Origin: Methylocystis sp.
Lineage (GTDB): Bacteria; Pseudomonadota; Alphaproteobacteria; Rhizobiales; Beijerinckiaceae
Reading direction: 5' to 3'
Length of the DNA stretch: 47,887 nt
Assembly: GCA_016177005.1 (NCBI GenBank)
Contig: JACOWC010000056.1
Location: 1 to 47,887, forward strand
In this document: piece after piece, positions 1-47,887 of the stretch
Layout of the letters: every line of letters starts with the position of its first letter
How positions within the stretch are numbered: position 1 is the stretch's first letter
The notes under the pieces: model-generated
Seen by the model: only the letters and a program-made list of their open reading frames with translations
The model's database searches: none
What the model was told of the DNA's origin: nothing
Made by a program: the position numbers and the translations under genes

Positions 1-331
1 GCTGCGGTCTCCCCGGGCGCGTTCACGAGAGTCGTGGCGAGGCCGCATGCGAGGAGGAAATAGATCGGACCGTCCGGAATAATGAAGTAGCGTACGTCGA
101 AGAGCGCGATGAGACAGAGCGCGGCGAAGAGGGCGAGACTCGGGAGCAAGAGCCATCCGACGTCGGCCGCCTGAAACGCGAGCCAGACGCCCCCGAGACC
201 AGCCGCCCAGGCGGTGGGCGCGAACTCGCGCCCTTCACCGCAGGCGCGCAAAATGTTGCAAGCCAGCGGCGCAAGAGCCCGGCGGCGGCGGGCGCAGGCG
301 GGCGACCGCCCGAACGATGAGAGAAACGTGA
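1..331 (-). CDS. Prepilin peptidase (A24, type IV leader peptidase-like), partial, runs off the left window edge; start codon uncertain
   Basis: Manual minus-strand translation in a frame not in the ORF list: ...LACNILRACGEGREFAPTAWAAGLGGVWLAFQAADVGWLLLPSLALFAALCLIALFDVRYFIIPDGPIYFLLACGLATTLVNAPGETA; D-x(n)-IPD pattern and hydrophobicity; open to position 1; next to gspD. Confidence 0.6.
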
Positions 332-489
332 CGAAGCTTGCCGCGCTTGCATCCCTTTGCAGCAACTTCACCCCACTTTCGCCGGGAGCGCCTATAAGCC
401 TGGAACGGCTCGGCCTCGCCCTCATCCAGCCCAGTATACGGCTCCTATTGGCCCCGTCCCGGTTGCGACAATCTGCTTTACGCCTTCAG

Positions 490-596
490 CCGTTTCCAGC
501 CTGTCGTTGCCAAATGCAGATAACGGTCGATTCCAAAAGTTTAGAGCGCGCTTTACACGAAAAACCGGATGCTGCTTTTTCCGCGCGCCGCGCTCC
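490..596 (+). repeat. Twin-hairpin palindromic element, copy A (left hairpin degenerate)
   Basis: gcagataacggtcgattccaaaagtttagagcgcgctttacacgaaaaaccggatgctgctttttccgcgcgccgcgctcc matches copies B-E. Confidence 0.75.
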
Positions 597-708
597 AGGA
601 AACCGGAAGAGTTCCAGCCGCCCGTCGGCTCGTGGCGAAGGTTCCGCAAACATGTTAAATTGAGGCAAATCTGTTCAGCATGGCGGTCAACCCACAGGTC
701 GTAGACTT

Positions 709-3114
709 TTGCGTCGTGTCCTTCGAGCACTATTCTTGGCTACGGCGCTTGCCGGGTTTGCAGGTTGCGAGTCTACAACGATGGGGGGCCCTCCCGTCGC
801 CGAGTGGAATATCGAACCTATCGACCGTGGTCCCCGAGGCGATGGGGACGGCAGACGCGGCGATGGCGTCTCGCTGTCGCGGTCGGCGTCCGGGCGAGCG
901 GTGGTTTCAACCGGAACGGGAAGATTTATCGGTTCGGGGCGCAGCCGCTCAGCGGCGACAGAGCCCGTGAGCGAAGACGGCGTCACCCTGAACCTCGTCA
1001 ATCTCCCGATCGCGCAGGCCGCCAAGATTGTCATCGGCGACATCCTGGGCGGCGATTATGTCGTCGATCCCAAGCTCGACGGCAAGGTGACGGTTCATAC
1101 CGCCAAACCGGTGCGCCGAAGCGCGGCGCTCGATCTCTTTCAGTCCGGTCTGCGCGTCGCCGGCGCTTCGGTGGTCAAGTCGGGCGGAAGCTACAAAATC
1201 GTCCCCATCGAGCAGGCGGCGACCTCGGGCGAGGCCATTTCTACCGACCCCGTCTCGCCGGAATCGAGCCCGCTGGGAGAAAGCGCGCGGGTCGTGCAGT
1301 TGCGCTATGTCTCCGCCTCGGAGATGAAGCGCGTTCTGGAGCCGATTGCCGAACATGGGAGTATCGTGCGCGCCGACGACGCCCGCAATACGTTGACGCT
1401 GTCAGGCACGGCACAGGACATTGCGACGCTCCAGGACGCGATCAGCATGTTCGACATCGACACGATGCGCGGCATGTCGTTCGCGCTGGCGCCGGTGCGC
1501 AGCGGCGACGCCGACTCTCTCGCCGACGATCTGAAAAACATTTTCGGCTCCGAAAAGGAAGGGCCGATGGGCGGGATGATCCGATTCATCGGCAATAAGA
1601 AGCTCTCGTCAATTCTCGTCATTTCCTCGCAACCACAATATCTTGCCCGTGCGCGCGCATGGATCGAGAAGCTCGACGCCCGCGCCGAGGACAGCGAGAA
1701 GCGGTTTTTCACCTATCGGGTCCAGAACCGTCCGGCCAAAGAGCTGATGATAGTGCTCGCGTCCATTTTCGGGTCCAAAGGCCAGGCCGAGTCAGGCGTG
1801 GCGCCGCGCTTCGGCCAGTCCGCGATGTCTTCCGGCGCTGGCATGGGCGGCGGCCAGGCTCCAACGAGCCCGCTCGGCGCTCTCTCCGCGGCAGGGCCGA
1901 CCGGTGGCGCTGGCTCGAGCGCTCTGGGCGGCGGCGGCGGACTTGGCGGCGGCGGAATCGGCGGCGGCGGCTTTGGGATGGGCGGGGGCCCGACTCCTAC
2001 AGCCGGCGGCGGCTCGCTTGGCTCGGGCGGCATCAGCGGCTTAAGCGTTCCAGGCGGACCTGAGTCTGGTCGTGGGGCTGGCCCAACGCCCGCAATAAGT
2101 CTCGACAACGACCGTTACAAACTTGGCGTCGACGACGCCAAAAACGCGCTCGTCATCATGTCGACGTCCGAGGACTATCGCCGTATTCGAGCGGTCATCG
2201 AGACGCTGGACGTTCTGCCCAATCAGGTGTTTCTCGAGGCGACGATCGCAGAGGTGAAGCTCAACGACAGTCTCCGCTTCGGCGTGCGCTGGTTCATGCA
2301 GAAAAACGCCAACCTGTTCGGCTTCTCCGGTCTCCCCGGACAGCCCGCCGCTGCAAACACATTGCTCGGCCAGAATCTTCTCGGCGCCAGCGTCGGGGCG
2401 GCCTTCCCGGGCTTTGCATACGCCTTCAGGGCCTTGAACCAGCAGGTCACGCTGAGCGCGCTCAATCAGATAACCGAAGTGAACGTCATTTCGACGCCCT
2501 CCTTGACCGTGCTCGACAATCGCGAAGCCCTGTTGCAGGTGGGCGACCAAATCCCGGTGCAAACGCTGCAAAGCGTCTCGGCGATCGGCAATACGTTCAA
2601 TTCCGTGAACTACACTAACACCGGCGTTATTTTGAAGATCACGCCCCACATCAGCGAAAGCGGCCGCATCATGCTCGAGCTCGAGCAGGAGGTCTCCAAC
2701 GTCGATCCCAACACGCCGCCCGGCAGCACAACGCCGACTATTCAGCAGCGCCGCGTGCGGACGCAGGTCGTCGTCAACGACTCCGAGTCGCTGATGCTCG
2801 GCGGTCTCGTCAAGGATCAACGCGGTCGCGCCGCCGACCAGATCCCCGTCGTCGGCGACATTCCGATTGTCGGCAGCGCGTTCAAGGAGAAGCGCGACGC
2901 TATCGACAAGACCGAGCTCGTCATCATGATCACGCCGCATGTTGTGCGCTCGCTGAGCGAAGGCCGCGAGATTACCGAGGAATTTAAGCGCAAGCTGCTC
3001 GACATTTCCACGCGCGCGATCGGAAGGCCTCATGACATTGAACAGTCGGTGCGGCGCACCGTCCTCGATCCGTGGTCGAAGAGTCCCTGGCGCGCCGACC
3101 GCGAAACGCGATGA
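709..3114 (+). CDS. gspD: Type II secretion system secretin GspD (lipoprotein signal, Gly-rich insert)
   Basis: 801 aa; lipobox-like LAGFAGC; N-domain repeats and secretin core (VPVVGDIPIVGSAFK, TELVIMITPHVV). Confidence 0.93.
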   Translation: MRRVLRALFLATALAGFAGCESTTMGGPPVAEWNIEPIDRGPRGDGDGRRGDGVSLSRSASGRAVVSTGTGRFIGSGRSRSAATEPVSEDGVTLNLVNLPIAQAAKIVIGDILGGDYVVDPKLDGKVTVHTAKPVRRSAALDLFQSGLRVAGASVVKSGGSYKIVPIEQAATSGEAISTDPVSPESSPLGESARVVQLRYVSASEMKRVLEPIAEHGSIVRADDARNTLTLSGTAQDIATLQDAISMFDIDTMRGMSFALAPVRSGDADSLADDLKNIFGSEKEGPMGGMIRFIGNKKLSSILVISSQPQYLARARAWIEKLDARAEDSEKRFFTYRVQNRPAKELMIVLASIFGSKGQAESGVAPRFGQSAMSSGAGMGGGQAPTSPLGALSAAGPTGGAGSSALGGGGGLGGGGIGGGGFGMGGGPTPTAGGGSLGSGGISGLSVPGGPESGRGAGPTPAISLDNDRYKLGVDDAKNALVIMSTSEDYRRIRAVIETLDVLPNQVFLEATIAEVKLNDSLRFGVRWFMQKNANLFGFSGLPGQPAAANTLLGQNLLGASVGAAFPGFAYAFRALNQQVTLSALNQITEVNVISTPSLTVLDNREALLQVGDQIPVQTLQSVSAIGNTFNSVNYTNTGVILKITPHISESGRIMLELEQEVSNVDPNTPPGSTTPTIQQRRVRTQVVVNDSESLMLGGLVKDQRGRAADQIPVVGDIPIVGSAFKEKRDAIDKTELVIMITPHVVRSLSEGREITEEFKRKLLDISTRAIGRPHDIEQSVRRTVLDPWSKSPWRADRETR

Positions 3115-3117
3115 TGG

Positions 3118-4083
3118 TCAGCAGTCTGGAATGCCGGCGCCGTTGGTTGCGATCAACAGGCGAAGTTGATCCACATATTTCGACTGTCCGCGCCGCATTT
3201 CCTTGATGGCGAACGCCTTGCCGTTCGACTCGCGCAGATCCAGGATCGCATCCTTGGCCGTGGTTTGACCTGTCGCGAGCAGCGCTTCGACATGAATGAG
3301 ATAAGCGCCGCGGTCTCCCGGTTGTATGAGATTGCCGGGGAAGCGCGGATCGTTGCGCTTGAGCTTATTGGGATAGGGCGCGGCCGTCAGCGCCTGCACG
3401 TCCTCGATCGCGAAGCCGGCGAGCGCCGCAAAAAGACCCGGGGGGCTGGTCATCGGATTGACGCCCGGACTACGCGAATGAACCGTGACGAAAGGGACGA
3501 GGGCGCGAAACAACGACGGCTCCACCCCGCTGACCTGATCGAGCTCCATCACCGTCTCAAACGGCGCGCGCTTCGGCCCGAACGGCTTGTCTGAGGGGGC
3601 GGTCGTCTCCATTTGGGCGACGCTCGGCGTCGCGCGGAACTCGACGATCGACTTTGACGCCGCCTCCGCCGCGCGAGCGTCGAGCCCCAGGCCGACGAGC
3701 GTCATCTGCAGCAATTCTGGCGTCGCGGCGTTGAGATCGACCTTTCCGCTTTCTTCTTCGACCGCGAGAGCTATCGCCGCGCCGTCGAAGACGCAATAGT
3801 TCGGCGCGCCGTCGTAAACGGCGGCGCTCTCCGGCCGCGTCGCGCTCAAGTCACGCTCTGCGAGGAGCTTAAGCGTTACGAGATTGACGACGCCTTGCGC
3901 AAGATAGCCGGCCTGCGTGGCGCTTGCGATATTATGCGCCGTTTGCAGGCGCAGGCGCCCCGTCGTCATGAAGGAAACGACGAGCAGCGAGATAATGCCC
4001 GTGCCCCAGATGACGGCGAGCAGCGCAAAGCCGCCGCGCTTTCCTGTCCGCTGCGCCGGCCGATGTTTGGGCGCGCCAGTCAC
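3118..4083 (-). CDS. gspK: General secretion pathway protein GspK-like minor pseudopilin
   Basis: GFALLAVIWGTGIISLLVVSFMTTGRLR prepilin-like N-terminus; ESGKVDLNAATPELL motif. Confidence 0.8.
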   Translation of the reverse strand: MTGAPKHRPAQRTGKRGGFALLAVIWGTGIISLLVVSFMTTGRLRLQTAHNIASATQAGYLAQGVVNLVTLKLLAERDLSATRPESAAVYDGAPNYCVFDGAAIALAVEEESGKVDLNAATPELLQMTLVGLGLDARAAEAASKSIVEFRATPSVAQMETTAPSDKPFGPKRAPFETVMELDQVSGVEPSLFRALVPFVTVHSRSPGVNPMTSPPGLFAALAGFAIEDVQALTAAPYPNKLKRNDPRFPGNLIQPGDRGAYLIHVEALLATGQTTAKDAILDLRESNGKAFAIKEMRRGQSKYVDQLRLLIATNGAGIPDC

Positions 4084-4595
4084 TTCGCCGGCGATGTGCG
4101 CGAGAGCGAGGCCGATCCGCCCTCGCGCCCTTCCGGCCCTAGCGAGCCGACGTCATAAGGGCCGTTCTGCCCGGGCGCGCGATAGAGGAACGCATGGCCC
4201 CAAGGGTCCTTCGGCACACTCGTCGTCTTCAGATAGGGGCCGTTCCAGGAAGAGGCGCTCGCTGGCCTCTGGACCAGCGCGTTGAGCCCTTCTTCGCTCG
4301 AAGGATAGCGGCCTGCGTCGAGGTAGAAGAGGTCTAGCGCGCTGGCGATATTCTCCATCTGGATCTGCGCTGTCTTCACCTTCGACTCCGAGAGGTAATT
4401 CAGCACACGAGGCCCCACGAGGCTGGCAATCGACCCGATGATCGCCAGAACGACGAGCATTTCGACGAGCGTAAAACCGGCCCGCCGGGACAGCCGGCGC
4501 GAAAAACGCTTACGCCGTTTTGGCGGCGCCTTTGGAGACCCCTCGAAAAGAGCGAACCGCGCACTTTCGTGATGCATTCCTTTCCTCCATGTCAT
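4080..4595 (-). CDS. gspG: Type II secretion major pseudopilin GspG
   Basis: GFTLVEMLVVLAIIGSIASLVGPRVLNYL...YPSSEEGLNALV...DPWGHAFLYRAPGQNGPYDVGSLGPEG. Confidence 0.93.
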   Translation of the reverse strand: MTWRKGMHHESARFALFEGSPKAPPKRRKRFSRRLSRRAGFTLVEMLVVLAIIGSIASLVGPRVLNYLSESKVKTAQIQMENIASALDLFYLDAGRYPSSEEGLNALVQRPASASSWNGPYLKTTSVPKDPWGHAFLYRAPGQNGPYDVGSLGPEGREGGSASLSRTSPAK

Positions 4596-4662
4596 TTTTG
4601 TTTATCTCAAAGGCGCAGATGAATTAAAATCTGAATCGGCGCAAATCGCGGCCGCGCATCGC

Positions 4663-5043
4663 TCACAGTTCGACATAAACGTCGCAGCCATATATCGACG
4701 TCGGATTTCCAAGGGAATCCTCAATCTTATTCCAGCATCTGCCGACCCCGGCGATTATTCGATAGATAAAGACCCCTTCCGCCTCGACAGCGCGGCGCTC
4801 AGGCGCCCTCCGTCTGCCCAAATAGTTGAAATACGAAGCAGCAATGTCATCGCCGCATCGATAAAGCGTGCCGCGATCGAGGAGGAATACGCCGCTTCGG
4901 TCCTTGGCCTGACTGATGCAGTAGGAGTAATGCATGAGAGCGTCAGGCGTGATGCTTATCTGCGCTGTCGCGCCCGATGTCGCGAGCGGCGGCGCGAGAC
5001 AGACGATCAATCGAAAGACCAATGCGCTATAGGTCTTTGTCAT
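4663..5043 (-). CDS. Hypothetical secreted protein (signal peptide, Cys-containing)
   Basis: 126 aa, N-terminal hydrophobic signal ending ATAQ. Confidence 0.5.
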   Translation of the reverse strand: MTKTYSALVFRLIVCLAPPLATSGATAQISITPDALMHYSYCISQAKDRSGVFLLDRGTLYRCGDDIAASYFNYLGRRRAPERRAVEAEGVFIYRIIAGVGRCWNKIEDSLGNPTSIYGCDVYVEL

Positions 5044-5181
5044 ATTGACTCCTATCGAGCGGAGCGCGCCGAGGCTTTGTACGGCGGTTTAAACCGCTAT
5101 GCAATCCGTCTTTGCTCCCGTCGAAAATTGTGCGGGTATTTCTGGCGCGCCGCGGGCTCTACCGCGCGCCGCGGCGGCGAG

Positions 5182-7713
5182 CTACGCAAATGGCTCTTGT
5201 TCTTTAGAGACCGGCTGATCCAAGGGCTGGCGCGGAGGCGGGGGGGGTTCAGCGTGTGATGGCGGAATCTGCTCCCTGAGCCTGTTCGAAACATTTCGCG
5301 AGAGCGCCCATGTGGAATATCGATCCGCGACGAGATGGCGAGCCGCGTCAGCTTTCTCCCGCGCCGCCGCGTAATCCTCGTATACCCGACGCAATTGTTT
5401 GACGGCCGCAGAATGATCCGGATCCGCCCATCGCTGATGGCGTGTCGCGTACGGATACTGCTCCGGTTCAACCGAAATCAGACGATACGGGACAAGAAAG
5501 GCTGTAGCGTCCGTGCAAAAATCGACATTGCCGGAGTAGGCCGTCGTGATCACCGGCACGCCGAGCTTCATCGCCTCGATGATGTGATAGCCGAGCCCCT
5601 CGGCGCGGTGCAGCGACAGGAGCGCGTCCGCCCCTTCGATCAGCGCGTAATGCTTTGCTTCATCCATGTATGCATCGACAAGAGATATGCGGCTGTCCGC
5701 TTCCGCCAGCGAGCGGATCGCTCGCCAGATGGCCTGCTCGTAAGGGCTGTGCGCCTTTTCCGTGCTGTGCGTCTTGATCACGAGACGCACGCGCGGATTG
5801 TTTGGGAAGGCGTGCAAGAAAGCGCGCGCCGCGCCGAGCGGGTTCTTCCGGTGCGCCGAGGAAAGCGCGTCGCCCGCGGTGAGGAAAACGAAATCATCGG
5901 TCGAGACGGCGTCGCCATATGCGCGCGACCGCGCCAGTTCACGCCCGATTGGCGCGACGTCGTCGCAAGAGGAGCCCACGACGAAAGTTTTCGCATGCGA
6001 GGCGAGAGCATCCGCGATGAAACGAGACGCGGCCCAGACTTCGTCGACGAGTGAGAGGCCCAACATTTGTGCGGGGTGGAGCGGCGCGAGTTCGAGATAG
6101 GGAAGCGCAATGTTGTGCGCGCCGGAAAAGGCGTCCGCACAATAAGCGATCGCTTTTGGAAGTTCTTCGAGATTGAGGTGCAGAATATTCACTCGCGCCG
6201 GTCCCAGCGGCGAAAGGACCGTGGGAACCGCCACCGTTTTGTTCGGATGATCGAGAGAGAAATCGCAACATCGAATCTCGTATCCCGTCAGCTCCAGCGC
6301 CCGAACCAGTCGGCGGCAGCTTGCGCCGACGCCGAGCGCCCTTGTGATAGGCCCGATGACTTGAACGTCCACAGGGCTGAGCGGCGCGAGTTCACGGGCC
6401 GCCGCGTAAATTCGCGATCCGGACGCGGTCGTTGTCGTGAAGTCGTTGAGGCGCAGGTCGAAATCGCGCGACGCGATCAAGCCTTTCCATGTTTCGGCAT
6501 CGATCCGTGCAGGCTGCGCCGCAAAGATTGCGTTGCTCAACCTGTCAAAGAACGACCGTCCCTCGGCGTTCTCCGCGAGCAGGGCGTCGCGCCAATCCGG
6601 CGGCGTGAATTTGAGAAGATACGGCGCTGCGGTCGCAAAGAGCAGGACGACGAAATAAACGAATGCCCGGTCTTCGCCGGTCGAGACTCGCAGATTTGCC
6701 AGAAAGGGGTTGCCTTTGATGAAAAGACGCATGAACGGCGAGAGCGGGTAAGGCTCTTCGTTCGGGTTTTGGGGCGTCGCCATGAAGGAGCGGTCGGCGT
6801 CCGAAATGAGACAGTCCTCAACCGAGAGGACTGCCGCGTTGAATGCACCCCAGACAAAGGCGCTTTCGAGCGCGTCGGCGTTTTCCGAGGTTTTCGCGAA
6901 AAGGTCGGCGAATAGTTTCTGCGCGCGCGAGGGGCCGCCGGCAGTCGGCGCCTCGTTGAGAAAGCTGATGTCGGATGCCGACAGCGGCGCGCGCATGTCG
7001 CCGCGCGTTCGGCCATAGGTCGAAAGATACGATCGAAGGAACTCTGCGCTCTCCAACGGCGTTAGGGAAGGCTCGAACAATCTTTCCTGCTGGCTGCGGA
7101 GTCGGACCAAGTCGTGATAGGCGCCGATCGGTCGTCCGAGGCAGATCGGCGGCCCATCGACCGGCGACGGCGCGAGGAGTTGCTCATAAAGTGACGCCGG
7201 CGCGGACGGGTCCGTCCGGCGGCGGCGCGTGGCGGCTTTGGGGCGGGAGAAATTTCTGAATGTCTCCCGAAGATAATCCTCGGCGTCTTTGGGAAGAGGC
7301 GCCCGCGGTCGCGTCGGCGCCGGGTCGAGATTTGTTATGAGTCGGGTGCGGCTGGCGTCGAGCGCGAAAACTTCCAACTTTCGCGATGTCGAGGCGTTCA
7401 TGCGCCGAACGTCTAACTCGAACCCATGCGCGCCGTCGCCGACGCCGGCAGAGAGCAGATCGTCCCGACGTAGATTTGCAAGCGCTTGACCCGCGAAAGC
7501 GCCATCCACGAAAACATCGACCAGGCAACGACGTCCCGGATCGTTCGGAAAGTAGGCCCAGCCATAGACTCTGCCGTGTTCAACCGTATCGACATGGCCG
7601 ACCGCGCGCGCCGAACCGCCAAAATATGCGGAAATGCGGCGCAGGAGCTTCACGCTCCGTTCTCGCCTTTCGGGCCCGGGGGATCGCGCTCCGCGAAGCG
7701 ACGAATGTCCCAT
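5182..7713 (-). CDS. Large glycosyltransferase (C-terminal GT-B/GT4-like domain); the ORF extends to 7785, likely start MGHSSLRG
   Basis: ...FLTAGDALSSAHRKNPLGAARAFLHAFPNNPRVRLVIKTH...YALIEGADALLSLHRAEGLGYHIIEAMKLGVPVITTAYSGNVDF. Confidence 0.8.
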   Translation of the reverse strand: MGHSSLRGARSPGPERRERSVKLLRRISAYFGGSARAVGHVDTVEHGRVYGWAYFPNDPGRRCLVDVFVDGAFAGQALANLRRDDLLSAGVGDGAHGFELDVRRMNASTSRKLEVFALDASRTRLITNLDPAPTRPRAPLPKDAEDYLRETFRNFSRPKAATRRRRTDPSAPASLYEQLLAPSPVDGPPICLGRPIGAYHDLVRLRSQQERLFEPSLTPLESAEFLRSYLSTYGRTRGDMRAPLSASDISFLNEAPTAGGPSRAQKLFADLFAKTSENADALESAFVWGAFNAAVLSVEDCLISDADRSFMATPQNPNEEPYPLSPFMRLFIKGNPFLANLRVSTGEDRAFVYFVVLLFATAAPYLLKFTPPDWRDALLAENAEGRSFFDRLSNAIFAAQPARIDAETWKGLIASRDFDLRLNDFTTTTASGSRIYAAARELAPLSPVDVQVIGPITRALGVGASCRRLVRALELTGYEIRCCDFSLDHPNKTVAVPTVLSPLGPARVNILHLNLEELPKAIAYCADAFSGAHNIALPYLELAPLHPAQMLGLSLVDEVWAASRFIADALASHAKTFVVGSSCDDVAPIGRELARSRAYGDAVSTDDFVFLTAGDALSSAHRKNPLGAARAFLHAFPNNPRVRLVIKTHSTEKAHSPYEQAIWRAIRSLAEADSRISLVDAYMDEAKHYALIEGADALLSLHRAEGLGYHIIEAMKLGVPVITTAYSGNVDFCTDATAFLVPYRLISVEPEQYPYATRHQRWADPDHSAAVKQLRRVYEDYAAAREKADAARHLVADRYSTWALSRNVSNRLREQIPPSHAEPPPPPRQPLDQPVSKEQEPFA

Positions 7714-7881
7714 CTGTTTTCCCTGGGATCGCCGGTGTTTGGTTTCATGGTCAATTGTCGTAACGCCGCGCCGCTTGTCCAACAAGGCTCGGTTTCGGTT
7801 GTTTCGTTTTGAAAAAGGTAATGCCTGAAAATGCGGTTTTTGTCACTCTCCGTGGAGGTGATCGGCTGGGCGAAATTCTAG

Positions 7882-8155
7882 ATCGTTAAGCGGCGCGCCT
7901 CGATCGCCCGCTATGTTGCGTTTCATGACGAACCGCGGCTGCATTCGGCGCTTGACCGTGGGACGCCGGACGAGGCTTACTTCGGCGCAAGGATAATGGC
8001 GGCGCCATAAGCGGTCGCGACGATTTTGATGCAGCTCTGATCGCGCTGCCTCCTCCCGACGCCGCATCAACATCGCAAGGCTCCGCAATCAGCGTAACCC
8101 GGCAGGAATCCGCTTAACTTCCGCGGGGAGCGGTCCAAACAACCGGGGCCAGCTT
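7882..8155 (+). mobile_element. IS3/rve-type transposase C-terminal remnant plus apparent IS terminal sequence
   Basis: Translation 7882-8010: IVKRRASIARYVAFHDEPRLHSALDRGTPDEAYFGARIMAAP*, the rve C-terminal motif; followed by ccgcttaacttccgcggggagcggtccaaacaaccggggccagc, which resembles an IS end. No intact transposase. Confidence 0.75.
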
Positions 8156-8188
8156 TCTTGCCCATAACGGATATTCTGGGTTCGGACA

Positions 8189-9191
8189 GTGATCGTCGTT
8201 CACATCATGGGCTCTATTCTTGCAGAGGCGTCTGGCCCGTCGCACAGCGTTCCCGCATTGGTCGCCGCGCAACGAACACGCGGAGCAGATGCTAGATTGT
8301 GGACCGTTGAGCGCAATGCCGAATGGTGTCGAGATCCTTCTTATCACAGAACATTTCCGGTCGATGCGTCGTCCCGTCTTGGGCTTAATCCGGCGCGGGC
8401 GTCGGCCGCGCTGAATCGAGCTCTCAGGAAGATTGCCGCGCCGGGGGTCGTGTTCCACAGTCACGGTCTGTGGCTGATGCCCAATGTTGTCCCCGCGAGA
8501 TTCGTTCGGCATGGCGGCGCGGTTTTCGCATTGAGCCCCCGTGGCATGCTTGCGCCCGCGGCGATGTCGTATTCACAAAATAAGAAGCGACTCTTCTGGC
8601 GCTGTTATCAGCATCGCGCTCTCAAGAGGGCCGCATTCCTTCACGCAACCGCTAAGAGCGAATTGGACGAGATTCGTGCGGCTGGCTTATCGAATCCCGT
8701 TGCGGTCATTCCCAACGGGGTGTCGATCCCCGAAGCGTCGACAGGAAGATCGAATTCGCCGAACGGTCAGACGTTACTCTCATTGGGTCGCTTGCATCCC
8801 AAAAAGAATATCGAGGCTCTCGTGCGGGCATGGAGTCGTGTGGAATCAAACTTTCCGACGTGGTCGTTACGAATCGTCGGGCCAGATCGCAATGACGGTG
8901 GCCGAGGCCTTGGCGGTCGGAACGCCTGCGGTCGTCACTCATGGGGCGCCGTGGGCGGAGCTGGACGCCAAGGGGTGCGGTTGGTGGATCGGCGGCGACG
9001 AAGATGCTTTGGAAGGCGGTCTGCGCAGCGCTATGGGCGTACCTCCTCATGAGCTGGGAGCAATGGGCGCGCGAGGACGCGCATGGATGGAAAAGGACTT
9101 TAGCTGGAACGCCGTTGCACAAAAGATGGTCGAGGTATACCGGTGGTCGCTGGGTCAGGGAGATCGGCCCGAGTGGGTGAAGTTAGTCTGA
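8189..9191 (+). pseudogene. GT4-type glycosyltransferase disrupted by an internal deletion/frameshift
   Basis: N-terminal part (8189-~8889: ...SLGRLHPKKNIEALVRAWSRVESNFPTWSLRIVGPD) and C-terminal part (~8890-9191: MTVAEALAVGTPAVVTHGAPWAELDAKGCGWWIGGD...) are in different frames and abut without the usual intervening segment. Confidence 0.8.
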
Positions 9192-9222
9192 ACGCGCAAA
9201 ATCGCCAATCTGCGAGGGTGTG

Positions 9223-9900
9223 ATGTCGCAATTGGACAAATCAGAGCCAAGCTCAGCAGTTTTAGCTCAGCGAGACATCGTCCAACTGCACCCCATCGAC
9301 GAAAGCAAGGCTTCAAAAAATCCCTCCCATTTGAATGAGCGCAGTCGCCTTTATGTCGACGTGCCCGGCAATCGCCGAGCGCGAAAATGGTCCATAACCG
9401 TCCAGTTGGCCCGCATCGCGTGGGCGATAGGCAAAATCCCTTTTGCATTAAGTCCTCGCCCGTTTTGGGCATGGCGAAGGTTATTGCTCCGCGCCTTCGG
9501 CGCTCGGATCGGCAAAAGCGTCCACCTTCATCCAACCGTCCGGATCGCGATGCCGTGGAACATCGCGATCGGCGACGAATCCTCGGTGGGGGATCGCGCG
9601 ATTCTATACAGTCTGGGTCAGATAAAGATCGGCTCCAAAGTTACGATTTCACAATATGCGCATCTCTGCGCGGGCACTCATGACTATCGCCTTGCGGACT
9701 TCCCGTTAGTGAAGGCGCCCATCGTTATCGGCGACGGCGCATGGATTTGCGCGGACGCGTTTGTGGGGCCTCACGTAACTATCGGGGCTCGGTCGATCGT
9801 TGGCGCGCGTGCCGTCGTCATGAAAGACGTGGTTCCCGGCGTGATTGTATCCGGGAACCCGGCAAGATGTATCGGCGCGCGGCCGGAGCCCACATGTTGA
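9223..9900 (+). CDS. Left-handed beta-helix acetyltransferase (WcaF-like colanic acid/exopolysaccharide family)
   Basis: Hexapeptide repeats: IGKSVHLHPTVRIAMPWNIAIGDESSVGDRAILYSLGQIKIGSKVTISQYAHLCAGTHDY. Confidence 0.85.
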   Translation: MSQLDKSEPSSAVLAQRDIVQLHPIDESKASKNPSHLNERSRLYVDVPGNRRARKWSITVQLARIAWAIGKIPFALSPRPFWAWRRLLLRAFGARIGKSVHLHPTVRIAMPWNIAIGDESSVGDRAILYSLGQIKIGSKVTISQYAHLCAGTHDYRLADFPLVKAPIVIGDGAWICADAFVGPHVTIGARSIVGARAVVMKDVVPGVIVSGNPARCIGARPEPTC

Positions 9901-10742
9901 AGGCGGTTATCTTGGTCACGGTCGTCGTGCCGGTAAAGAATGAGGAGCAAAATCTCGCGCAGTGCCTATCCCGCCTCGGCCGCTTCGCGCACGTAATTGT
10001 GGTCGATAGCGGGAGCGACGATCGCACGTCTGATATCGCCAAGGAATATGGAGCGGAGCTAATCCAGTTCAGATGGAGTGGCAGCTATCCGAAAAAGCGC
10101 AACTGGGTTCTGATGAATTACCGCTTTACGACGCCTTGGGTTCTCTTCCTCGACGCCGATGAACTCATCAGCGACGCATTTTGCGACGAATTGCAGGGCG
10201 CGATCCAAGATAAAAATAAAGTAGGCTTTTGGCTGAATTACACGAGCTACTTTTTGGGCCGGAAACTGTCCCATGGCGTTCCGCAAAGGAAGCTTGCATT
10301 GATGCGTGTGGGCTCGGGACTCTACGAGAGAATAGAGGAGGAATCCTGGAGCCAACTCGATATGGAAATCCACGAGCATCCCATTCTGGATGGGGTGGTG
10401 GGAGAGCTTTCGAATTGCATTGAACACCGAGATTTGCGCGGCGTAGATCGATTTCTCTCGCGGCATATCGATTATGCCAAGTGGGAGGCGGCGCGATATG
10501 AGCGGCTGCATGAAGAGGGAGGGTTGGGAATTGCGCGACATCTAACCAAGCGACAGTTATTCAAATACCGTAACATAAGACACTGGTGGTTCCCTTGGTT
10601 CTATTTTTTGTTTTCGTATATCGTGCGACTCGGATTTCTTGATGGTCGGGGCGGGTTCCGCTACGCTTTCTACAAAGCTTGGTATTTTGAGACTGTCCGA
10701 GCCTTGATTGAAGAACGAGAGATGAGCAGCCGCGGTCGCTAG
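9894..10742 (+). CDS. GT2 family glycosyltransferase (start MLKAVILVTVVVPVKNEEQNLAQC overlaps the previous stop as ATGTTGA)
   Basis: VVPVKNEEQNLAQCLSRL...VVDSGSDDRTSDIAKEYGAELIQF...LFLDADEL. Confidence 0.88.
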   Translation: MLKAVILVTVVVPVKNEEQNLAQCLSRLGRFAHVIVVDSGSDDRTSDIAKEYGAELIQFRWSGSYPKKRNWVLMNYRFTTPWVLFLDADELISDAFCDELQGAIQDKNKVGFWLNYTSYFLGRKLSHGVPQRKLALMRVGSGLYERIEEESWSQLDMEIHEHPILDGVVGELSNCIEHRDLRGVDRFLSRHIDYAKWEAARYERLHEEGGLGIARHLTKRQLFKYRNIRHWWFPWFYFLFSYIVRLGFLDGRGGFRYAFYKAWYFETVRALIEEREMSSRGR

Positions 10743-10807
10743 ATCACGCCGCGCGCAAATTGCGAGGCGCGACTTTCCCCAGTTCGCCGATGAGACGCTC
10801 TATTGTG

Positions 10808-12187
10808 CTACTCTCTGGGCGCCAACGCGCGCGGCAAGCGAAGCATGAAGCACGTTCCGCCCTGGGGCAGATCCTTGAAGTCGATGGTCCCGCCGTGTTC
10901 ATGCACAATCGAATAGCTGATCCACAAACCGAGCCCCGTGCCCTCACCGGCCTCCTTGGTCGTAAAGAACGGTTCAAAAATCCGGCTGCGAATCGATTCC
11001 TGAATGCCTCGACCATTATCCGTCACTTCGACGACGGCGCAATCGCCTTCGCCTCGCGTTTCTATAAAAACTCGCGGATGATCGATATTGCGCACGGCGT
11101 CGAGCGCGTTGTCGATCAGATTGACGAGCACCGAGTGAATCTGGCCGCTCTGGCCCAATGCGAACAACTGCGGCTCGAGCTTCGTCTCTAACTTCGCTTT
11201 CGCCTTTTTGCTGCGCGACGCCCATTGCGCCGCCGTTTGGACGACCTTCGTCAAGTCGACCGCCTCTCGCGGCGCTTTGGCGCTGAATGACAGACGCCGC
11301 AAGTTCTTGACGATCTCGCTGATGCGGACAGCCCCTTCGAGCGTTCCCTCGATCAGCGGCTCCAGATCGGCGAGAATCGGATCAATCCTGTTGCGGCGCC
11401 TGAGCGCATCCCGCTCGTCTGTGCTCGCGCCGGAATGGATCGCGTCGAGATAGGCGGTTATCGCCCGCCGATATCGATCCAGCGTGTGGATATTGCCATA
11501 GACGAAGCTGATTGGATTATTGAGTTCATGCGCGACGCCGGCGACGAGTCGACCAAGGCTCGCCATTTTCTCCTGTTCGATCAGTCGCGACTGCGCCTGT
11601 TGCAGATCGACATGGGCGCGATGCAGAGCCTCGTAGGCGCGCCGCAGTTCGCCGATCGGGCGTCCGGTGAAGACGGCTCCGGCCCGCCGCCCTTCGGAGT
11701 TGAACAGCGCCGAACAATTGATCGCCATCAAATCCGATGGTCCATTCGCTGTCTGGAAACGCAATTCGACGCTCGCCACTTCGCGCGCCAGTCCCGAACC
11801 GATGATCACCGACGCCTGGTCGCGGTCCTCGAACACGAATTGATCGCAGAGCGGCCTGCCGAGCAACTCCTGTTCCGACTTGCCGGTGAGCGATTGAAAG
11901 GCCGGATTGACTTGCAGGATCGCCCCTTTCTCGTCGCACACGAGCAAGACGTCGGAAACCGAGGCGATGACGCTCGAGATGAAATTCTGCGCTTCCTCGA
12001 GCTGGGCGTTCTTTTTCTCAAGATCGGTTTCGTAACCGATGAGGTCTGAATAGACTTCATCCATTTTCTGGATGACTTCGACCCACATCGACTCGTCGCC
12101 CGCCGACAAGGAGATTTCTTCTTTGCCCGCAACAAGCGCGATCAAATCGCCTCGCTTGAGGAAACGCGGCGCGTCAGACTTCGTCAT
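10808..12187 (-). CDS. hupT: PAS sensor histidine kinase HupT/HoxJ (hydrogenase regulation)
   Basis: PAS domain; GRLVAGVAHELNNPISFVYGNI H-box; DNALDAV; GTGLGLWISYSIVHEHGG; ATG overlaps the hupR 3' end; end of hup cluster. Confidence 0.88.
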   Translation of the reverse strand: MTKSDAPRFLKRGDLIALVAGKEEISLSAGDESMWVEVIQKMDEVYSDLIGYETDLEKKNAQLEEAQNFISSVIASVSDVLLVCDEKGAILQVNPAFQSLTGKSEQELLGRPLCDQFVFEDRDQASVIIGSGLAREVASVELRFQTANGPSDLMAINCSALFNSEGRRAGAVFTGRPIGELRRAYEALHRAHVDLQQAQSRLIEQEKMASLGRLVAGVAHELNNPISFVYGNIHTLDRYRRAITAYLDAIHSGASTDERDALRRRNRIDPILADLEPLIEGTLEGAVRISEIVKNLRRLSFSAKAPREAVDLTKVVQTAAQWASRSKKAKAKLETKLEPQLFALGQSGQIHSVLVNLIDNALDAVRNIDHPRVFIETRGEGDCAVVEVTDNGRGIQESIRSRIFEPFFTTKEAGEGTGLGLWISYSIVHEHGGTIDFKDLPQGGTCFMLRLPRALAPRE

Positions 12188-13700
12188 CGACGACGCGGGA
12201 AATATCGTAACGCGCGATCTTGCTGCGCAGCCCGACGCGCGATAGGCCGAGTTCGTCGGCGACATGGCTGATGTTTCGGCCGTTGCGTTCGAGCGACTCC
12301 TTGATGACGGCGCATTCCAGCATTTCGACCCGCTCCTTCAGCGTGAAGCGCGCATGTTCCTCGTTCGTCTCGACCTGGCGCCCGTGATTGACGATCGCAG
12401 GCGACAGAAGTCCCGGTTCGAGATTCGTATCGCCGTCGCAGAGCACCACCATGCGCTGAATTTCATTGTGCAGCTCGCGGACGTTGCCCGGCCAGGAATA
12501 GCGCTCCATCAGACGTAACGTCTCCGGCTCGAAACCAGGAATGCGCCGGTTGAACATCTGGTTGACGTTGACGAGAACGCGAGCCGCGATGACCGGGATG
12601 TCGCCGACCCGCTCGGCGAGCGACGGCAGGTGAATGGGAAACGCGGCGAGCCGATAATAGAGATCGCGGCGGAATCGGCCTGCCTCCACCTCCGCCTGAA
12701 TATTGCGGTTGGTCGCCGCGATGACGCGCACGTCCACGCGCCGCGGCCGTTGCGCGCCGAGGGGACGGATCTCGCCTTCTTGCAGGACACGCAGCAGCTT
12801 GACTTGAAACGAGGGAGAGGTTTCGCCGATCTCATCGAGGAAAATCGAACCGCCATTGGCGACTTCGAACAGGCCGATCCGATCCTGATAGGCGCCGGTG
12901 AATGCGCCTTTCTTGCAACCGAAGAGTTCGCTTTCCAGCAATTCGTCTGGAAGCGCGCCACAGTTCTCAACGACGAAGGATTTGTCGCCGCGCGCCGAGC
13001 CATGATGAATCGCTCGCGCCAGCAATTCCTTGCCCGTGCCAGAAGCGCCGGTGATCAGGACGGAAATGTCATATTCAGCCGCGCGCCGCCCGAGGGCGAT
13101 CGCCGCGCGCACCGGACTGTCGGGCGTGTGGGCGATGCGGCCGAATTCGAACATGCGCCGTTCGACCCGACGTTGATCGCTCGCCAATCGTCGCAATCGG
13201 TCGTTCGAGGGCTTGACCTCGAGCGGCGGCGTCGCGCCGCCGGCCTTTTGCAATTGATAGAGCTGCGCCGCCTCCCGCACCGACTCGATGAGCTTCTCGG
13301 GGCTCCATGGCTTGGTGACATATTGATATATGCCGGCCTCGTTGACGCCGGCGATGATGTCTTCGGCGTCCGTGTAGCCGGAGATGATCATGCGCACCGG
13401 CTCCGGCCATTGATCGCGCACACGTTTGAGAAAATCGACGCCGTTCTCGCCGGGCATGCGTTGATCGCACAAAATGACCTGTACGAGGTCGCCGGCGAGA
13501 ACCGCTTCCGCCTCGGCGGCGCTCCCCGCGCAGACGACTTCGAATTCGACGCTCAACACCCTGTGCAAGGATTCGCGCGAACGCTTTTCGTCATCGACCA
13601 CAAGCACGACCGCCGTAGGCCTCGCGGACGCTTCAGTTCGCTGTTCGTCACGCATCTTGTCCATGCAATCGCCTTGCCGATCCACCAAGCGCTCCCTCAC
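12174..13700 (-). CDS. hupR: Sigma-54-dependent response regulator HupR/HoxA
   Basis: Receiver domain (VVDDEKRSRESLHRVL, ILCDQRMPGENGV), AAA+ GASGTGKELLARAIH, GAFTGAY motif, C-terminal Fis-type HTH. Confidence 0.92.
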   Translation of the reverse strand: MRERLVDRQGDCMDKMRDEQRTEASARPTAVVLVVDDEKRSRESLHRVLSVEFEVVCAGSAAEAEAVLAGDLVQVILCDQRMPGENGVDFLKRVRDQWPEPVRMIISGYTDAEDIIAGVNEAGIYQYVTKPWSPEKLIESVREAAQLYQLQKAGGATPPLEVKPSNDRLRRLASDQRRVERRMFEFGRIAHTPDSPVRAAIALGRRAAEYDISVLITGASGTGKELLARAIHHGSARGDKSFVVENCGALPDELLESELFGCKKGAFTGAYQDRIGLFEVANGGSIFLDEIGETSPSFQVKLLRVLQEGEIRPLGAQRPRRVDVRVIAATNRNIQAEVEAGRFRRDLYYRLAAFPIHLPSLAERVGDIPVIAARVLVNVNQMFNRRIPGFEPETLRLMERYSWPGNVRELHNEIQRMVVLCDGDTNLEPGLLSPAIVNHGRQVETNEEHARFTLKERVEMLECAVIKESLERNGRNISHVADELGLSRVGLRSKIARYDISRVVDDEV

Positions 13701-13709
13701 CTTGCAGAC

Positions 13710-14759
13710 TCAACAAATGCGCGGCAGTTGCTCGCCGGAGAGCCAGTCGACGATGCGGCCGCCGCCGAACGCCGTCGTCATTTGCACGAAACAATGGTCG
13801 TCGTCGACGATCTCTCCGACAAGCGCCGCGTCTTTGCCGAGCCGATGCGCCCGCATCGCCGCCAGCACGCTTTCAGCCGCCTCGCGCTCAACGATCGCCA
13901 CGAGTTTCCCTTCATTGGCGACGAACAAGGGATCGAGCCCGAGCAATTCGCAAGCCGCCGCGACCTGAGGTTTAACCGGGATGGACGCTTCTTCGATGCG
14001 AACGCCGACGCGCGACTGATGGGCGATTTCGTTCAACGTCGCCGCCAACCCGCCGCGCGTCGGATCGCGCATGAGGCGGATCGAGGCGCCGGCGACGTCG
14101 ACCATGCGCGCCACGAGATCGTGCAGCGCCGCCGTGTCGGAAACGACTGCCGTTTCGAAGGCGAGATTTTCTCGCCGCGACATAACGGCTACGCCATGAT
14201 CGCCGATGGAGCCTGATAGCAGCACAACATCTCCCGGCCGCGCCTTGTCGCCCGACAGTTCGAGGCCGGACGGGACGACGCCAACGCAAGCGGTGGAGAT
14301 GAACACGCCATCGGCCTTGCCGCGCTCAACCACCTTGGTGTCGCCGGTGATGATCGGCACGCCAGCCTCACGAGAAGCTTCCCCCATGCTCTCGGCGATG
14401 CGGCGAAGATCGGCGAGCGGAAAGCCTTCCTCGATGATGAAGCTCGCCGACATATGCAGCGGCCGGGCGCCAGCCATGGCGATGTCGTTGATCGTGCCGT
14501 GCACGGCGAGCCGGCCGATGTCGCCTCCCGGGAAAAACAACGGCGACACGACATAGCCGTCGGTCGTCATCACCATGCGGCCGGCGTCGACGTCGAAGGC
14601 CGACTGATCATTGCCGGCGCGCAGCCAGTCATTGTCGAAAGCGGTATGGAAAACGTCGGCGATGAGGCGCGCCATGGCGCGCCCGCCGGAGCCATGCGAG
14701 AGATCGACGCGCCCATTGCGAAAGTCGAGCTTGCGGCCGAACGGCTCATGCTTGTTCAT
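13710..14759 (-). CDS. hypE: Hydrogenase maturation factor HypE
   Basis: DLSHGSGGRAM...; C-terminal ...QLPRIC (conserved terminal Cys). Confidence 0.97.
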   Translation of the reverse strand: MNKHEPFGRKLDFRNGRVDLSHGSGGRAMARLIADVFHTAFDNDWLRAGNDQSAFDVDAGRMVMTTDGYVVSPLFFPGGDIGRLAVHGTINDIAMAGARPLHMSASFIIEEGFPLADLRRIAESMGEASREAGVPIITGDTKVVERGKADGVFISTACVGVVPSGLELSGDKARPGDVVLLSGSIGDHGVAVMSRRENLAFETAVVSDTAALHDLVARMVDVAGASIRLMRDPTRGGLAATLNEIAHQSRVGVRIEEASIPVKPQVAAACELLGLDPLFVANEGKLVAIVEREAAESVLAAMRAHRLGKDAALVGEIVDDDHCFVQMTTAFGGGRIVDWLSGEQLPRIC

Positions 14760-15901
14760 GACGCAGCCCTCCGTTGTTCGTGTCGGCGAAATCTGCCGTA
14801 AGCCCAATGAGCCGCGCAAGAGCCTTCAGACGACACCATGCACGCGCCCATCGGCGTTTCTGGCGTACACGCGACGCCGAAAAGCTTGCAGTCTTGTGGG
14901 CGCTTCGCCCCGCGCAGAATCGCCCCGCATTCGCAGGCGGGATTGTCGCGCGCCGACTGCGTGACGACGCAGAAGCGTCGCTCGGCGTCGAACTGCGCGT
15001 AAGCGTCGCGCAGCCTGAGCGCGCTGAACGGAATTTCGCCAAGGCCGCGCCATTCGAAGCTCTCGCGCAGCTCGAAGATGTCCTCGATTTCGGCCAGAGC
15101 CTTGCGGTTTCCATCCTCGGCGACGGCGCGACGATACTGGTTCTCGATTTCGCTGCGGCCATCATTGATCTGCCGCACCAGCATCAAGATCGCCTGGATC
15201 ACGTCGAGCGGCTCGAAGCCGGCGATGACGACAGGCTTATGGAAGTCTGTGGCGAAGCGCCGATAGGGCGCCATGCCGATGACGGTCGAGACATGCGCAG
15301 GCCCGACAAATCCCTCGATCTGCACGGCGCCGGGGTCGTTCGCGTCGCAGGACTCGAGAATTGCCTGGATGGCCGAGGGCGTGAGCACATGATTGCAGAA
15401 GACCGAAAAATTGATCAGGTTTTTCTTTTGTGCAAGGCGGATGGCCAGTGCGGTCGGAGGCGTCGTCGTTTCGAAGCCAACTGCTAAGAAGACAACCTGG
15501 CGATTCGGCTCGCTTTCGGCGATCGATATGGCGTCCAGCGTCGAATAGACCATGCGGATATCGGCGCCGTCGGCCTTCGCCTTCAGAAGGCTCGAGCCAT
15601 TGGAGCCCGGAACGCGCATCAAATCCCCATATGTGCAGAGCGTCACTTCTTTTCGCTTTGCAAGGCGGATGGCGTCGTCGATGCGGCCGATGGGCAGCAC
15701 GCACACCGGACAACCGGGACCGTGAATCATACGGATGTTTTCAGGCAGCAAATCCTCGACGCCGTAGCGCGAGATCGCGTGCGTATGACCGCCGCAGAAC
15801 TCCATGAAGCGGTATTCGCGATTCTTTCGCGCCTCCGCGGCGATGCGCCTGGTGACGCCGCGCGCCAATTCGCCGTCGCGGTATTCGTCGACATGTTTCA
15901 T
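14756..15901 (-). CDS. hypD: Hydrogenase maturation factor HypD
   Basis: FMEFCGGHTHAISRYG, IRMIHGPGCPVCVLP, AVGFETTTPPTA. Confidence 0.97.
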   Translation of the reverse strand: MKHVDEYRDGELARGVTRRIAAEARKNREYRFMEFCGGHTHAISRYGVEDLLPENIRMIHGPGCPVCVLPIGRIDDAIRLAKRKEVTLCTYGDLMRVPGSNGSSLLKAKADGADIRMVYSTLDAISIAESEPNRQVVFLAVGFETTTPPTALAIRLAQKKNLINFSVFCNHVLTPSAIQAILESCDANDPGAVQIEGFVGPAHVSTVIGMAPYRRFATDFHKPVVIAGFEPLDVIQAILMLVRQINDGRSEIENQYRRAVAEDGNRKALAEIEDIFELRESFEWRGLGEIPFSALRLRDAYAQFDAERRFCVVTQSARDNPACECGAILRGAKRPQDCKLFGVACTPETPMGACMVSSEGSCAAHWAYGRFRRHEQRRAAS

Positions 15902-16128
15902 GCGCTTGCCTCCAGCTCAGCCGCCTCGCGTAACAGCTCCAAAGTCCGTTGTGCTTCGGATTCGTCGATTTTGGCGAGCGCGTAGCCGACATGCAGTACG
16001 ATGTAATCGCCGACGGTGACGTTCTCGACCAGCGCAATCGAAACGATCTTGTTCACGCCGTCGAGGCTGACGCGGGCCATATCGTCCGGGAGGAGTTCGA
16101 TGACGCGCGCAGGAATAGCAAGACACAT
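15898..16128 (-). CDS. hypC: Hydrogenase maturation chaperone HypC
   Basis: MCLAIPARVIEL...GDYIVLHVGYALAKIDESEA. Confidence 0.96.
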   Translation of the reverse strand: MCLAIPARVIELLPDDMARVSLDGVNKIVSIALVENVTVGDYIVLHVGYALAKIDESEAQRTLELLREAAELEASA

Positions 16129-16143
16129 CGCTTTTCACACCTT

Positions 16144-18402
16144 TCACGAAATCCTGGCGCGCGCAGCATCGCGCGCGATGAACGCCTGTCCGAGCGACAG
16201 GCCGCCGTCATTGGATGGAGCCTTTCGCGCCAGCAAAGGCTCGACGCCCTGTTCGCGCAGGCGCCGAGAAAGACCGTCGGCGATGACGGCGTTCATGAGA
16301 CAGCCTCCGCCGAGCGCCACGCGCTTATGGCCGAGGCTCAGCGAGACGTCGCCGATCCACGCGGCGAAGGCCTCGATGAGCGTTCCATGAAACAGTTCGG
16401 AGCCCTCCGCCGCAGAGAGTGTCGGCTCCAACAGCGCGGCAAGGAGCGGCGTGAGGTCGAGCACGCCTTGGCTGATCGTGAAGCCTCCGGAAAGGATTCG
16501 CGGCTCGCGGCACAACGCCTCGAGCTCCATGGCCGCCTGCCCCTCATAGTCTTGCATGAGCCGCACGCCCAAGAGCGCCGCTGCGGCGTCGAACATTCGG
16601 CCGAGGCTCGTCGTTTGAGCGATCGTTGCAGACGCGGCAAGGCGCGCCACGCTCGTCGCCTGTATGACTTGCGGGAATCGCTCTGACGCCTCGTCGGCTC
16701 GACCAAGGCGCGCGATAGCGGCCACCGCCATGCGCCATGGCTCACGCGCGGCGCGATCTCCGCCCGGCAATGGCAATGGCGCGAGATGCCCGACCCGGCG
16801 CCATGCGCCGTTCTCGATCAGCATCAACTCGCCGCCCCAGGCGCCTCCGTCATCGCCATAACCATAGCCGTCGAGCGCTGCGCCTAAAATCGGCTCCTCA
16901 ACGCCGTGCTCTGCGGCGATCGCCGCGACATGCGCGGCATGATGCTGGACCCGAGAAACCGGCAGTCCGCTCGATTCCGCCCAGCGCGTGGAATAGAGAT
17001 CGGGATGAAGATCGCAAGCGACAACTTCCGGCCGCACATCGAGAATTGCAAGCATGCGCCGGACCGTCTCTTCGTGAAAAGCGATCGTCGCGCGATTGTC
17101 GAGACTGCCGATATGAGCCGAGATGAAAGCCTCGCGCCCGCGCGTCACAGTCACCGTTGTTTTCAAATGCGCGCCGAGCGCGAGCGCATTTGGCCCATCG
17201 GTCGCGAGTTCGATCGGCTCGGGAACAAAGCCGCGCGCCCGCCGCAAAAAGGCCGGCGCGCCGGCGATCATTGTCATGACGCTATCGTCGGCGCGGGCGA
17301 CGATCGCACGGTCGTGGCCGACAATGAGGTCGGCGATGGATGCGAGCTTGGCGCGCGCCTCCGCATCCTCGATGATCAGCGGCTCGCCGCCGGGATTGGC
17401 GCTCGTCGCGATCAGCGTGAACTCATGCGGTTCGTCTCGCCAGGACTTGTCCGCCGGATAACCCGCCGCTGCGTGAAACAAGAGATGGTGCACAGGTGCA
17501 TAGGGAAGTACGATGCCGTTCCGCGACAGGCCCGGCGCAACCGATGGCGCCAACTCTTCCCGCTTGTCGACGACGACGATCGGTCGGGCCGACGATTGCA
17601 GTAAACGGAGTTCATCGGCGCCAAAAACGCCGATCCGCGCCGCGGAAGCAGCGTTGCAGGCCATGACGGCGAAAGGTTTTGTGTCGCGTCCCTTCCGGCG
17701 GCGTAGCTCGGAAACTGCGCGCTCATTTCGTGCGTCGCAGAGCAGGTGAAAGCCGCCGACGCCTTTGAGGGCGACGATGCCGCCGGAGCGGATCGACTCG
17801 AAAATGTCGTCGATCGAGCAATCCAATTGCGGTCCGCATCGCGGACAGGCGATCGGTTGCGCGTGAAAACGCCGATTCGCGGGATCATGATAGTCCCGCT
17901 CGCAATCCTCGCACATCGCAAATCGCGCCATCGACGTTTGCGGGCGATCATAGGGCAGGCGCCGCGTCAGCGTGTAGCGTGGCCCGCAATGCGTGCAGTT
18001 GACGAAAGCATAACGATGGAACCGGCTCGCCGGATCGAAAAGGTCGTCGAGACAGGCGTCGCAAACGGCCGCGTCTGGAACGATGCGGGTGTGGGCCTTG
18101 CCGCTCCTGCTCAGCTCGATCGAAAATTCCTGTTCGCGCTTTGGCGCGATCGGCTCTAAATGAATATGGTCTATACGCGCGAGCGGCGGCGGATCGCGGC
18201 GCAGCGCCTCGACGAATTCCATGATATGCGCGCCCTCGACCTCCAGCAGCACGCCACGGGCGTCGTTTCGGACGAAACCGCCGAGTGCGAATTTATGCGC
18301 CAAACCATGGACAAATGGCCGGAAGCCGACGCCCTGCACGGCGCCGCGCACGCGCACGCGAAGCCTCGCATTCGTCGCCATCTCCGCAGGCGCCATGTCC
18401 AT
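16144..18402 (-). CDS. hypF: Carbamoyltransferase HypF
   Basis: Acylphosphatase N-domain (RGAVQGVGFRPFVHGLA), zinc-finger CDACLDDLFDP/CTHCGPRYT, YrdC-like and Kae1-like domains. ORF extends to 18561; likely ATG at 18402. Confidence 0.95.
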   Translation of the reverse strand: MDMAPAEMATNARLRVRVRGAVQGVGFRPFVHGLAHKFALGGFVRNDARGVLLEVEGAHIMEFVEALRRDPPPLARIDHIHLEPIAPKREQEFSIELSRSGKAHTRIVPDAAVCDACLDDLFDPASRFHRYAFVNCTHCGPRYTLTRRLPYDRPQTSMARFAMCEDCERDYHDPANRRFHAQPIACPRCGPQLDCSIDDIFESIRSGGIVALKGVGGFHLLCDARNERAVSELRRRKGRDTKPFAVMACNAASAARIGVFGADELRLLQSSARPIVVVDKREELAPSVAPGLSRNGIVLPYAPVHHLLFHAAAGYPADKSWRDEPHEFTLIATSANPGGEPLIIEDAEARAKLASIADLIVGHDRAIVARADDSVMTMIAGAPAFLRRARGFVPEPIELATDGPNALALGAHLKTTVTVTRGREAFISAHIGSLDNRATIAFHEETVRRMLAILDVRPEVVACDLHPDLYSTRWAESSGLPVSRVQHHAAHVAAIAAEHGVEEPILGAALDGYGYGDDGGAWGGELMLIENGAWRRVGHLAPLPLPGGDRAAREPWRMAVAAIARLGRADEASERFPQVIQATSVARLAASATIAQTTSLGRMFDAAAALLGVRLMQDYEGQAAMELEALCREPRILSGGFTISQGVLDLTPLLAALLEPTLSAAEGSELFHGTLIEAFAAWIGDVSLSLGHKRVALGGGCLMNAVIADGLSRRLREQGVEPLLARKAPSNDGGLSLGQAFIARDAARARIS

Positions 18403-18407
18403 GCCTC

Positions 18408-19376
18408 TTATTTCACGGCCGCCACGCCGGCCTTCGCCCGAATCTGGCGCGCCGCGCGGCCTTCGAGCCATGCATAGAACGCCTGCAAGCCTTCGCCGCT
18501 GCGCGCGGAAACGACCAGAGTTTGCAGATCTGGATTGACCTTCAACGCATTGGCCAGACATAGGCCGACGTCGAAATCGACATGAGGCAAGAGGTCGGCC
18601 TTGTTCAACAGAAGAAGATCGGACGCCGCAAACATCTCAGGATATTTGAGCGGCTTGTCCTCGCCTTCGGTCACCGAGAGAACGACCACCTTATGCGCTT
18701 CGCCGAGATCGAAGGCGGCAGGACACACGAGATTTCCGACATTCTCGATGAACAACAGCCCGCCCTCCGCAAGCGTCAGCTCGTCCAGCGCATGCGCGAT
18801 CATATGCGCATCGAGGTGACAGCCCTTTCCCGTGTTAAGTTGGATAGCCGGCGCGCCAGTAGCGCGAATGCGATCCGCATCGTTGGATGTTTGTTGATCG
18901 CCTTCGATGACGGCGATTGGAAATCGATCCTTCAAGTCGGTGATGACGCGAACCAAGAGCGACGTCTTCCCAGATCCCGGACTTGAGACAAAATTCAGAG
19001 CAAAAGTCCCGGTTTGCGCGAGACGGGCGCGGTTTTCTCGCGCGTAACCATTGTTCTTGGAGAGAATGTCGCGCTCGATGCGAACGATCCGATCTTGACT
19101 GAGGCCGGCGACGTGAACGCCCGCCGGTCCCGCGCCGAAATCGATCGAGGCCGGTTCATGGGCATGACCATGATGATGATCATTCGCTAAGTGGTGAGAA
19201 TGCCCATGATGGTGGGGATGATCATGATCATTGTGATCCGCATGGTCGTGAGGATGTTCATGATCGTGATCATGATCGTGATCGTGGGCGTGACCGCGCT
19301 GTTCATGCGAATGATCGTGTGGACGAGCTTCTTTTCCTTCGGCGCTCGAAGTTCCGCAGCCGCAGACCGTGCACAT
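18408..19376 (-). CDS. hypB: Hydrogenase nickel incorporation GTPase HypB with His-rich N-terminus
   Basis: MCTVCGCG start; His/Asp-rich tract; [12 protein letters not shown]-loop; [16 protein letters not shown]. Confidence 0.97.
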
Positions 19377-19717
19377 CAAACGACCTCCAATTCTTTCACC
19401 CGCATGTCTTCGCCCGCCGTGACTTGGACATGATGCCCGCCGCATTCAGGGCAGGCGCCGAAACGCTCGAGCACTGGAACGGTCTTGCCGCAATCGAGGC
19501 ACCAGCCTTCGCCTGGAACGGCGATGATCTCCAGGCGCGCGCCTTCGACGATGGCGCCTCGCGCAACCGCGTCGAAACAAAATTTAATCGCCTCTGGGTC
19601 GACGCTCCCCAGCGCGCCGATCTCCAGCCGAACCACGCGGACGCGGGCGAACCCCTGCTTGCGGCCTTCTTCCTCGATGAGATCCACGAGGCTTTCGGTC
19701 AGCGCCATCTCATGCAT
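19376..19717 (-). CDS. hypA: Hydrogenase nickel incorporation protein HypA
   Basis: [15 protein letters not shown]...CLDCGKTV...[24 protein letters not shown]. Confidence 0.96.
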
Positions 19718-20846
19718 CGGCGGGCTCCATCACCTCGACGCGAAAGGCGACGCAAGGGTCAAACAAACTGGCAAGCCGCACAATCGACTGGCGGGCGTCG
19801 CCTCGCGCGATCCGCGCGCCAAGCAGCGCCGCCACGAATGGGCCAGCAGGATGAAAGTTCCACTCCGTTGGCGCAACGATCGCATAGTCGCTGATTTTAT
19901 CGTCCGATGTCAGCCGCGCCCAATGATACAATTCGCCGCGCGATGTTTCGACTACAGCAAAACCCTCGCGCAAAGTCGGAGCTACGCTTCTGCCATAGGG
20001 TTCGATCGCGTCGCCAGCCCCGGCGCGGGACAATCGCTCCAGACATCGCGCAATGTCGATCATGCGCGCCTGCAGGCGCGCGGGCAAGGCGCCGCCAGAA
20101 AGATCGACGTCACGCCAGTGACGCGAGAAGGCTCCGGTCTCGGGCGTGCGGCCGGCAAGCCCTGGCGTCGCGGCGAAGCGTTCGCCGTTCCGCCGCAGTC
20201 CATCGAGGATCGCCGCATCGTCCTCGGCTGCGAGCGCATCGGGAACGCTCGCGGCAAAGCCTCGATCGCCTTCCATCTCTTTCCACAGTCGGCCAAACCA
20301 GGAACTTTTGCTCGGCGGCGCAGATTCAGGACGCGTGGGAAGACCAAGTTCGTCGGCGACAGCGCGAATGCGCTCGATCAGAAGCGTTACAGCGGCGTTC
20401 GGGGCTCTTGCAGAAGGGTTGGCAGCAGCGAGGACCGTGAGCTCTCGCGTGAGCGACAACACTTCTCGCATTGGTCGAATGGCCATTTCATCGAGAGCGA
20501 AAGCGTCGCCTCTTTTCGCGGTCGACGTTATGCAGGAGCGTAGGGTCTCGCTCAAGCGTTCGCAGAGAAGTCCGATTGTCTGCGGCGCGCGCTCGACGGC
20601 GGGAGCCTCGCCGCGCGCCGCCGCGACGGCGTGGGTCGCGGCCATGGCGTGCGAGAGCCCGCAGAGCGAATAGAGTCGTTCGGCGAGCGCCGGTATTTCT
20701 TGAGCGGGACGGCCAATGAACAAACGCGTAAGCTGCGTCGGTCGCGACGAAGCGATGCGGACCGAGCAAATGCGACGGTCGGCGACTTCCGCCACAATCG
20801 AAATTGTGCCAGGCCCCAGCGCTCCGAAGCTGATTGGCGCGTTCAT
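19710..20846 (-). CDS. hupK: Hydrogenase assembly protein HupK (large-subunit-like)
   Basis: Large-subunit-like C-terminus (GELYHWARLTSDDKISDYAIVAPTEWNFHPAGPF...SLFDPCVAFRVEV) lacking the full CxxC ligands; position in hup operon. Confidence 0.85.
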   Translation of the reverse strand: MNAPISFGALGPGTISIVAEVADRRICSVRIASSRPTQLTRLFIGRPAQEIPALAERLYSLCGLSHAMAATHAVAAARGEAPAVERAPQTIGLLCERLSETLRSCITSTAKRGDAFALDEMAIRPMREVLSLTRELTVLAAANPSARAPNAAVTLLIERIRAVADELGLPTRPESAPPSKSSWFGRLWKEMEGDRGFAASVPDALAAEDDAAILDGLRRNGERFAATPGLAGRTPETGAFSRHWRDVDLSGGALPARLQARMIDIARCLERLSRAGAGDAIEPYGRSVAPTLREGFAVVETSRGELYHWARLTSDDKISDYAIVAPTEWNFHPAGPFVAALLGARIARGDARQSIVRLASLFDPCVAFRVEVMEPADA

Positions 20847-21355
20847 AGCGCAGCTTCTCCGTTCAGCTCTTGCCGGCGTCGTCCGCCGAACAAGGCGCGG
20901 CGGTCGAGGCCGCTGCGCGCCGAAGACTTTTCCTGCGAGGCTTCGTGCAAACGTGAATCAAAGAGAGCGTCGAGCGCCGCCAACGCCGCCAGACGCGCGG
21001 AGTCCTGATCCGCGAATTCGGACATAGGCGAAAACAAGGAGCAGGAGGCGAAGCGTCCGAAGCCGTCGAGTTCGCTTACGTTGAAATCGACATCGCCGGC
21101 CGGAAATCGCAAACACAGCCGCGAGACGTTGGGGAACAGACTCGGCCAGTCGTCGACGTGCGGCGCGACGGCGACGAGGTTTGCGAACCATGGAGTAACG
21201 ATGACGCCAACGGCATATCCGTCGAAATCGCGAAAGCCGAATGCTTCGACCGCAAGCGCGTCGTTGCAGATCGGGACGCCGCTCATCGCCGTGCGGTGGA
21301 TTTCGCGATAGAGTTCAGCGAGTGTCGCGCCCGCCGCATGAGCGTTGGCGTTCAT
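20843..21355 (-). CDS. hupJ: [NiFe]-hydrogenase assembly chaperone HupJ/HybE family
   Basis: MNANAHAAGATLAELYREIHRTAMSGVPICNDALAVEAFGFRDFDGYAVGVIVTPWFANLV; ATGA-type overlap with hupI. Confidence 0.88.
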   Translation of the reverse strand: MNANAHAAGATLAELYREIHRTAMSGVPICNDALAVEAFGFRDFDGYAVGVIVTPWFANLVAVAPHVDDWPSLFPNVSRLCLRFPAGDVDFNVSELDGFGRFASCSLFSPMSEFADQDSARLAALAALDALFDSRLHEASQEKSSARSGLDRRALFGGRRRQELNGEAAL

Positions 21356-21549
21356 GGCGGCAACGCCAGGAATTTTTCGCGCGGCGCATCGCATACGGGA
21401 CAACGCCAATCCGGGGGCAGGTCGGCGAAGGCGACGCCGGCCTCGATTTGCCAGACAGGATCGCCTTCGGCGGGATCGTATACATGCCAGCAGACCCCGC
21501 ATTCCATGCGCCTTTCCGGCGGGATCAATTCGGGCGCCGCGTCGTTCAT
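21352..21549 (-). CDS. hupI: Rubredoxin HupI
   Basis: MECGVCWHVYDPAEGDPVWQIEAGVAFADLPPDWRCPVCDAPREKF (two CxxC rubredoxin knuckles). Confidence 0.95.
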   Translation of the reverse strand: MNDAAPELIPPERRMECGVCWHVYDPAEGDPVWQIEAGVAFADLPPDWRCPVCDAPREKFLALPP

Positions 21550-22406
21550 GTGAAATAGGCCTCTTGAATTTCCCACAGACGTTCCGCCGAGTCGCGAAAA
21601 TCGTCGTCAGCCGCGCAGGCCGCAGCAGGCACGTCGCCGATTTCCAGCGTGTCGAGGATGACCGCGTTCGAGGCGTTGAAGAATTGCACCGACCAGACGT
21701 TGCGCGCGCCCGTTGCGGTGATCTTGCAGGAGCCATAGCCGCGCGAAATCAACTGCACGGGGCCGTCGCCGAGGGTCTGCTGCAAGAACGCCATGTCGAT
21801 GTCCGATACCGGGAGCAGCGAGAAATTGATCGTGTGCGAGGGATCGCCTGCGTGATGCGCGTTCATGCGATCGCCAATCTCCGTGAGCAACGGCATGACG
21901 TTCATCGCGCCGGCGGGCGCGGCGCCGAAGGTAAGCCGATTGGCCGTGAACGCCGCCGCGCGTTTGACGACCTCAGGGATGACGCCGATCTCGAGGTAGT
22001 CTGCGGAGAGCTTTCCGCCGGCGTCCAGAAAGCGAATCCGCCAAAGGCCGGCCATGGAGGCTTCCTGAATCTGAGCGATAACGCCGTCAGGAAGAGCCGC
22101 GACGCCGCTCACCTCGCCCTGGCCAAGAACCTCAGTCAGCAACTCGCGATCGTCGTCCTCGTAATCGGTAATGTCGAATAGACGGCTTGGCGATGCTGCG
22201 CTCTGGCGCTGTAGCGCTTCAGCGAGCAGAGGAAGCAGCGCCGCGGCGCGCGGACAACGGGCGATCAATTGCTCGCCGCTGCCGGTCGCGAGAAGGGAGA
22301 CGGCTCCCGTCGCCCGTCGTGCGTTTGTCGTATCTTCGCAAGCCAGCGGCAGCAACGTTATCGCTTCGTCGGCGCCCTCCGGCGCGATCCAGAATCCAGC
22401 TTTCAT
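21546..22406 (-). CDS. hupH: Hydrogenase expression protein HupH
   Basis: 286 aa; SRGYGSCKITATGARNVWSVQFFN typical of HupH/HyaF; operon position. Confidence 0.88.
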   Translation of the reverse strand: MKAGFWIAPEGADEAITLLPLACEDTTNARRATGAVSLLATGSGEQLIARCPRAAALLPLLAEALQRQSAASPSRLFDITDYEDDDRELLTEVLGQGEVSGVAALPDGVIAQIQEASMAGLWRIRFLDAGGKLSADYLEIGVIPEVVKRAAAFTANRLTFGAAPAGAMNVMPLLTEIGDRMNAHHAGDPSHTINFSLLPVSDIDMAFLQQTLGDGPVQLISRGYGSCKITATGARNVWSVQFFNASNAVILDTLEIGDVPAAACAADDDFRDSAERLWEIQEAYFT

Positions 22407-22855
22407 TCCACAGCTTCCCGGCCTGAGAATGTGAATTGCACCCGCGGCTCTGAGGCCGCGGCAAGAAGCGGCGCATCAGGCCGCAGCAGCGTTTCGATCC
22501 GCGCGAGATAATCCGACCAGTCGTAAACCTTCGGCAGGACGGCGAGCGGTTCGCGCCCGCGCGTCACGACGAGACTGGGAAAGACGCAGACATTGAACCT
22601 GCTCTTCAGAGCCTCTTCGGCGGCGCGCGCGATGATCGCCGCGCGCAGCCGGCCCGCAAAAGCTTCGACGAGTTGCGGTAGAATGATCGCGACGTCATGG
22701 GTTTCGCTGCGTTGAGCCGGATCGCCAGCGAAAAACAAGATCGCATGCGCGGCTTCGCCATGCGCCGACTCCAGAAAGGCGTCGATTGACGTCTCGTCGA
22801 TCGAAACTACGCCATGAATCTCGCTCAGCGCCTGCAACTGAGGGAACGGCATCAA
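22403..22855 (-). CDS. hupG: HupG/HoxO/HyaE thioredoxin-fold assembly protein
   Basis: HAILFFAGDPAQRSETHDVAIILPQL...FNVCVFPSLVVTRGREPLAVLPKVYDWSDYL; SD gggagga upstream. Confidence 0.82.
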   Translation of the reverse strand: MMPFPQLQALSEIHGVVSIDETSIDAFLESAHGEAAHAILFFAGDPAQRSETHDVAIILPQLVEAFAGRLRAAIIARAAEEALKSRFNVCVFPSLVVTRGREPLAVLPKVYDWSDYLARIETLLRPDAPLLAAASEPRVQFTFSGREAVE

Positions 22856-22884
22856 GCTCCTCCCTTGTTCTTTTCTTGGTCACG

Positions 22885-22899
22885 GCAATTGGCGTGCCA
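22885..22899 (-). promoter_or_regulatory. Putative sigma-54 (-24/-12) promoter upstream of hupG
   Basis: Minus strand reads TGGCACG-CCAA-TTGC, an exact TGGCACG-N4-TTGC consensus, about 30 nt upstream of the hupG ATG. Confidence 0.75.
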
Positions 22900-23040
22900 T
22901 GGAAGTTCTGTGGGGATGGTTATGCAAATAGCTGAATTGCAAAGAAATTTACCACCGCCGATGCGCTTGGTCCACAAGAAATTGGAAAGGAATTATCCAG
23001 TTCTGGTTAGTGCTCGCGCAAGCCCAGCTTTTCTAATGCC

Positions 23041-23334
23041 TCATTGTCGCAGGAAGTCTGGGAGCTGCGGCTCGCGGTCGACCAGATCGGCAAAGCGATG
23101 ATCGACGTTTTTGCCCGTCAAGGCCTCCTGCACGGCATCGAGCGCGTCATCGATCTGCTGCGCCTCGAGATCGTCGAGCAGGCGCACGGCCGAGTCGAGA
23201 TGCACCAGCACCTTGGCGCCCGCCGGCTGCGCGCCGAGGAGCAGCATCGAGACGCGCTGCGTCTCGCCGCGCCGTTCGCAAAGCGCTTCGAAGGCGTCGC
23301 CTTCCAGTATCGTCATCGGGAATCCGATGCACAT
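23041..23334 (-). CDS. hupF: HupF (HypC paralogue, large-subunit chaperone)
   Basis: MCIGFPMTILEGDAFEALCERRGETQRVSMLLLGAQPAGAKVLVHLDSAVRLLDDLEAQQIDDALDAV. Confidence 0.92.
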   Translation of the reverse strand: MCIGFPMTILEGDAFEALCERRGETQRVSMLLLGAQPAGAKVLVHLDSAVRLLDDLEAQQIDDALDAVQEALTGKNVDHRFADLVDREPQLPDFLRQ

Positions 23335-23355
23335 TTTTAATTTCTCGGAAGTCGT

Positions 23356-23583
23356 TCAACGCATGCGCGAGCCGCTTCGCGACAAAAGTAGGCGTCCGGC
23401 TGCATAGACGAACGTTCCTGCCCATGTGGCGACGAGCGCCATGGCGAGAAGATGATCGGGCTGAGTGAGGGCATGGACAAGACTCCAGTACAAATTCCCC
23501 CCATGCGAACCGGGATGCGCTTGAGCCGCCGCCGGAATGAAAAATGATCCCGTCAAGATGGCGCGTTGGATGATCTTGCTCAC
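23356..23583 (-). CDS. Short HupE/UreJ-like membrane protein (mini HupE)
   Basis: 75 aa: signal peptide ...AQAHPGSHGGNLYWSLVHALTQPDHLLAMALVATWAGTF, resembling only the N-terminal region of HupE. Confidence 0.6.
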   Translation of the reverse strand: MSKIIQRAILTGSFFIPAAAQAHPGSHGGNLYWSLVHALTQPDHLLAMALVATWAGTFVYAAGRLLLSRSGSRMR

Positions 23584-23587
23584 TTTC

Positions 23588-24184
23588 CTAGTCTCCCCGT
23601 CGATGAGCGATAGCCGGCGATGCGCGTCGCTCGTAAGCGTGGTGGTCGATATCGTTCGCCAGCAATCGCTCGGAACCGGTAGTCCGCAAAGGCCGTGAAC
23701 GGCACTCGACGCCCCAATCGCCGAGCGTTTGAAGCGCAGCGGTCAGAGCCGGCTCGATCGCCGCGCGCACCGGCGCGGTCAGCGGTCCGCCCCAATCCTC
23801 GAGATCGAGCGGCTGACAACCGACCAAGGCCAGACGCGAAGGATAACGGCCGAGCAGATCCGCGGCGCTCAGAACCTCCTGAAAGCCTGTTTGATGCAGG
23901 CTCATTTTCTTCGCGCCGGTGAAACACGGCACCGCCTCGTCGCGCACGACGCGCAATGTTCCGGGCTCCAGCCCATAGTCGATCGCGTCGAAGACCAGCA
24001 GCTGATCGCAAGCCTCGACGAATTGCACGAGGTAGAGACCTTGCGTGCCGCCGTCGAGCACGACGACATCTTCACCCGTGTCGAAGCGCGCGTGGAACTC
24101 TTCGACCGCGCGCACGCCGAAGCCTTCGTCGGCCCAAAGGATATTGCCGATGCCGAGAATGAGGGTGCGTGGCTTATCGCTCAT
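23588..24184 (-). CDS. hupD: Hydrogenase maturation endopeptidase HupD
   Basis: LILGIGNILWADEGFGVRAVEEFH...VLDGGTQGLYLVQFVEACDQLLVFDAIDYG. Confidence 0.96.
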   Translation of the reverse strand: MSDKPRTLILGIGNILWADEGFGVRAVEEFHARFDTGEDVVVLDGGTQGLYLVQFVEACDQLLVFDAIDYGLEPGTLRVVRDEAVPCFTGAKKMSLHQTGFQEVLSAADLLGRYPSRLALVGCQPLDLEDWGGPLTAPVRAAIEPALTAALQTLGDWGVECRSRPLRTTGSERLLANDIDHHAYERRASPAIAHRRGD

Positions 24185-24205
24185 GCCGACGACCCCGCGA
24201 GCGCA

Positions 24206-24295
24206 GACCCGTCATTGCGAGCGAAGCGAAGCAATCCTGGGGCCGCCCCACGGCTCTGGATTGCTTCGTCGCTGCGCTCCTCGCAATGACGGGTC
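24206..24295. repeat. Palindromic intergenic repeat (gacccgtcattgcgag...ctcgcaatgacgggtc) between hupD and hupC
   Basis: gacccgtcattgcgagcgaagcgaagcaatcc / ggattgcttcgtcgctgcgctcctcgcaatgacgggtc are inverted arms with a short insertion. Confidence 0.88.
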
Positions 24296-24307
24296 GAATT
24301 GCCGGCC

Positions 24308-25033
24308 TCATTCGTCATGCTCGTCGCGGAAGGTGCGTTCGCCAGAAATCATCGCGGAGATCATGCTCTGGCGCGAGACGATATCTTCGCGCACGGCGGA
24401 ATAGATATGAACGATCACGAAGACGACGACGAGCCACATGCCGACATGATGCCAAGTATGTATGTCTTGACTGTTTGGCCAGATCGCGAACACCCAGCCG
24501 AACAATTTGAACTGCCAGCTGTCGCGGCCCGCTCCTTCCGAATAGAGCGCGAAGCCTGTCACCACCATGAACGCCAGCAACAGCATGAACGCGAACATCG
24601 CGACATGCGCCAGCGGATTGTGTCCAATATATTTTTGCGGCCGCGCGACGAGAAACAGATACCAGCGCAGCTCATAGAAGACGCCCCAGAGCCATTTGCG
24701 GTCCCAGAGCGGCAGATAAAATATCTGCCGCGCATAGGTGTTGCCGGCGAGAGCCCAATAGAGACGCAGCAGCAAACCGGCCACCAGCACATAGCCCGCG
24801 GCGAAATGCGCGAAGCGGATGTAGCCCATCAGGAAATTGGCGCTCGCTTCGCCGGGCGTCGAAGGCAACGGCGAAGCGATGAAAAAGCCCGTCAGCGCCA
24901 GAACGATGATCGCCAATGCGTTGACCCAATGCCAGAGCCGCACGGGCGCTTCATAGACATAGACCGTTTGCAACGGCGCGGCGCGTTCGCCGTGGCCATC
25001 CAACACGCCGTGGATCTGCGTCGCCTCAGTCAT
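24308..25033 (-). CDS. hupC: Ni/Fe-hydrogenase b-type cytochrome subunit HupC
   Basis: VYVYEAPVRLWHWVNALAIIVLALTGFFI...IHIYSAVREDIVSRQSMISAMISGERTFRD. Confidence 0.95.
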   Translation of the reverse strand: MTEATQIHGVLDGHGERAAPLQTVYVYEAPVRLWHWVNALAIIVLALTGFFIASPLPSTPGEASANFLMGYIRFAHFAAGYVLVAGLLLRLYWALAGNTYARQIFYLPLWDRKWLWGVFYELRWYLFLVARPQKYIGHNPLAHVAMFAFMLLLAFMVVTGFALYSEGAGRDSWQFKLFGWVFAIWPNSQDIHTWHHVGMWLVVVFVIVHIYSAVREDIVSRQSMISAMISGERTFRDEHDE

Positions 25034-25053
25034 GAGGATTTTCTCCATAAGGG

Positions 25054-26844
25054 TCAGCGCACCGAGATTTTGGCCATCTCCTGCCCATCTTCGCTCATCA
25101 CATGAGTCGAACAGGCAAGGCACGGATCAAAGGAATGAATGGTGCGCAGGATTTCGAGCGGCTTTTGCGGATCGGCCAGCGGCGTATCCATCAGCGAGGC
25201 TTCAAACGCGCCGATATTGCCTTTAGGGTCGCGCGGACTTCCGTTCCAGGTGGTTGGCACGACGCATTGATAATTGTCGATCTTGCCATCCTTGACTTTG
25301 ACCCAGTGCGCGAGCGCGCCGCGCGGCGCCTCGGTGAAGCCATAGCCCTTGGCGTCCTTTGCCCAGGAATCGGGCTTCCACTTGTCGACATTGGCCGTCG
25401 AGGAATCGCCCGCTTTGATATTGGCGATCAGCTTGTCCTGGAAGTGCTTGAGCTTCCTTGCGGCCCATTGACACTCGAGCCCGCGCGCGGCGGTGCGGCC
25501 GAGCGTGGAGAACAGCGCCGTGACCGGCAGGCCAAGCGTTTTCAACAGTTGGTCGGTTGGCTCCTTGAACTCGGGATTGCCCTGCGCATAGCCGATGACA
25601 AAGCGCGCAAGAGGACCAACCTCAACGGCGTTGCCGCGCCAGCGCGGCGACTTGATCCAGGAATATTTGCCGCCTTCGTCCAATTCTTGAATGTTTGTCG
25701 GCGTGCCTTTCGCCGCCGGCCCCAATTTGTAATTGGGTTCGGTGACGCCGTCCCAAGGATGAAGGCCCTTTGTCTCGTCTGGGTATTTGTACCAGGAGTG
25801 CGCGACGAATTCCTGGATTTGCTCCGGATCGGCATGATCGATCGGGAAAACTTCTGCGAGATTGCCGTTGAGGATCACGCCGCGCGGCAACAACAGATTC
25901 TTCGCCGAGTAATCGTTGGCGTTCTCGGGAATGTCGCCATAGCTCATGACGCTCTTGCCGGACAGCCCGCCGCCATAGAGCCAGCCCTTGTAGAAGGAAG
26001 CGATGGCGGCGAGATCGGGCAGGTAGACTTTTTCAACGAATTCGATCGAACGATCGATGATGGAGTTCACCTCGTTGAGGCGCTCCATATTGATCGCGCC
26101 GACCGCTCCGGTCCCATCGACGTTGATCGCGCAGGGAACGCCGCCGACGAGCCAATTCGGATGCGGATTCTTGCCGCCGTAGATCGTGTGGATTTTGACG
26201 ATTTCTTTTTGGAAATCCAGCGCCTCAAGATAATGCGCGACAGCCATCAAATTGGCTTCCGGCGGAAGCTTGTAGGCGGCGTGTCCCCAATAGCCGTTCT
26301 TGAACGGCCCTAGCTGACCCGAGTCGACGAATTTCTTGAGGCGGATTTGCAAATCCTTGAAATAGCCGGGCGAGGACAGAGGCCAATCGGAAATCGACTG
26401 CGCGAGCGCCGATGTCGCCTTGGGATCGGCGGAAAGCGCCGACACGACATCGACCCAGTCGAGCGCATGCAGATGATAGAAATGCACGAGATGATCATGC
26501 ACCTGCAATGTCAGTTGCATGATGTTGCGGATCGAATTGGCGTTCTCTGGAATGGAAATGCCGAGGGCGTTCTCGACGGCGCGCACCGAGGTCAAAGCGT
26601 GCGTGCCCGTGCAAACGCCGCAGATGCGTTGCGTAAACGCCCAGGCGTCGCGCGGATCGCGGCCACGCAGAATGATCTCGATGCCGCGCCACATCGTGCC
26701 GGTGGAGACGGCGTTGCGGATGACATTGTTCTTGTCGACATTCACCTCGACGCGCAAATGTCCTTCGATACGGGTCACCGGATCGACGACGACGCGTTTG
26801 CCGGAATTGTCGAGATTGAAGCCGTTCGGCGTCTGAATGCCCAT
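25054..26844 (-). CDS. hupL: Uptake [NiFe]-hydrogenase large subunit HupL
   Basis: [26 protein letters not shown] (L1), [26 protein letters not shown] (L2 plus cleavable C-terminal extension). Confidence 0.98.
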
Positions 26845-26918
26845 GATTGCGTTTCCTCGAGGATCAGCCGTTGCGGTCGGCGTCTTTGGTGTTCGTCTCG
26901 GACGGTCGGGTGAAGGAT

Positions 26919-27040
26919 CCCTCATCTGAGGAGGGCCCGAAGGAGCCCGTCTCGAAGGAGGAAAGCTTCATGCGCGGCCATGCTAGTGCTCGCCCTCGCG
27001 CTTCGGGGACGCCCGCTGCGCGGGCTCCTCTACATGAGGG
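26919..27040. repeat. Palindromic intergenic repeat (ccctcatctgaggag ... ctcctctacatgaggg) between hupS and hupL
   Basis: Inverted outer arms, with internal gggcccgaaggagcccgtctcgaagg and cttcggggacgcccgctgcgcgggctcc. Confidence 0.8.
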
Positions 27041-27046
27041 CGAAGG

Positions 27047-28129
27047 TTACGACTCCTTGCTGTCGCGCTTCGTCGTGATGCGCTTGACGGCGGTCACGGC
27101 CGCATGCGCGGCGACCGCGGCTCCCACGACGCCGACAGCGGCCAACCCAACCTCGTCGGCGTTATGTTCAATGCCGAATTGCTTGATGTTGCTCAGGCGC
27201 TCGTAGAACGGACCCTTGTCCCAGAAACCCTCTTCGGAGCAGCCGATGCAGCCGTGGCCCGATTGAATGGGGAAAGACACGCCGCCGTTCCAGCGCACGG
27301 TCGAACAGGCATTGTAAGTCGTGGGGCCTTTGCATCCCATCTTATAGAGGCAGTATCCCTTGCGCGCCGCCTCATCGTCCCATTCCTCGACGAATTGCCC
27401 GGCGTCGAAATGTGGACGGCGGTAGCACTTGTCGTGGATGCGTTGCGAATAAAACATTTTCGGCCGACCCTGCCGATCGAGCTCGGGCAAACGTCCGAAA
27501 GTGGTGATGAAGGTGACGACGCCGGTCATGACTTCGGCGATCGGCGGACAGCCGGGCACTTTGATGATCGGCTTGTTTGTGATGACCTTGTCGATCGGCG
27601 TCGCTTGCGTCGGATTGGGTTTCGCCGCCTGCACGCAGCCCCAGGAGGCGCAAGCGCCCCAGGCGATGATCGCATAGGCGTCCTCGGCCATCCACTTCAG
27701 CTTCTCGACGAAAGGCTTGCCGCCGTCGATGCAGAACATGCCGCCTTCGTTGAGGGGCGGATTGCCTTCGACGGCGAGGATATATTTGCCCTTATATTTT
27801 TCCTTGGTCTCTTCGAGGATCGCCTCGGCCTGATGGCCCGCCGCCGCCATGATCGTATCGTCATAGTCGAGCGAGATCATCGACAGCACGACGTCTTTGA
27901 CCAAGGGATGCGCCGAACGGATGAAGCTCTCCGAGCAGCATGTGCATTCCAGCCCGTGCATCCAGATCACCGGAACGCGCGGATTGGTTTCCAGCGCCTT
28001 GGCCATGGCGGTGGCGGCGCTCGATCCCAGTCCGAGGCTGGCGGCGGTGAGCGAACAGAATTTGGTGAAGCTACGGCGCGTGACGCCCTGTCGACGGATC
28101 ACATCATAGAAGGTTTCGTGAGCGGCCAT
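27047..28129 (-). CDS. hupS: Uptake [NiFe]-hydrogenase small subunit HupS (Tat signal, ECTCC and CASWGC motifs)
   Basis: [11 protein letters not shown] Tat motif; [43 protein letters not shown]-terminal membrane anchor. Confidence 0.98.
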
Positions 28130-28194
28130 GTCCTCACCCGTAACTTGTCTTGCATGGCAGCATTCATTCGCTGACGCCGCCTGCGCATTTGAGC

Positions 28195-28209
28195 GCAAGA
28201 AGCGGGCCA
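28195..28209 (-). promoter_or_regulatory. Putative sigma-54 (-24/-12) promoter upstream of hupS
   Basis: Minus strand reads TGGCCCG-CTTC-TTGC, correct 15-nt architecture, about 66 nt upstream of the hupS ATG. Confidence 0.65.
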
Positions 28210-28324
28210 GATCGGAACGATTGCAAACTGAAGGCGTTTTGCGGCGATTGACGCGGCTATCGGCTCGAGATGCGCGATCGATTCGTGAAAATTACTTTTC
28301 CAGTTGCGGTAACCGGATAGCCAG

Positions 28325-29776
28325 TCAATGCGCCGTGCAGACCATGCACGGATCGAAAGAGCGCACGATGTGCTGCACTGCAATATTCGACGCTCCGTCG
28401 CCTCCCACCTCGAGGCCTTCGAGCGCGAATTCAAGCGGTCCCGGCGTTCCGTTGGCGTCGCGCGGCGAAAAATTCCAGGTCGTCGGGGCGATGATCTGAT
28501 AGCGCAGGATTTGTCGGTCGCGAATGCTGGCCCAATGGCCCAGCGTCCCGCGCGCCGCCTCGACGAAGCCGACGACGGCGCCGTTCTGAAGCGGCGCATC
28601 ATGCGCGCAAAAACGGTCGTTCAACTGCAACGAACGCGTCCACGTTTCTGCTGCCTTGGTCAGGAGCGCGATCTCAAGCAGGCGCGCGACGATACGCGCG
28701 AGCACATTTGTCGCTCCGGCCCGCCGCAACAAATCCTTGATCAACGGATGGCCGGCGACGCCCTGGCGCGCCAGCGCGCCAACTTCGACCGGCCGGCCGT
28801 CCAATCGCGGCGCTTTTGCAAAGGAATACGCATCTTCTCGCCGCATGTCGGGAATGGTCTCAGCGTTCGCCGGATCGCTTGCCGTGTCGCGCATCCACGC
28901 ATGCGACACATCCTCGCGAATCGCGTCGAAGGGAAGCGCCCGCGCCTCGCCGTCGGCGACGTTGAAGAGACCGGCGGGAAAGAGATGCCCTTCAGGCCCG
29001 AGATAAGCGCCGCTCGACATCAACAGACCTGGGCCGCGGCCCATTTCTTCCAGCTTTAGATCGCGCGCGATTCGAAGCAGAGCGGCGAAATCTCCAGCGG
29101 CGCCCGCGCCTTCAACGAAGGCTTCGAGCGCCTCGCAGGACGCAAGTTCGATCACGGTCTCGATGGGCGCGGCGAACAGCGCCCTTTCGACAAAACCGCG
29201 AAACTCGGCAAGCAAAGCGATGAGCCGCATCTGGCCGCTAAGATCAATCGCCCGGGTTACGCCTCCAGGCCGAAAAGCCAAGCTGTGCGGCCATTTGCCG
29301 GCGATGAGCCCCATGGTCTCGAGGAGACGCGCGCGCGCCGGCAGCGCCTCGCGCAAACTCTCTCCCGACATCGCCTTGAACCGCCGCTCGATCGCAGGAT
29401 GCCAAGATCGCGCCGCATAAGAGGCGCGCGCGAAGTCCGGCATGAAGAAGACGTAGAAGTGAGTGAGATGATCGGCGATGTTTTCCGCCGCATGCGCGAT
29501 ATTCGTCGTCAGCAGGCCGTTTGGCGCCGCCTCCAGATTTTGCGCCGCGCGCAGCATGGCTGCGGCGGCCAATGATTGGGAGACGGAACAGATGCCGCAG
29601 ATGCGCGGCGCGATCGCCAATGCGTCCTCGGCCGGTCGCCCGATCAGGAGTTGCTCAAAACCGCGATAGAGCGGGGCGGTGACGCGCGCCTGACGCACGA
29701 TTCCGCTCTCAACGTCGAGCGTAACTTCCAGATCGCCTTCGACGCGATTGAACGGGCCGATGACGATGCGGTTCAT
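28325..29776 (-). CDS. hupV: Regulatory (H2-sensing) hydrogenase large subunit HupV/HoxC
   Basis: MNRIVIGPFNRVEGDLEVTLD...RICGICSVSQS...SFDPCMVCTAH at the extreme C-terminus (no cleavable peptide). ORF-list entry extends upstream; ATG at 29776 overlaps the hupU stop. Confidence 0.93.
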   Translation of the reverse strand: MNRIVIGPFNRVEGDLEVTLDVESGIVRQARVTAPLYRGFEQLLIGRPAEDALAIAPRICGICSVSQSLAAAAMLRAAQNLEAAPNGLLTTNIAHAAENIADHLTHFYVFFMPDFARASYAARSWHPAIERRFKAMSGESLREALPARARLLETMGLIAGKWPHSLAFRPGGVTRAIDLSGQMRLIALLAEFRGFVERALFAAPIETVIELASCEALEAFVEGAGAAGDFAALLRIARDLKLEEMGRGPGLLMSSGAYLGPEGHLFPAGLFNVADGEARALPFDAIREDVSHAWMRDTASDPANAETIPDMRREDAYSFAKAPRLDGRPVEVGALARQGVAGHPLIKDLLRRAGATNVLARIVARLLEIALLTKAAETWTRSLQLNDRFCAHDAPLQNGAVVGFVEAARGTLGHWASIRDRQILRYQIIAPTTWNFSPRDANGTPGPLEFALEGLEVGGDGASNIAVQHIVRSFDPCMVCTAH

Positions 29777-30777
29777 CGTTGCTTTTCTGCGGTCGGCGGC
29801 GCCTCGACGCGATCGGAGCGTGAATTTTTGCGAACCCGCTTCGGCGTCGCGGATTTCGACAAGGCCGCCAAAGCGACGAACCACGCCTTCGGCATGTCGA
29901 GCGGCAATCCGACCGGTATGCCGCCGACCTTCGGCGTCTGGTGATACCCGCGCATATTTTCGAACCCGGGCGAGGTGCAGGCGATGCAGGTCGATCCAAC
30001 TTGCGTGCAGGAGCCGCCGCCATTCCATGGCCGCTGGTTGCAATCGCCAACCGCTTGGGTCGCCTTGCATCCAAGATGCTCCATGAGACAGCCGCGCTCT
30101 GAAAAATGCTCGGCGCTCGCTTTGAACTCGTAGAATTCGTTGCGACTGCAACCGTGATGCGCCAGATGGTCGGCGAAGAGACGCGGTCTGCCGAACCTGT
30201 CCAAATCCGCTTGCGTGAAACGACCGAGCGACAACGCCAGCAGCGTCTCCATGATCCAGCCGGGATGCGGCGCACAGCCCGATACATTGATGACCGGCAG
30301 GCCCGCGCGCGAAAGATAATCGGCGCCGAGCGCTCCGCCGGGCTCGCTTGCGTGGAACTGCACGCCGCTGGCGTCGGTCGGATTGGGCGCGCCGGCCGGA
30401 ACGCCGCCGAAAGCGGCGCAGCTCCCGATGGCGACGCAATAATCGGCCAGCGGCGCCAGCGCCCTGACCCATTCCAGCATGCTTCGCCCGGTTCCGCTGA
30501 GCCTGTTGAACAGGCCAGATCCGTCCGGACCGTGCAACACCGATCCTTCAATGCATAGCGCGTCGAGCTTCAGCTCTCCGCGCTCGACTCGTCCCATGAT
30601 GGTTCGAGCTTCCTCGCCGGTTTCCTCGCTCACGCTCGGGTGCCAGAGCAACTCGACGCCGAAATTGCGCAGTTCTTCGAACCAGCCGGACGCGCCGCTT
30701 TCGAGAACCGACATTGTGCAGCCCCCGCAACCGCCAGCCTGTAGCCAGAGCACCGTGAACGGACTGCTGCGCTTCAT
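29773..30777 (-). CDS. hupU: Regulatory hydrogenase small subunit HupU/HoxB
   Basis: VLWLQAGGCGGCTMSVLESG with no Tat leader; CAAFGGVPAGAPNPTDA. Confidence 0.93.
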   Translation of the reverse strand: MKRSSPFTVLWLQAGGCGGCTMSVLESGASGWFEELRNFGVELLWHPSVSEETGEEARTIMGRVERGELKLDALCIEGSVLHGPDGSGLFNRLSGTGRSMLEWVRALAPLADYCVAIGSCAAFGGVPAGAPNPTDASGVQFHASEPGGALGADYLSRAGLPVINVSGCAPHPGWIMETLLALSLGRFTQADLDRFGRPRLFADHLAHHGCSRNEFYEFKASAEHFSERGCLMEHLGCKATQAVGDCNQRPWNGGGSCTQVGSTCIACTSPGFENMRGYHQTPKVGGIPVGLPLDMPKAWFVALAALSKSATPKRVRKNSRSDRVEAPPTAEKQR

Positions 30778-31014
30778 GTTCCCATTCGACCCGCTCGACA
30801 GAAGCGCTCATAGAAGCCGAGGTTAAACATCTTCGCAAGCGCTGCGGATGCGTTGCATTGTCCAACCGGCCGATTGAGCGACGTTTTGGGGCTTCTGATG
30901 GCGTTCGGCGTCTGGCGCTTTAGCGTTGCTGCGACGGCGCTCATCGAATGCGAATTCGGAAAGTGAAAGAATATTCATATATTTTCGCTGGAGACATACG
31001 CAAGGACCGACGCC

Positions 31015-31881
31015 ATGACCAACACGTTCACCCTCGGCGACCGGACAGTGAATCGGCTCGGTTACGGCGCAATGCAGCTCGCCGGACCTGGCGCATTTGG
31101 CGCGCCGCGCGATCGTGATGCGGCGCTCGCCGTATTGCGCGAAGCGGTCGCATCCGGGGTCAACCATATCGACACCAGCGACTTCTACGGACCGCATGTC
31201 GTCAACCGACTGATCCGCGAGGCTCTGCATCCTTATCCGGATGATCTCGTCATCGTCACCAAGATCGGCGCGCGGCGCGGCGACGATGGTTCATGGATTC
31301 CCGCTTTCTCGGCCGAAGAACTCGCGCAGGCCGTGCATGACAATCTACGCAATCTTGGTCTGGATACGCTCGAGGTGAATGTCCGCTTCATGTTCGGCGT
31401 TCACGGCCCCGCCGAAGGCTCGATCGAAGCTCCGCTCGCCGTGGTCGCGGCGCTTCAGAGGCAGGGCCTCATACGCCACATCGGCCTCAGCAACGTCACG
31501 GCCGCTCAGGTCGCGCAGGGACGCAGGATCTGCGACGTCGTCTGCGTGCAGAACCATTACAACCTCGCGCACCGGGTGGACGACGCCGTGATCGATGATC
31601 TGGCGCGCAGCGGCGTCGCCTACACGCCGTTCTTTCCGCTCGGCGGCTTCACCCCGCTGCAATCCTCGACCCTGTCTGACGTCGCACAGAGCCTCGGCGT
31701 CACGCCCATGCAGGTCGCGCTCGCCTGGCTGCTTCGCCGCGCCCCAAATATTTTGCTGATCCCCGGCACATCATCGCTCACCCATCTGCGGGAGAATCTT
31801 GCAGCGGCCGAACTCGATTTGCCGGAGGAGGCGATGGTCGCGCTCGACGGCGTTTCAGCAGACGACAGTTCGTCAGAGTGA
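31015..31881 (+). CDS. Aldo/keto reductase
   Basis: RLGYGAMQLAGPGAFG...GVNHIDTSDFYGPHVVNRLI...IGLSNVTAAQV...LIPGTSSLTHLRENL. Confidence 0.92.
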   Translation: MTNTFTLGDRTVNRLGYGAMQLAGPGAFGAPRDRDAALAVLREAVASGVNHIDTSDFYGPHVVNRLIREALHPYPDDLVIVTKIGARRGDDGSWIPAFSAEELAQAVHDNLRNLGLDTLEVNVRFMFGVHGPAEGSIEAPLAVVAALQRQGLIRHIGLSNVTAAQVAQGRRICDVVCVQNHYNLAHRVDDAVIDDLARSGVAYTPFFPLGGFTPLQSSTLSDVAQSLGVTPMQVALAWLLRRAPNILLIPGTSSLTHLRENLAAAELDLPEEAMVALDGVSADDSSSE

Positions 31882-31957
31882 GCGATCCGTGGCGCGCCGT
31901 TCGCGGCGAGCGCGGCGGCGTCAAATTGCGAAACCTGGCCTGTCGTTCGGTTTGCGC

Positions 31958-33328
31958 TTAGACAGGCTCCCAGGCCTGTTTGGATGCCAGCTTTTCCGCC
32001 TGAGCGCCGGCGCGCAGCCGTGCCGGGCGATTCTCCAAACCGCTCCAATAGGCCTCGAATTCCGCGCGCCTGTCGATCACGCCAAAGCGCAGGCCAAATC
32101 CGATCATGGACCCGACATAAATGTCAGCGGCGGTGAAGGTGTCGCCGGCGATATAGCGGCGTCCCGCCACCGCCTTGGCGAGCGCATCCATCACAGCGGC
32201 GTAGGAGCCGTAACCGAAACGGCCCTGCATCTCCGGCGTCGCCGGATCCCAGCCGACGGCGTGATTGTTCATTGCCGGCTCCACGCATCCGGCCGCAAAA
32301 AACAGCCAACGATAATAGTCGCCGCGCGCGGGCGGCTCGGGCGCGAGCCCGGCCTGCGGAAATGCGTCCGCGAGGTAGGCGCAGATGGCGGCGGTCTCCG
32401 TCACCACTTGATCGCCGTGCCTGATCGCCGGGACCTTGCCCATCGGATTGACGGCCAGATACTCCGGAGCCTTGATCGTCGTGCCGTAATCCTTCACTTC
32501 GATCGAATAAGGCGCGCCGATTTCCTCCAGCATCCAATGCGCGATCATGCCGCGCGATTGCGGATTGGTATAAAGAACGAGTTCCTTCGTCATCACAGCT
32601 CCCTTGGCGTCTGCAGAGGCCGAGCGACCATAGGCGGGGACGCTGTCAGCTTCTGTCAGCATGTTTTGCCGCCAGTCCTTGACCAGCGCCCGGCGACGGC
32701 GCGGCGGGCGAGCGTCCAAGATCAGCGCGGCTTCAATCCTGTCGGCGCGAAAATGTCGGAAAGCGGCCCGTAGTTCGCACCAGGCCGCCAGTACGCGCGT
32801 CGATTCAAAAAAGCCCAGCGCCACTGGCCATATGACCCGCTCGGTTCGCGCGCCCTTATCGTCGCGATAGCTGACGGCAAGCTTGCGCTCTTCGCGCAGC
32901 GCCTGCCGCAGCAGCCTCAAGTCGATATGTTGCGGCCGCTCCCAACCCGGGCCGACGATGAGCGCGTCGTCTTCCAGTCGTTCTTCGAGGTTTTTCGGCA
33001 GGACAGCCGAAATTTTCGCCACGGCATTGCGCGCGGCGTCGGAAAGCGCATTATCGGTGCGCCGCGCCACCCACCTTGCGCCAAGCGCCAGCGCCTCGAT
33101 CTCTTCCTCCGAAAACATCAGCGGCGGCAACAGAAAGCCGGGGCGCAGGACATAGCCGACGCCGGGCTCGCCATCGATTTCCGCGCCCAATGACTGCAAG
33201 GCGGCGATGTCGCGATAGAGCGTGCGCAGGGAGACGCCAGCCTCACGGGCGAGTTCCGCCCCGCTCGCCGGCCGGCGGCGGCGGCGAAGCATTTGCAAGA
33301 TGTCAAACAATCGATGCGTGCGCGACAT
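31958..33328 (-). CDS. Single ORF: YafY/WYL-type HTH regulator fused in frame to a glutathione S-transferase (possible internal GST start at 32593)
   Basis: N-term MSRTHRLFDILQMLRRRRRPASGAELAREAGVSLRTLYRDIAALQ; C-term MTKELVLYTNPQSRGMIAHWMLEEIGAPYSIEVKDYGTTIKAPEYLAVNPMGKVPAI; no stop between. SD-like aaggga precedes the internal ATG. Confidence 0.85.
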   Translation of the reverse strand: MSRTHRLFDILQMLRRRRRPASGAELAREAGVSLRTLYRDIAALQSLGAEIDGEPGVGYVLRPGFLLPPLMFSEEEIEALALGARWVARRTDNALSDAARNAVAKISAVLPKNLEERLEDDALIVGPGWERPQHIDLRLLRQALREERKLAVSYRDDKGARTERVIWPVALGFFESTRVLAAWCELRAAFRHFRADRIEAALILDARPPRRRRALVKDWRQNMLTEADSVPAYGRSASADAKGAVMTKELVLYTNPQSRGMIAHWMLEEIGAPYSIEVKDYGTTIKAPEYLAVNPMGKVPAIRHGDQVVTETAAICAYLADAFPQAGLAPEPPARGDYYRWLFFAAGCVEPAMNNHAVGWDPATPEMQGRFGYGSYAAVMDALAKAVAGRRYIAGDTFTAADIYVGSMIGFGLRFGVIDRRAEFEAYWSGLENRPARLRAGAQAEKLASKQAWEPV

Positions 33329-33468
33329 GGCGGCAGGATATCGCAAACTCCGATATCGCAAACTCCCGCAAAACTGTGGCGGGGGACTTAGGTCCGCGCC
33401 CGATTTCCCTCGCCGGTCGAGCCATCCGTTGGTCCAGAAAAGTCAGGTCAAGACCAGCTTTGCCTGCA

Positions 33469-34275
33469 TCAGCGGCCCATGGTTGTCAGCACCGCTTCGA
33501 TCGGCGCTGAATCGATCGTCAATCCGCCATTGAAGGGATTGTCGAGCGCGGCGATGAGAAACACCACCGAGCCCATAAACAGCGCCATCGCGCCGCTGAG
33601 GATCAGATGCACATGCGGCTCCATGTCGAAGATGCACAATAGGGCGATCAACAGAAAGCCGCCGAGACAGACCACCCACCAGAGCGCGCTCGGAATGCCG
33701 TCCCGCCCGGCGGCATTGAGATAGCGACGATGCTCGACGAGCGCGTTCAATCGAGTGAACGTCTCCGTTTGGACCATCTCCTGGCTTCTGAGCCTGGGCT
33801 GAAAATTCATGACTTGCTCGAATAGCGCCGTCAATGCGCGCGAAGATGAATGGGGGTCCTGAGGAATATCTGGCGGCGGATGCACGGCGTCGATCGCCTC
33901 GCGCGCATAGTCGCGCAGCTTTTCCTGAAGCTCGCTCCGCGTCGGCTGCGGAAAGCCTTCGAAATCCTGGTGAAGCGCGGCGATCGCCAACGCTTCCTTG
34001 GAGACGACGTCGCCGACGGCGGAAAAATCCTGATAGGCCTCCACCGCCAGCAATCCGAGCAGAATGCCGTATAGCGTGCAGAACGCCGTCAACGTCAGTC
34101 CGATCATCTCATTGGCGTTGCGGCGCCCATGTATCCACCTATGCGCCTCCCGCCGACAAAGAAACACGCCCAGCCAGGTCACGCCCAGAGAGCCCAGGCA
34201 GAACAGAGCGGCCATTTGCGCGACGGACAGATGCTTGAATAATCCGGGCACAGGCGCCTCCTTTTTCGGCGGCAT
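33469..34275 (-). CDS. Bestrophin-like/DUF4239 membrane protein
   Basis: NEMIGLTLTAFCTLYGILLGLLAVEAYQDFSAVGDVVSKEALAIAALH...FLIAALDNPFNGGLTIDSAPIE. Confidence 0.8.
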   Translation of the reverse strand: MPPKKEAPVPGLFKHLSVAQMAALFCLGSLGVTWLGVFLCRREAHRWIHGRRNANEMIGLTLTAFCTLYGILLGLLAVEAYQDFSAVGDVVSKEALAIAALHQDFEGFPQPTRSELQEKLRDYAREAIDAVHPPPDIPQDPHSSSRALTALFEQVMNFQPRLRSQEMVQTETFTRLNALVEHRRYLNAAGRDGIPSALWWVVCLGGFLLIALLCIFDMEPHVHLILSGAMALFMGSVVFLIAALDNPFNGGLTIDSAPIEAVLTTMGR

Positions 34276-34307
34276 TAGCAGGCGGCCGCGTCAAATTGTC
34301 AAAATCC

Positions 34308-34508
34308 TCATCGGTTGAACAGCCACAACAGCAGGCTGATGACGACGCTCAAAACGATTGACGACGCGAGTGGAAAATAGAAGCGAAAATTGCCGCGTTC
34401 GACAACGATGTCGCCGGGCAGACGTCCGAGTCCAAACCGCTCGCCGATCATCCACAACACGCCGAGTCCGATCAGGACGAGCCCGGCGAATATAAGAAAC
34501 CTGGCCAT
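34308..34508 (-). CDS. DUF2905 small membrane protein
   Basis: MARFLIFAGLVLIGLGVLWMIGERFGLGRLPGDIVVERGNFRFYFPLASSIVLSVVISLLLWLF. Confidence 0.9.
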   Translation of the reverse strand: MARFLIFAGLVLIGLGVLWMIGERFGLGRLPGDIVVERGNFRFYFPLASSIVLSVVISLLLWLFNR

Positions 34509-34892
34509 AGCTACCTCTTTTCGCCTTTGGCGCCGACGCTTTAGACGCCGCCATCTCGCGCGTTTTTAAGCGAAATCGCCAGCCGCGCGGACGGCTGGCG
34601 AGCGCTGCGGCTTCTGGTGACATATTGTCGCGAAACCGCAATTTTGAGCCCGATCCGCTTGACCGGCCGCCAGCTCGAACGCTAGCTGCCGGCGAAGGGT
34701 TCGATGCATACACATTCGGTTGCGCCTGCGGCGAACCGACGCAATCGAACCGACGGCGCATGGCGCGCCTCTTGCGGGAGCCTGTTGGAGACGCAGGCCG
34801 CGCGACGCTTCGCAAAGCAACCGTCTCGTTGAATGTCGCTCCTGATGCGATCGCCGGCGCGCAGCGGTTGCGTGCGACTATGAGGTTTTCTG

Positions 34893-35003
34893 ATGAGGCC
34901 TGATCACATTTATCTCGCCATGACCATGGTCAAGCACGGCACCCTGGCCGCCGCTTGCATCTACGCGTTCAAGATTGTCTCGTTCTTCGTCAAGACGCTC
35001 TAG
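34893..35003 (+). CDS. Possible 36-aa small protein with a hydrophobic segment
   Basis: MRPDHIYLAMTMVKHGTLAAACIYAFKIVSFFVKTL*; gagg about 8 nt upstream of the ATG. Not in the ORF list (short). Confidence 0.35.
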   Translation: MRPDHIYLAMTMVKHGTLAAACIYAFKIVSFFVKTL

Positions 35004-35082
35004 TTTCGCGCGCCGTTGCGCCGGCGCCGCCCTTCGCGCATAACCCTTCCTACGCATCGGTGCGACGGAAGGGCGCAGGTTC

Positions 35083-35766
35083 ATGGCGGCGATTGATGGT
35101 CCGAGGGTGCAGGCGCGTTCCGGCAAGCCGAAGCAGCTTGTCGTTTTTCTCCATGGCTACGGCGCCGACGGCGCCGATCTCATCGAGATCGGCCGCCAAT
35201 GGCGCGCGTTCCTCCCCGACGCCGATTTCGTCGCGCCACATGCGCCGGAGCGATGCGCCGCGTCGCCGACCGGTCGACAGTGGTTTCCGCTCACCATGCG
35301 CGACCCCGAAGAGCGCTGGCGCGGCTGCGTCGCGGCGCGTCCGACGCTTGACGCTTTTCTCGACGCCGAACTCGCCAAGCGCGGATTTGACGATAGAGCG
35401 CTCGCGCTCGTCGGATTCAGCCAGGGCACGATGATGGCGCTGCATGCGGGCCTGCGCCGCAAGCGCGCGCCGCGCGCAATCCTCGGCTATTCGGGCGTCT
35501 ATGTGCTGGGGCCGGCTCAGTCCGGCGAAGATCCGGCGGCCTATGACAAGCCGCCGCCGGTCCTTCTCGTCCATGGCGAAGAAGACGAAATGATCCCCGT
35601 CGAGGCGCTGCTCATGTCCGCCAATGCGCTCGCGGATTTGGGCGTGCCGACTCAATGGCATCTCTCGGCGCGGCTCGGCCACGGAATCGACGAAACTGGA
35701 CTGATCCACGGCGCCTTGTTCCTGGCGCAGTCGTTCGGCGTCGCCGTCGAATTTCGTCGGCGCTGA
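35083..35766 (+). CDS. Phospholipase/carboxylesterase-type alpha/beta hydrolase
   Basis: LVVFLHGYGADGADLIEIG...LVGFSQGTMMALHAGLRR...PVLLVHGEEDEMIPVEA. Confidence 0.92.
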   Translation: MAAIDGPRVQARSGKPKQLVVFLHGYGADGADLIEIGRQWRAFLPDADFVAPHAPERCAASPTGRQWFPLTMRDPEERWRGCVAARPTLDAFLDAELAKRGFDDRALALVGFSQGTMMALHAGLRRKRAPRAILGYSGVYVLGPAQSGEDPAAYDKPPPVLLVHGEEDEMIPVEALLMSANALADLGVPTQWHLSARLGHGIDETGLIHGALFLAQSFGVAVEFRRR

Positions 35767-35769
35767 CGC

Positions 35770-36519
35770 TTATCCGAGCCCGGCTTCCGCGCCGGCGGGC
35801 TCCATCGCTGGTTCGAGTTCGATTGGAGCGCGGCGCACGGCGCGGCGCGCAATTGGACGATAGAGCTGCTTCGTCGCCTCGACGATGTGCACGCCGCCGC
35901 CTGGCAGCGAGAAGCGGCCGGCGATGCGCTCGAAGGCGGGCGCCGAGCGCAGCAGCGACGCGCGCTGGAACGGCGGCACGTAAAGCGCCTCGTCCCAATA
36001 AAGCGGCAGGAATTGCGCCTCCTGCAGCAATTGCTGCAACTGGCCGCGCGAATAGGGATGACCCTGTCCGAAGGGCGTCGTGTCGACGCGCGCCCACAGT
36101 CCGGTGCGGCTCGGCGCGACGATCAGCACGCGACCGCCGGCCGCAAGAATGCGCCAAACTTCTTCAAGCAGGTCGTGCGGATGCTCGTCCGTCTCGATCG
36201 CATGCACGATCAGGATGCGATCCATGCTGGCGTCGGGCAGGGGCGTCATCGAGGGCTCCACCAGTGCCGAGGCGGAGCGACCGTCGAGCGGCCAGTGAAC
36301 GACGCCCTGCGTCGCCGGCATGAAGGCGAGAACGCGCTGCGCCTTCTCGCGAAAATCGTCGAGATAGGGCGTGGCGTAGCCAAGGCCGAGCACGCGCAGC
36401 CCTGCATGGTCCTGCCAGCGTGCGCGCACCAGCCGCGACACCAGGCGGCGCGCCACTTGTCCCAGCGCCGTGTCGTAAAAGGCGCGCAAATCGACGACGT
36501 CGAGCATGGCGCCGATCAT
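35770..36519 (-). CDS. SAM-dependent class I methyltransferase
   Basis: LRVLGLGYATPYLDDF...ASMDRILIVHAIETDEHPHDLLEEVWRILAAGGRVLIVAPSRTGLWAR. Confidence 0.88.
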   Translation of the reverse strand: MIGAMLDVVDLRAFYDTALGQVARRLVSRLVRARWQDHAGLRVLGLGYATPYLDDFREKAQRVLAFMPATQGVVHWPLDGRSASALVEPSMTPLPDASMDRILIVHAIETDEHPHDLLEEVWRILAAGGRVLIVAPSRTGLWARVDTTPFGQGHPYSRGQLQQLLQEAQFLPLYWDEALYVPPFQRASLLRSAPAFERIAGRFSLPGGGVHIVEATKQLYRPIARRAVRRAPIELEPAMEPAGAEAGLG

Positions 36520-36549
36520 CGGCGCAATCCATCAGTGGCGCAAGGCGCG

Positions 36550-36668
36550 TTAGATCACGCTGCGTTTAGGCGAATCGCCTGAACGCGGATGACGTGATCG
36601 ATTCCAAAAACTTAGAGCGCGCTTTACGCGAAAAACCGGCGTCCACTTTTTCGCGAGCCGCGCTCTGG
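36550..36668 (+). repeat. Twin-hairpin palindromic element, copy B
   Basis: ttagatcacgctgcgtttaggcgaatcgcctgaacgcggatgacgtgatcgattccaaaaacttagagcgcgctttacgcgaaaaaccggcgtccactttttcgcgagccgcgctctgg. Confidence 0.92.
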
Positions 36669-36743
36669 CCGCTTTGGCCCGGCTGTCGGTTTTTTTGGCC
36701 GGTCGCGTTATGATAGAGAAATGACGAAGGAGATCGCCGCGCC

Positions 36744-37520
36744 ATGGCGTTGGAAGTCGCGCAGTTCATCTGCCTCAACGATAATTTCGGCCTGCTCGTC
36801 CATGAGCCGGAGCTCGGCGCGACCGCAAGCGTCGACGCGCCCGACGGCGAAGCGATCGCCAATGAGGCCGAGCGGCGCGGCTGGCCGCTGACGCATCTGC
36901 TGCTCACGCATCATCACGCCGATCACGTGCAGGGAACACAGACGCTCAAAACGCGCTTTCCGCACATGAAGGTCATCGGCGCCGCCAAGGATGCGCATCG
37001 ACTGCCGCCGCTCGATCGCGCGGTTTCAGAAGGCGACGTCGTCGAAATCGGCGAAGCGCGCGCGCGCGTCATCGAAACGCCCGGCCATACGCTCGGACAT
37101 ATCGCCTATTACTTCGAGGACGATGAAATCGTGTTTGTCGGCGACACGCTGTTCTCGCTCGGCTGCGGACGCGTTTTTGAGGGCACCATGGACATGATGC
37201 ATCTCACCCTCGAAGCGCTCGCCAATTTGCCCGGGGAAACGCTGGTCTATTGCGGCCACGAATATACCCAGGCGAACGCCAAATTCGCGCTCACCGTCGA
37301 CCCCGAAAATTCGGTGCTGCGCGCGCGGGCGCAAACCGTCGCCGATCTGCGCAAGGACGGAAAATTTACCCTGCCGACGACGATCACGCTCGAGAACGCC
37401 ACAAATCCGTTTCTGCGGGTCGAGGATCCGAGCGTAGCGGCCGCGATGGGCATGCGGGGCGCGGACCCTTCCGCGGTTTTCGCGGCGATGCGCGAGCGCA
37501 AGAACAAATTCGCCGCATGA
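36744..37520 (+). CDS. gloB: Hydroxyacylglutathione hydrolase (glyoxalase II)
   Basis: THLLLTHHHADHVQGTQTLK...ETPGHTLGHIAYYFEDDEIVFVGDTLFSLGCGRVFEGT. Confidence 0.95.
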   Translation: MALEVAQFICLNDNFGLLVHEPELGATASVDAPDGEAIANEAERRGWPLTHLLLTHHHADHVQGTQTLKTRFPHMKVIGAAKDAHRLPPLDRAVSEGDVVEIGEARARVIETPGHTLGHIAYYFEDDEIVFVGDTLFSLGCGRVFEGTMDMMHLTLEALANLPGETLVYCGHEYTQANAKFALTVDPENSVLRARAQTVADLRKDGKFTLPTTITLENATNPFLRVEDPSVAAAMGMRGADPSAVFAAMRERKNKFAA

Positions 37521-38086
37521 CGGGCGCGCTTTCGACGCAGGAGGTGGTGCGGCTTCTCGATCTGGCGCCCCATCCCGAGGGCGGCTTCTATCGCCAGACG
37601 TTTCGCGATTCCTCGTCGGTGGGCGGCGGCCGCGCCGCCTCGACGGCGATCTATTATCTGCTCTCCGGCGGCGGAGTCTCCGCCTGGCATCGGGTCGACG
37701 CCGCCGAAGTCTGGCACTTCTACGCCGGCGCCACGCTGGAGCTTAAGATCGCGACGTTAGATCACGCTGTGTTTAGGCAAAATCGCCTAAACGCAGATGA
37801 CGTGATCGATTTCAAAAGTTTAGAGCGCGCTTTGTGCGAAAAACCGGATTCCACTTTTTCGCAGCGCGCTCCAGGCGCGCCGACCGAAATCCTGCGACTT
37901 GGCGCCGAGCTCGGCGCTGGCGAGCGGCCGCAAGCCGTGGTCCCCGCAGGCGTCTGGCAGTCGGCGAAAAGTCTCGGCCGGGGTCCCGACGAATGGACTC
38001 TCGTCGGCTGCACAGTGGCGCCGGGCTTCGAATTCGCCGGCTTCGAACTGGCGCCGGCGGATTTCTCGCCCGACTGTTCAGCTTGA
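37517..38086 (+). CDS. DUF985-type cupin protein carrying an in-frame palindromic-element insertion
   Basis: MTGALSTQEVVRLLDLAPHPEGGFYRQTFRDSSS...VWHFYAGATLELKIAT-[LDHAVFRQNRLNADDVIDFKSLERALCEKPDSTFSQRA]-PGAPTEILRLGAELGAGERPQAVVPAGVWQSA. The ORF-list entry starts upstream at 37250; ATG at 37517 overlaps the gloB stop. Confidence 0.9.
   Translation: MTGALSTQEVVRLLDLAPHPEGGFYRQTFRDSSSVGGGRAASTAIYYLLSGGGVSAWHRVDAAEVWHFYAGATLELKIATLDHAVFRQNRLNADDVIDFKSLERALCEKPDSTFSQRAPGAPTEILRLGAELGAGERPQAVVPAGVWQSAKSLGRGPDEWTLVGCTVAPGFEFAGFELAPADFSPDCSA
37757..37872 (+). repeat. Twin-hairpin palindromic element, copy C (in frame inside the DUF985 cupin)
   Basis: ttagatcacgctgtgtttaggcaaaatcgcctaaacgcagatgacgtgatcgatttcaaaagtttagagcgcgctttgtgcgaaaaaccggattccactttttcgcagcgcgctcc. 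Confidence 0.95.
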
Positions 38087-38173
38087 ACGCAAAGGCGTTC
38101 AGCCCATCGGGGCTTTGACCGGCCCGGCGGATAGTGTATCGGGTCGCAGACAAGAAAAAGAGGAAATGCCTGG

Positions 38174-39013
38174 ATGTGCTGGAGTGGAGAGGCGTCAACG
38201 GTGTTGGCGGCGACGGGGATCGCCGGCGCGGCCTATTCGGCGCTCAAGAAAGCCCCCGAACCGCTCGCCCTCTGGGTCTGCCTTCTCTATTTCGCCAGCA
38301 TGGAGTCGCTTCAGGCGGTCGCCTATTCGGTCTTAAACCAATGCGACTCGCCGCTAAATCAATTGATGACCATGTTTGGTTATCTCCACATAACCTTCCA
38401 GCCTTTCTTCATTAACGCCGTCGCGCTCTATTTCATGCCCAAAGACAGCGCCAGGATTATCGCGCCCTGGGCCTATTTCGGCTGTTTCGTCGCGGCCATC
38501 GCCATGCTGCTCCAGCTCTATCCCTTCGCCTGGGCTGGCCACTGCGCCCTGGGAAGGCCGTTGTGCGGCGACGTGCTGTGCACGGTGCGCGGCGAATGGC
38601 ACATCGCCTGGCTGCTGCCGACCAACGGACTCGGCAACTCCATGGCGGACAACGCCTATCTCGGGCGCGGCTACATCGAATATCCGCTGATGGCCTTCTA
38701 CATTCCGTCGCTTTACGGCAGCTGGCGATTCATCCTGTTCTCCTGGGTCGCCGGGCCGTTCCTGGCGAGTCTGACCACCGGCAACATCAATGAATGGCCG
38801 GCGGTCTGGTGCCTGTTCTCGATCGGGCTGGTGCTCGCCATCATCAAGACCCCGTTGCGTTACCACCTGCATGTCGGCGATCCGTGGTGGATGATGCTTT
38901 ATAAGTGGTGGAAGCGGCGGAAAGCGGCCGCCAAGGCCGCCGTCGCCGCCGCGCCCGTACGCCCGGCCGAACCCGCCGCTCTCATCGCGGAAATCAAAGA
39001 GCCGGCGGAATAG
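38174..39013 (+). CDS. DUF5765-type multispanning membrane protein
   Basis: MCWSGEASTVLAATGIAGAAYSALKKAPEPLALWVCLLYFASMESLQAVAYSV...; multiple TM helices. Confidence 0.8.
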   Translation: MCWSGEASTVLAATGIAGAAYSALKKAPEPLALWVCLLYFASMESLQAVAYSVLNQCDSPLNQLMTMFGYLHITFQPFFINAVALYFMPKDSARIIAPWAYFGCFVAAIAMLLQLYPFAWAGHCALGRPLCGDVLCTVRGEWHIAWLLPTNGLGNSMADNAYLGRGYIEYPLMAFYIPSLYGSWRFILFSWVAGPFLASLTTGNINEWPAVWCLFSIGLVLAIIKTPLRYHLHVGDPWWMMLYKWWKRRKAAAKAAVAAAPVRPAEPAALIAEIKEPAE

Positions 39014-40012
39014 TCAGTCTCTCGCGTTGACGACGCCGCCGACGAGATTTTCGGCGAGCAGCGACTCCGTGGTCACGCGGGCGGGCAGAGGCTCGCGTGT
39101 CGCGCCGGCCTCGATTGTCGCGAAATAGTCGCGACGGGCGGCGACCGCCTCATCCCAATCCACGGCGCGAAAAGACAGGTCTTCGCCGGGACGCAATTGC
39201 GCCAGCCGTCCGAGATCGGCGCCGATGACCGTCGCAATTTTCGGATAGCCGCCGGTCGGCTGGCGGTCCGCCATGAGCGCCAGCGGCGCGCCGTCGCCGG
39301 GAATCTGGATCGCGCCCATGGCGACGCCGTCGGAAACGATGTCATGTCCGCTGAGGTGCCGGATGGACGGACCCTCGAGCCGATAGGCCATGCGATCGCT
39401 GCGCGCGCCGATGCGCCAGCGCGCGTTCAAAAAGCGCTCGATCTCCTCGGGCGCGAAATAATCCGCCTGAGGTCCGAGAAGCAGGCGGATCGGCGCGGCG
39501 CTCGGCGCGAGCCAAGGCGCAGCCAAGGCCAGCGGCTCGAGAGGCGCCGGGCCGGCCGCCGCGAGCGTCAGCGCGTCGCCCGCAGCCAGCGGTTTTGGCC
39601 CCAGCCCTGAGCGGGCGTGCGTCGCGCGCGAGCCGAGGATGGGCGCAAGGTCGAGCGCGCCGCCGACGGCGACATAGCACCAAGCCCCCGAGGCGCCGGC
39701 GCGCAGCGAGAGCCGCGCCTCCGGGGCAAGCGGCAGCAGAGAGGCCGACGGCAGCGGCCGGCCGTCGAGCCGAACGTCGAAATCGCCGCCCGCGACCGCG
39801 ACGCCAAGCGTCGCGCCTTCCGCCCGAAACGTCGCGCCGCCAAGCGACACTTCGATGGCGCTGTCGGCGCCGGCGGCGCGCGTCGCGGCGAGATAGGCGC
39901 CAAGATCCATCGGCCCCGCCGGCGTCACGCCGTAGCGCGAGCGCCCGAAGCGGCCCTCGTCCTGAATGGTGACGCCGGGTCCGGCGGCGTCGACAAGCAG
40001 CCGCGCGCTCAC
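39014..40012 (-). CDS. pxpC: 5-oxoprolinase subunit PxpC / allophanate hydrolase subunit 2-like (GTG start overlapping the pxpB stop)
   Basis: LLVDAAGPGVTIQDEGRFGRSRYGVTPAGPMDLGAY...; GTGA overlap at 40009-40012. ORF-list entry runs upstream in pxpB. Confidence 0.9.
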   Translation of the reverse strand: MSARLLVDAAGPGVTIQDEGRFGRSRYGVTPAGPMDLGAYLAATRAAGADSAIEVSLGGATFRAEGATLGVAVAGGDFDVRLDGRPLPSASLLPLAPEARLSLRAGASGAWCYVAVGGALDLAPILGSRATHARSGLGPKPLAAGDALTLAAAGPAPLEPLALAAPWLAPSAAPIRLLLGPQADYFAPEEIERFLNARWRIGARSDRMAYRLEGPSIRHLSGHDIVSDGVAMGAIQIPGDGAPLALMADRQPTGGYPKIATVIGADLGRLAQLRPGEDLSFRAVDWDEAVAARRDYFATIEAGATREPLPARVTTESLLAENLVGGVVNARD

Positions 40013-40746
40013 TGGAGCGCTTCCCGGCGCGCCACCGTCTCGCCAGCCGCGGCGCGCGCGTCGAGCGTCCGGAAAGTCTCGGCGTCGATCGGCTCGAAAC
40101 GCGCCGCGTCGCCCGGCGCGGCAAGAAAAGGCGGATCGCGCCGCGGCGCGAACATGCGTTCTGGCGTTCGCCCGATGACATACCAGCCGGTCGGCATCGG
40201 ATTGGCGGCGATCAGAGAGAGCGCGCCGCCGATCAGCGCCGCGCCCTGCGGCGTCGCGCCGCGCGGGCTGGCGCGCCTTGGAATCGCTAAGGCCTGCGGC
40301 AAGCCGCCGAGATAGCACCAGCCCGGCGCGAACCCATACATGTAGACGCGATAATCGGCGCCGGCATGCAACCGCGCCAGCGATGGCGCGGAGCGCCCGA
40401 GCAGCGCCGCCGCCTCGTCAATATCCTCAGCGAACGCGGGGTCGTAGCAGCAGGGAATCGTCCAGCGCACGGCGGGGCGCGACAGTTTCGCCTCAATGTC
40501 GGCAGGCGCGAGCAGATTTTCGATCGCCGCGACCAGCGCGTCGCGCGAAATTTCGAGCGGTTCATAGCGCAGCAGCAGCGCTCGGTATGTCGGCGTCGTC
40601 TCGCGCAAGCCGGGCGGCGGCGCAGCGCGAAGATGCTCGTCAAGCGTCAGCACGCGCGCATTGATTGCGGCGTCGACGCTGTCGCCAAATTCGACTGAAA
40701 GCGCCGCTTCGCCGCAATCAAGAAAACGCGGCGTCTCATATTTCAT
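40009..40746 (-). CDS. pxpB: 5-oxoprolinase subunit PxpB
   Basis: FLDCGEAALSVEFGDSVDAAINARVLTLDEHL...VYMYGFAPGWCYLGGLPQALAIPRRASPR. Confidence 0.92.
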   Translation of the reverse strand: MKYETPRFLDCGEAALSVEFGDSVDAAINARVLTLDEHLRAAPPPGLRETTPTYRALLLRYEPLEISRDALVAAIENLLAPADIEAKLSRPAVRWTIPCCYDPAFAEDIDEAAALLGRSAPSLARLHAGADYRVYMYGFAPGWCYLGGLPQALAIPRRASPRGATPQGAALIGGALSLIAANPMPTGWYVIGRTPERMFAPRRDPPFLAAPGDAARFEPIDAETFRTLDARAAAGETVARREALQ

Positions 40747-40751
40747 GAGAT

Positions 40752-41528
40752 TCAGGCTCCTGCGAAGGCGCGCAGCGCCCAGCCGTCGCGTTCCAGCGAT
40801 CCGCGCAACCGCCGCGCCATTTCGACGGCAAGCGGCGCGTCGCCGTGGACGCAGATCGAATCAATCGGGGTCGGCAAAAGCTTGCCGCTGACGGTCCTCA
40901 GCCCGCCGTTCGCGAGCATGTCGCGCACGCGGTCGCAGGCTCGTTCAATATCCTCGATGACCGCGCCTTCCTGCGATCTTTGCTGAAGGCGCCCGTCATC
41001 CACATAGGCGCGGTCGGCGAAGATTTCATTGATGACGCGCAAGCCTGCGCGCGCGCCGGCGCGTGTCTGTTCAGACAGGGCGATCGCAAGCAGGGTGAGC
41101 GACGGGTCGACGCCGCGAACCGCGCAAGCGATCGCGTTCGCGACGTCGGCGTCGCGCTCGGCGATATTGGCGAGCGCGCCATGAGCCTTCACATGCGTGA
41201 TCCGGTGTCCGCTCAAGCCGGCGAGCGCCTGGGCCGCGCCGAGCTGGTAGGCGACGGCGCGTTCGATCTCGCGTGCGGTCATCGGCAGGGCGCGCCGGCC
41301 GAATCCCGCAAGATCGGGAAAGGCGACATGAGCGCCCACGGCGACTCCCTTTTCCTTGGCGCGCGCAAATGTCGTCGCCATGATGTCGGGGTCGCCGGCG
41401 TGGAAGCCGCACGCCACATTGGCGCTCGTGACAATGTCGAGCATGGCGTCGTCGTCGCCGATGCGCCAGCGGCCGAAACCCTCGCCAAGGTCGGCGTTAA
41501 GATCGATGGTGCGGGGGGTAGGGGCCAT
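40752..41528 (-). CDS. pxpA: 5-oxoprolinase subunit PxpA (LamB/YcsF family)
   Basis: IDLNADLGEGFGRWRIGDDDAMLDIVTSANVACGFHAGDPDIM. Confidence 0.95.
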   Translation of the reverse strand: MAPTPRTIDLNADLGEGFGRWRIGDDDAMLDIVTSANVACGFHAGDPDIMATTFARAKEKGVAVGAHVAFPDLAGFGRRALPMTAREIERAVAYQLGAAQALAGLSGHRITHVKAHGALANIAERDADVANAIACAVRGVDPSLTLLAIALSEQTRAGARAGLRVINEIFADRAYVDDGRLQQRSQEGAVIEDIERACDRVRDMLANGGLRTVSGKLLPTPIDSICVHGDAPLAVEMARRLRGSLERDGWALRAFAGA

Positions 41529-41746
41529 GAGGATACAAGTCGCCTATCGATGTGGATCGCGAGATTGGCGCAACCGCGCCATGCCGGCAAACTGCGGCGC
41601 TTGACGCAGTCGAGGCGGCGCAAAAGGGCGCAACCCGGCACAAATAGGGCATGGCGGCGCTTGACAAAGACTGTCCCCTTTGGTGAAGCTGTATCGCGGC
41701 GAAGCCGGAAAAAAAGCCACTGGCTGGCGCAATGTGGGAGGAAAAC

Positions 41747-41821
41747 ATGCAATATCTGATCCCGGGACTCATGCTCGCTATCGTCATCGGCGGCGCTATC
41801 GTCGCCATGCGGATGAAGTAA
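41747..41821 (+). CDS. 24-aa single-TM small protein
   Basis: MQYLIPGLMLAIVIGGAIVAMRMK*; strong SD gggagga about 6 nt upstream; cttgaca at 41660-41666; terminator-like hairpin downstream. Confidence 0.5.
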   Translation: MQYLIPGLMLAIVIGGAIVAMRMK

Positions 41822-41855
41822 GCTCAAGAAATCACGACGTTTCTCGTCATATACG

Positions 41856-41910
41856 GTCCGTTGGCGGGCAGCGGCCCCGCGTAAACGCGGGCGCTATTGC
41901 GCCAGCGGAC
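41856..41910. other. Structured branched/extended hairpin
   Basis: gtccgttggcg/cgccagcggac outer stem; agcg/cgct and cccgcg-taaa-cgcggg inner stem. Confidence 0.55.
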
Positions 41911-41912
41911 TG

Positions 41913-41952
41913 AGCTGATCAGCGTCAGCGACTGTCGCGTGGATCAGCTTTT
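41913..41952 (+). terminator. Rho-independent terminator-like hairpin downstream of the 24-aa ORF
   Basis: agctgatc ... gatcagct followed by TTTT. Confidence 0.55.
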
Positions 41953-41989
41953 GTCGCCCTACCGGCGACGATCTCCTCTTCAGCGTCGC

Positions 41990-44050
41990 CTATTCCGCTG
42001 CGATTACCCGCGGCGGCGTGAAGGCAATTTCGATCAGCGTGCCTTCGTTACGACTGCTCTTGACGCTGAAGGAGGCGTGATTCGCCTCGATCAAAGCCTT
42101 TGTCAGCGGCAGTCCAAGCCCCGTGCCGCTCGCCTTGCGCGCAGTGTCCACCCGCCGAAACGGTTCGAGCGCGGTTGCGACATCCTCCTCCGACATGCCG
42201 ATCCCGGTGTCCTTGACGCGAATGACGACAGCGCCGGCGTCATTGAGCGCGCTCGATACGATGACCTGCCCGCCCGGTTCGTTGAACTTCACCGCGTTCG
42301 ACAGAAGATTGAGAAGGATCTGCTTTAGGGAGCGCGGATCGGCGCGCAGCGGCGGCAGGCTCGGCGCAAGCGCCAAGCGCAAGACGACGCGCGCCTGATT
42401 GGCCTGCGCCTGCATCATCGACGCGCATTCGGCGATAACCGCATTGGCGTCCACGCGCGCGAAGGAAAGCTCCATCATGCCGGCTTCGATCTTGGAGAGG
42501 TCAAGAAGATCGTTGACGAGCGACAGGACATGCGCGCCGGAGGCGTGCATGTCCTTCAAATATTCTTTGTAGCGCGGAGAGCCGAGCGGCCCGAGACGCT
42601 CTTCCATCATCACTTCGGCGAAGCCGATGATGGCGTTGAGCGGCGTGCGAATCTCATGCGATACGCGGGTGAGAAAATCGGATTTCGCCGCATTGGCGCT
42701 TTCGGCGGCAAGCCGCGCCGCTTCAACCGCGGGGTCGCTTGAAGAGGCGCCTTCTTGCGCCTCGACCGACACGAGGAAGGTCGGTTTTCCCTCGACGGCA
42801 AGCGGGCGCAGCGCGAGGTCAACGGGAGCGCCGCCGGGCGGCGCCCGGGACAATGACAGTCGCGCGCGCGCGCCCGATAGAGCGCGCTGCGAAAAAGCTG
42901 AATCCGGTTTTTCGTCATCCGCACTTGGGCGATTCCGCTCAAATGCAGCGTGATCCAAAACCACGGACATGCGCTGAGCCAGGCTCTGCGCGTCGGAGGG
43001 GCTGAGGAGAGAGGCCAGACTGCGGTTCTCGCAGTCGCGCGCATCGGCGCCAAAGCATGCCGCGAACCGCGCATTGGCCCTCACGATCATTCCCTCAGCG
43101 GTCATGATCGCCAGCGGCGCGCCCGACAGGTCGAAAGCCGCGCCAAGCAGCGCGTTGTCCGATTTCGCCCGCGCGAGCCTCTCTTCGAGCGCGCGAGCGA
43201 GCGCCAAGGCGCTTTGCTCCGGACCCGGGGCGAGAAGTTCGCGGTTGCGCGGCGGCGTGGTCGGTTGATGCGTCTCCGGCGTGTCTTGTTTCGATTCGAG
43301 AGTGGCGGCCGCGTCCGACGCAATGATGCCGCCTTCCTTGAGCGTTCGCGCGATTTCATCGAAAGCCAATCGCTCGCTCGAGCTGAGCGACTCCAGCGCG
43401 TCCGATGCGACGCGCGGAGAAGATGGCGCGCGCAGCGCTACGACGTTGTCCCCTGACGCGCTAAAGGCGCTCCCTTCAGAGTTCGAAGCGCCGACAGCCT
43501 CCGCCGGCGGCTCGGCGGCGCCGCGCAATTCTTGCGCAGGCGAATCTGCGCGAACGCCGAGCGCCGCGATAACGAAAGAGACGCCGCTCTCCGTCTCCAG
43601 GCTGCGGCAAAGAAAGCTGAGCGTTTGCGCCGCGCCCACGAAGCCAAAGCGCAGTCGTTCAAGGCGCAGGCCCTGGTCGCTGCGCAGTTCGCCGACAAGC
43701 GCCGCCAGTCGGCGTGCGCCGGCATCGTCGTCGCGCAACAAGCGCTCGCCTGGAGCGCTTTCCGACCGGACGGAATCGTCTAGTCGATAAGAAATCGCTC
43801 CAGATTCAAAATGCTGGAGCAAAATCTTGTCGAAAAAGTCTATCAACTTTTTCGGATTTTGCTCTAGCGCTCCTACGTCCTCGCCAAAGACGGCGCAGGC
43901 TGAATCGTTGAGAAAATCGATGCGCAGGGGATCGCCGCTGGCGACGACGACCGGCGCGCCGGAGGCGTCAAGAGCAGAAAAAACAGGATCAGCCGCGACG
44001 CAAGCGGCTGCGCGCGCGCTGTGTTCGAGCTCCTCTTGCGAACCGCCCAT
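41990..44050 (-). CDS. PAS-domain hybrid-less sensor histidine kinase with two palindromic-element-derived inserts
   Basis: FLTRVSHEIRTPLNAIIGFAEVMMEERLGPLGSPRYKEYLKDMHASGAHVLSLVNDLLDLSKIEAG; LLNLLSNAVKFNEPGG; GTGLGLPLTKALIEANHA. Likely start MGGSQEELEHS at 44050; the ORF extends to 44149. Confidence 0.88.
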   Translation of the reverse strand: MGGSQEELEHSARAAACVAADPVFSALDASGAPVVVASGDPLRIDFLNDSACAVFGEDVGALEQNPKKLIDFFDKILLQHFESGAISYRLDDSVRSESAPGERLLRDDDAGARRLAALVGELRSDQGLRLERLRFGFVGAAQTLSFLCRSLETESGVSFVIAALGVRADSPAQELRGAAEPPAEAVGASNSEGSAFSASGDNVVALRAPSSPRVASDALESLSSSERLAFDEIARTLKEGGIIASDAAATLESKQDTPETHQPTTPPRNRELLAPGPEQSALALARALEERLARAKSDNALLGAAFDLSGAPLAIMTAEGMIVRANARFAACFGADARDCENRSLASLLSPSDAQSLAQRMSVVLDHAAFERNRPSADDEKPDSAFSQRALSGARARLSLSRAPPGGAPVDLALRPLAVEGKPTFLVSVEAQEGASSSDPAVEAARLAAESANAAKSDFLTRVSHEIRTPLNAIIGFAEVMMEERLGPLGSPRYKEYLKDMHASGAHVLSLVNDLLDLSKIEAGMMELSFARVDANAVIAECASMMQAQANQARVVLRLALAPSLPPLRADPRSLKQILLNLLSNAVKFNEPGGQVIVSSALNDAGAVVIRVKDTGIGMSEEDVATALEPFRRVDTARKASGTGLGLPLTKALIEANHASFSVKSSRNEGTLIEIAFTPPRVIAAE
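42879..42958 (-). repeat. Twin-hairpin palindromic element, copy F (shortened, in frame inside the histidine kinase)
   Basis: Minus strand ttggatcacgctgcatttgagcggaatcgcccaagtgcggatgacgaaaaaccggattcagctttttcgcagcgcgctct; lacks the 36-nt central segment of copy C. Confidence 0.88.
43752..43872 (+). repeat. Second-type twin-hairpin palindromic element, copy G (in frame inside the histidine kinase)
   Basis: ggagcgctttccgaccggacggaatcgtctagtcgataagaaatcgctccagattcaaaatgctggagcaaaatcttgtcgaaaaagtctatcaactttttcggattttgctctagcgctcc; two hairpins with the same GAAT loop and CGAAAAA/TTTTTCG arms. Confidence 0.85.
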
Positions 44051-44126
44051 GTGCCCTACACCGCCGCGACCGATGGCCGCTCGCCGCGCGCCTGTCAGGC
44101 GTCTCTCGCCCCGACGCCGATCGCGC

Positions 44127-44230
44127 CGCCTTTGGGCGGAATCGCCCAAGGGCAGATAACGTGATCGATCTCAATAGCTTAGAGCGCGCGCTCACGCGAA
44201 AATCCGGTTTTTTCCTTTTCGCCGCGCTCC
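44127..44230 (+). repeat. Twin-hairpin palindromic element, copy E
   Basis: ccgcctttgggcggaatcgcccaagggcagataacgtgatcgatctcaatagcttagagcgcgcgctcacgcgaaaatccggttttttccttttcgccgcgctcc. Confidence 0.88.
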
Positions 44231-44344
44231 AACGAGACGCCAATAAATTAATAGTGGTCGAATGCAAGGTCCACGATCGCCCATCGGACTTCCATATATT
44301 TTTGCATGGCCCGAAGCCTCGGCGCCTGCTGCGGCGCACAAAAT

Positions 44345-44359
44345 TGTTGCGTCGCAACA
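44345..44359. promoter_or_regulatory. Perfect palindrome TGTTGC-GTC-GCAACA upstream of the phasin genes (candidate PhaR-type operator)
   Basis: tgttgcgtcgcaaca, 15 nt, about 115 nt upstream of the phasin ATG. Confidence 0.5.
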
Positions 44360-44473
44360 TAAAATGAGGCAGAATGATTGAGCTCGCCGGATTCGCCGTG
44401 GGGCCGGGCGCTACGCGGGTGATAATAGTCTAGCGCGGCGATTGTTTCCTTATTCAGGGCACGGAGGTGCGCT

Positions 44474-44830
44474 ATGGTCGAGTCGATATACCAAATTCCC
44501 ACCGAGGTCCGCGATTTCGCGGAAAAAAGCGTCGAACAGGCGCGCAAGGCTTTTGACGGGTTCGCCGGAGCCGCGCAGAAGGCGCTCGACACTTCGGCGG
44601 ATATCCCGTTCGGGCTGCCGAGCGCCAAGGGCGTGAGCACGAAGGCTCTGTCTTTCGCCCAGGCAAACGTCAACGCCGCCTTCGATCTTGCCCAGAAGCT
44701 TGTCCACGCCCAGGACCCTCAGGAAGTTTTCAAGCTTCAGTCGGAATTCGTGCAGGCGCAGCTCAAGACGATCCAGGAACAGACTCAGGAGCTTGGCGCG
44801 ACCTTTCAACGGTCGACGACGAAGTCCTAA
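44474..44830 (+). CDS. Phasin family protein
   Basis: VRDFAEKSVEQARKAFDGFAGAAQKALDTS...ALSFAQANVNAAFDLAQKLVHAQDPQEVFKLQSEFVQAQLKTIQEQTQELG. Confidence 0.93.
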   Translation: MVESIYQIPTEVRDFAEKSVEQARKAFDGFAGAAQKALDTSADIPFGLPSAKGVSTKALSFAQANVNAAFDLAQKLVHAQDPQEVFKLQSEFVQAQLKTIQEQTQELGATFQRSTTKS

Positions 44831-44844
44831 CGGGGAGAAGTTGA

Positions 44845-45306
44845 ATGGCCAATCCGCAGAACGGTTCCCCCAAATCCAAACATTCCGAAATCAAACGTCC
44901 GGCTCCTGGCGCCAAGGAAACTGACGCCCTTCCGGTCGCCAGCGAAGCCGTCGGCGCGGAGCCTGCGCCGGTCGTGATTGAAGCGCAAACGACGACGGTC
45001 GAGCAGGCGCCGTCGACGGCCCTGGCGATCGCCGTAGAGGTAAAGTCGGCGCGCGCCGAGGAATTCGACCCAACGCTCTGGTCGCAGAAGTCGATCGACC
45101 TTTGGGCCGAAAACGCCACCGCGGTTCTCGACTTCGCCGAGCGGCTCGCCAACGCCAAATCGATCGATGAGGTGACCAGTCTTCAGTCGCGTTTCGCGAG
45201 CGAACGGTTCGACACGCTGCTGCGTCATTCGAATGAATTGCTCACGCTCGCGCAACGTCTGTTCGGTTTCTCCATCGCGCCGCTGTACGGCACGCGCGCG
45301 GCGTAA
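44845..45306 (+). CDS. Phasin-like family protein
   Basis: LWSQKSIDLWAENATAVLDFAERLANAKSIDEVTSLQSRFASERFDTLLRHSNELLTLAQRLF. Confidence 0.8.
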   Translation: MANPQNGSPKSKHSEIKRPAPGAKETDALPVASEAVGAEPAPVVIEAQTTTVEQAPSTALAIAVEVKSARAEEFDPTLWSQKSIDLWAENATAVLDFAERLANAKSIDEVTSLQSRFASERFDTLLRHSNELLTLAQRLFGFSIAPLYGTRAA

Positions 45307-45313
45307 GCGCCGG

Positions 45314-45434
45314 TTTAGAGCGCGGCTCGCGAAAAAGTGGATGCCGGTTTTTCGCGCAAAGCGCGCTCTAAGCTTTTGGAGTCGATCACGTCATCTGCGT
45401 TTAGGCGATTCCGCCTAAACGCAGCGTGATCTAG
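45314..45434 (-). repeat. Twin-hairpin palindromic element, copy D (inverted orientation)
   Basis: Reverse complement ctagatcacgctgcgtttaggcggaatcgcctaaacgcagatgacgtgatcgactccaaaagcttagagcgcgctttgcgcgaaaaaccggcatccactttttcgcgagccgcgctct. Confidence 0.95.
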
Positions 45435-45444
45435 TCGCGCAATG

Positions 45445-45472
45445 AAAAGCGTCGCGGCGAGAACCGCGACGC
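45445..45472 (-). terminator. Rho-independent terminator of aroE
   Basis: Minus strand GCGTCGCGG-ttctcg-CCGCGACGC-TTTT, 9-bp perfect stem, just after the aroE stop. Confidence 0.8.
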
Positions 45473-45480
45473 GCCTTCCT

Positions 45481-46323
45481 TTACAGCGTCGCGACAATTG
45501 TCGCGCGCAGCGTCGGCGTTACGTCCGGCGTGACGCCGGTCCAGTCGCGGAAGGCCGGGCGCGCCTGATGCAACAGCATGCCAAGTCCGTCGACGGGGGT
45601 TGCGCCATGTTTGCGCGCGGCCGCCAATAAAGGCGTTTCCAGAGGCGCGTAGACGATATCGGCGACGAGCGCCGATCTCGGCAATTCGGCGAGCGATAGT
45701 TCGAGCGGCGGCTGGCCGACCATTCCCTGGCTCGTCGCGTTGACGACAAGACCCGCTCCGGCGAGTCCCGCTTCGCGATCTTCCCAAGCGAAGGCCGACA
45801 CGCGCGGCCCGAAATCGGCGGCGAGAATTTCGGCCCGCGCCAAGGTGCGGTTGAAGAGACGAATCTCTCTCGCGCCTGCTTCGAGCAGCCCGTCGACAAT
45901 CGCGCGCGCGCCGCCGCCGGCGCCGATGACGACGCAGGGCGCGCTCTCGGCGCGCCAGCTTGGCGCAGCCTCGCCCAGCGAGGCGACAAAGCCATAGCCG
46001 TCGTAGTTGCGGCCCGCCAGTTCGCCGCTCTTTCCGACGACGACGCAATTGACGGCGCCGATTCGCGCTGCGGACTCATCGACATGATCGACAAAACGGA
46101 GCGCCGTCTCCTTGTGCGGAATGGTAAGATTGCACCCGGCGAAACCGATCGCGGGCATGGCGCGCAGCGCCGCTTCAAGCCGACCTGGCTCGACCGGCAA
46201 CGGCGCATAGCAGCCCTCGATGCCATAGTGCGCAAACCAGTAATTATGGATTTTCGGCGAGCGCGAATGCGCAATCGGCCAGCCCATGACTCCGGCGAGG
46301 ACAAAGCGGCGGCTGTTCGTCAC
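45481..46323 (-). CDS. aroE: Shikimate dehydrogenase
   Basis: VMGWPIAHSRSPKIHNYWFAHYGI...GCNLTIPHKETAL...VIGAGGGARAIVDGLLEAGAREIRLFNRT. Confidence 0.96.
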   Translation of the reverse strand: MTNSRRFVLAGVMGWPIAHSRSPKIHNYWFAHYGIEGCYAPLPVEPGRLEAALRAMPAIGFAGCNLTIPHKETALRFVDHVDESAARIGAVNCVVVGKSGELAGRNYDGYGFVASLGEAAPSWRAESAPCVVIGAGGGARAIVDGLLEAGAREIRLFNRTLARAEILAADFGPRVSAFAWEDREAGLAGAGLVVNATSQGMVGQPPLELSLAELPRSALVADIVYAPLETPLLAAARKHGATPVDGLGMLLHQARPAFRDWTGVTPDVTPTLRATIVATL

Positions 46324-46338
46324 GTCTCGGTCTCCGGA

Positions 46339-46638
46339 TCAGGCGTCGGGCGCGACGGAAAATCCCGCGCCGCAAAATTCGATGAGCGTGGGTTCGTCCG
46401 CCGGCTCCTCGCGCAGCGAGTCGACCCGCGCGAGCCTTGGTCCGCGCCGCGCCGCAATGATAAGCGCGTCCAGCGCCGGACGCGGTCCGGCGGCGATCGC
46501 CTCGACCGCGCCGTCGCGCCTGTTGCGCGCCCAGCCCGTGAGATCAAGCGCCAGCGCCTCGCGGACCAGAAAGGCGCGATAGCCGACGCCCTGCACGCGG
46601 CCTTCGATGACGAGGCGGATGATCTCGAGATCGCTCAT
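46339..46638 (-). CDS. Acylphosphatase
   Basis: RLVIEGRVQGVGYRAFLVREALALDLTGWARNRRDGAVEAIAAG. Confidence 0.94.
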   Translation of the reverse strand: MSDLEIIRLVIEGRVQGVGYRAFLVREALALDLTGWARNRRDGAVEAIAAGPRPALDALIIAARRGPRLARVDSLREEPADEPTLIEFCGAGFSVAPDA

Positions 46639-47492
46639 GATTGAACCGCGATATTGTCGATGAGCCGCGTCGCGCCGAGCTTCGCCGCCGCGAGCAGACG
46701 AATTGGCCCCTCGTCGAGAGAGGAGACGGGCGCCAGCGTCTCGGCATGACGCGCTTCGAGATAGTCGACCTCGAAGCCGGCGTCTGCAAGCCTCGCGCGC
46801 GCCGCGCGCGTCGCGGCGCCGATGTCGTCGCCATTGACGATGCGGCGCGCCGCCTCGCTCAATGCGCCGTAGAGTTCCTTGGCGCGCTCGCGTTCATCGC
46901 GCGCGAGATAAATGTTGCGCGAGGACATGGCGAGACCGTCGGCTTCGCGAAGAGTCGGCGCGCCGAGAATTTCGGTGGCGATGTCGAGATCGCGCGCGAG
47001 ACGCTTGATCACCAGGAACTGCTGATAATCTTTCTCGCCGAAGACCGCGACGTCGGCCCGCGCCTGGTTGAGCAGTTTCGTCACCACGGTGGCGACGCCG
47101 GAAAAATGCGTCGGCCGGAATCGATCTTCAAGATCGGCAAGCGCAGGTCCCTCCATCACGACCTTGGTCGAAAAGCCCGGCGGGTAGATTTCTTCGACCG
47201 ACGGCGCAAAGACGAGATCGACGGCGACGCGCGAAAGCTTTTCGATGTCGGCGGCGAGCGTGCGCGGATAGCGCGCGAAATCTTCATTCGGGCCGAACTG
47301 CGCGGGATTGACGAAAATCGTCACGACCACGCGGTCGGCCACGCGCCGCGCCGCTTCCACGAGCGAGACATGGCCGGCGTGGAGCGCGCCCATCGTCGGA
47401 ACCAGCCCGACGCGCACGCCGGCGGCGCGCCATGCGCTGACGTAGCGGCGAAGTTCCGCGATCGAGCCGACGACAGGAAGCTGCGCATTCAT
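46635..47492 (-). CDS. panC: Pantothenate synthetase
   Basis: VGLVPTMGALHAGHVSLVEAAR...TIFVNPAQFGPNEDFARYPRTLAADIEKL...FGEKDYQQFLVIKRLARDLD. Confidence 0.96.
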   Translation of the reverse strand: MNAQLPVVGSIAELRRYVSAWRAAGVRVGLVPTMGALHAGHVSLVEAARRVADRVVVTIFVNPAQFGPNEDFARYPRTLAADIEKLSRVAVDLVFAPSVEEIYPPGFSTKVVMEGPALADLEDRFRPTHFSGVATVVTKLLNQARADVAVFGEKDYQQFLVIKRLARDLDIATEILGAPTLREADGLAMSSRNIYLARDERERAKELYGALSEAARRIVNGDDIGAATRAARARLADAGFEVDYLEARHAETLAPVSSLDEGPIRLLAAAKLGATRLIDNIAVQS

Positions 47493-47887
47493 CGATGGCG
47501 TCCCGATTGGTGAAGGGAGAGCAGGCCAGAGAGATGGTCGACATAGCCGCCGGGCAGCGCGTGGGCGAGCGCCGCGGCGATGATCTCCTCCAAATAGTCC
47601 CGCGACGCCGCGCCGAGATCCGGCCGCGCGCCGACATAGGTCAGCGCGCGGACCGCGCCGACAGGCTCGCGCAGAATCGGGAAATTTTTCTTGGCGTAAA
47701 GTCCGTGGGCGACGTCTTCATAGCGATCGAGCGCCGCCACGTCGCCGACCGCAACGTCCCACAGCACGCCGTGAACGCACATGCGGCGGTCCGGCGCGAC
47801 GCTGATGAAGCCCGAAGCCATGAGGATCGTCCTGAAGCCGGCGAGCCGCCCCCGCCCGATGAGCCGCGACCTCGGACAGCGCGCCGC
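47489..47887 (-). CDS. Gamma-glutamylcyclotransferase-like (AIG2 fold) protein, partial at the right edge
   Basis: Open upstream of the listed ATG: AARCPRSRLIGRGRLAGFRTILMASGFISVAPDRRMCVHGVLWDVAVGDVAALDRYEDVAHGLY. Confidence 0.75.
   Translation of the reverse strand, partial: AARCPRSRLIGRGRLAGFRTILMASGFISVAPDRRMCVHGVLWDVAVGDVAALDRYEDVAHGLYAKKNFPILREPVGAVRALTYVGARPDLGAASRDYLEEIIAAALAHALPGGYVDHLSGLLSLHQSGRHR

Follow-up and report, generated by a model that had tools for sequence, protein, structure and literature searches.

Twin-hairpin repeats in Methylocystis insert at TA and are probably moved by an IS630-family transposase

The dispersed repeats in the window, the whole 47,887-nt stretch of Methylocystis DNA analysed here, are supported as a family of miniature, non-autonomous DNA transposons (MITEs) with two hairpins and a conserved linker. 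Copies insert at TA, with (C/T)TA(A/G) preferred, and the family is probably (about 75%) moved by an IS630-family (Tc1/mariner-like) transposase, with the palindromes serving transposition. The repeats are called non-autonomous MITEs because they duplicate TA, which fits IS630/Tc1-mariner transposition; as in other MITEs of this type, they are short and carry no transposase gene. They form an additional family within an already known class, the RIME-like or, probably, IS630-type MITEs, and not a new class.

Table 1. Repeat copies in the window and hairpins of copy D, with scores from covariance model R1.
Feature	Position	Strand	Description	R1
Copy A	467..595	+	degenerate: left hairpin decayed, hairpin 2 intact	57.4 bits, E 2.6e-11
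Copy B	36553..36665	+	full-length, intergenic, upstream of glyoxalase II-like gene (Pfam)	
Copy C	37760..37871	+	full-length, inside Cupin_5 (DUF985) gene 37517-38086 (Pfam)	
Copy D	45318..45431	-	best full-length copy, TA both ends	E 1.3e-29
Hairpin 1 of copy D	45384..45431	-	20 pairs, interrupted	
Hairpin 2 of copy D	45318..45368	-	counted structure	
Copy E	44119..44229	+	diverged full-length, upstream of histidine kinase gene	E 4e-19
Copy F	42880..42955 by ends (R1: 42864-42955)	-	internally deleted, 76 bp	
Second-type copy	43753..43864	+	112 bp, sister family	E 1.1e-7

The covariance search proposed in an earlier note on this DNA was run with model R1, built from 19 copies including B and D. 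It recovered all six copies named there (A-F) and the second-type copy, with E-values of 1e-29 to 3e-6, so that the dispersed twin-hairpin family is real. The remaining matches in the window at E<=0.1 were antisense or overlapping echoes at copies and two weak matches at 34718 (E 0.013) and 43424 (E 0.026). Nothing was found at this threshold within 596-34717, in agreement with the claim that the ~20 kb hup locus is free of copies. The proposed architecture of two hairpins and a linker held, with its terminal unit corrected to GATC...GCTC enclosed by TA dinucleotides (GA(T/G)C...GCTC over the family); the inverted repeats at the two ends are short and do not match perfectly (GATCACG against GAGCGCG). 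Copy F, noted as shortened and inverted, does lie on the minus strand and can now be specified as an internal deletion. The second-type copy is present and is no unrelated family: it is a diverged sister of the main family, with the same architecture and a similar linker and hairpin 2.

In the metagenome-assembled genome (MAG) G000 of Methylocystis (2.06 Mb, 65% complete), a 26-mer linker pattern with up to 3 mismatches gave 65 matches, 34 forward and 31 reverse, while the reversed pattern gave 0, which rules out chance. Copy numbers per genome were taken from such counts, to which copies whose linker has diverged do not contribute; blastn counts, for which 14-40 candidates were scored per genome, are lower bounds (at least 41 copies in G000). 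The most copy-rich congener, G007, has 112 linker matches, and three of its copies lie head to tail with single TAs in common; head-to-tail clusters are present in some genomes. Of 144 rows in the blast set, 68 were dropped as partial, 10 because they were duplicates or lay at the end of a locus, and one copy (L051) because its right end was not found. In a set of 59 distinct copies, which leaves out matches without clear ends and repeated flanks, the usual length is 112 or 114 bp (43/59).

Syntenic loci lacking the element were sought in relatives, and a clear empty site was found for 13 of the 20 copies examined, which shows that the copies are insertions and not fixed ancestral positions. 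The other seven loci were dropped, one without a match (L010), five as ambiguous (L013, L014, L015, L021, L022) and one at which relatives carry a relic of the element (L020). At seven of these 13 sites at least one relative has TA where the element sits, and the filled genome reads TA[element]TA or differs from that by one base; the other six empty sites are CA, TG, TG, GA, TT and TG, each one base off. For B, C, D, F and the second type the net insertion is the element plus 2 bp, which fits duplication of TA on insertion. Most relatives lack copy B, which is flanked by TA on the left and TG on the right (net 115 = 113+2 bp), and the site of D, directly downstream of a phasin gene (44845-45306, Pfam), is empty in G018 and G032 (net 116 = 114+2 bp). 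Copy C has TA on the left and CA on the right, and relatives have CAG or CAA at the empty site (net 114 bp). Copy E is missing from G018, G027 and G032, with a net difference of 112 bp. Copy F has TA and CA flanks and adds a net 78 bp relative to G001, G018, G027, G032, G035 and G024, and 75 bp relative to G036, G004, G022 and G014. The second type adds a net 114 bp in 15/15 aligned loci from 10 genomes, the empty site reading GCGTTAGCGAA and the filled site GCGTTA[GAGC..GCTC]TAGCGAA. TA flanks both ends in 34 of the 59 copies; 26 of these 34 lie in YTAR (background 12.9% of TA) and 12 in CTAG (background 2.6%). A four-base duplication of YTAR in the style of IS5 was rejected because the element's first G and last C persist where the target lacks them (for example at L003 and L030). 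The TA-target sites would formally also agree with an insertion that duplicates nothing and brings its TA on one end of the element, and the non-TA sites point both ways, the left side matching the empty site at L011 and the right side at copy C. The mode of insertion seen in the empty sites (TA, within YTAR) points to an enzyme class that can be tested.

Polymorphic presence at syntenic sites among Methylocystis species, TA duplication and occurrence in both orientations bear out the view of a non-autonomous element family. To the earlier note it looked active or recently active, which is only half borne out: the insertions are indeed younger than species splits (~5-20% flank divergence), but activity now is unproven. 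Counted against it are the closest two of 34 full-length G000 copies, which are 97.4% identical, and likewise three element-bearing genomes without a match to PF13358 (IS630).

The two-hairpin architecture is conserved across the order with compensatory changes; among the homologues these occur in 32 of 36 base pairs, a value reached in 0 of 500 shuffles. Between genera, 250 two-sided cells were counted against 19 one-sided G-U cells (summed over pairs), and this rarity of one-sided G-U cells fits a DNA palindrome better than an RNA. Within subfamilies, hairpin 1 of resident copies shows 8 compensated changes against 44 one-sided changes, 27 of which break a pair and 17 of which leave G-T. Such largely uncompensated decay favours selection at transposition. 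That compensation is seen between lineages but scarcely in resident copies tells selfish maintenance apart from a function for the host.

As to the source of mobility, a transposase of the IS630 family, supplied by an insertion sequence, would recognise the GAGC-type ends, excise the element and join it to a TA; the palindromes would have their role in transposition, either as DNA ends or folded as a single strand, and not in the host after insertion. Insertion sequences of IS630 type in this group end in TA-GAGC, inverted TA-GA(G/T)C ends being found at 6/30 IS630-type loci. The element's end GAGCGCG is matched 7/7 by an IS630 end GAGCGCG (L268), and its end GATCACG 6/7 by GAGCACG (L271); no autonomous insertion sequence with matching ends longer than 6-7 bp was found. 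At L271 the IS630 adjoins the element across one TA, as it does a diverged element at L259. PF13358 was found in 30/39 congeners, and G035, G036 and G012 contain the element with no PF13358 match. Also counted against an IS630 source are the six non-TA empty sites of 13, the CA(G) empty site of copy C and the short, imperfect terminal repeat.

Mobilisation of the same MITE by a transposase of IS5/IS427 type (IS711-like), which would also target YTAR and duplicate TA, is unlikely. IS711 is described as targeting YTAR with duplication of TA and as landing within Bru-RS palindromes (PMC3163539, PMC2266754), and DUF4096 (IS5-type) transposases occur in 36/39 congeners, including G035 and G036 without PF13358. 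However, none of 30 IS5-type loci had TA-flanked GA(G/T)C ends, the clearest IS5-type ends begin AGAGTC or GGGCCTGT, and DUF4096 has no match in G000, an incomplete MAG. A RAYT (Y1, HUH) transposase acting on a REP/REPIN-type element, the association raised in the earlier note, would account for palindromic, dispersed repeats of high copy number with some head-to-tail clusters. Y1 transposases are not known to leave a target duplication, so that the TA duplication argues against this route; Y1_Tnp, moreover, is missing from 30/39 congeners (present in 9/39), including copy-rich G007, and the sole Y1_Tnp of G000 has an internal stop. REP elements bear a GTAG or CGTC tag at one end of a palindrome of 20-40 bp. 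Both tags, as given in PMC3733652, are missing from the ends of the present element, TA-GATC and GCTC-TA. The RAYT route was therefore rejected on TA duplication and Y1_Tnp distribution, and is scarcely credible. Retention in place by selection of a structured RNA or DNA element useful to the host (terminator, mRNA stabiliser or protein-binding site) would agree with the deep covariation and with the location of B and D near gene ends. It is nevertheless highly improbable given polymorphic, patchy positions, the decay of resident hairpins and the rarity of one-sided G-U cells described above, and an Rfam search of the window gave no match.

Within the order, at least 27 of 297 genomes contain homologues that share the twin hairpins and the linker, a lower bound from strict filters with 12 candidates scored per genome; they were found in 22 of 122 sampled genera. 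They also occur as megaplasmid repeats in Sinorhizobium, of 109-111 bp with TA or near-TA ends and ~71-78% identity to the Methylocystis element, with which they share the two hairpins and the linker GTGATCGATTCnAA..GTTAGAGCG. These are probably RIME. The Rhizobium-specific intergenic mosaic element, reportedly introduced by Osteras et al. in 1995, is said to comprise two large palindromes in about 108 bp, a form with which the present element agrees; in contrast to the name, the family is dense in Methylocystis and spread over these 22 genera. Thus the element may already be catalogued in part, but no mechanism was found described for RIME; passages of one source describe RIMEs and similar rhizobial intergenic repeats as of unknown function (PMC2573895). 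The pneumococcal RUP is described in part of a further source as 107 bp, with terminal repeats like those of IS630-Spn1 and a TA target (PMC2229807). By that description, the present element resembles RUP-type IS630-linked MITEs in size, copy number, TA target and the presence in the genus of IS630 with related ends; unlike RUP, it matches IS630 ends over 6-7 bp only, has two hairpins with strong covariation, and is hosted by some genomes without detectable IS630. Bru-RS1 and Bru-RS2 of Brucella, described as palindromic repeats of 103-105 bp (PMC2267715), are likened to it by partial description in size, palindromy, order (Hyphomicrobiales) and internal YTAR sites used by an insertion sequence (PMC3163539, PMC2266754). 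A tentative and rather doubtful extension would unite the element, the second type and the RIME-like repeats of Sinorhizobium in a single superfamily of MITEs that spans the order, has twin palindromes and depends on IS630. On this extension their arms would vary freely and yet stay perfect DNA palindromes because palindromes would be required and renewed at transposition, for instance by hairpin-templated repair of excised ends. RIME-type repeats would then gain a mechanism of mobility and become a source of in-frame protein segments.

All three intragenic copies in the window (C, F and the second type) are in frame, a statement limited to these three; a reading-frame survey of G000 copies was too noisy, with 4/30 loci not located and many chance ORFs crossing the junction. 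Copy C is a 38-codon insertion in the Cupin_5 gene, and one histidine kinase ORF, 41990-44149(-), holds both F (26 codons) and the second type (38 codons). Such copies are a route for adding ~38 codons to a gene in one step, and in-frame landings in tolerant gene regions may persist as extra protein segments. Insertion in frame within genes is a trait in common with the Rickettsia palindromic elements, likewise palindromic, which by partial description are CGTC-tagged, whereas the present element is bounded by TA and GATC/GCTC (PMC3733652). Main-family copies were scarce in a 400-kb comparison of G022 and G024 (1 partial and 2), which nevertheless showed the second type on the move.

The six main-family copies A-F and the second-type copy reported in the earlier note were all recovered in the window by R1, a covariance model of the element built from 19 copies, B and D among them. 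As a consensus, the element reads TA-GATCACGC..hairpin 1..CGTGATCGATTCCAAAAGYTTAGAGCGCG..hairpin 2..GCGCTC-TA, and 43 of 59 distinct copies are 112 or 114 bp long. In the second-type copy (E 1.1e-7 with R1) hairpin 2 is constructed as in the main family; its linker is GATTCAAAATGCT, that of the main family GATTCCAAAAGCT. The host MAG (G000) is Methylocystis-like, 65% complete and 2.06 Mb in size.

The elements in the window are insertions. Syntenic loci, the comparison proposed in the earlier note, revealed insertion polymorphism, with relatives lacking copies B, C and D at the corresponding place. The flanks of copy C lie 2-3 bp apart in 11 of 29 loci from relatives, the remainder being too diverged at the junction for the ends to be placed, and in the case of copy B, G001 has an empty site too, with an element in the opposite orientation about 75 bases away. 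The net insertion equals element length plus 2 for copies B, C, D, F and the second type; for copy E it is 112, with 113 expected. When the joined flanks of 20 G000 copies were searched against 10 relatives, an unambiguous empty site was obtained for 13, the other seven being unresolved. For seven of these 13 sites, one or more relatives show TA at the very position taken up by TA-element-TA, or a one-base variant, in the filled genome; the other six have different dinucleotides. At the site of another copy (L020), relatives (loci L202, L203, L209) retain a short relic, TAGATC plus a few bases, which suggests decay of an older common copy.

Positions of features and loci of empty sites
Feature	Locus	Position	Strand	Detail
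Second-type copy	window	43753-43864		
PAS/HisKA/HATPase histidine kinase gene	window	41990-44149	-	
Head-to-tail array	L326	G007:C1:2547400-2547950		
IS630-type IS ending one TA from twin-hairpin element	L271	1383-2431		~1,050 bp
IS630-type IS ending one TA from twin-hairpin element	L259	1383-2432		~1,050 bp
TA empty sites	L002, L003, L006, L016, L023, L026, L030			joined-flank search
Non-TA empty sites	L004, L008, L009, L011, L018, L024			CA, TG, TG, GA, TT, TG, respectively

Among the 59 distinct copies, TA flanks the element on the left in 43, on the right in 44 and on both sides in 34. YTAR accounts for 26 of these 34 and CTAG for 12; the background frequencies, counted over every TA within 400 kb of G024 sequence, are 12.9% and 2.6%, and CTAG is rarer than expected in the window (14 found, 36 expected). 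Three head-to-tail copies in G007 are separated by single TA dinucleotides, as if the TA at an element end had itself been used as a target. This array is followed immediately by a further TAGAGC-bounded palindromic repeat.

Duplication of a 2-bp TA target characterises IS630/Tc1-mariner transposases and also some ISs of the IS5 type, to which IS711 belongs. A TA target also counts in the case for the pneumococcal MITE RUP (PMC2229807), and IS711 likewise duplicates TA (PMC3163539, PMC2266754). TA-flanked inverted ends starting GAGC were found in 6 of 30 IS630 (PF13358) loci and in 0 of 30 IS5-type (PF13340) loci. The IS630 ends GAGCGCG (L268) and GAGCACG (L271) resemble the GAGCGCG and GATCACG of the element. 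At L271 a single TA connects the IS630 to an element, at L259 the neighbour one TA away is a diverged twin-hairpin element, and at L258 an element lies a few bases off the IS630; the L271 and L259 pairs suggest either a composite or a common target. Against an IS630 mobiliser stands the PF13358 search, which gave zero matches in G035, G036 (rated 100% complete) and G012, so that the mobiliser may have been lost from these genomes, or may be some other IS. The RAYT association proposed in the earlier note was not borne out, Y1 transposases being present in just 9 of 39 congeners. At four loci from other families of the order (L322, L323, L319, L325), hairpin 1 has GAGC..GCTC-TA boundaries of its own, in most cases preceded by TA, and each hairpin there looks like a minimal IS630-type unit.

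Over the 20 pairs of hairpin 1, comparison of Methylocystis with Sinorhizobium (three sequences) gave 4-5 two-sided, 0-1 one-sided and 1-2 broken changes. Across 30 matches from the order and Sinorhizobium plasmids, in an alignment fitted to the model and hence favouring pairing, pairing holds in 96.1% of cells, changes on both sides occur at 32 of 36 pairs and 250 cells are two-sided; shifting the partner by 1-3 columns lowers pairing to 32-41%. Compensated changes at pairs 12/33 and 16/29 distinguish two Methylocystis subfamilies. Inside each of the two largest, by contrast, compensation is scarce: hairpin 1 has 27 broken, 17 G-T and only 8 compensated changes in total. In an earlier count on 68 copies under a consensus fold, 170 of 2,508 cells were unpaired, 80 were one-sided and 17 were two-sided. 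We read the palindromy as being under selection at the element's movement, not at its resting place.

The intragenic copies confirmed in the window are C, F and the second type, and the reading frame stays open through all three. A Cupin_5 protein, whose Pfam match runs across the insertion, is lengthened by 38 codons through copy C. The histidine kinase gene has received two distinct palindromic insertions, both in frame, of 38 codons (second type) and 26 codons (F), and both are absent in relatives.

A 26-base linker pattern with ≤3 mismatches gave 65 matches in G000, 112 in G007 and 29 in G001, and zero in 19 of 39 genomes belonging to the genus; as a control, the pattern was reversed and had 0 matches throughout. 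By blastn at E≤1e-5, 25 of 61 genomes had a match: G000, 24 of 36 congeners and 0 of 24 genomes from other families. The loci fetched from three positive congeners (G002, G011, G030) hold just a hairpin-2-like piece in one common place. Loci L052, L053 and L054 show such a lone hairpin-2-like palindrome at one place common to three congeners without linker match. The more sensitive model at E≤1e-6 found matches in at least 27 of 297 genomes from across the order, spread over 22 of 122 genera. In a plasmid collection, 72 of 72,556 records matched, including 67 from Sinorhizobium and 2 from Methylocystis. The exact 25-base linker occurs in 14 named stretches, all in Methylocystis, Beijerinckiaceae or unspecified alphaproteobacterial records.

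The possibility, raised in the earlier note, that the family is already catalogued with a known mechanism applies in part: its kind, that of IS630-type MITEs and RIME-like repeats (RIME, Rhizobium-specific intergenic mosaic element), is known. Judged by title and abstract opening, with most subscription papers outside the scope, no published description was found of the Methylocystis family or of a TA-duplicating mechanism for RIME; the Methylocystis family is a new member of this kind and well documented. Comparison of 400 kb between G022 and G024 listed 20 indels of 40-400 bp, one of which is a main-family element and five of which, by eye, are the second type or its parts.

Follow-up and report, generated by a model that had tools for sequence, protein, structure and literature searches.

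The window, the whole 47,887-nt stretch of DNA analyzed here, belongs to a Methylocystis MAG (2.06 Mb, 65% complete, 193 contigs). At positions 37517 to 38086 (+), it carries a DUF985 (Cupin_5) gene of 189 aa that holds a repeated element in frame. The gene starts with an ATG that overlaps the stop codon of the upstream gloB-like gene, and it forms a complete 189-codon ORF, open across the whole element. Its family assignment rests on a full-length match to the Pfam Cupin_5/DUF985 profile (PF06172, E=6.9e-46) and on a DUF985 fold (Foldseek, 1znp). Positions 1 to 139 of the 139-position profile are stretched over residues 8 to 179, which places the insertion inside the DUF985 domain; around it, the protein reads ...LELKIAT-LDHAVFRQNRLNADDVIDFKSLERALCEKPDSTFSQRA-PGAPTEILRLG.... 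The initial annotation had described a continuous ORF gaining ~38 residues in frame from an element at 37757 to 37872. The open frame and the gain stand, as 114 nt equal 38 codons (residues 81 to 118), and the limits are refined to 37758 to 37871 (+; TAGATC...GCGCTC), the best placement given the net +114 nt relative to 29 orthologs and the other repeat copies. TA flanks both ends in most of 139 well-delimited copies; at this insert, the left TA is at 37758 to 37759 (+) and its right counterpart is CA (37872 to 37873). The best other copy is 94% identical (BLAST).

Alignment with relatives reveals the gene in its uninterrupted form. At the DNA level, comparison with 29 genus orthologs yields a single net +114-nt in-frame gap, located at ...AAGATCGCGACG / CAGGGCGC..., with both flanks retained; two close relatives lack a few additional bases at the gap, and the protein alignment is consistent with the DNA gap. 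Among the genus genomes searched, 36 besides the window genome contain DUF985 matches; wherever both halves are listed, the query aligns as two pieces omitting residues ~80 to 118, and the interrupted gene is found in the window genome only. An uninterrupted ancestral form had been proposed, and all 29 orthologs indeed align without the segment; no homologous loop is present in any of them. These alignments show that the DUF985 insert was acquired on the lineage leading to the window genome. The empty sites of present-day sisters read CGC|AGG, neither CTNG nor TA. The host part of the interrupted gene has an omega of 0.13 to 0.32 against ten sisters, similar to the values among uninterrupted copies (median 0.25), and contains no stop and no frameshift. 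In short, a mobile repeat has entered a conserved DUF985 gene with the reading frame kept and 38 aa gained.

Structurally, the AlphaFold2 prediction of the window protein, run with 24 genus relatives, is a normal cupin, with pLDDT of ~80 to 91 over most core blocks. The insert (residues 83 to 115) is almost entirely below pLDDT 50 and is placed between strands 74-79 and 123-128. Foldseek returns DUF985 structures as the best matches of the model (1znp, 1yud and 3loi), the top one being 1znp (E=2e-15, TMt 0.86). The model depicts the insert as a low-confidence surface loop joining two beta strands of a cupin with an intact core, in agreement with the earlier proposal that the element became coding sequence in a loop between strands.

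The element itself is composed of two abutting hairpins, at 37760 to 37807 (+) and 37823 to 37871 (+). Folded as single-stranded DNA, the window copy reaches -35.9 kcal/mol versus -16.1 for shuffled sequences (z=-7.35); the palindromic character first ascribed to this repeated DNA is borne out. Compensatory changes support both hairpins: of the cells in 55 copies, 96.4% pair, and changes on both sides affect 100 cells versus 38 in shuffles, with six compensated pairs in hairpin 1. The consensus, which includes two-fold variants from the alignments, is (C)TA-GATCACGCTGCRTTTRGGCGGAATCGCCYAAAYGCAGATRACGTGATCGATTCCAAAAGTTTAGAGCGCGCTTTRCGCGAAAAACCGGTTTCCACTTTTTCGCAGCGCGCTC-TA(G), and its ends form an imperfect inverted repeat (GATCACGCTGC / GAGCGCGCTGC). 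The length from TAGATC to GCGCTC is most often 114 (62/99 copies). No Rfam family matches the window above the gathering score.

The forward frame is open in 67 of the 73 non-genic 114-nt copies; being open is thus inherent in the element itself and is no proof of coding selection. The initial annotation had stated that the other two frames of the element stop at once. This holds for + frame 0, closed in all non-genic 114-nt copies, and for + frame 1, closed in most; the reverse strand, however, also has an open frame in roughly half of the non-genic copies from genomes other than G007 (none in G007). Synonymous and non-synonymous changes among intergenic copies are as expected in G007, with a slight synonymous excess elsewhere; since these counts lie near expectation, no case is made for selection on the insert peptide. 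Nor is a strong claim made for an orientation preference, the reverse frame being often closed and the sample coming partly from a forward-frame search.

Six copies of the element lie in the window (nhmmer), where three had initially been counted. Besides the DUF985 insert, an internally deleted copy with the frame kept (42874 to 42961, -; nhmmer 56 bits) is located inside a PAS sensor histidine kinase ORF (41993 to 44050, -, stop codon excluded; Pfam HisKA/HATPase_c/PAS_4) that is uninterrupted in sisters. A further copy lies just upstream of this kinase gene (44118 to 44234, +; nhmmer), and another sits between genes, upstream of the gloB-like gene (36545 to 36671, +; BLAST and nhmmer), with an empty site in sisters. 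The remaining two are a full-length copy (45312 to 45437, -; BLAST and nhmmer) and a partial one (510 to 600, +; nhmmer). Genome-wide, BLAST finds 41 full or near-full copies plus fragments, two protein-level searches give 94 and 111 matches with fragments and weak matches included, and a nucleotide-profile count over the retrieved loci gives 88 after deduplication; the window genome carries roughly 90 to 110 copies.

Beyond DUF985, about ten other recognizable Methylocystis genes carry the element in frame, as flagged by a hexamer-based two-sided coding test, and nearly all flagged copies use the forward frame. The hosts are a squalene/phytoene synthase and a PAS histidine kinase in the window genome; LeuS and GlpD in G001; a Y-family (ImuB-like) polymerase, a glycosyltransferase, a sensor kinase and an alpha/beta hydrolase in G007; a sensor kinase in G049 and G052; and a GNAT protein in G053. 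In a G007 RND adaptor ORF, the copy is near the signal peptide and the true start is uncertain. An in-frame copy in G001 (L284, C76:9886-10005) lies within a 1151-codon ORF that we take to encode an error-prone DNA polymerase alpha subunit (DnaE2-like); with the ImuB-like case of G007, this candidate would make two DNA-repair genes that carry the element. Long ORFs in reverse orientation (G019, G052, G051) failed the two-sided coding test, and ORFs open across copies with no family match (L009, L027, L029, L078, L083, L087, L089, L116, L228) were not counted.

Joined-flank queries recover uninterrupted matches in sister genomes for nine tested host genes; for the glycosyltransferase, the uninterrupted matches are distant only. 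Two insertions are shared between species: that of the GNAT gene in G053 and G012, and that of the kinase in G049 and G052. In the kinase, the N part of the host has an omega of 0.14 and the insert 0.92 (2 synonymous and 6 non-synonymous changes); in the GNAT gene, the insert has a dN of 0.048 and a dS of 0.163. Judged by these sequence comparisons, the host genes of both shared insertions are under purifying selection. Similar insertions are found in G007, a near-closed genome, and in the isolate Methylocystis sp. B8, there in the kinase. The LeuS insert covers approximately residues 241 to 278 of the sole leuS found in G001 (99% complete), and the sequence of the Neisseria LeuRS structure aligns on either side of it, before and in the editing domain. 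The leuS genes of 24 other genomes that match both sides of the site are without the insert, their left and right matches being adjacent in the DNA; the leuS of the window genome is only partly assembled. Because LeuS is essential in bacteria, the economical reading is that the insert-bearing LeuS of G001 would be a working enzyme. An AlphaFold model of this protein (pLDDT 45, pTM 0.33) was set aside.

The flanks of the element reveal its target. Over 139 well-delimited copies, GATCACG is preceded by C (99), T (119) and A (126), and GCGCTC is followed by T (124), A (117) and G (85); TA flanks the element on both sides, within a CTAG-like site. In Methylocystis rosea, an empty paralog of such a site (L153) matches the joined flanks through a single TA and provides one clean empty site consistent with the TA target duplication of an IS630/Tc1-mariner-type MITE. 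The genic empty sites in sisters are mostly C|TNG, that is, a Leu codon (HK, GNAT, GlpD, LeuS, SQS).

These features suggest how an insertion could be frame-neutral. A small non-autonomous mobile element of ~112 bp with two abutting hairpins would insert at TA, preferably within CTAG, leaving TA at both ends, so that for a standard copy 112 bp plus the 2-bp duplication would give 114 nt, or 38 codons. Inside a coding frame, the TAG of a CTAG target cannot itself be a codon, so two host phases are left, and we infer that one of these gives the open frame. As the forward strand starts (C)TA|GAT, this frame would be nTA-GAT-CAC; an in-frame Leu codon (CTN) as target, entered in forward orientation, would yield one open frame and a gain of 38 residues. 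Copies in surface loops of tolerant proteins would survive. In DUF985, the copy presumably entered a loop that joins two beta strands once the lineage had split from its sequenced relatives, and the insert is probably translated into a product that still folds and works.

As for its mobilization, TA duplication has been shown for IS630/Tc1-mariner transposases (PMC2170065), and a CTAG preference of IS630 is stated in the title of a paper cited in PMC2170065. Together, the two form the signature of this group, and mobilization in trans by a transposase of this type is our best guess, for and against which the balance is about even. The inverted repeats of IS630-type transposons in G007 begin with TAGAGCG, which matches the start of the element's 3' end, and this heptamer is all that the element ends share with the G007 IS630 copies. 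The element resembles IS630/Tc1-mariner MITEs in having TA on both sides, a CTAG preference and ends similar to local IS630 inverted repeats; it differs in its imperfect short inverted repeats, its two internal hairpins and the lack of an identified autonomous partner. RUP and Correia/NEMIS elements are examples of such MITEs. In G007, one full element copy (L176, C1:1459976-1460386) abuts the right end of an IS630-type transposon, with the TA in common. DDE_3 transposase was not detected in G049, a genome in which the element is present.

A first BLAST and the exact core pattern, which is found only in Methylocystis-group genomes among the GTDB species, pointed to a restriction to the genus; this was overturned by relatives in Sinorhizobium and by a covariance model. 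A distant search revealed full-length relatives of 72 to 75% identity in replicons of Sinorhizobium meliloti and Sinorhizobium fredii, and partial relatives of 85 to 89% identity in Terrarubrum, with ends, spacer and hairpins as in the element. The covariance model finds matches in 171 of the 377 good genomes of the order (74 of 137 genera) and in 19 of 281 good genomes sampled from the class. Viral contigs contain no match to the core pattern, and phages none to the insert peptide. In the 29 loci from other genera, no internal insertion equals those of Methylocystis in clarity.

Several alternatives bear on the DUF985 locus. The insertion may in effect have inactivated or weakened the gene, whose frame would remain open for no other reason than the frame neutrality of the element and the recency of the insertion. 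This would fit the restriction of the interrupted gene to the window genome, the possible youth of an insert whose best other copy is 94% identical, and the open frames that are normal for the element anywhere; we nevertheless consider it unlikely, while granting it some weight, given the low omega of the host part with neither stop nor frameshift, the modeled loop on an intact core, and the persistence of the same kind of insertion both in two species pairs and in the single leuS detected in G001. Conversely, the 38 residues may have been co-opted for a function, such as binding, and retained for it. The kinase insert, with an omega of 0.92 on few changes, speaks against this, as do the unrelated nature of the host proteins and the low confidence of the loop in the DUF985 model, so that co-option appears very improbable even with the same peptide in several proteins, two insertions kept across species, and a GNAT insert with dN below dS.

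A repeat misjoined into DUF985 during metagenome assembly could be suspected in a MAG of 193 contigs, yet both DUF985 flanks are the same gene, the element is shorter than a typical read, and similar insertions exist in near-closed G007 and isolate B8; we give an artefact almost no credence. The other alternative concerns the mover, the element being in that case a REP/REPIN moved by a Y1 (RAYT) transposase and not an IS630-type MITE. Its double hairpin is like that of BIME/REPIN elements, and REP-decorated proteins have been described (PMC3733652), but TA occurs on both sides of most copies and the ends are neither GTAG nor CGTC. Furthermore, Y1_Tnp was not detected in G007, G049, G022 or G021, of which G007 and G049 are element-rich, and gave one frame-broken match in G000. 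We rejected a Y1/RAYT mobilizer, none being detected in the element-rich genomes, and regard this origin as improbable. The explanation we favor, and hold to be highly probable, is a non-autonomous TA/CTAG hairpin element that formed a frame-neutral insert in a DUF985 loop. Points that weigh against it are the CGC|AGG reading of the DUF985 site in present-day sisters, the failure to detect DDE_3 in element-bearing G049, the openness of the frame in non-genic copies and the incompleteness of the MAG.

Rickettsia palindromic elements (RPE; Ogata 2000, 2002, as described in PMC10969869 and PMC3733652), cited as precedent in the initial annotation, are dispersed palindromes of 100 to 150 bp found in frame in unrelated genes with one conserved peptide. 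The present element shows the same behavior, and the precedent is apt in this respect, with no sequence kinship detected by the core pattern among GTDB genomes outside the genus; unlike RPE, the element has a free-living methanotroph as host, a Leu-flanked 38-residue peptide, a TA/CTAG signature and order-wide relatives. Within the same order, RIME (Rhizobium/Sinorhizobium) and Bru-RS1/RS2 (Brucella) are likewise palindromic dispersed repeats, and the dispersed double-palindrome architecture of ~100 to 115 bp is found here in Sinorhizobium and related genera. These Hyphomicrobiales repeats are known from intergenic regions, whereas in-frame copies are frequent in the present element. Judged by its distribution and architecture, it probably belongs to the RIME/Bru-RS kind. 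REP sequences in ORFs (GTAG and CGTC families, PMC3733652) are also palindromes, encoding 20 to 80 residues in free-living bacteria, but they are units of 20 to 40 bp with tetranucleotide tags and, for the GTAG kind, RAYT association. Coxiella QMITE1 and QMITE2 (PMC5896051) are MITEs that overlap ORFs, some in frame; they differ in size (300-400 and 150-190 bp), in their variable direct repeats and in taxon.

The core of the initial annotation holds. The DUF985 insert is a well-documented instance of a known phenomenon, the insertion of mobile palindromes into proteins, which extends further here than first noted. Palindromes that code for protein are most familiar from Rickettsia, an obligate intracellular genus for which relaxed selection is an easy excuse; in free-living methanotrophs, the same outcome is accompanied by empty sites, by insertions shared between species and by an essential gene among the hosts. 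How the target and length of the element add up suggests why insertions can be benign. We lean toward the broader proposition that order-wide palindromic elements of free-living Alphaproteobacteria repeatedly write the same 38-residue peptide into unrelated proteins, an essential tRNA synthetase included, because a TA/CTAG target, a 114-nt net length and a single open frame make one phase harmless. If so, Methylocystis would offer, outside Rickettsia, a natural setting in which to study how mobile DNA makes proteins grow, and whether mobile repeats add usable loops to proteins would be directly testable in culturable bacteria.

Some minor observations concern individual copies and their numbers. 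One ABC-transporter-like ORF from a sister genus (L317) is open across a short copy close to its start. The annotated Terrarubrum pxpB protein (L288:1497-2237) begins inside an element copy (MNVIDSKSLERDWREKPVPTFSHPAPG...), so that the start is misplaced or else the element supplies the start codon. Next to a further copy, the flanking sequence (L029:983-1708, -) resembles a stretch of the window's PAS kinase (LIDFFDKILL..HFESGAISYR..DSV.SES), a paralogous fragment beside an element. Copy number varies within the genus from none or one in G002, G003, G008, G010, G013, G015, G021 and others to well over a hundred in G007; such sharp differences suggest bursts or losses.

Follow-up and report, generated by a model that had tools for sequence, protein, structure and literature searches.

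Several families of small palindromic repeats come close to the element described here. Rickettsia palindromic elements (RPE) and their Wolbachia equivalent are palindromic repeats of 105-150 bp that are fused in frame to unrelated genes, which are kept working (PMC2229807, PMC10969869). RUP, from Streptococcus pneumoniae, is an IS630-Spn1-type MITE of about 107-114 bp, with a TA duplication, more than 100 copies, and IS630-like ends; all six of its frames contain stops, and its copies are found between genes (PMC2229807). ERIC, the 107-bp form of Correia, and the Coxiella QMITE1/2 are also MITEs, which occasionally form in-frame fusions (PMC10969869, PMC2229807, PMC5896051). In-frame fusion of palindromic MITEs is already known, above all for RPE. 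In the Rhizobiales, RIME are intergenic and made of two palindromes. These Rhizobium-specific intergenic mosaic elements are named in PMC2573895.

The DNA that we analyzed, hereafter the window, is a whole stretch of 47,887 nt from Methylocystis sp. (contig C171 of an assembly that is 65% complete). Its first-pass annotation had pointed out a mobile palindrome inside two unrelated genes, a histidine kinase (copy F) and a cupin (copy C), and had proposed either that selection keeps the element translatable or that in-frame insertions alone survive. We confirmed that both copies are one element, in the same orientation and reading frame and with the peptides quoted there, and the 36-nt difference in length between them was recovered against orthologues (net 78 versus 114 nt). 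The repeat origin is real and not due to chance, as a 26-nt core pattern gives 50 matches in the own genome and its reversed control 0. The interpretation is supported in part, for in-frame survival but not for selection for translation. Two things had been overlooked, i.e., a second palindrome, E2, in the same kinase, and the fact that most gene contacts of the first one, E1, are at native stop codons (Table 1).

We conclude that E1 is very probably an IS630-type MITE targeting YTAR, whose surviving copies are intergenic, at rebuilt stop codons, or in one reading frame. Like RPE, to which it is likened by description, E1 is a palindrome found in frame in unrelated protein genes; it differs from RPE, again compared by description, by its host group and its sequence, by a TA/CTAG target that is shown here, by contacts that are mostly rebuilt stops, and by most copies being untranslated. 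In size, TA duplication, and a copy number above 100, E1 is like RUP, with which it may also share IS630-like ends; it differs from RUP by its single open frame and by the rebuilding of stop codons. With RIME, compared by description, it shares the order Rhizobiales, the intergenic location, and the two palindromes. As for ERIC, Correia, and QMITE1/2, the accessible parts of their sources describe, unlike what is seen for E1, no systematic targeting of stop codons. In the literature searched, mostly outside subscription journals, we found no description of stop-codon rebuilding by a MITE, and the combination of insertion into native stops, a stop rebuilt at both ends, and one open 38-codon frame appears to be unreported there. 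Where such a mobile palindrome survives would depend on the target sequence, on the ends and length of the element, and on its single open frame, and the known range of protein-coding palindromes is extended from Rickettsiales to free-living methanotrophs.

Table 1. Palindromic copies and host genes in the window
Feature	Coordinates	Strand	Description
E1 copy A	510..596	+	partial, intergenic
E1 copy B	36551..36665	+	intergenic
Host cupin (DUF985) gene	37517..38086	+	
E1 copy C	37758..37871	+	in-frame insert within Cupin_5 gene, net +114 nt = 38 codons
Host histidine kinase gene	41990..44050	-	from domain profiles and orthologue alignments; stop codon at low end
E1 copy F	42878..42957	-	in-frame insert within histidine kinase gene, net +78 nt = 26 codons
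E2	43753..43866	-	second in-frame insert of the kinase gene, net +114 nt = 38 codons; translated as EQNPKKLIDFFDKILLQHFESGAISYRLDDSVRSESAP
E1 copy D	44117..44229	+	diverged; upstream of kinase start
E1 copy E	45316..45433	-	intergenic, complete, both TA present; two long hairpins, fold z -8.0

Structure, target and TA duplication of E1

We surveyed about 230 E1 copies in three Methylocystis genomes, i.e., the own genome, a near relative, G001, which is 99% complete, and G007, made of two contigs (100 copies listed out of 111 pattern matches). E1 consists of a 112-nt core with two hairpins, located at the TA of a YTAR target, and the inserted unit is 114 nt long, or 38 codons. Aligned copies read YTA, then GATCACGCTGC and onwards to GCGCTC, then TAR. 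The two hairpins are strong (fold z -8.0), two large palindromes are present, and the repeats at the ends are imperfect (TAGATCACGCTGC and TAGAGCGCGMTGC). The target logo, obtained from 135 copies of two genomes, is YTA...TAR, with C or T at position -3 at a frequency of 0.94-0.95 and A or G at position +3 at 0.80-0.83. The flanks amount to a palindromic target close to CnCTAGnG, of which TA is the only part common to both ends; TA is present at both ends in 62 of the 135 copies and at either end in 74-86%. Counting one TA, the copies of G007 are mostly 114 nt long (49/76), and those of the own genome 116 nt (23 copies) or 114 nt (16 copies). Tandem copies in G007 follow one another with a period of 114 and TA in common, and sites that are cleanly empty, in the own genome (L158) and in G001 (L372), have just one TA. 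Evidence against this picture comes from the insert in the squalene synthase gene (L127, G000:C28), where the right junction is GATCACG, not TA, and the target in the relatives contains no TA. The right flank of that insert, GATCACGCCGC (GAGGGCGCCGC in the relatives), resembles the start of a second E1 and might be what is left of a tandem dimer. A tandem array of G007 (L244, G007:C1 about 2547506-2547859), with a period of 114 nt, has one open frame throughout.

IS630 is known for duplicating a TA within CTAG (PMC2170065; Tenzen and Ohtsubo 1991, cited therein). Both the TA duplication and the YTAR/CTAG target are found for E1, which supports its membership in the IS630 group. One IS630-family IS of G007 has ends identical to both E1 ends at 19/25 positions and is flanked by YTA...TAG; among the IS630 copies of the own genome, none matched the E1 ends. 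By its behavior, E1 is like a non-autonomous IS630/Tc1-mariner-type MITE, and its ends suggest that it would be moved by an IS630-type transposase. It seems improbable that E1 is instead a REP/RIME-type palindrome with another mover (e.g., a RAYT tyrosine transposase) and with incidental TA/CTAG ends. Its double-palindrome form does recall RIME, and its hairpin core, AAGTGGANNCCGGTT, is present in 33 of 81 Rhizobiales genomes (G026, G076, G093, and others), with up to 101 copies in one of them, but the 2-nt TA duplication, the palindromic CTAG target, and the single-TA empty sites fit IS630 and not REP/RAYT. In G026, several of these cores form short arrays in which they follow one another at about 55-65 nt. 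No Rfam family reached threshold for the element, and a terminator scan showed no clear excess (8 found, 6.4 expected).

E1 copies at native stop codons

The survey material was made of the stretches around the E1 copies, and the coding state was decoded on each side of every copy by a home-made Markov gene finder trained on these stretches; this took the place of a simple score of codon usage, computed over flanks fixed at 240 nt, which was too weak. We counted full-length copies and the genes running into the element with a posterior of at least 0.9. Sixty genes were found in this way to meet a full-length E1, some truncated genes possibly being hidden among one-sided or opposite-strand contacts: 46 stop at the terminal TAG of the element, 12 read through, one stops inside, and one stops before. 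In a few copies, this terminal stop is TAA instead of TAG. Random phase would give one third of the genes stopping at the terminal TAG, against which 46/60 has a P of about 3e-12. Convergent genes stopped at both ends of one copy are also found, e.g., on C147 and on C62 of G001.

For ten own genes that end at the TAG of an element, we looked for the C-termini in G001, G012, and G018. In nine cases, all readable orthologues end with an identical last residue; the tenth is off by 1-3 residues. The copies at these ten stops therefore sit in native stop codons, which E1 rebuilt. The stops of the orthologues are mostly TAA or TAG, usually preceded by C or T, and where a copy of G001 sits in a stop (C79), the empty site of the own genome has TAG at that place. 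Two of the ten genes have TGA, without TA, in all their readable orthologues, and an extra step is therefore needed there.

By definition, a YTAR site read in the TA-x phase is a TAA or TAG stop codon. E1 enters the TA of such a site (preferably CTAG), doubles this TA, and adds 114 nt; with both of its ends starting with G after TA, a TAG is rebuilt at either end and the protein is left unchanged. Elements other than E1 that target TA and continue with G or A are predicted to accumulate at stop codons. In three genomes (G000:C161, G001:C12, G012:C14), one and the same gene appears to carry E1 at its stop codon, through an ancestral or a repeated insertion.

One open frame in the read-through copies

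The 12 read-through genes all cross E1 in one orientation and in one open frame, the sense frame NTA GAT CAC..., with their phase kept, and on either side of the copy the sequence remains coding and in phase. This supports the survival of in-frame insertions only; a peptide spanning such an insert is, for example, SLERALREKPDSTFSQR. The read-through ORFs of C27, C66, and C161 were dropped, their flanks not being coding in that frame. In the own genome, the hosts encode a squalene/phytoene synthase, a Cupin_5 protein, an autoinducer-binding regulator, and an unknown protein; in G001, a glycerol-3-phosphate dehydrogenase, a leucyl-tRNA synthetase, and an error-prone DNA polymerase. Those of G007 are, for full-length copies, a glycosyltransferase, a Y-family polymerase-like protein, a histidine kinase, and an unknown protein, and, for a shorter E1 copy, a hydrolase. 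Two more in-frame hosts are the window kinase (copy F) and a response regulator of C172, in which the copy is close to the start. The absence of E1 from orthologues was established for the kinase, the cupin, and the squalene synthase, and via the profile for leuS. E1 is found in frame, in the manner of RPE, in several unrelated and otherwise conserved genes.

The sense frame is open in 37/59 own copies and 57/76 copies of G007 (94/135), and its antisense counterpart in 12 copies of each (24/135). The remaining frames are open less often than the sense frame, with at most 23/59, a count reached in the own genome by one antisense frame. As only one frame is open in most copies, the survivors necessarily use it, and the 12:0 orientation bias (P 0.07 given frame availability) is largely explained by frame availability. 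In the surveyed stretches, YTAR occurs 215 times as x-TA, 227 times as xxT-A, and 103 times in stop codons, with one site outside these phases; the corresponding numbers for CTAG are 45, 14, and 29. Twelve open versus one closed differs from the availability of YTAR (P 0.002) and shows no significant departure from that of CTAG (P 0.28), so that the frame rule comes partly from the target itself and partly from the loss of damaging insertions. In the x-TA phase and the sense orientation, an E1 open from end to end and 3n long adds 38 codons to the gene in a fixed frame, while in the xxT-Axx phase the frame is closed and such insertions would be lost. What purifying selection would leave are copies between genes, in stop codons, or in the one frame; those of the kinase and the cupin would be x-TA survivors, copy F having also lost 36 nt. 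This would give a quantitative reason for the same-frame translation of one palindrome in unrelated proteins.

Could the E1 peptide be useful to the host or to the element, the open frame being maintained by selection in all copies? In each of two genomes, most copies have one frame open despite the differing consensus, and the pooled shared changes look rich in synonymous ones in one set (79 seen, 55 expected). However, this pooled signal corresponds to subfamily structure, and most copies are untranslated. Moreover, among the private substitutions of copies that are not read through, which are of modest number (40-71 changes per set), synonymous, replacement, and stop changes equal the simulation in every frame. 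With neither a synonymous excess nor a lack of stops, the private mutations of non-genic copies show no codon-like constraint; the selection to be translatable advanced by the first-pass annotation is not supported, we hold a useful peptide to be very unlikely, and the peptide is probably close to neutral. A MITE lineage could also have evolved gene-neutrality, with end TAGs that rebuild stops and a 3n open frame that makes x-TA copies translatable; we regard this as possible, though doubtful. If true, a gene-neutral MITE could spread in a gene-dense genome at almost no cost.

That the hosts are decaying genes tolerating any insert, with a common frame by coincidence, is the least credible reading. 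The window kinase, with two inserts and without a PAS-like stretch of about 100 residues found in its orthologues, might suggest it, but its catalytic domains are intact, and the flanks of read-through copies have stayed coding and in phase. That intragenic copies occur in pseudogenes alone does not hold, as leuS of G001 is one of the hosts. In this 99% complete genome, it is the only leuS above the cut-off, and it carries E1 in frame in a 922-aa ORF, in which E1 splits the profile match between profile positions 239 and 238. Decay is refuted for leuS, unless the assembly misses a second leucyl-tRNA synthetase. The fusion in this essential gene is a ready test of how a protein tolerates a sudden insert of about 38 residues.

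The two window hosts and the sister palindrome E2

In the cupin, the Cupin_5 profile matches end to end, spanning the insert of copy C, whose core is 37760-37871 and which is absent in every cupin orthologue found in other genomes. The core of copy F (42880-42955) is flanked by TA (42878-42879) and by CA (42956-42957); the latter is a decayed TA, and a former TTA codon would today be TTG. Copy F is without 36 nt from the middle of the element, and its net 78 nt were read directly by alignment against L039-L041. Orthologous kinases, which the first-pass annotation had proposed to check for the insert, number about 20 from Methylocystis/Methylosinus, and they lack it. The start of the kinase is likely the ATG at 44050, and its PAS, HisKA, and HATPase_c domains are all intact. 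The predicted structure has a mean pLDDT of 61.6, too poor for a fold search, with values mostly below 50 for the E2 insert and of 50-70 for the E1 insert. The PAS-like stretch of about 100 residues is missing at about 43519-43522 and lies in orthologues between ADSPAQELRG and AAEPPAEA. Elsewhere in the window, at about 13700-30800, ORF translations reveal a long cluster of [NiFe]-hydrogenase and maturation genes.

The E2 insert of the window kinase is also missing from orthologues. E2 has 24 copies in the own genome, two of which are 99-100% identical to the kinase E2 across 73-75 nt. Its plan matches that of E1, with TAG ends and a 112-nt core in the kinase copy. At another locus (L142, G000:C70 about 3760-3996), E2 and E1 lie end to end with one TA in common, as if one element had used the CTAG end of the other as its target.

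Follow-up and report, generated by a model that had tools for sequence, protein, structure and literature searches.

A twin-hairpin element, probably an IS630-type MITE, inserted in frame in a sensor kinase gene of Methylocystis sp.

In this work we have investigated a mobile element, copy G, which lies in frame within a sensor kinase gene of Methylocystis sp. The window, by which we mean the whole stretch of DNA analysed, comprises 47,887 nucleotides, and its own genome is a MAG of 2.06 Mb in 193 contigs, 65% complete. The observation of an in-frame mobile element in the kinase is confirmed. G belongs to a family of repeats with recognizable empty sites, with a TA duplicated on insertion and with an end motif in common with IS630. 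In all probability it is an IS630-type MITE of the twin-hairpin design known from CIR and RIME repeats, which was inserted in frame by chance and is tolerated. The kinase gene and the elements in or near it are as follows.

41990..44050, minus strand: gene of a PAS-PAS-HisKA-HATPase_c sensor kinase, carrying copy G (in the first PAS region) and copy F
42879..42958, minus strand: copy F, class I, which has lost ~36 nt internally and adds a net 78 nt in frame
44116..44232, plus strand: copy E, class I, 66 nt upstream of the kinase ATG at 44050
43750..43867, plus strand: copy G, a complete twin-hairpin mobile element flanked by Y..TA and TA..R
43751..43752, plus strand: left copy of the target-site TA, mutated to TG (CTGG here, CTAG in sister copies)
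43753..43800, plus strand: hairpin 1, which begins with the IS630-like end GAGCGCTTTC-N10-GAATCG (15/15 fixed positions)
43773..43777, plus strand: GAATC of loop 1, the IS630 subterminal motif and also a GANTC (CcrM-type) site
43801..43814, plus strand: linker joining the hairpins, which holds the second GANTC site, GATTC (43803-43807)
43815..43866, plus strand: hairpin 2, GGAGCAAAATC...GATTTTGCTCTA with inner arms CGAAAAAGT/ACTTTTTCG; the right target-site TA is 43865-43866

Comparison with orthologues showed what the gene looked like without the element. Both G and F are missing from all eight same-genus kinase orthologues compared. The protein matches break precisely at G, so that residues 1-62/63 abut residues 100-185, and the orthologue DNA, which lacks both the 114 nt of G and the 78 nt of F, reads ...GGAGCGCTT|GGCGAG..., the empty site for G being ..GCGCTT|GGCGAG.. 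or an equivalent. The net gain from G (114 nt, or 38 codons) is stop-free and in frame, and this insertion is private to one MAG; in F, the internal loss has kept the reading frame of the kinase. The preliminary description had proposed that one kinase carries two different element-derived segments in opposite orientations relative to the gene, with copy E just upstream of its start. All of this was borne out, the translation given for G is correct and in frame with the kinase, and the orthologues gave no sign of a conserved ordinary domain. Among the other five reading frames of the element, two are without stops or nearly so, and the survival of one in-frame copy therefore needs no special explanation.

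Is it possible that the peptide encoded by G, EQNPKKLIDFFDKILLQHFESGAISYRLDDSVRSESA, was selected as a module altering kinase sensing, as in an adaptive coding element like the Rickettsia RPE? G does lie in frame in a PAS region, and the window has two more in-frame inserts, F and a class I copy in a Cupin_5 gene, which is missing from the Cupin_5 gene of five relatives. The remaining class I copies and the Cupin_5 gene are located as follows.

37517..38086, plus strand: Cupin_5 (PF06172) gene carrying a class I insert (E 7e-46, insert included)
37757..37874, plus strand: class I copy, a 38-codon in-frame insertion in this Cupin_5 (DUF985) gene
36550..36668, plus strand: class I copy, intergenic
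45315..45434, minus strand: class I copy H, intergenic, downstream of phasin genes
496..598, plus strand: class I copy A, 5'-truncated

Nearly all other copies in the own and the named genomes are, however, intergenic or in a non-coding orientation, most G copies would add a net 113 nt and thereby shift a frame, and the insertion in the kinase is found in a single MAG. Open reading frames that span other copies (L002, L003, L005, L006, L014, L079, L083 and L089) looked like in-frame fusions, but they had no Pfam match and are probably spurious. L043 (in G028, a genome from another family) was also discarded as an in-frame copy, since it sits ahead of a gene which by eye resembles that of an FkbM-type methyltransferase. 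We therefore consider selection for the peptide highly improbable. A classifier based on codon usage, which had a recall of 86% and made no wrong calls on known genes (recall was 62% in an earlier version), placed the majority of classified copies of the own and named genomes between genes. It found no further tested G or class I copy in frame within a gene, although in-gene copies are undercounted by it, as it did not recognise the N-terminus of the kinase as coding. Two class I copies of the own genome, L070 and L077, break a reading frame.

Copy G is 118 nt long and carries no gene. Read along the plus strand it has the order C-TG(=TA)-GAGCGCTTTCCGACCGGACG-GAATC-GTC..., linker CAGATTCAAAATGC, ...GGAGCAAAATC...GATTTTGCTC-TA-G. 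The element had been placed at 43752-43872; it is indeed there, but its exact span is 43750-43867. The twin-hairpin design attributed to it was upheld by folding as single-stranded DNA, which gave exactly two hairpins at -34 kcal/mol, compared with -13.8 +/- 2.7 kcal/mol for shuffled sequences (z -7.5; none of 200 shuffles was as stable). Across 11 full G copies, ten base pairs of the stems have compensatory changes, whereas the loop GGAATC and the element ends hardly vary. R1, a covariance model made solely from G copies, also matches the opposite strand of G (1.1e-14), so that the element comes close to a single hairpin design repeated as an inverted dimer.

The insertion sites indicate that these elements move. 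The copies have the general form Y-TA-[GAGC...GCTC]-TA-R, and a search with joined flanks in eight relatives found clean empty sites for most of about 15 other copies tested. Unmutated empty sites hold one YTAR, namely CTAG for L077 (eight genomes) and TTAA for L008 (G018), and where filled sites show TA[..]TA the empty ones read CCCTAGAAG (eight genomes) and GTTTAACG. A single YTAR in the empty state and TA...TA in the filled state mean that TA is duplicated on insertion. At one intergenic site the own genome has a class I element, G005 has a G-type element only a few bases away, and G018 has no element. The site of L007 is also filled (~112 nt) in the sister genome G001, and that of L065 is occupied in several relatives but not in others, which indicates insertions of different ages.

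Several other arrangements were seen among the copies. In G007 (C1:1114823-1115391, L185), five G-type elements stand head to tail and repeat every 113 nt exactly, a tandem MITE array in which adjoining elements have one TA in common. At L002, L005 and L012 (own contigs C70, C28 and C4), G-type elements adjoin the CTAG end of class I elements or their remnants, forming composite mosaics. Some copies are broken at or near hairpin tips, on the 5' side (L003, L011 and L015) or the 3' side (L014 and L019), by a hairpin-linked deletion or as an artefact of MAG assembly, and contigs end inside L009, L013 and L018.

Perhaps these sequences are retained chiefly for a function at the level of RNA or methylation (as an sRNA, an mRNA 3' structure or a CcrM/GANTC element), with rare recombination spreading them and mobility being secondary? 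Covarying stems and GANTC in loop and linker would fit such a role, as would the CIR literature. A search of Rfam gave sub-threshold matches only, among them a weak one to the Brucella sRNA BASRCI27 (E 6.8e-5 for H and 0.019 for G), which also points this way. But the precise TA-flanked polymorphism of empty and filled sites is the behaviour of a transposon, one locus holds different families in different species, and elements have inserted inside coding sequence, at L070 with loss of the frame. We thus find this explanation very unlikely. GANTC is present in the loops of class I elements as GAATC or GACTC in most copies. In the class I alignment A2 (L069, L079 and L087) the loop has changed from GAATC to GACTC, only at the N of GANTC; the GACTC loop there is that of three copies only, perhaps from one lineage.

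What, then, moves the element? The IS630-family (PF13358) elements of the genus are 1045-1056 bp long, have the ends YTA|GAGCGGTTTC..GAATCG, with a further form YTA|GAGCGGTTTCTTCTCTGATT-GAATCG and similar, and produce TA duplications. G and these elements share the end motif GAGCGNTTTC-N10-GAATCG, and what had been described as the GAAT loop of G coincides exactly with the position of GAATCG in the IS630-family elements of the genus. When the window was scanned, the end of G was the sole TA or TG site to match the motif at 15/15 positions; of its ~6400 such sites, only those in family copies scored 12 or more, and the best outside the family reached 11. The consensus was picked after seeing G, which makes a check on whole genomes important. 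In five genomes (~18 Mb) the motif gave 25 hits, 22 of them G-type ends and three IS630 ends, and a reversed-motif control in the same genomes gave none. At the right end of G the match is limited to GAGC and a few further positions. Near position 2025 of L117 an IS630 copy adjoins a class I element, a single CTAG being common to both. IS630-family transposition with TA duplication has been shown biochemically, in a study which also cites the CTAG preference of IS630 (PMC2170065), and the pneumococcal RUP is a precedent for a MITE mobilised by IS630 (PMC2229807).

The preliminary description, which proposed a test for a shared mobiliser, had overlooked this likely candidate. G and IS630 have the end motif in common, but an IS630 with matching ends was found neither in the own MAG, at its 65% completeness, nor in G001, which has 36 element copies. 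It may have been lost or may simply be absent from the assembly. The number of elements does not follow that of IS630 copies, G010 having 19 IS630 copies and three elements.

Two other kinds of transposase were considered. The IS5 group is able to use YTAR/TA targets, which speaks for an IS5/IS427-type (DDE_Tnp_1) enzyme, as proposed for Correia elements. We rejected it because neither the own genome nor G001, both rich in elements, gave a DDE_Tnp_1 match at E <= 1e-10, and because the end motif is missing from the DDE_Tnp_1 loci that relatives do have, the best scores there being 10-11, which is chance level; there is little chance that this enzyme is the mobiliser. The hairpins, the high copy number and the partly intergenic spread also recall REP/BIME-like repeats, which a RAYT (Y1 tyrosine) transposase moves through single-stranded hairpins. 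RAYT/IS200-type insertion is not known to involve a TA duplication, whereas our empty sites do show one. Moreover, Y1_Tnp is missing in most genus genomes with dozens of copies (G001, G004, G005, G006 and G007), RAYT loci are without the end motif and no Y1 transposase gene is associated with the repeat. Membership of the REP/BIME group is disfavoured, and we hold it to be extremely improbable.

The IS630-type family to which we assign G extends well beyond the window. In the own genome BLAST with G gave 29 matches, of which about 20 are complete or almost so and the best are 97% and 99% identical; the G copies there fall into three subfamilies and are accompanied by at least 40 class I copies. 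It had been suggested that G and copies A-F form a superfamily whose stems diverge while the junctions are kept, with the caveat that G might prove unrelated. Cross-testing of covariance models in both directions supports the relationship: R1 recovers, over its full length, four of the window's class I copies (E 4.5e-12, 1.6e-10, 1.4e-9 and 3.9e-7), and R2, built from class I (A-F type) copies, finds G (E 5.5e-9). The contrast between stems and junctions also holds, the kept parts being the IS630-like terminal and subterminal motifs and GANTC in loop and linker. R1 has matches in 19 of 31 relatives, including three other families of the order, with 29 to at least 119 copies per genome in most well-assembled genomes of the genus and none in three. 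With strict filters, R2 matched in three of 113 other genomes of a class-wide sample. Named carriers include Methylocystis, Methylosinus, Methylocella, Terrarubrum and Sinorhizobium meliloti pSymB, where a class I homologue at 486407-486508, possibly a RIME, matches over most of its length (74% identity, R2 E 1.1e-12) and carries no annotation in the feature table consulted.

How do these elements compare with known systems? By description they resemble the Caulobacter CcrM-associated intergenic repeats CIR1-4 (Chen and Shapiro 2003): both are ~110 bp long, with two long inverted-repeat arms and a linker, occur in alphaproteobacterial hosts, and have GANTC in an arm's terminal loop (GAATC in loop 1 of G) and TA termini. 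CIRs are reported never to lie within genes, to have stops in all frames and to be of unknown mobility (PMC2229807). Of the present elements, in contrast, three (G, F and the Cupin_5 copy) extend a gene in frame, and the family combines IS630-like ends with a duplicated TA. RIME, the Rhizobium-specific intergenic mosaic elements (Osteras 1995, as cited in PMC2573895), are by description similar, being repeats of Rhizobiales that lie between genes and are conserved in sequence and structure. RUP, the IS630-Spn1 MITE of Streptococcus pneumoniae, is likewise non-autonomous, ~107 bp long and provided with IS630-like ends and a TA duplication (PMC2229807), but it differs in host phylum and sequence, has no open frames, lies between genes or in ISs, and is not described as a twin hairpin with a GANTC loop. 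The Rickettsia RPEs are also short palindromic repeats in frame in protein genes (PMC10969869); they enter genes very often and have a conserved peptide, whereas in-gene copies are a small minority here. The Methylocystis IS630 elements have the same termini, YTAR target and TA duplication as G, which differs from them in having no transposase and an interior of two fold-back hairpins. The MITE type, the twin-hairpin design (CIR/RIME) and in-frame MITEs in Rickettsia are thus already known, and the link to IS630 and the intragenic copies are modestly new.

On the basis of these comparisons we propose that G is a non-autonomous element, both of whose ends resemble those of IS630-family insertion sequences of the genus. 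Most likely an IS630-type transposase acting in trans excised it and pasted it into the TA of a YTAR, duplicating the TA. Each hairpin would be the fold-back of one IS630-like end, so that the loop GAATC and the terminal GAGC would be conserved as the recognition sequence of the transposase, and the stems, which would need only to pair, could drift through compensatory change. With a net insertion of 114 nt and a frame open in that orientation, the kinase would have been lengthened rather than broken, and the insertion probably tolerated without a new function. Judged from sequence, the conservation of GAATC/GATTC may reflect recognition by IS630, a GANTC role as in CIR elements (PMC2229807), or both. 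A wider and rather doubtful idea is that the CIR/RIME-like twin-hairpin repeats of alphaproteobacteria with a GANTC loop form one IS630-driven MITE superfamily. In it GAATC, the motif recognised by the transposase, would also be the CcrM site, transposition would be coupled to the phase of the cell cycle in which DNA is hemimethylated, and proteins would occasionally gain a peptide from an element.

The loop motif, through its exact match to the subterminal motif of IS630 ends, offers a concrete and testable candidate mobiliser for the twin-hairpin repeats of Rhizobiales and Caulobacter, to which none had been assigned in decades. The series of empty sites is a clean system in which to test the movement of the elements, and the intragenic copies indicate that in-frame lengthening of proteins by such elements is not confined to Rickettsia.
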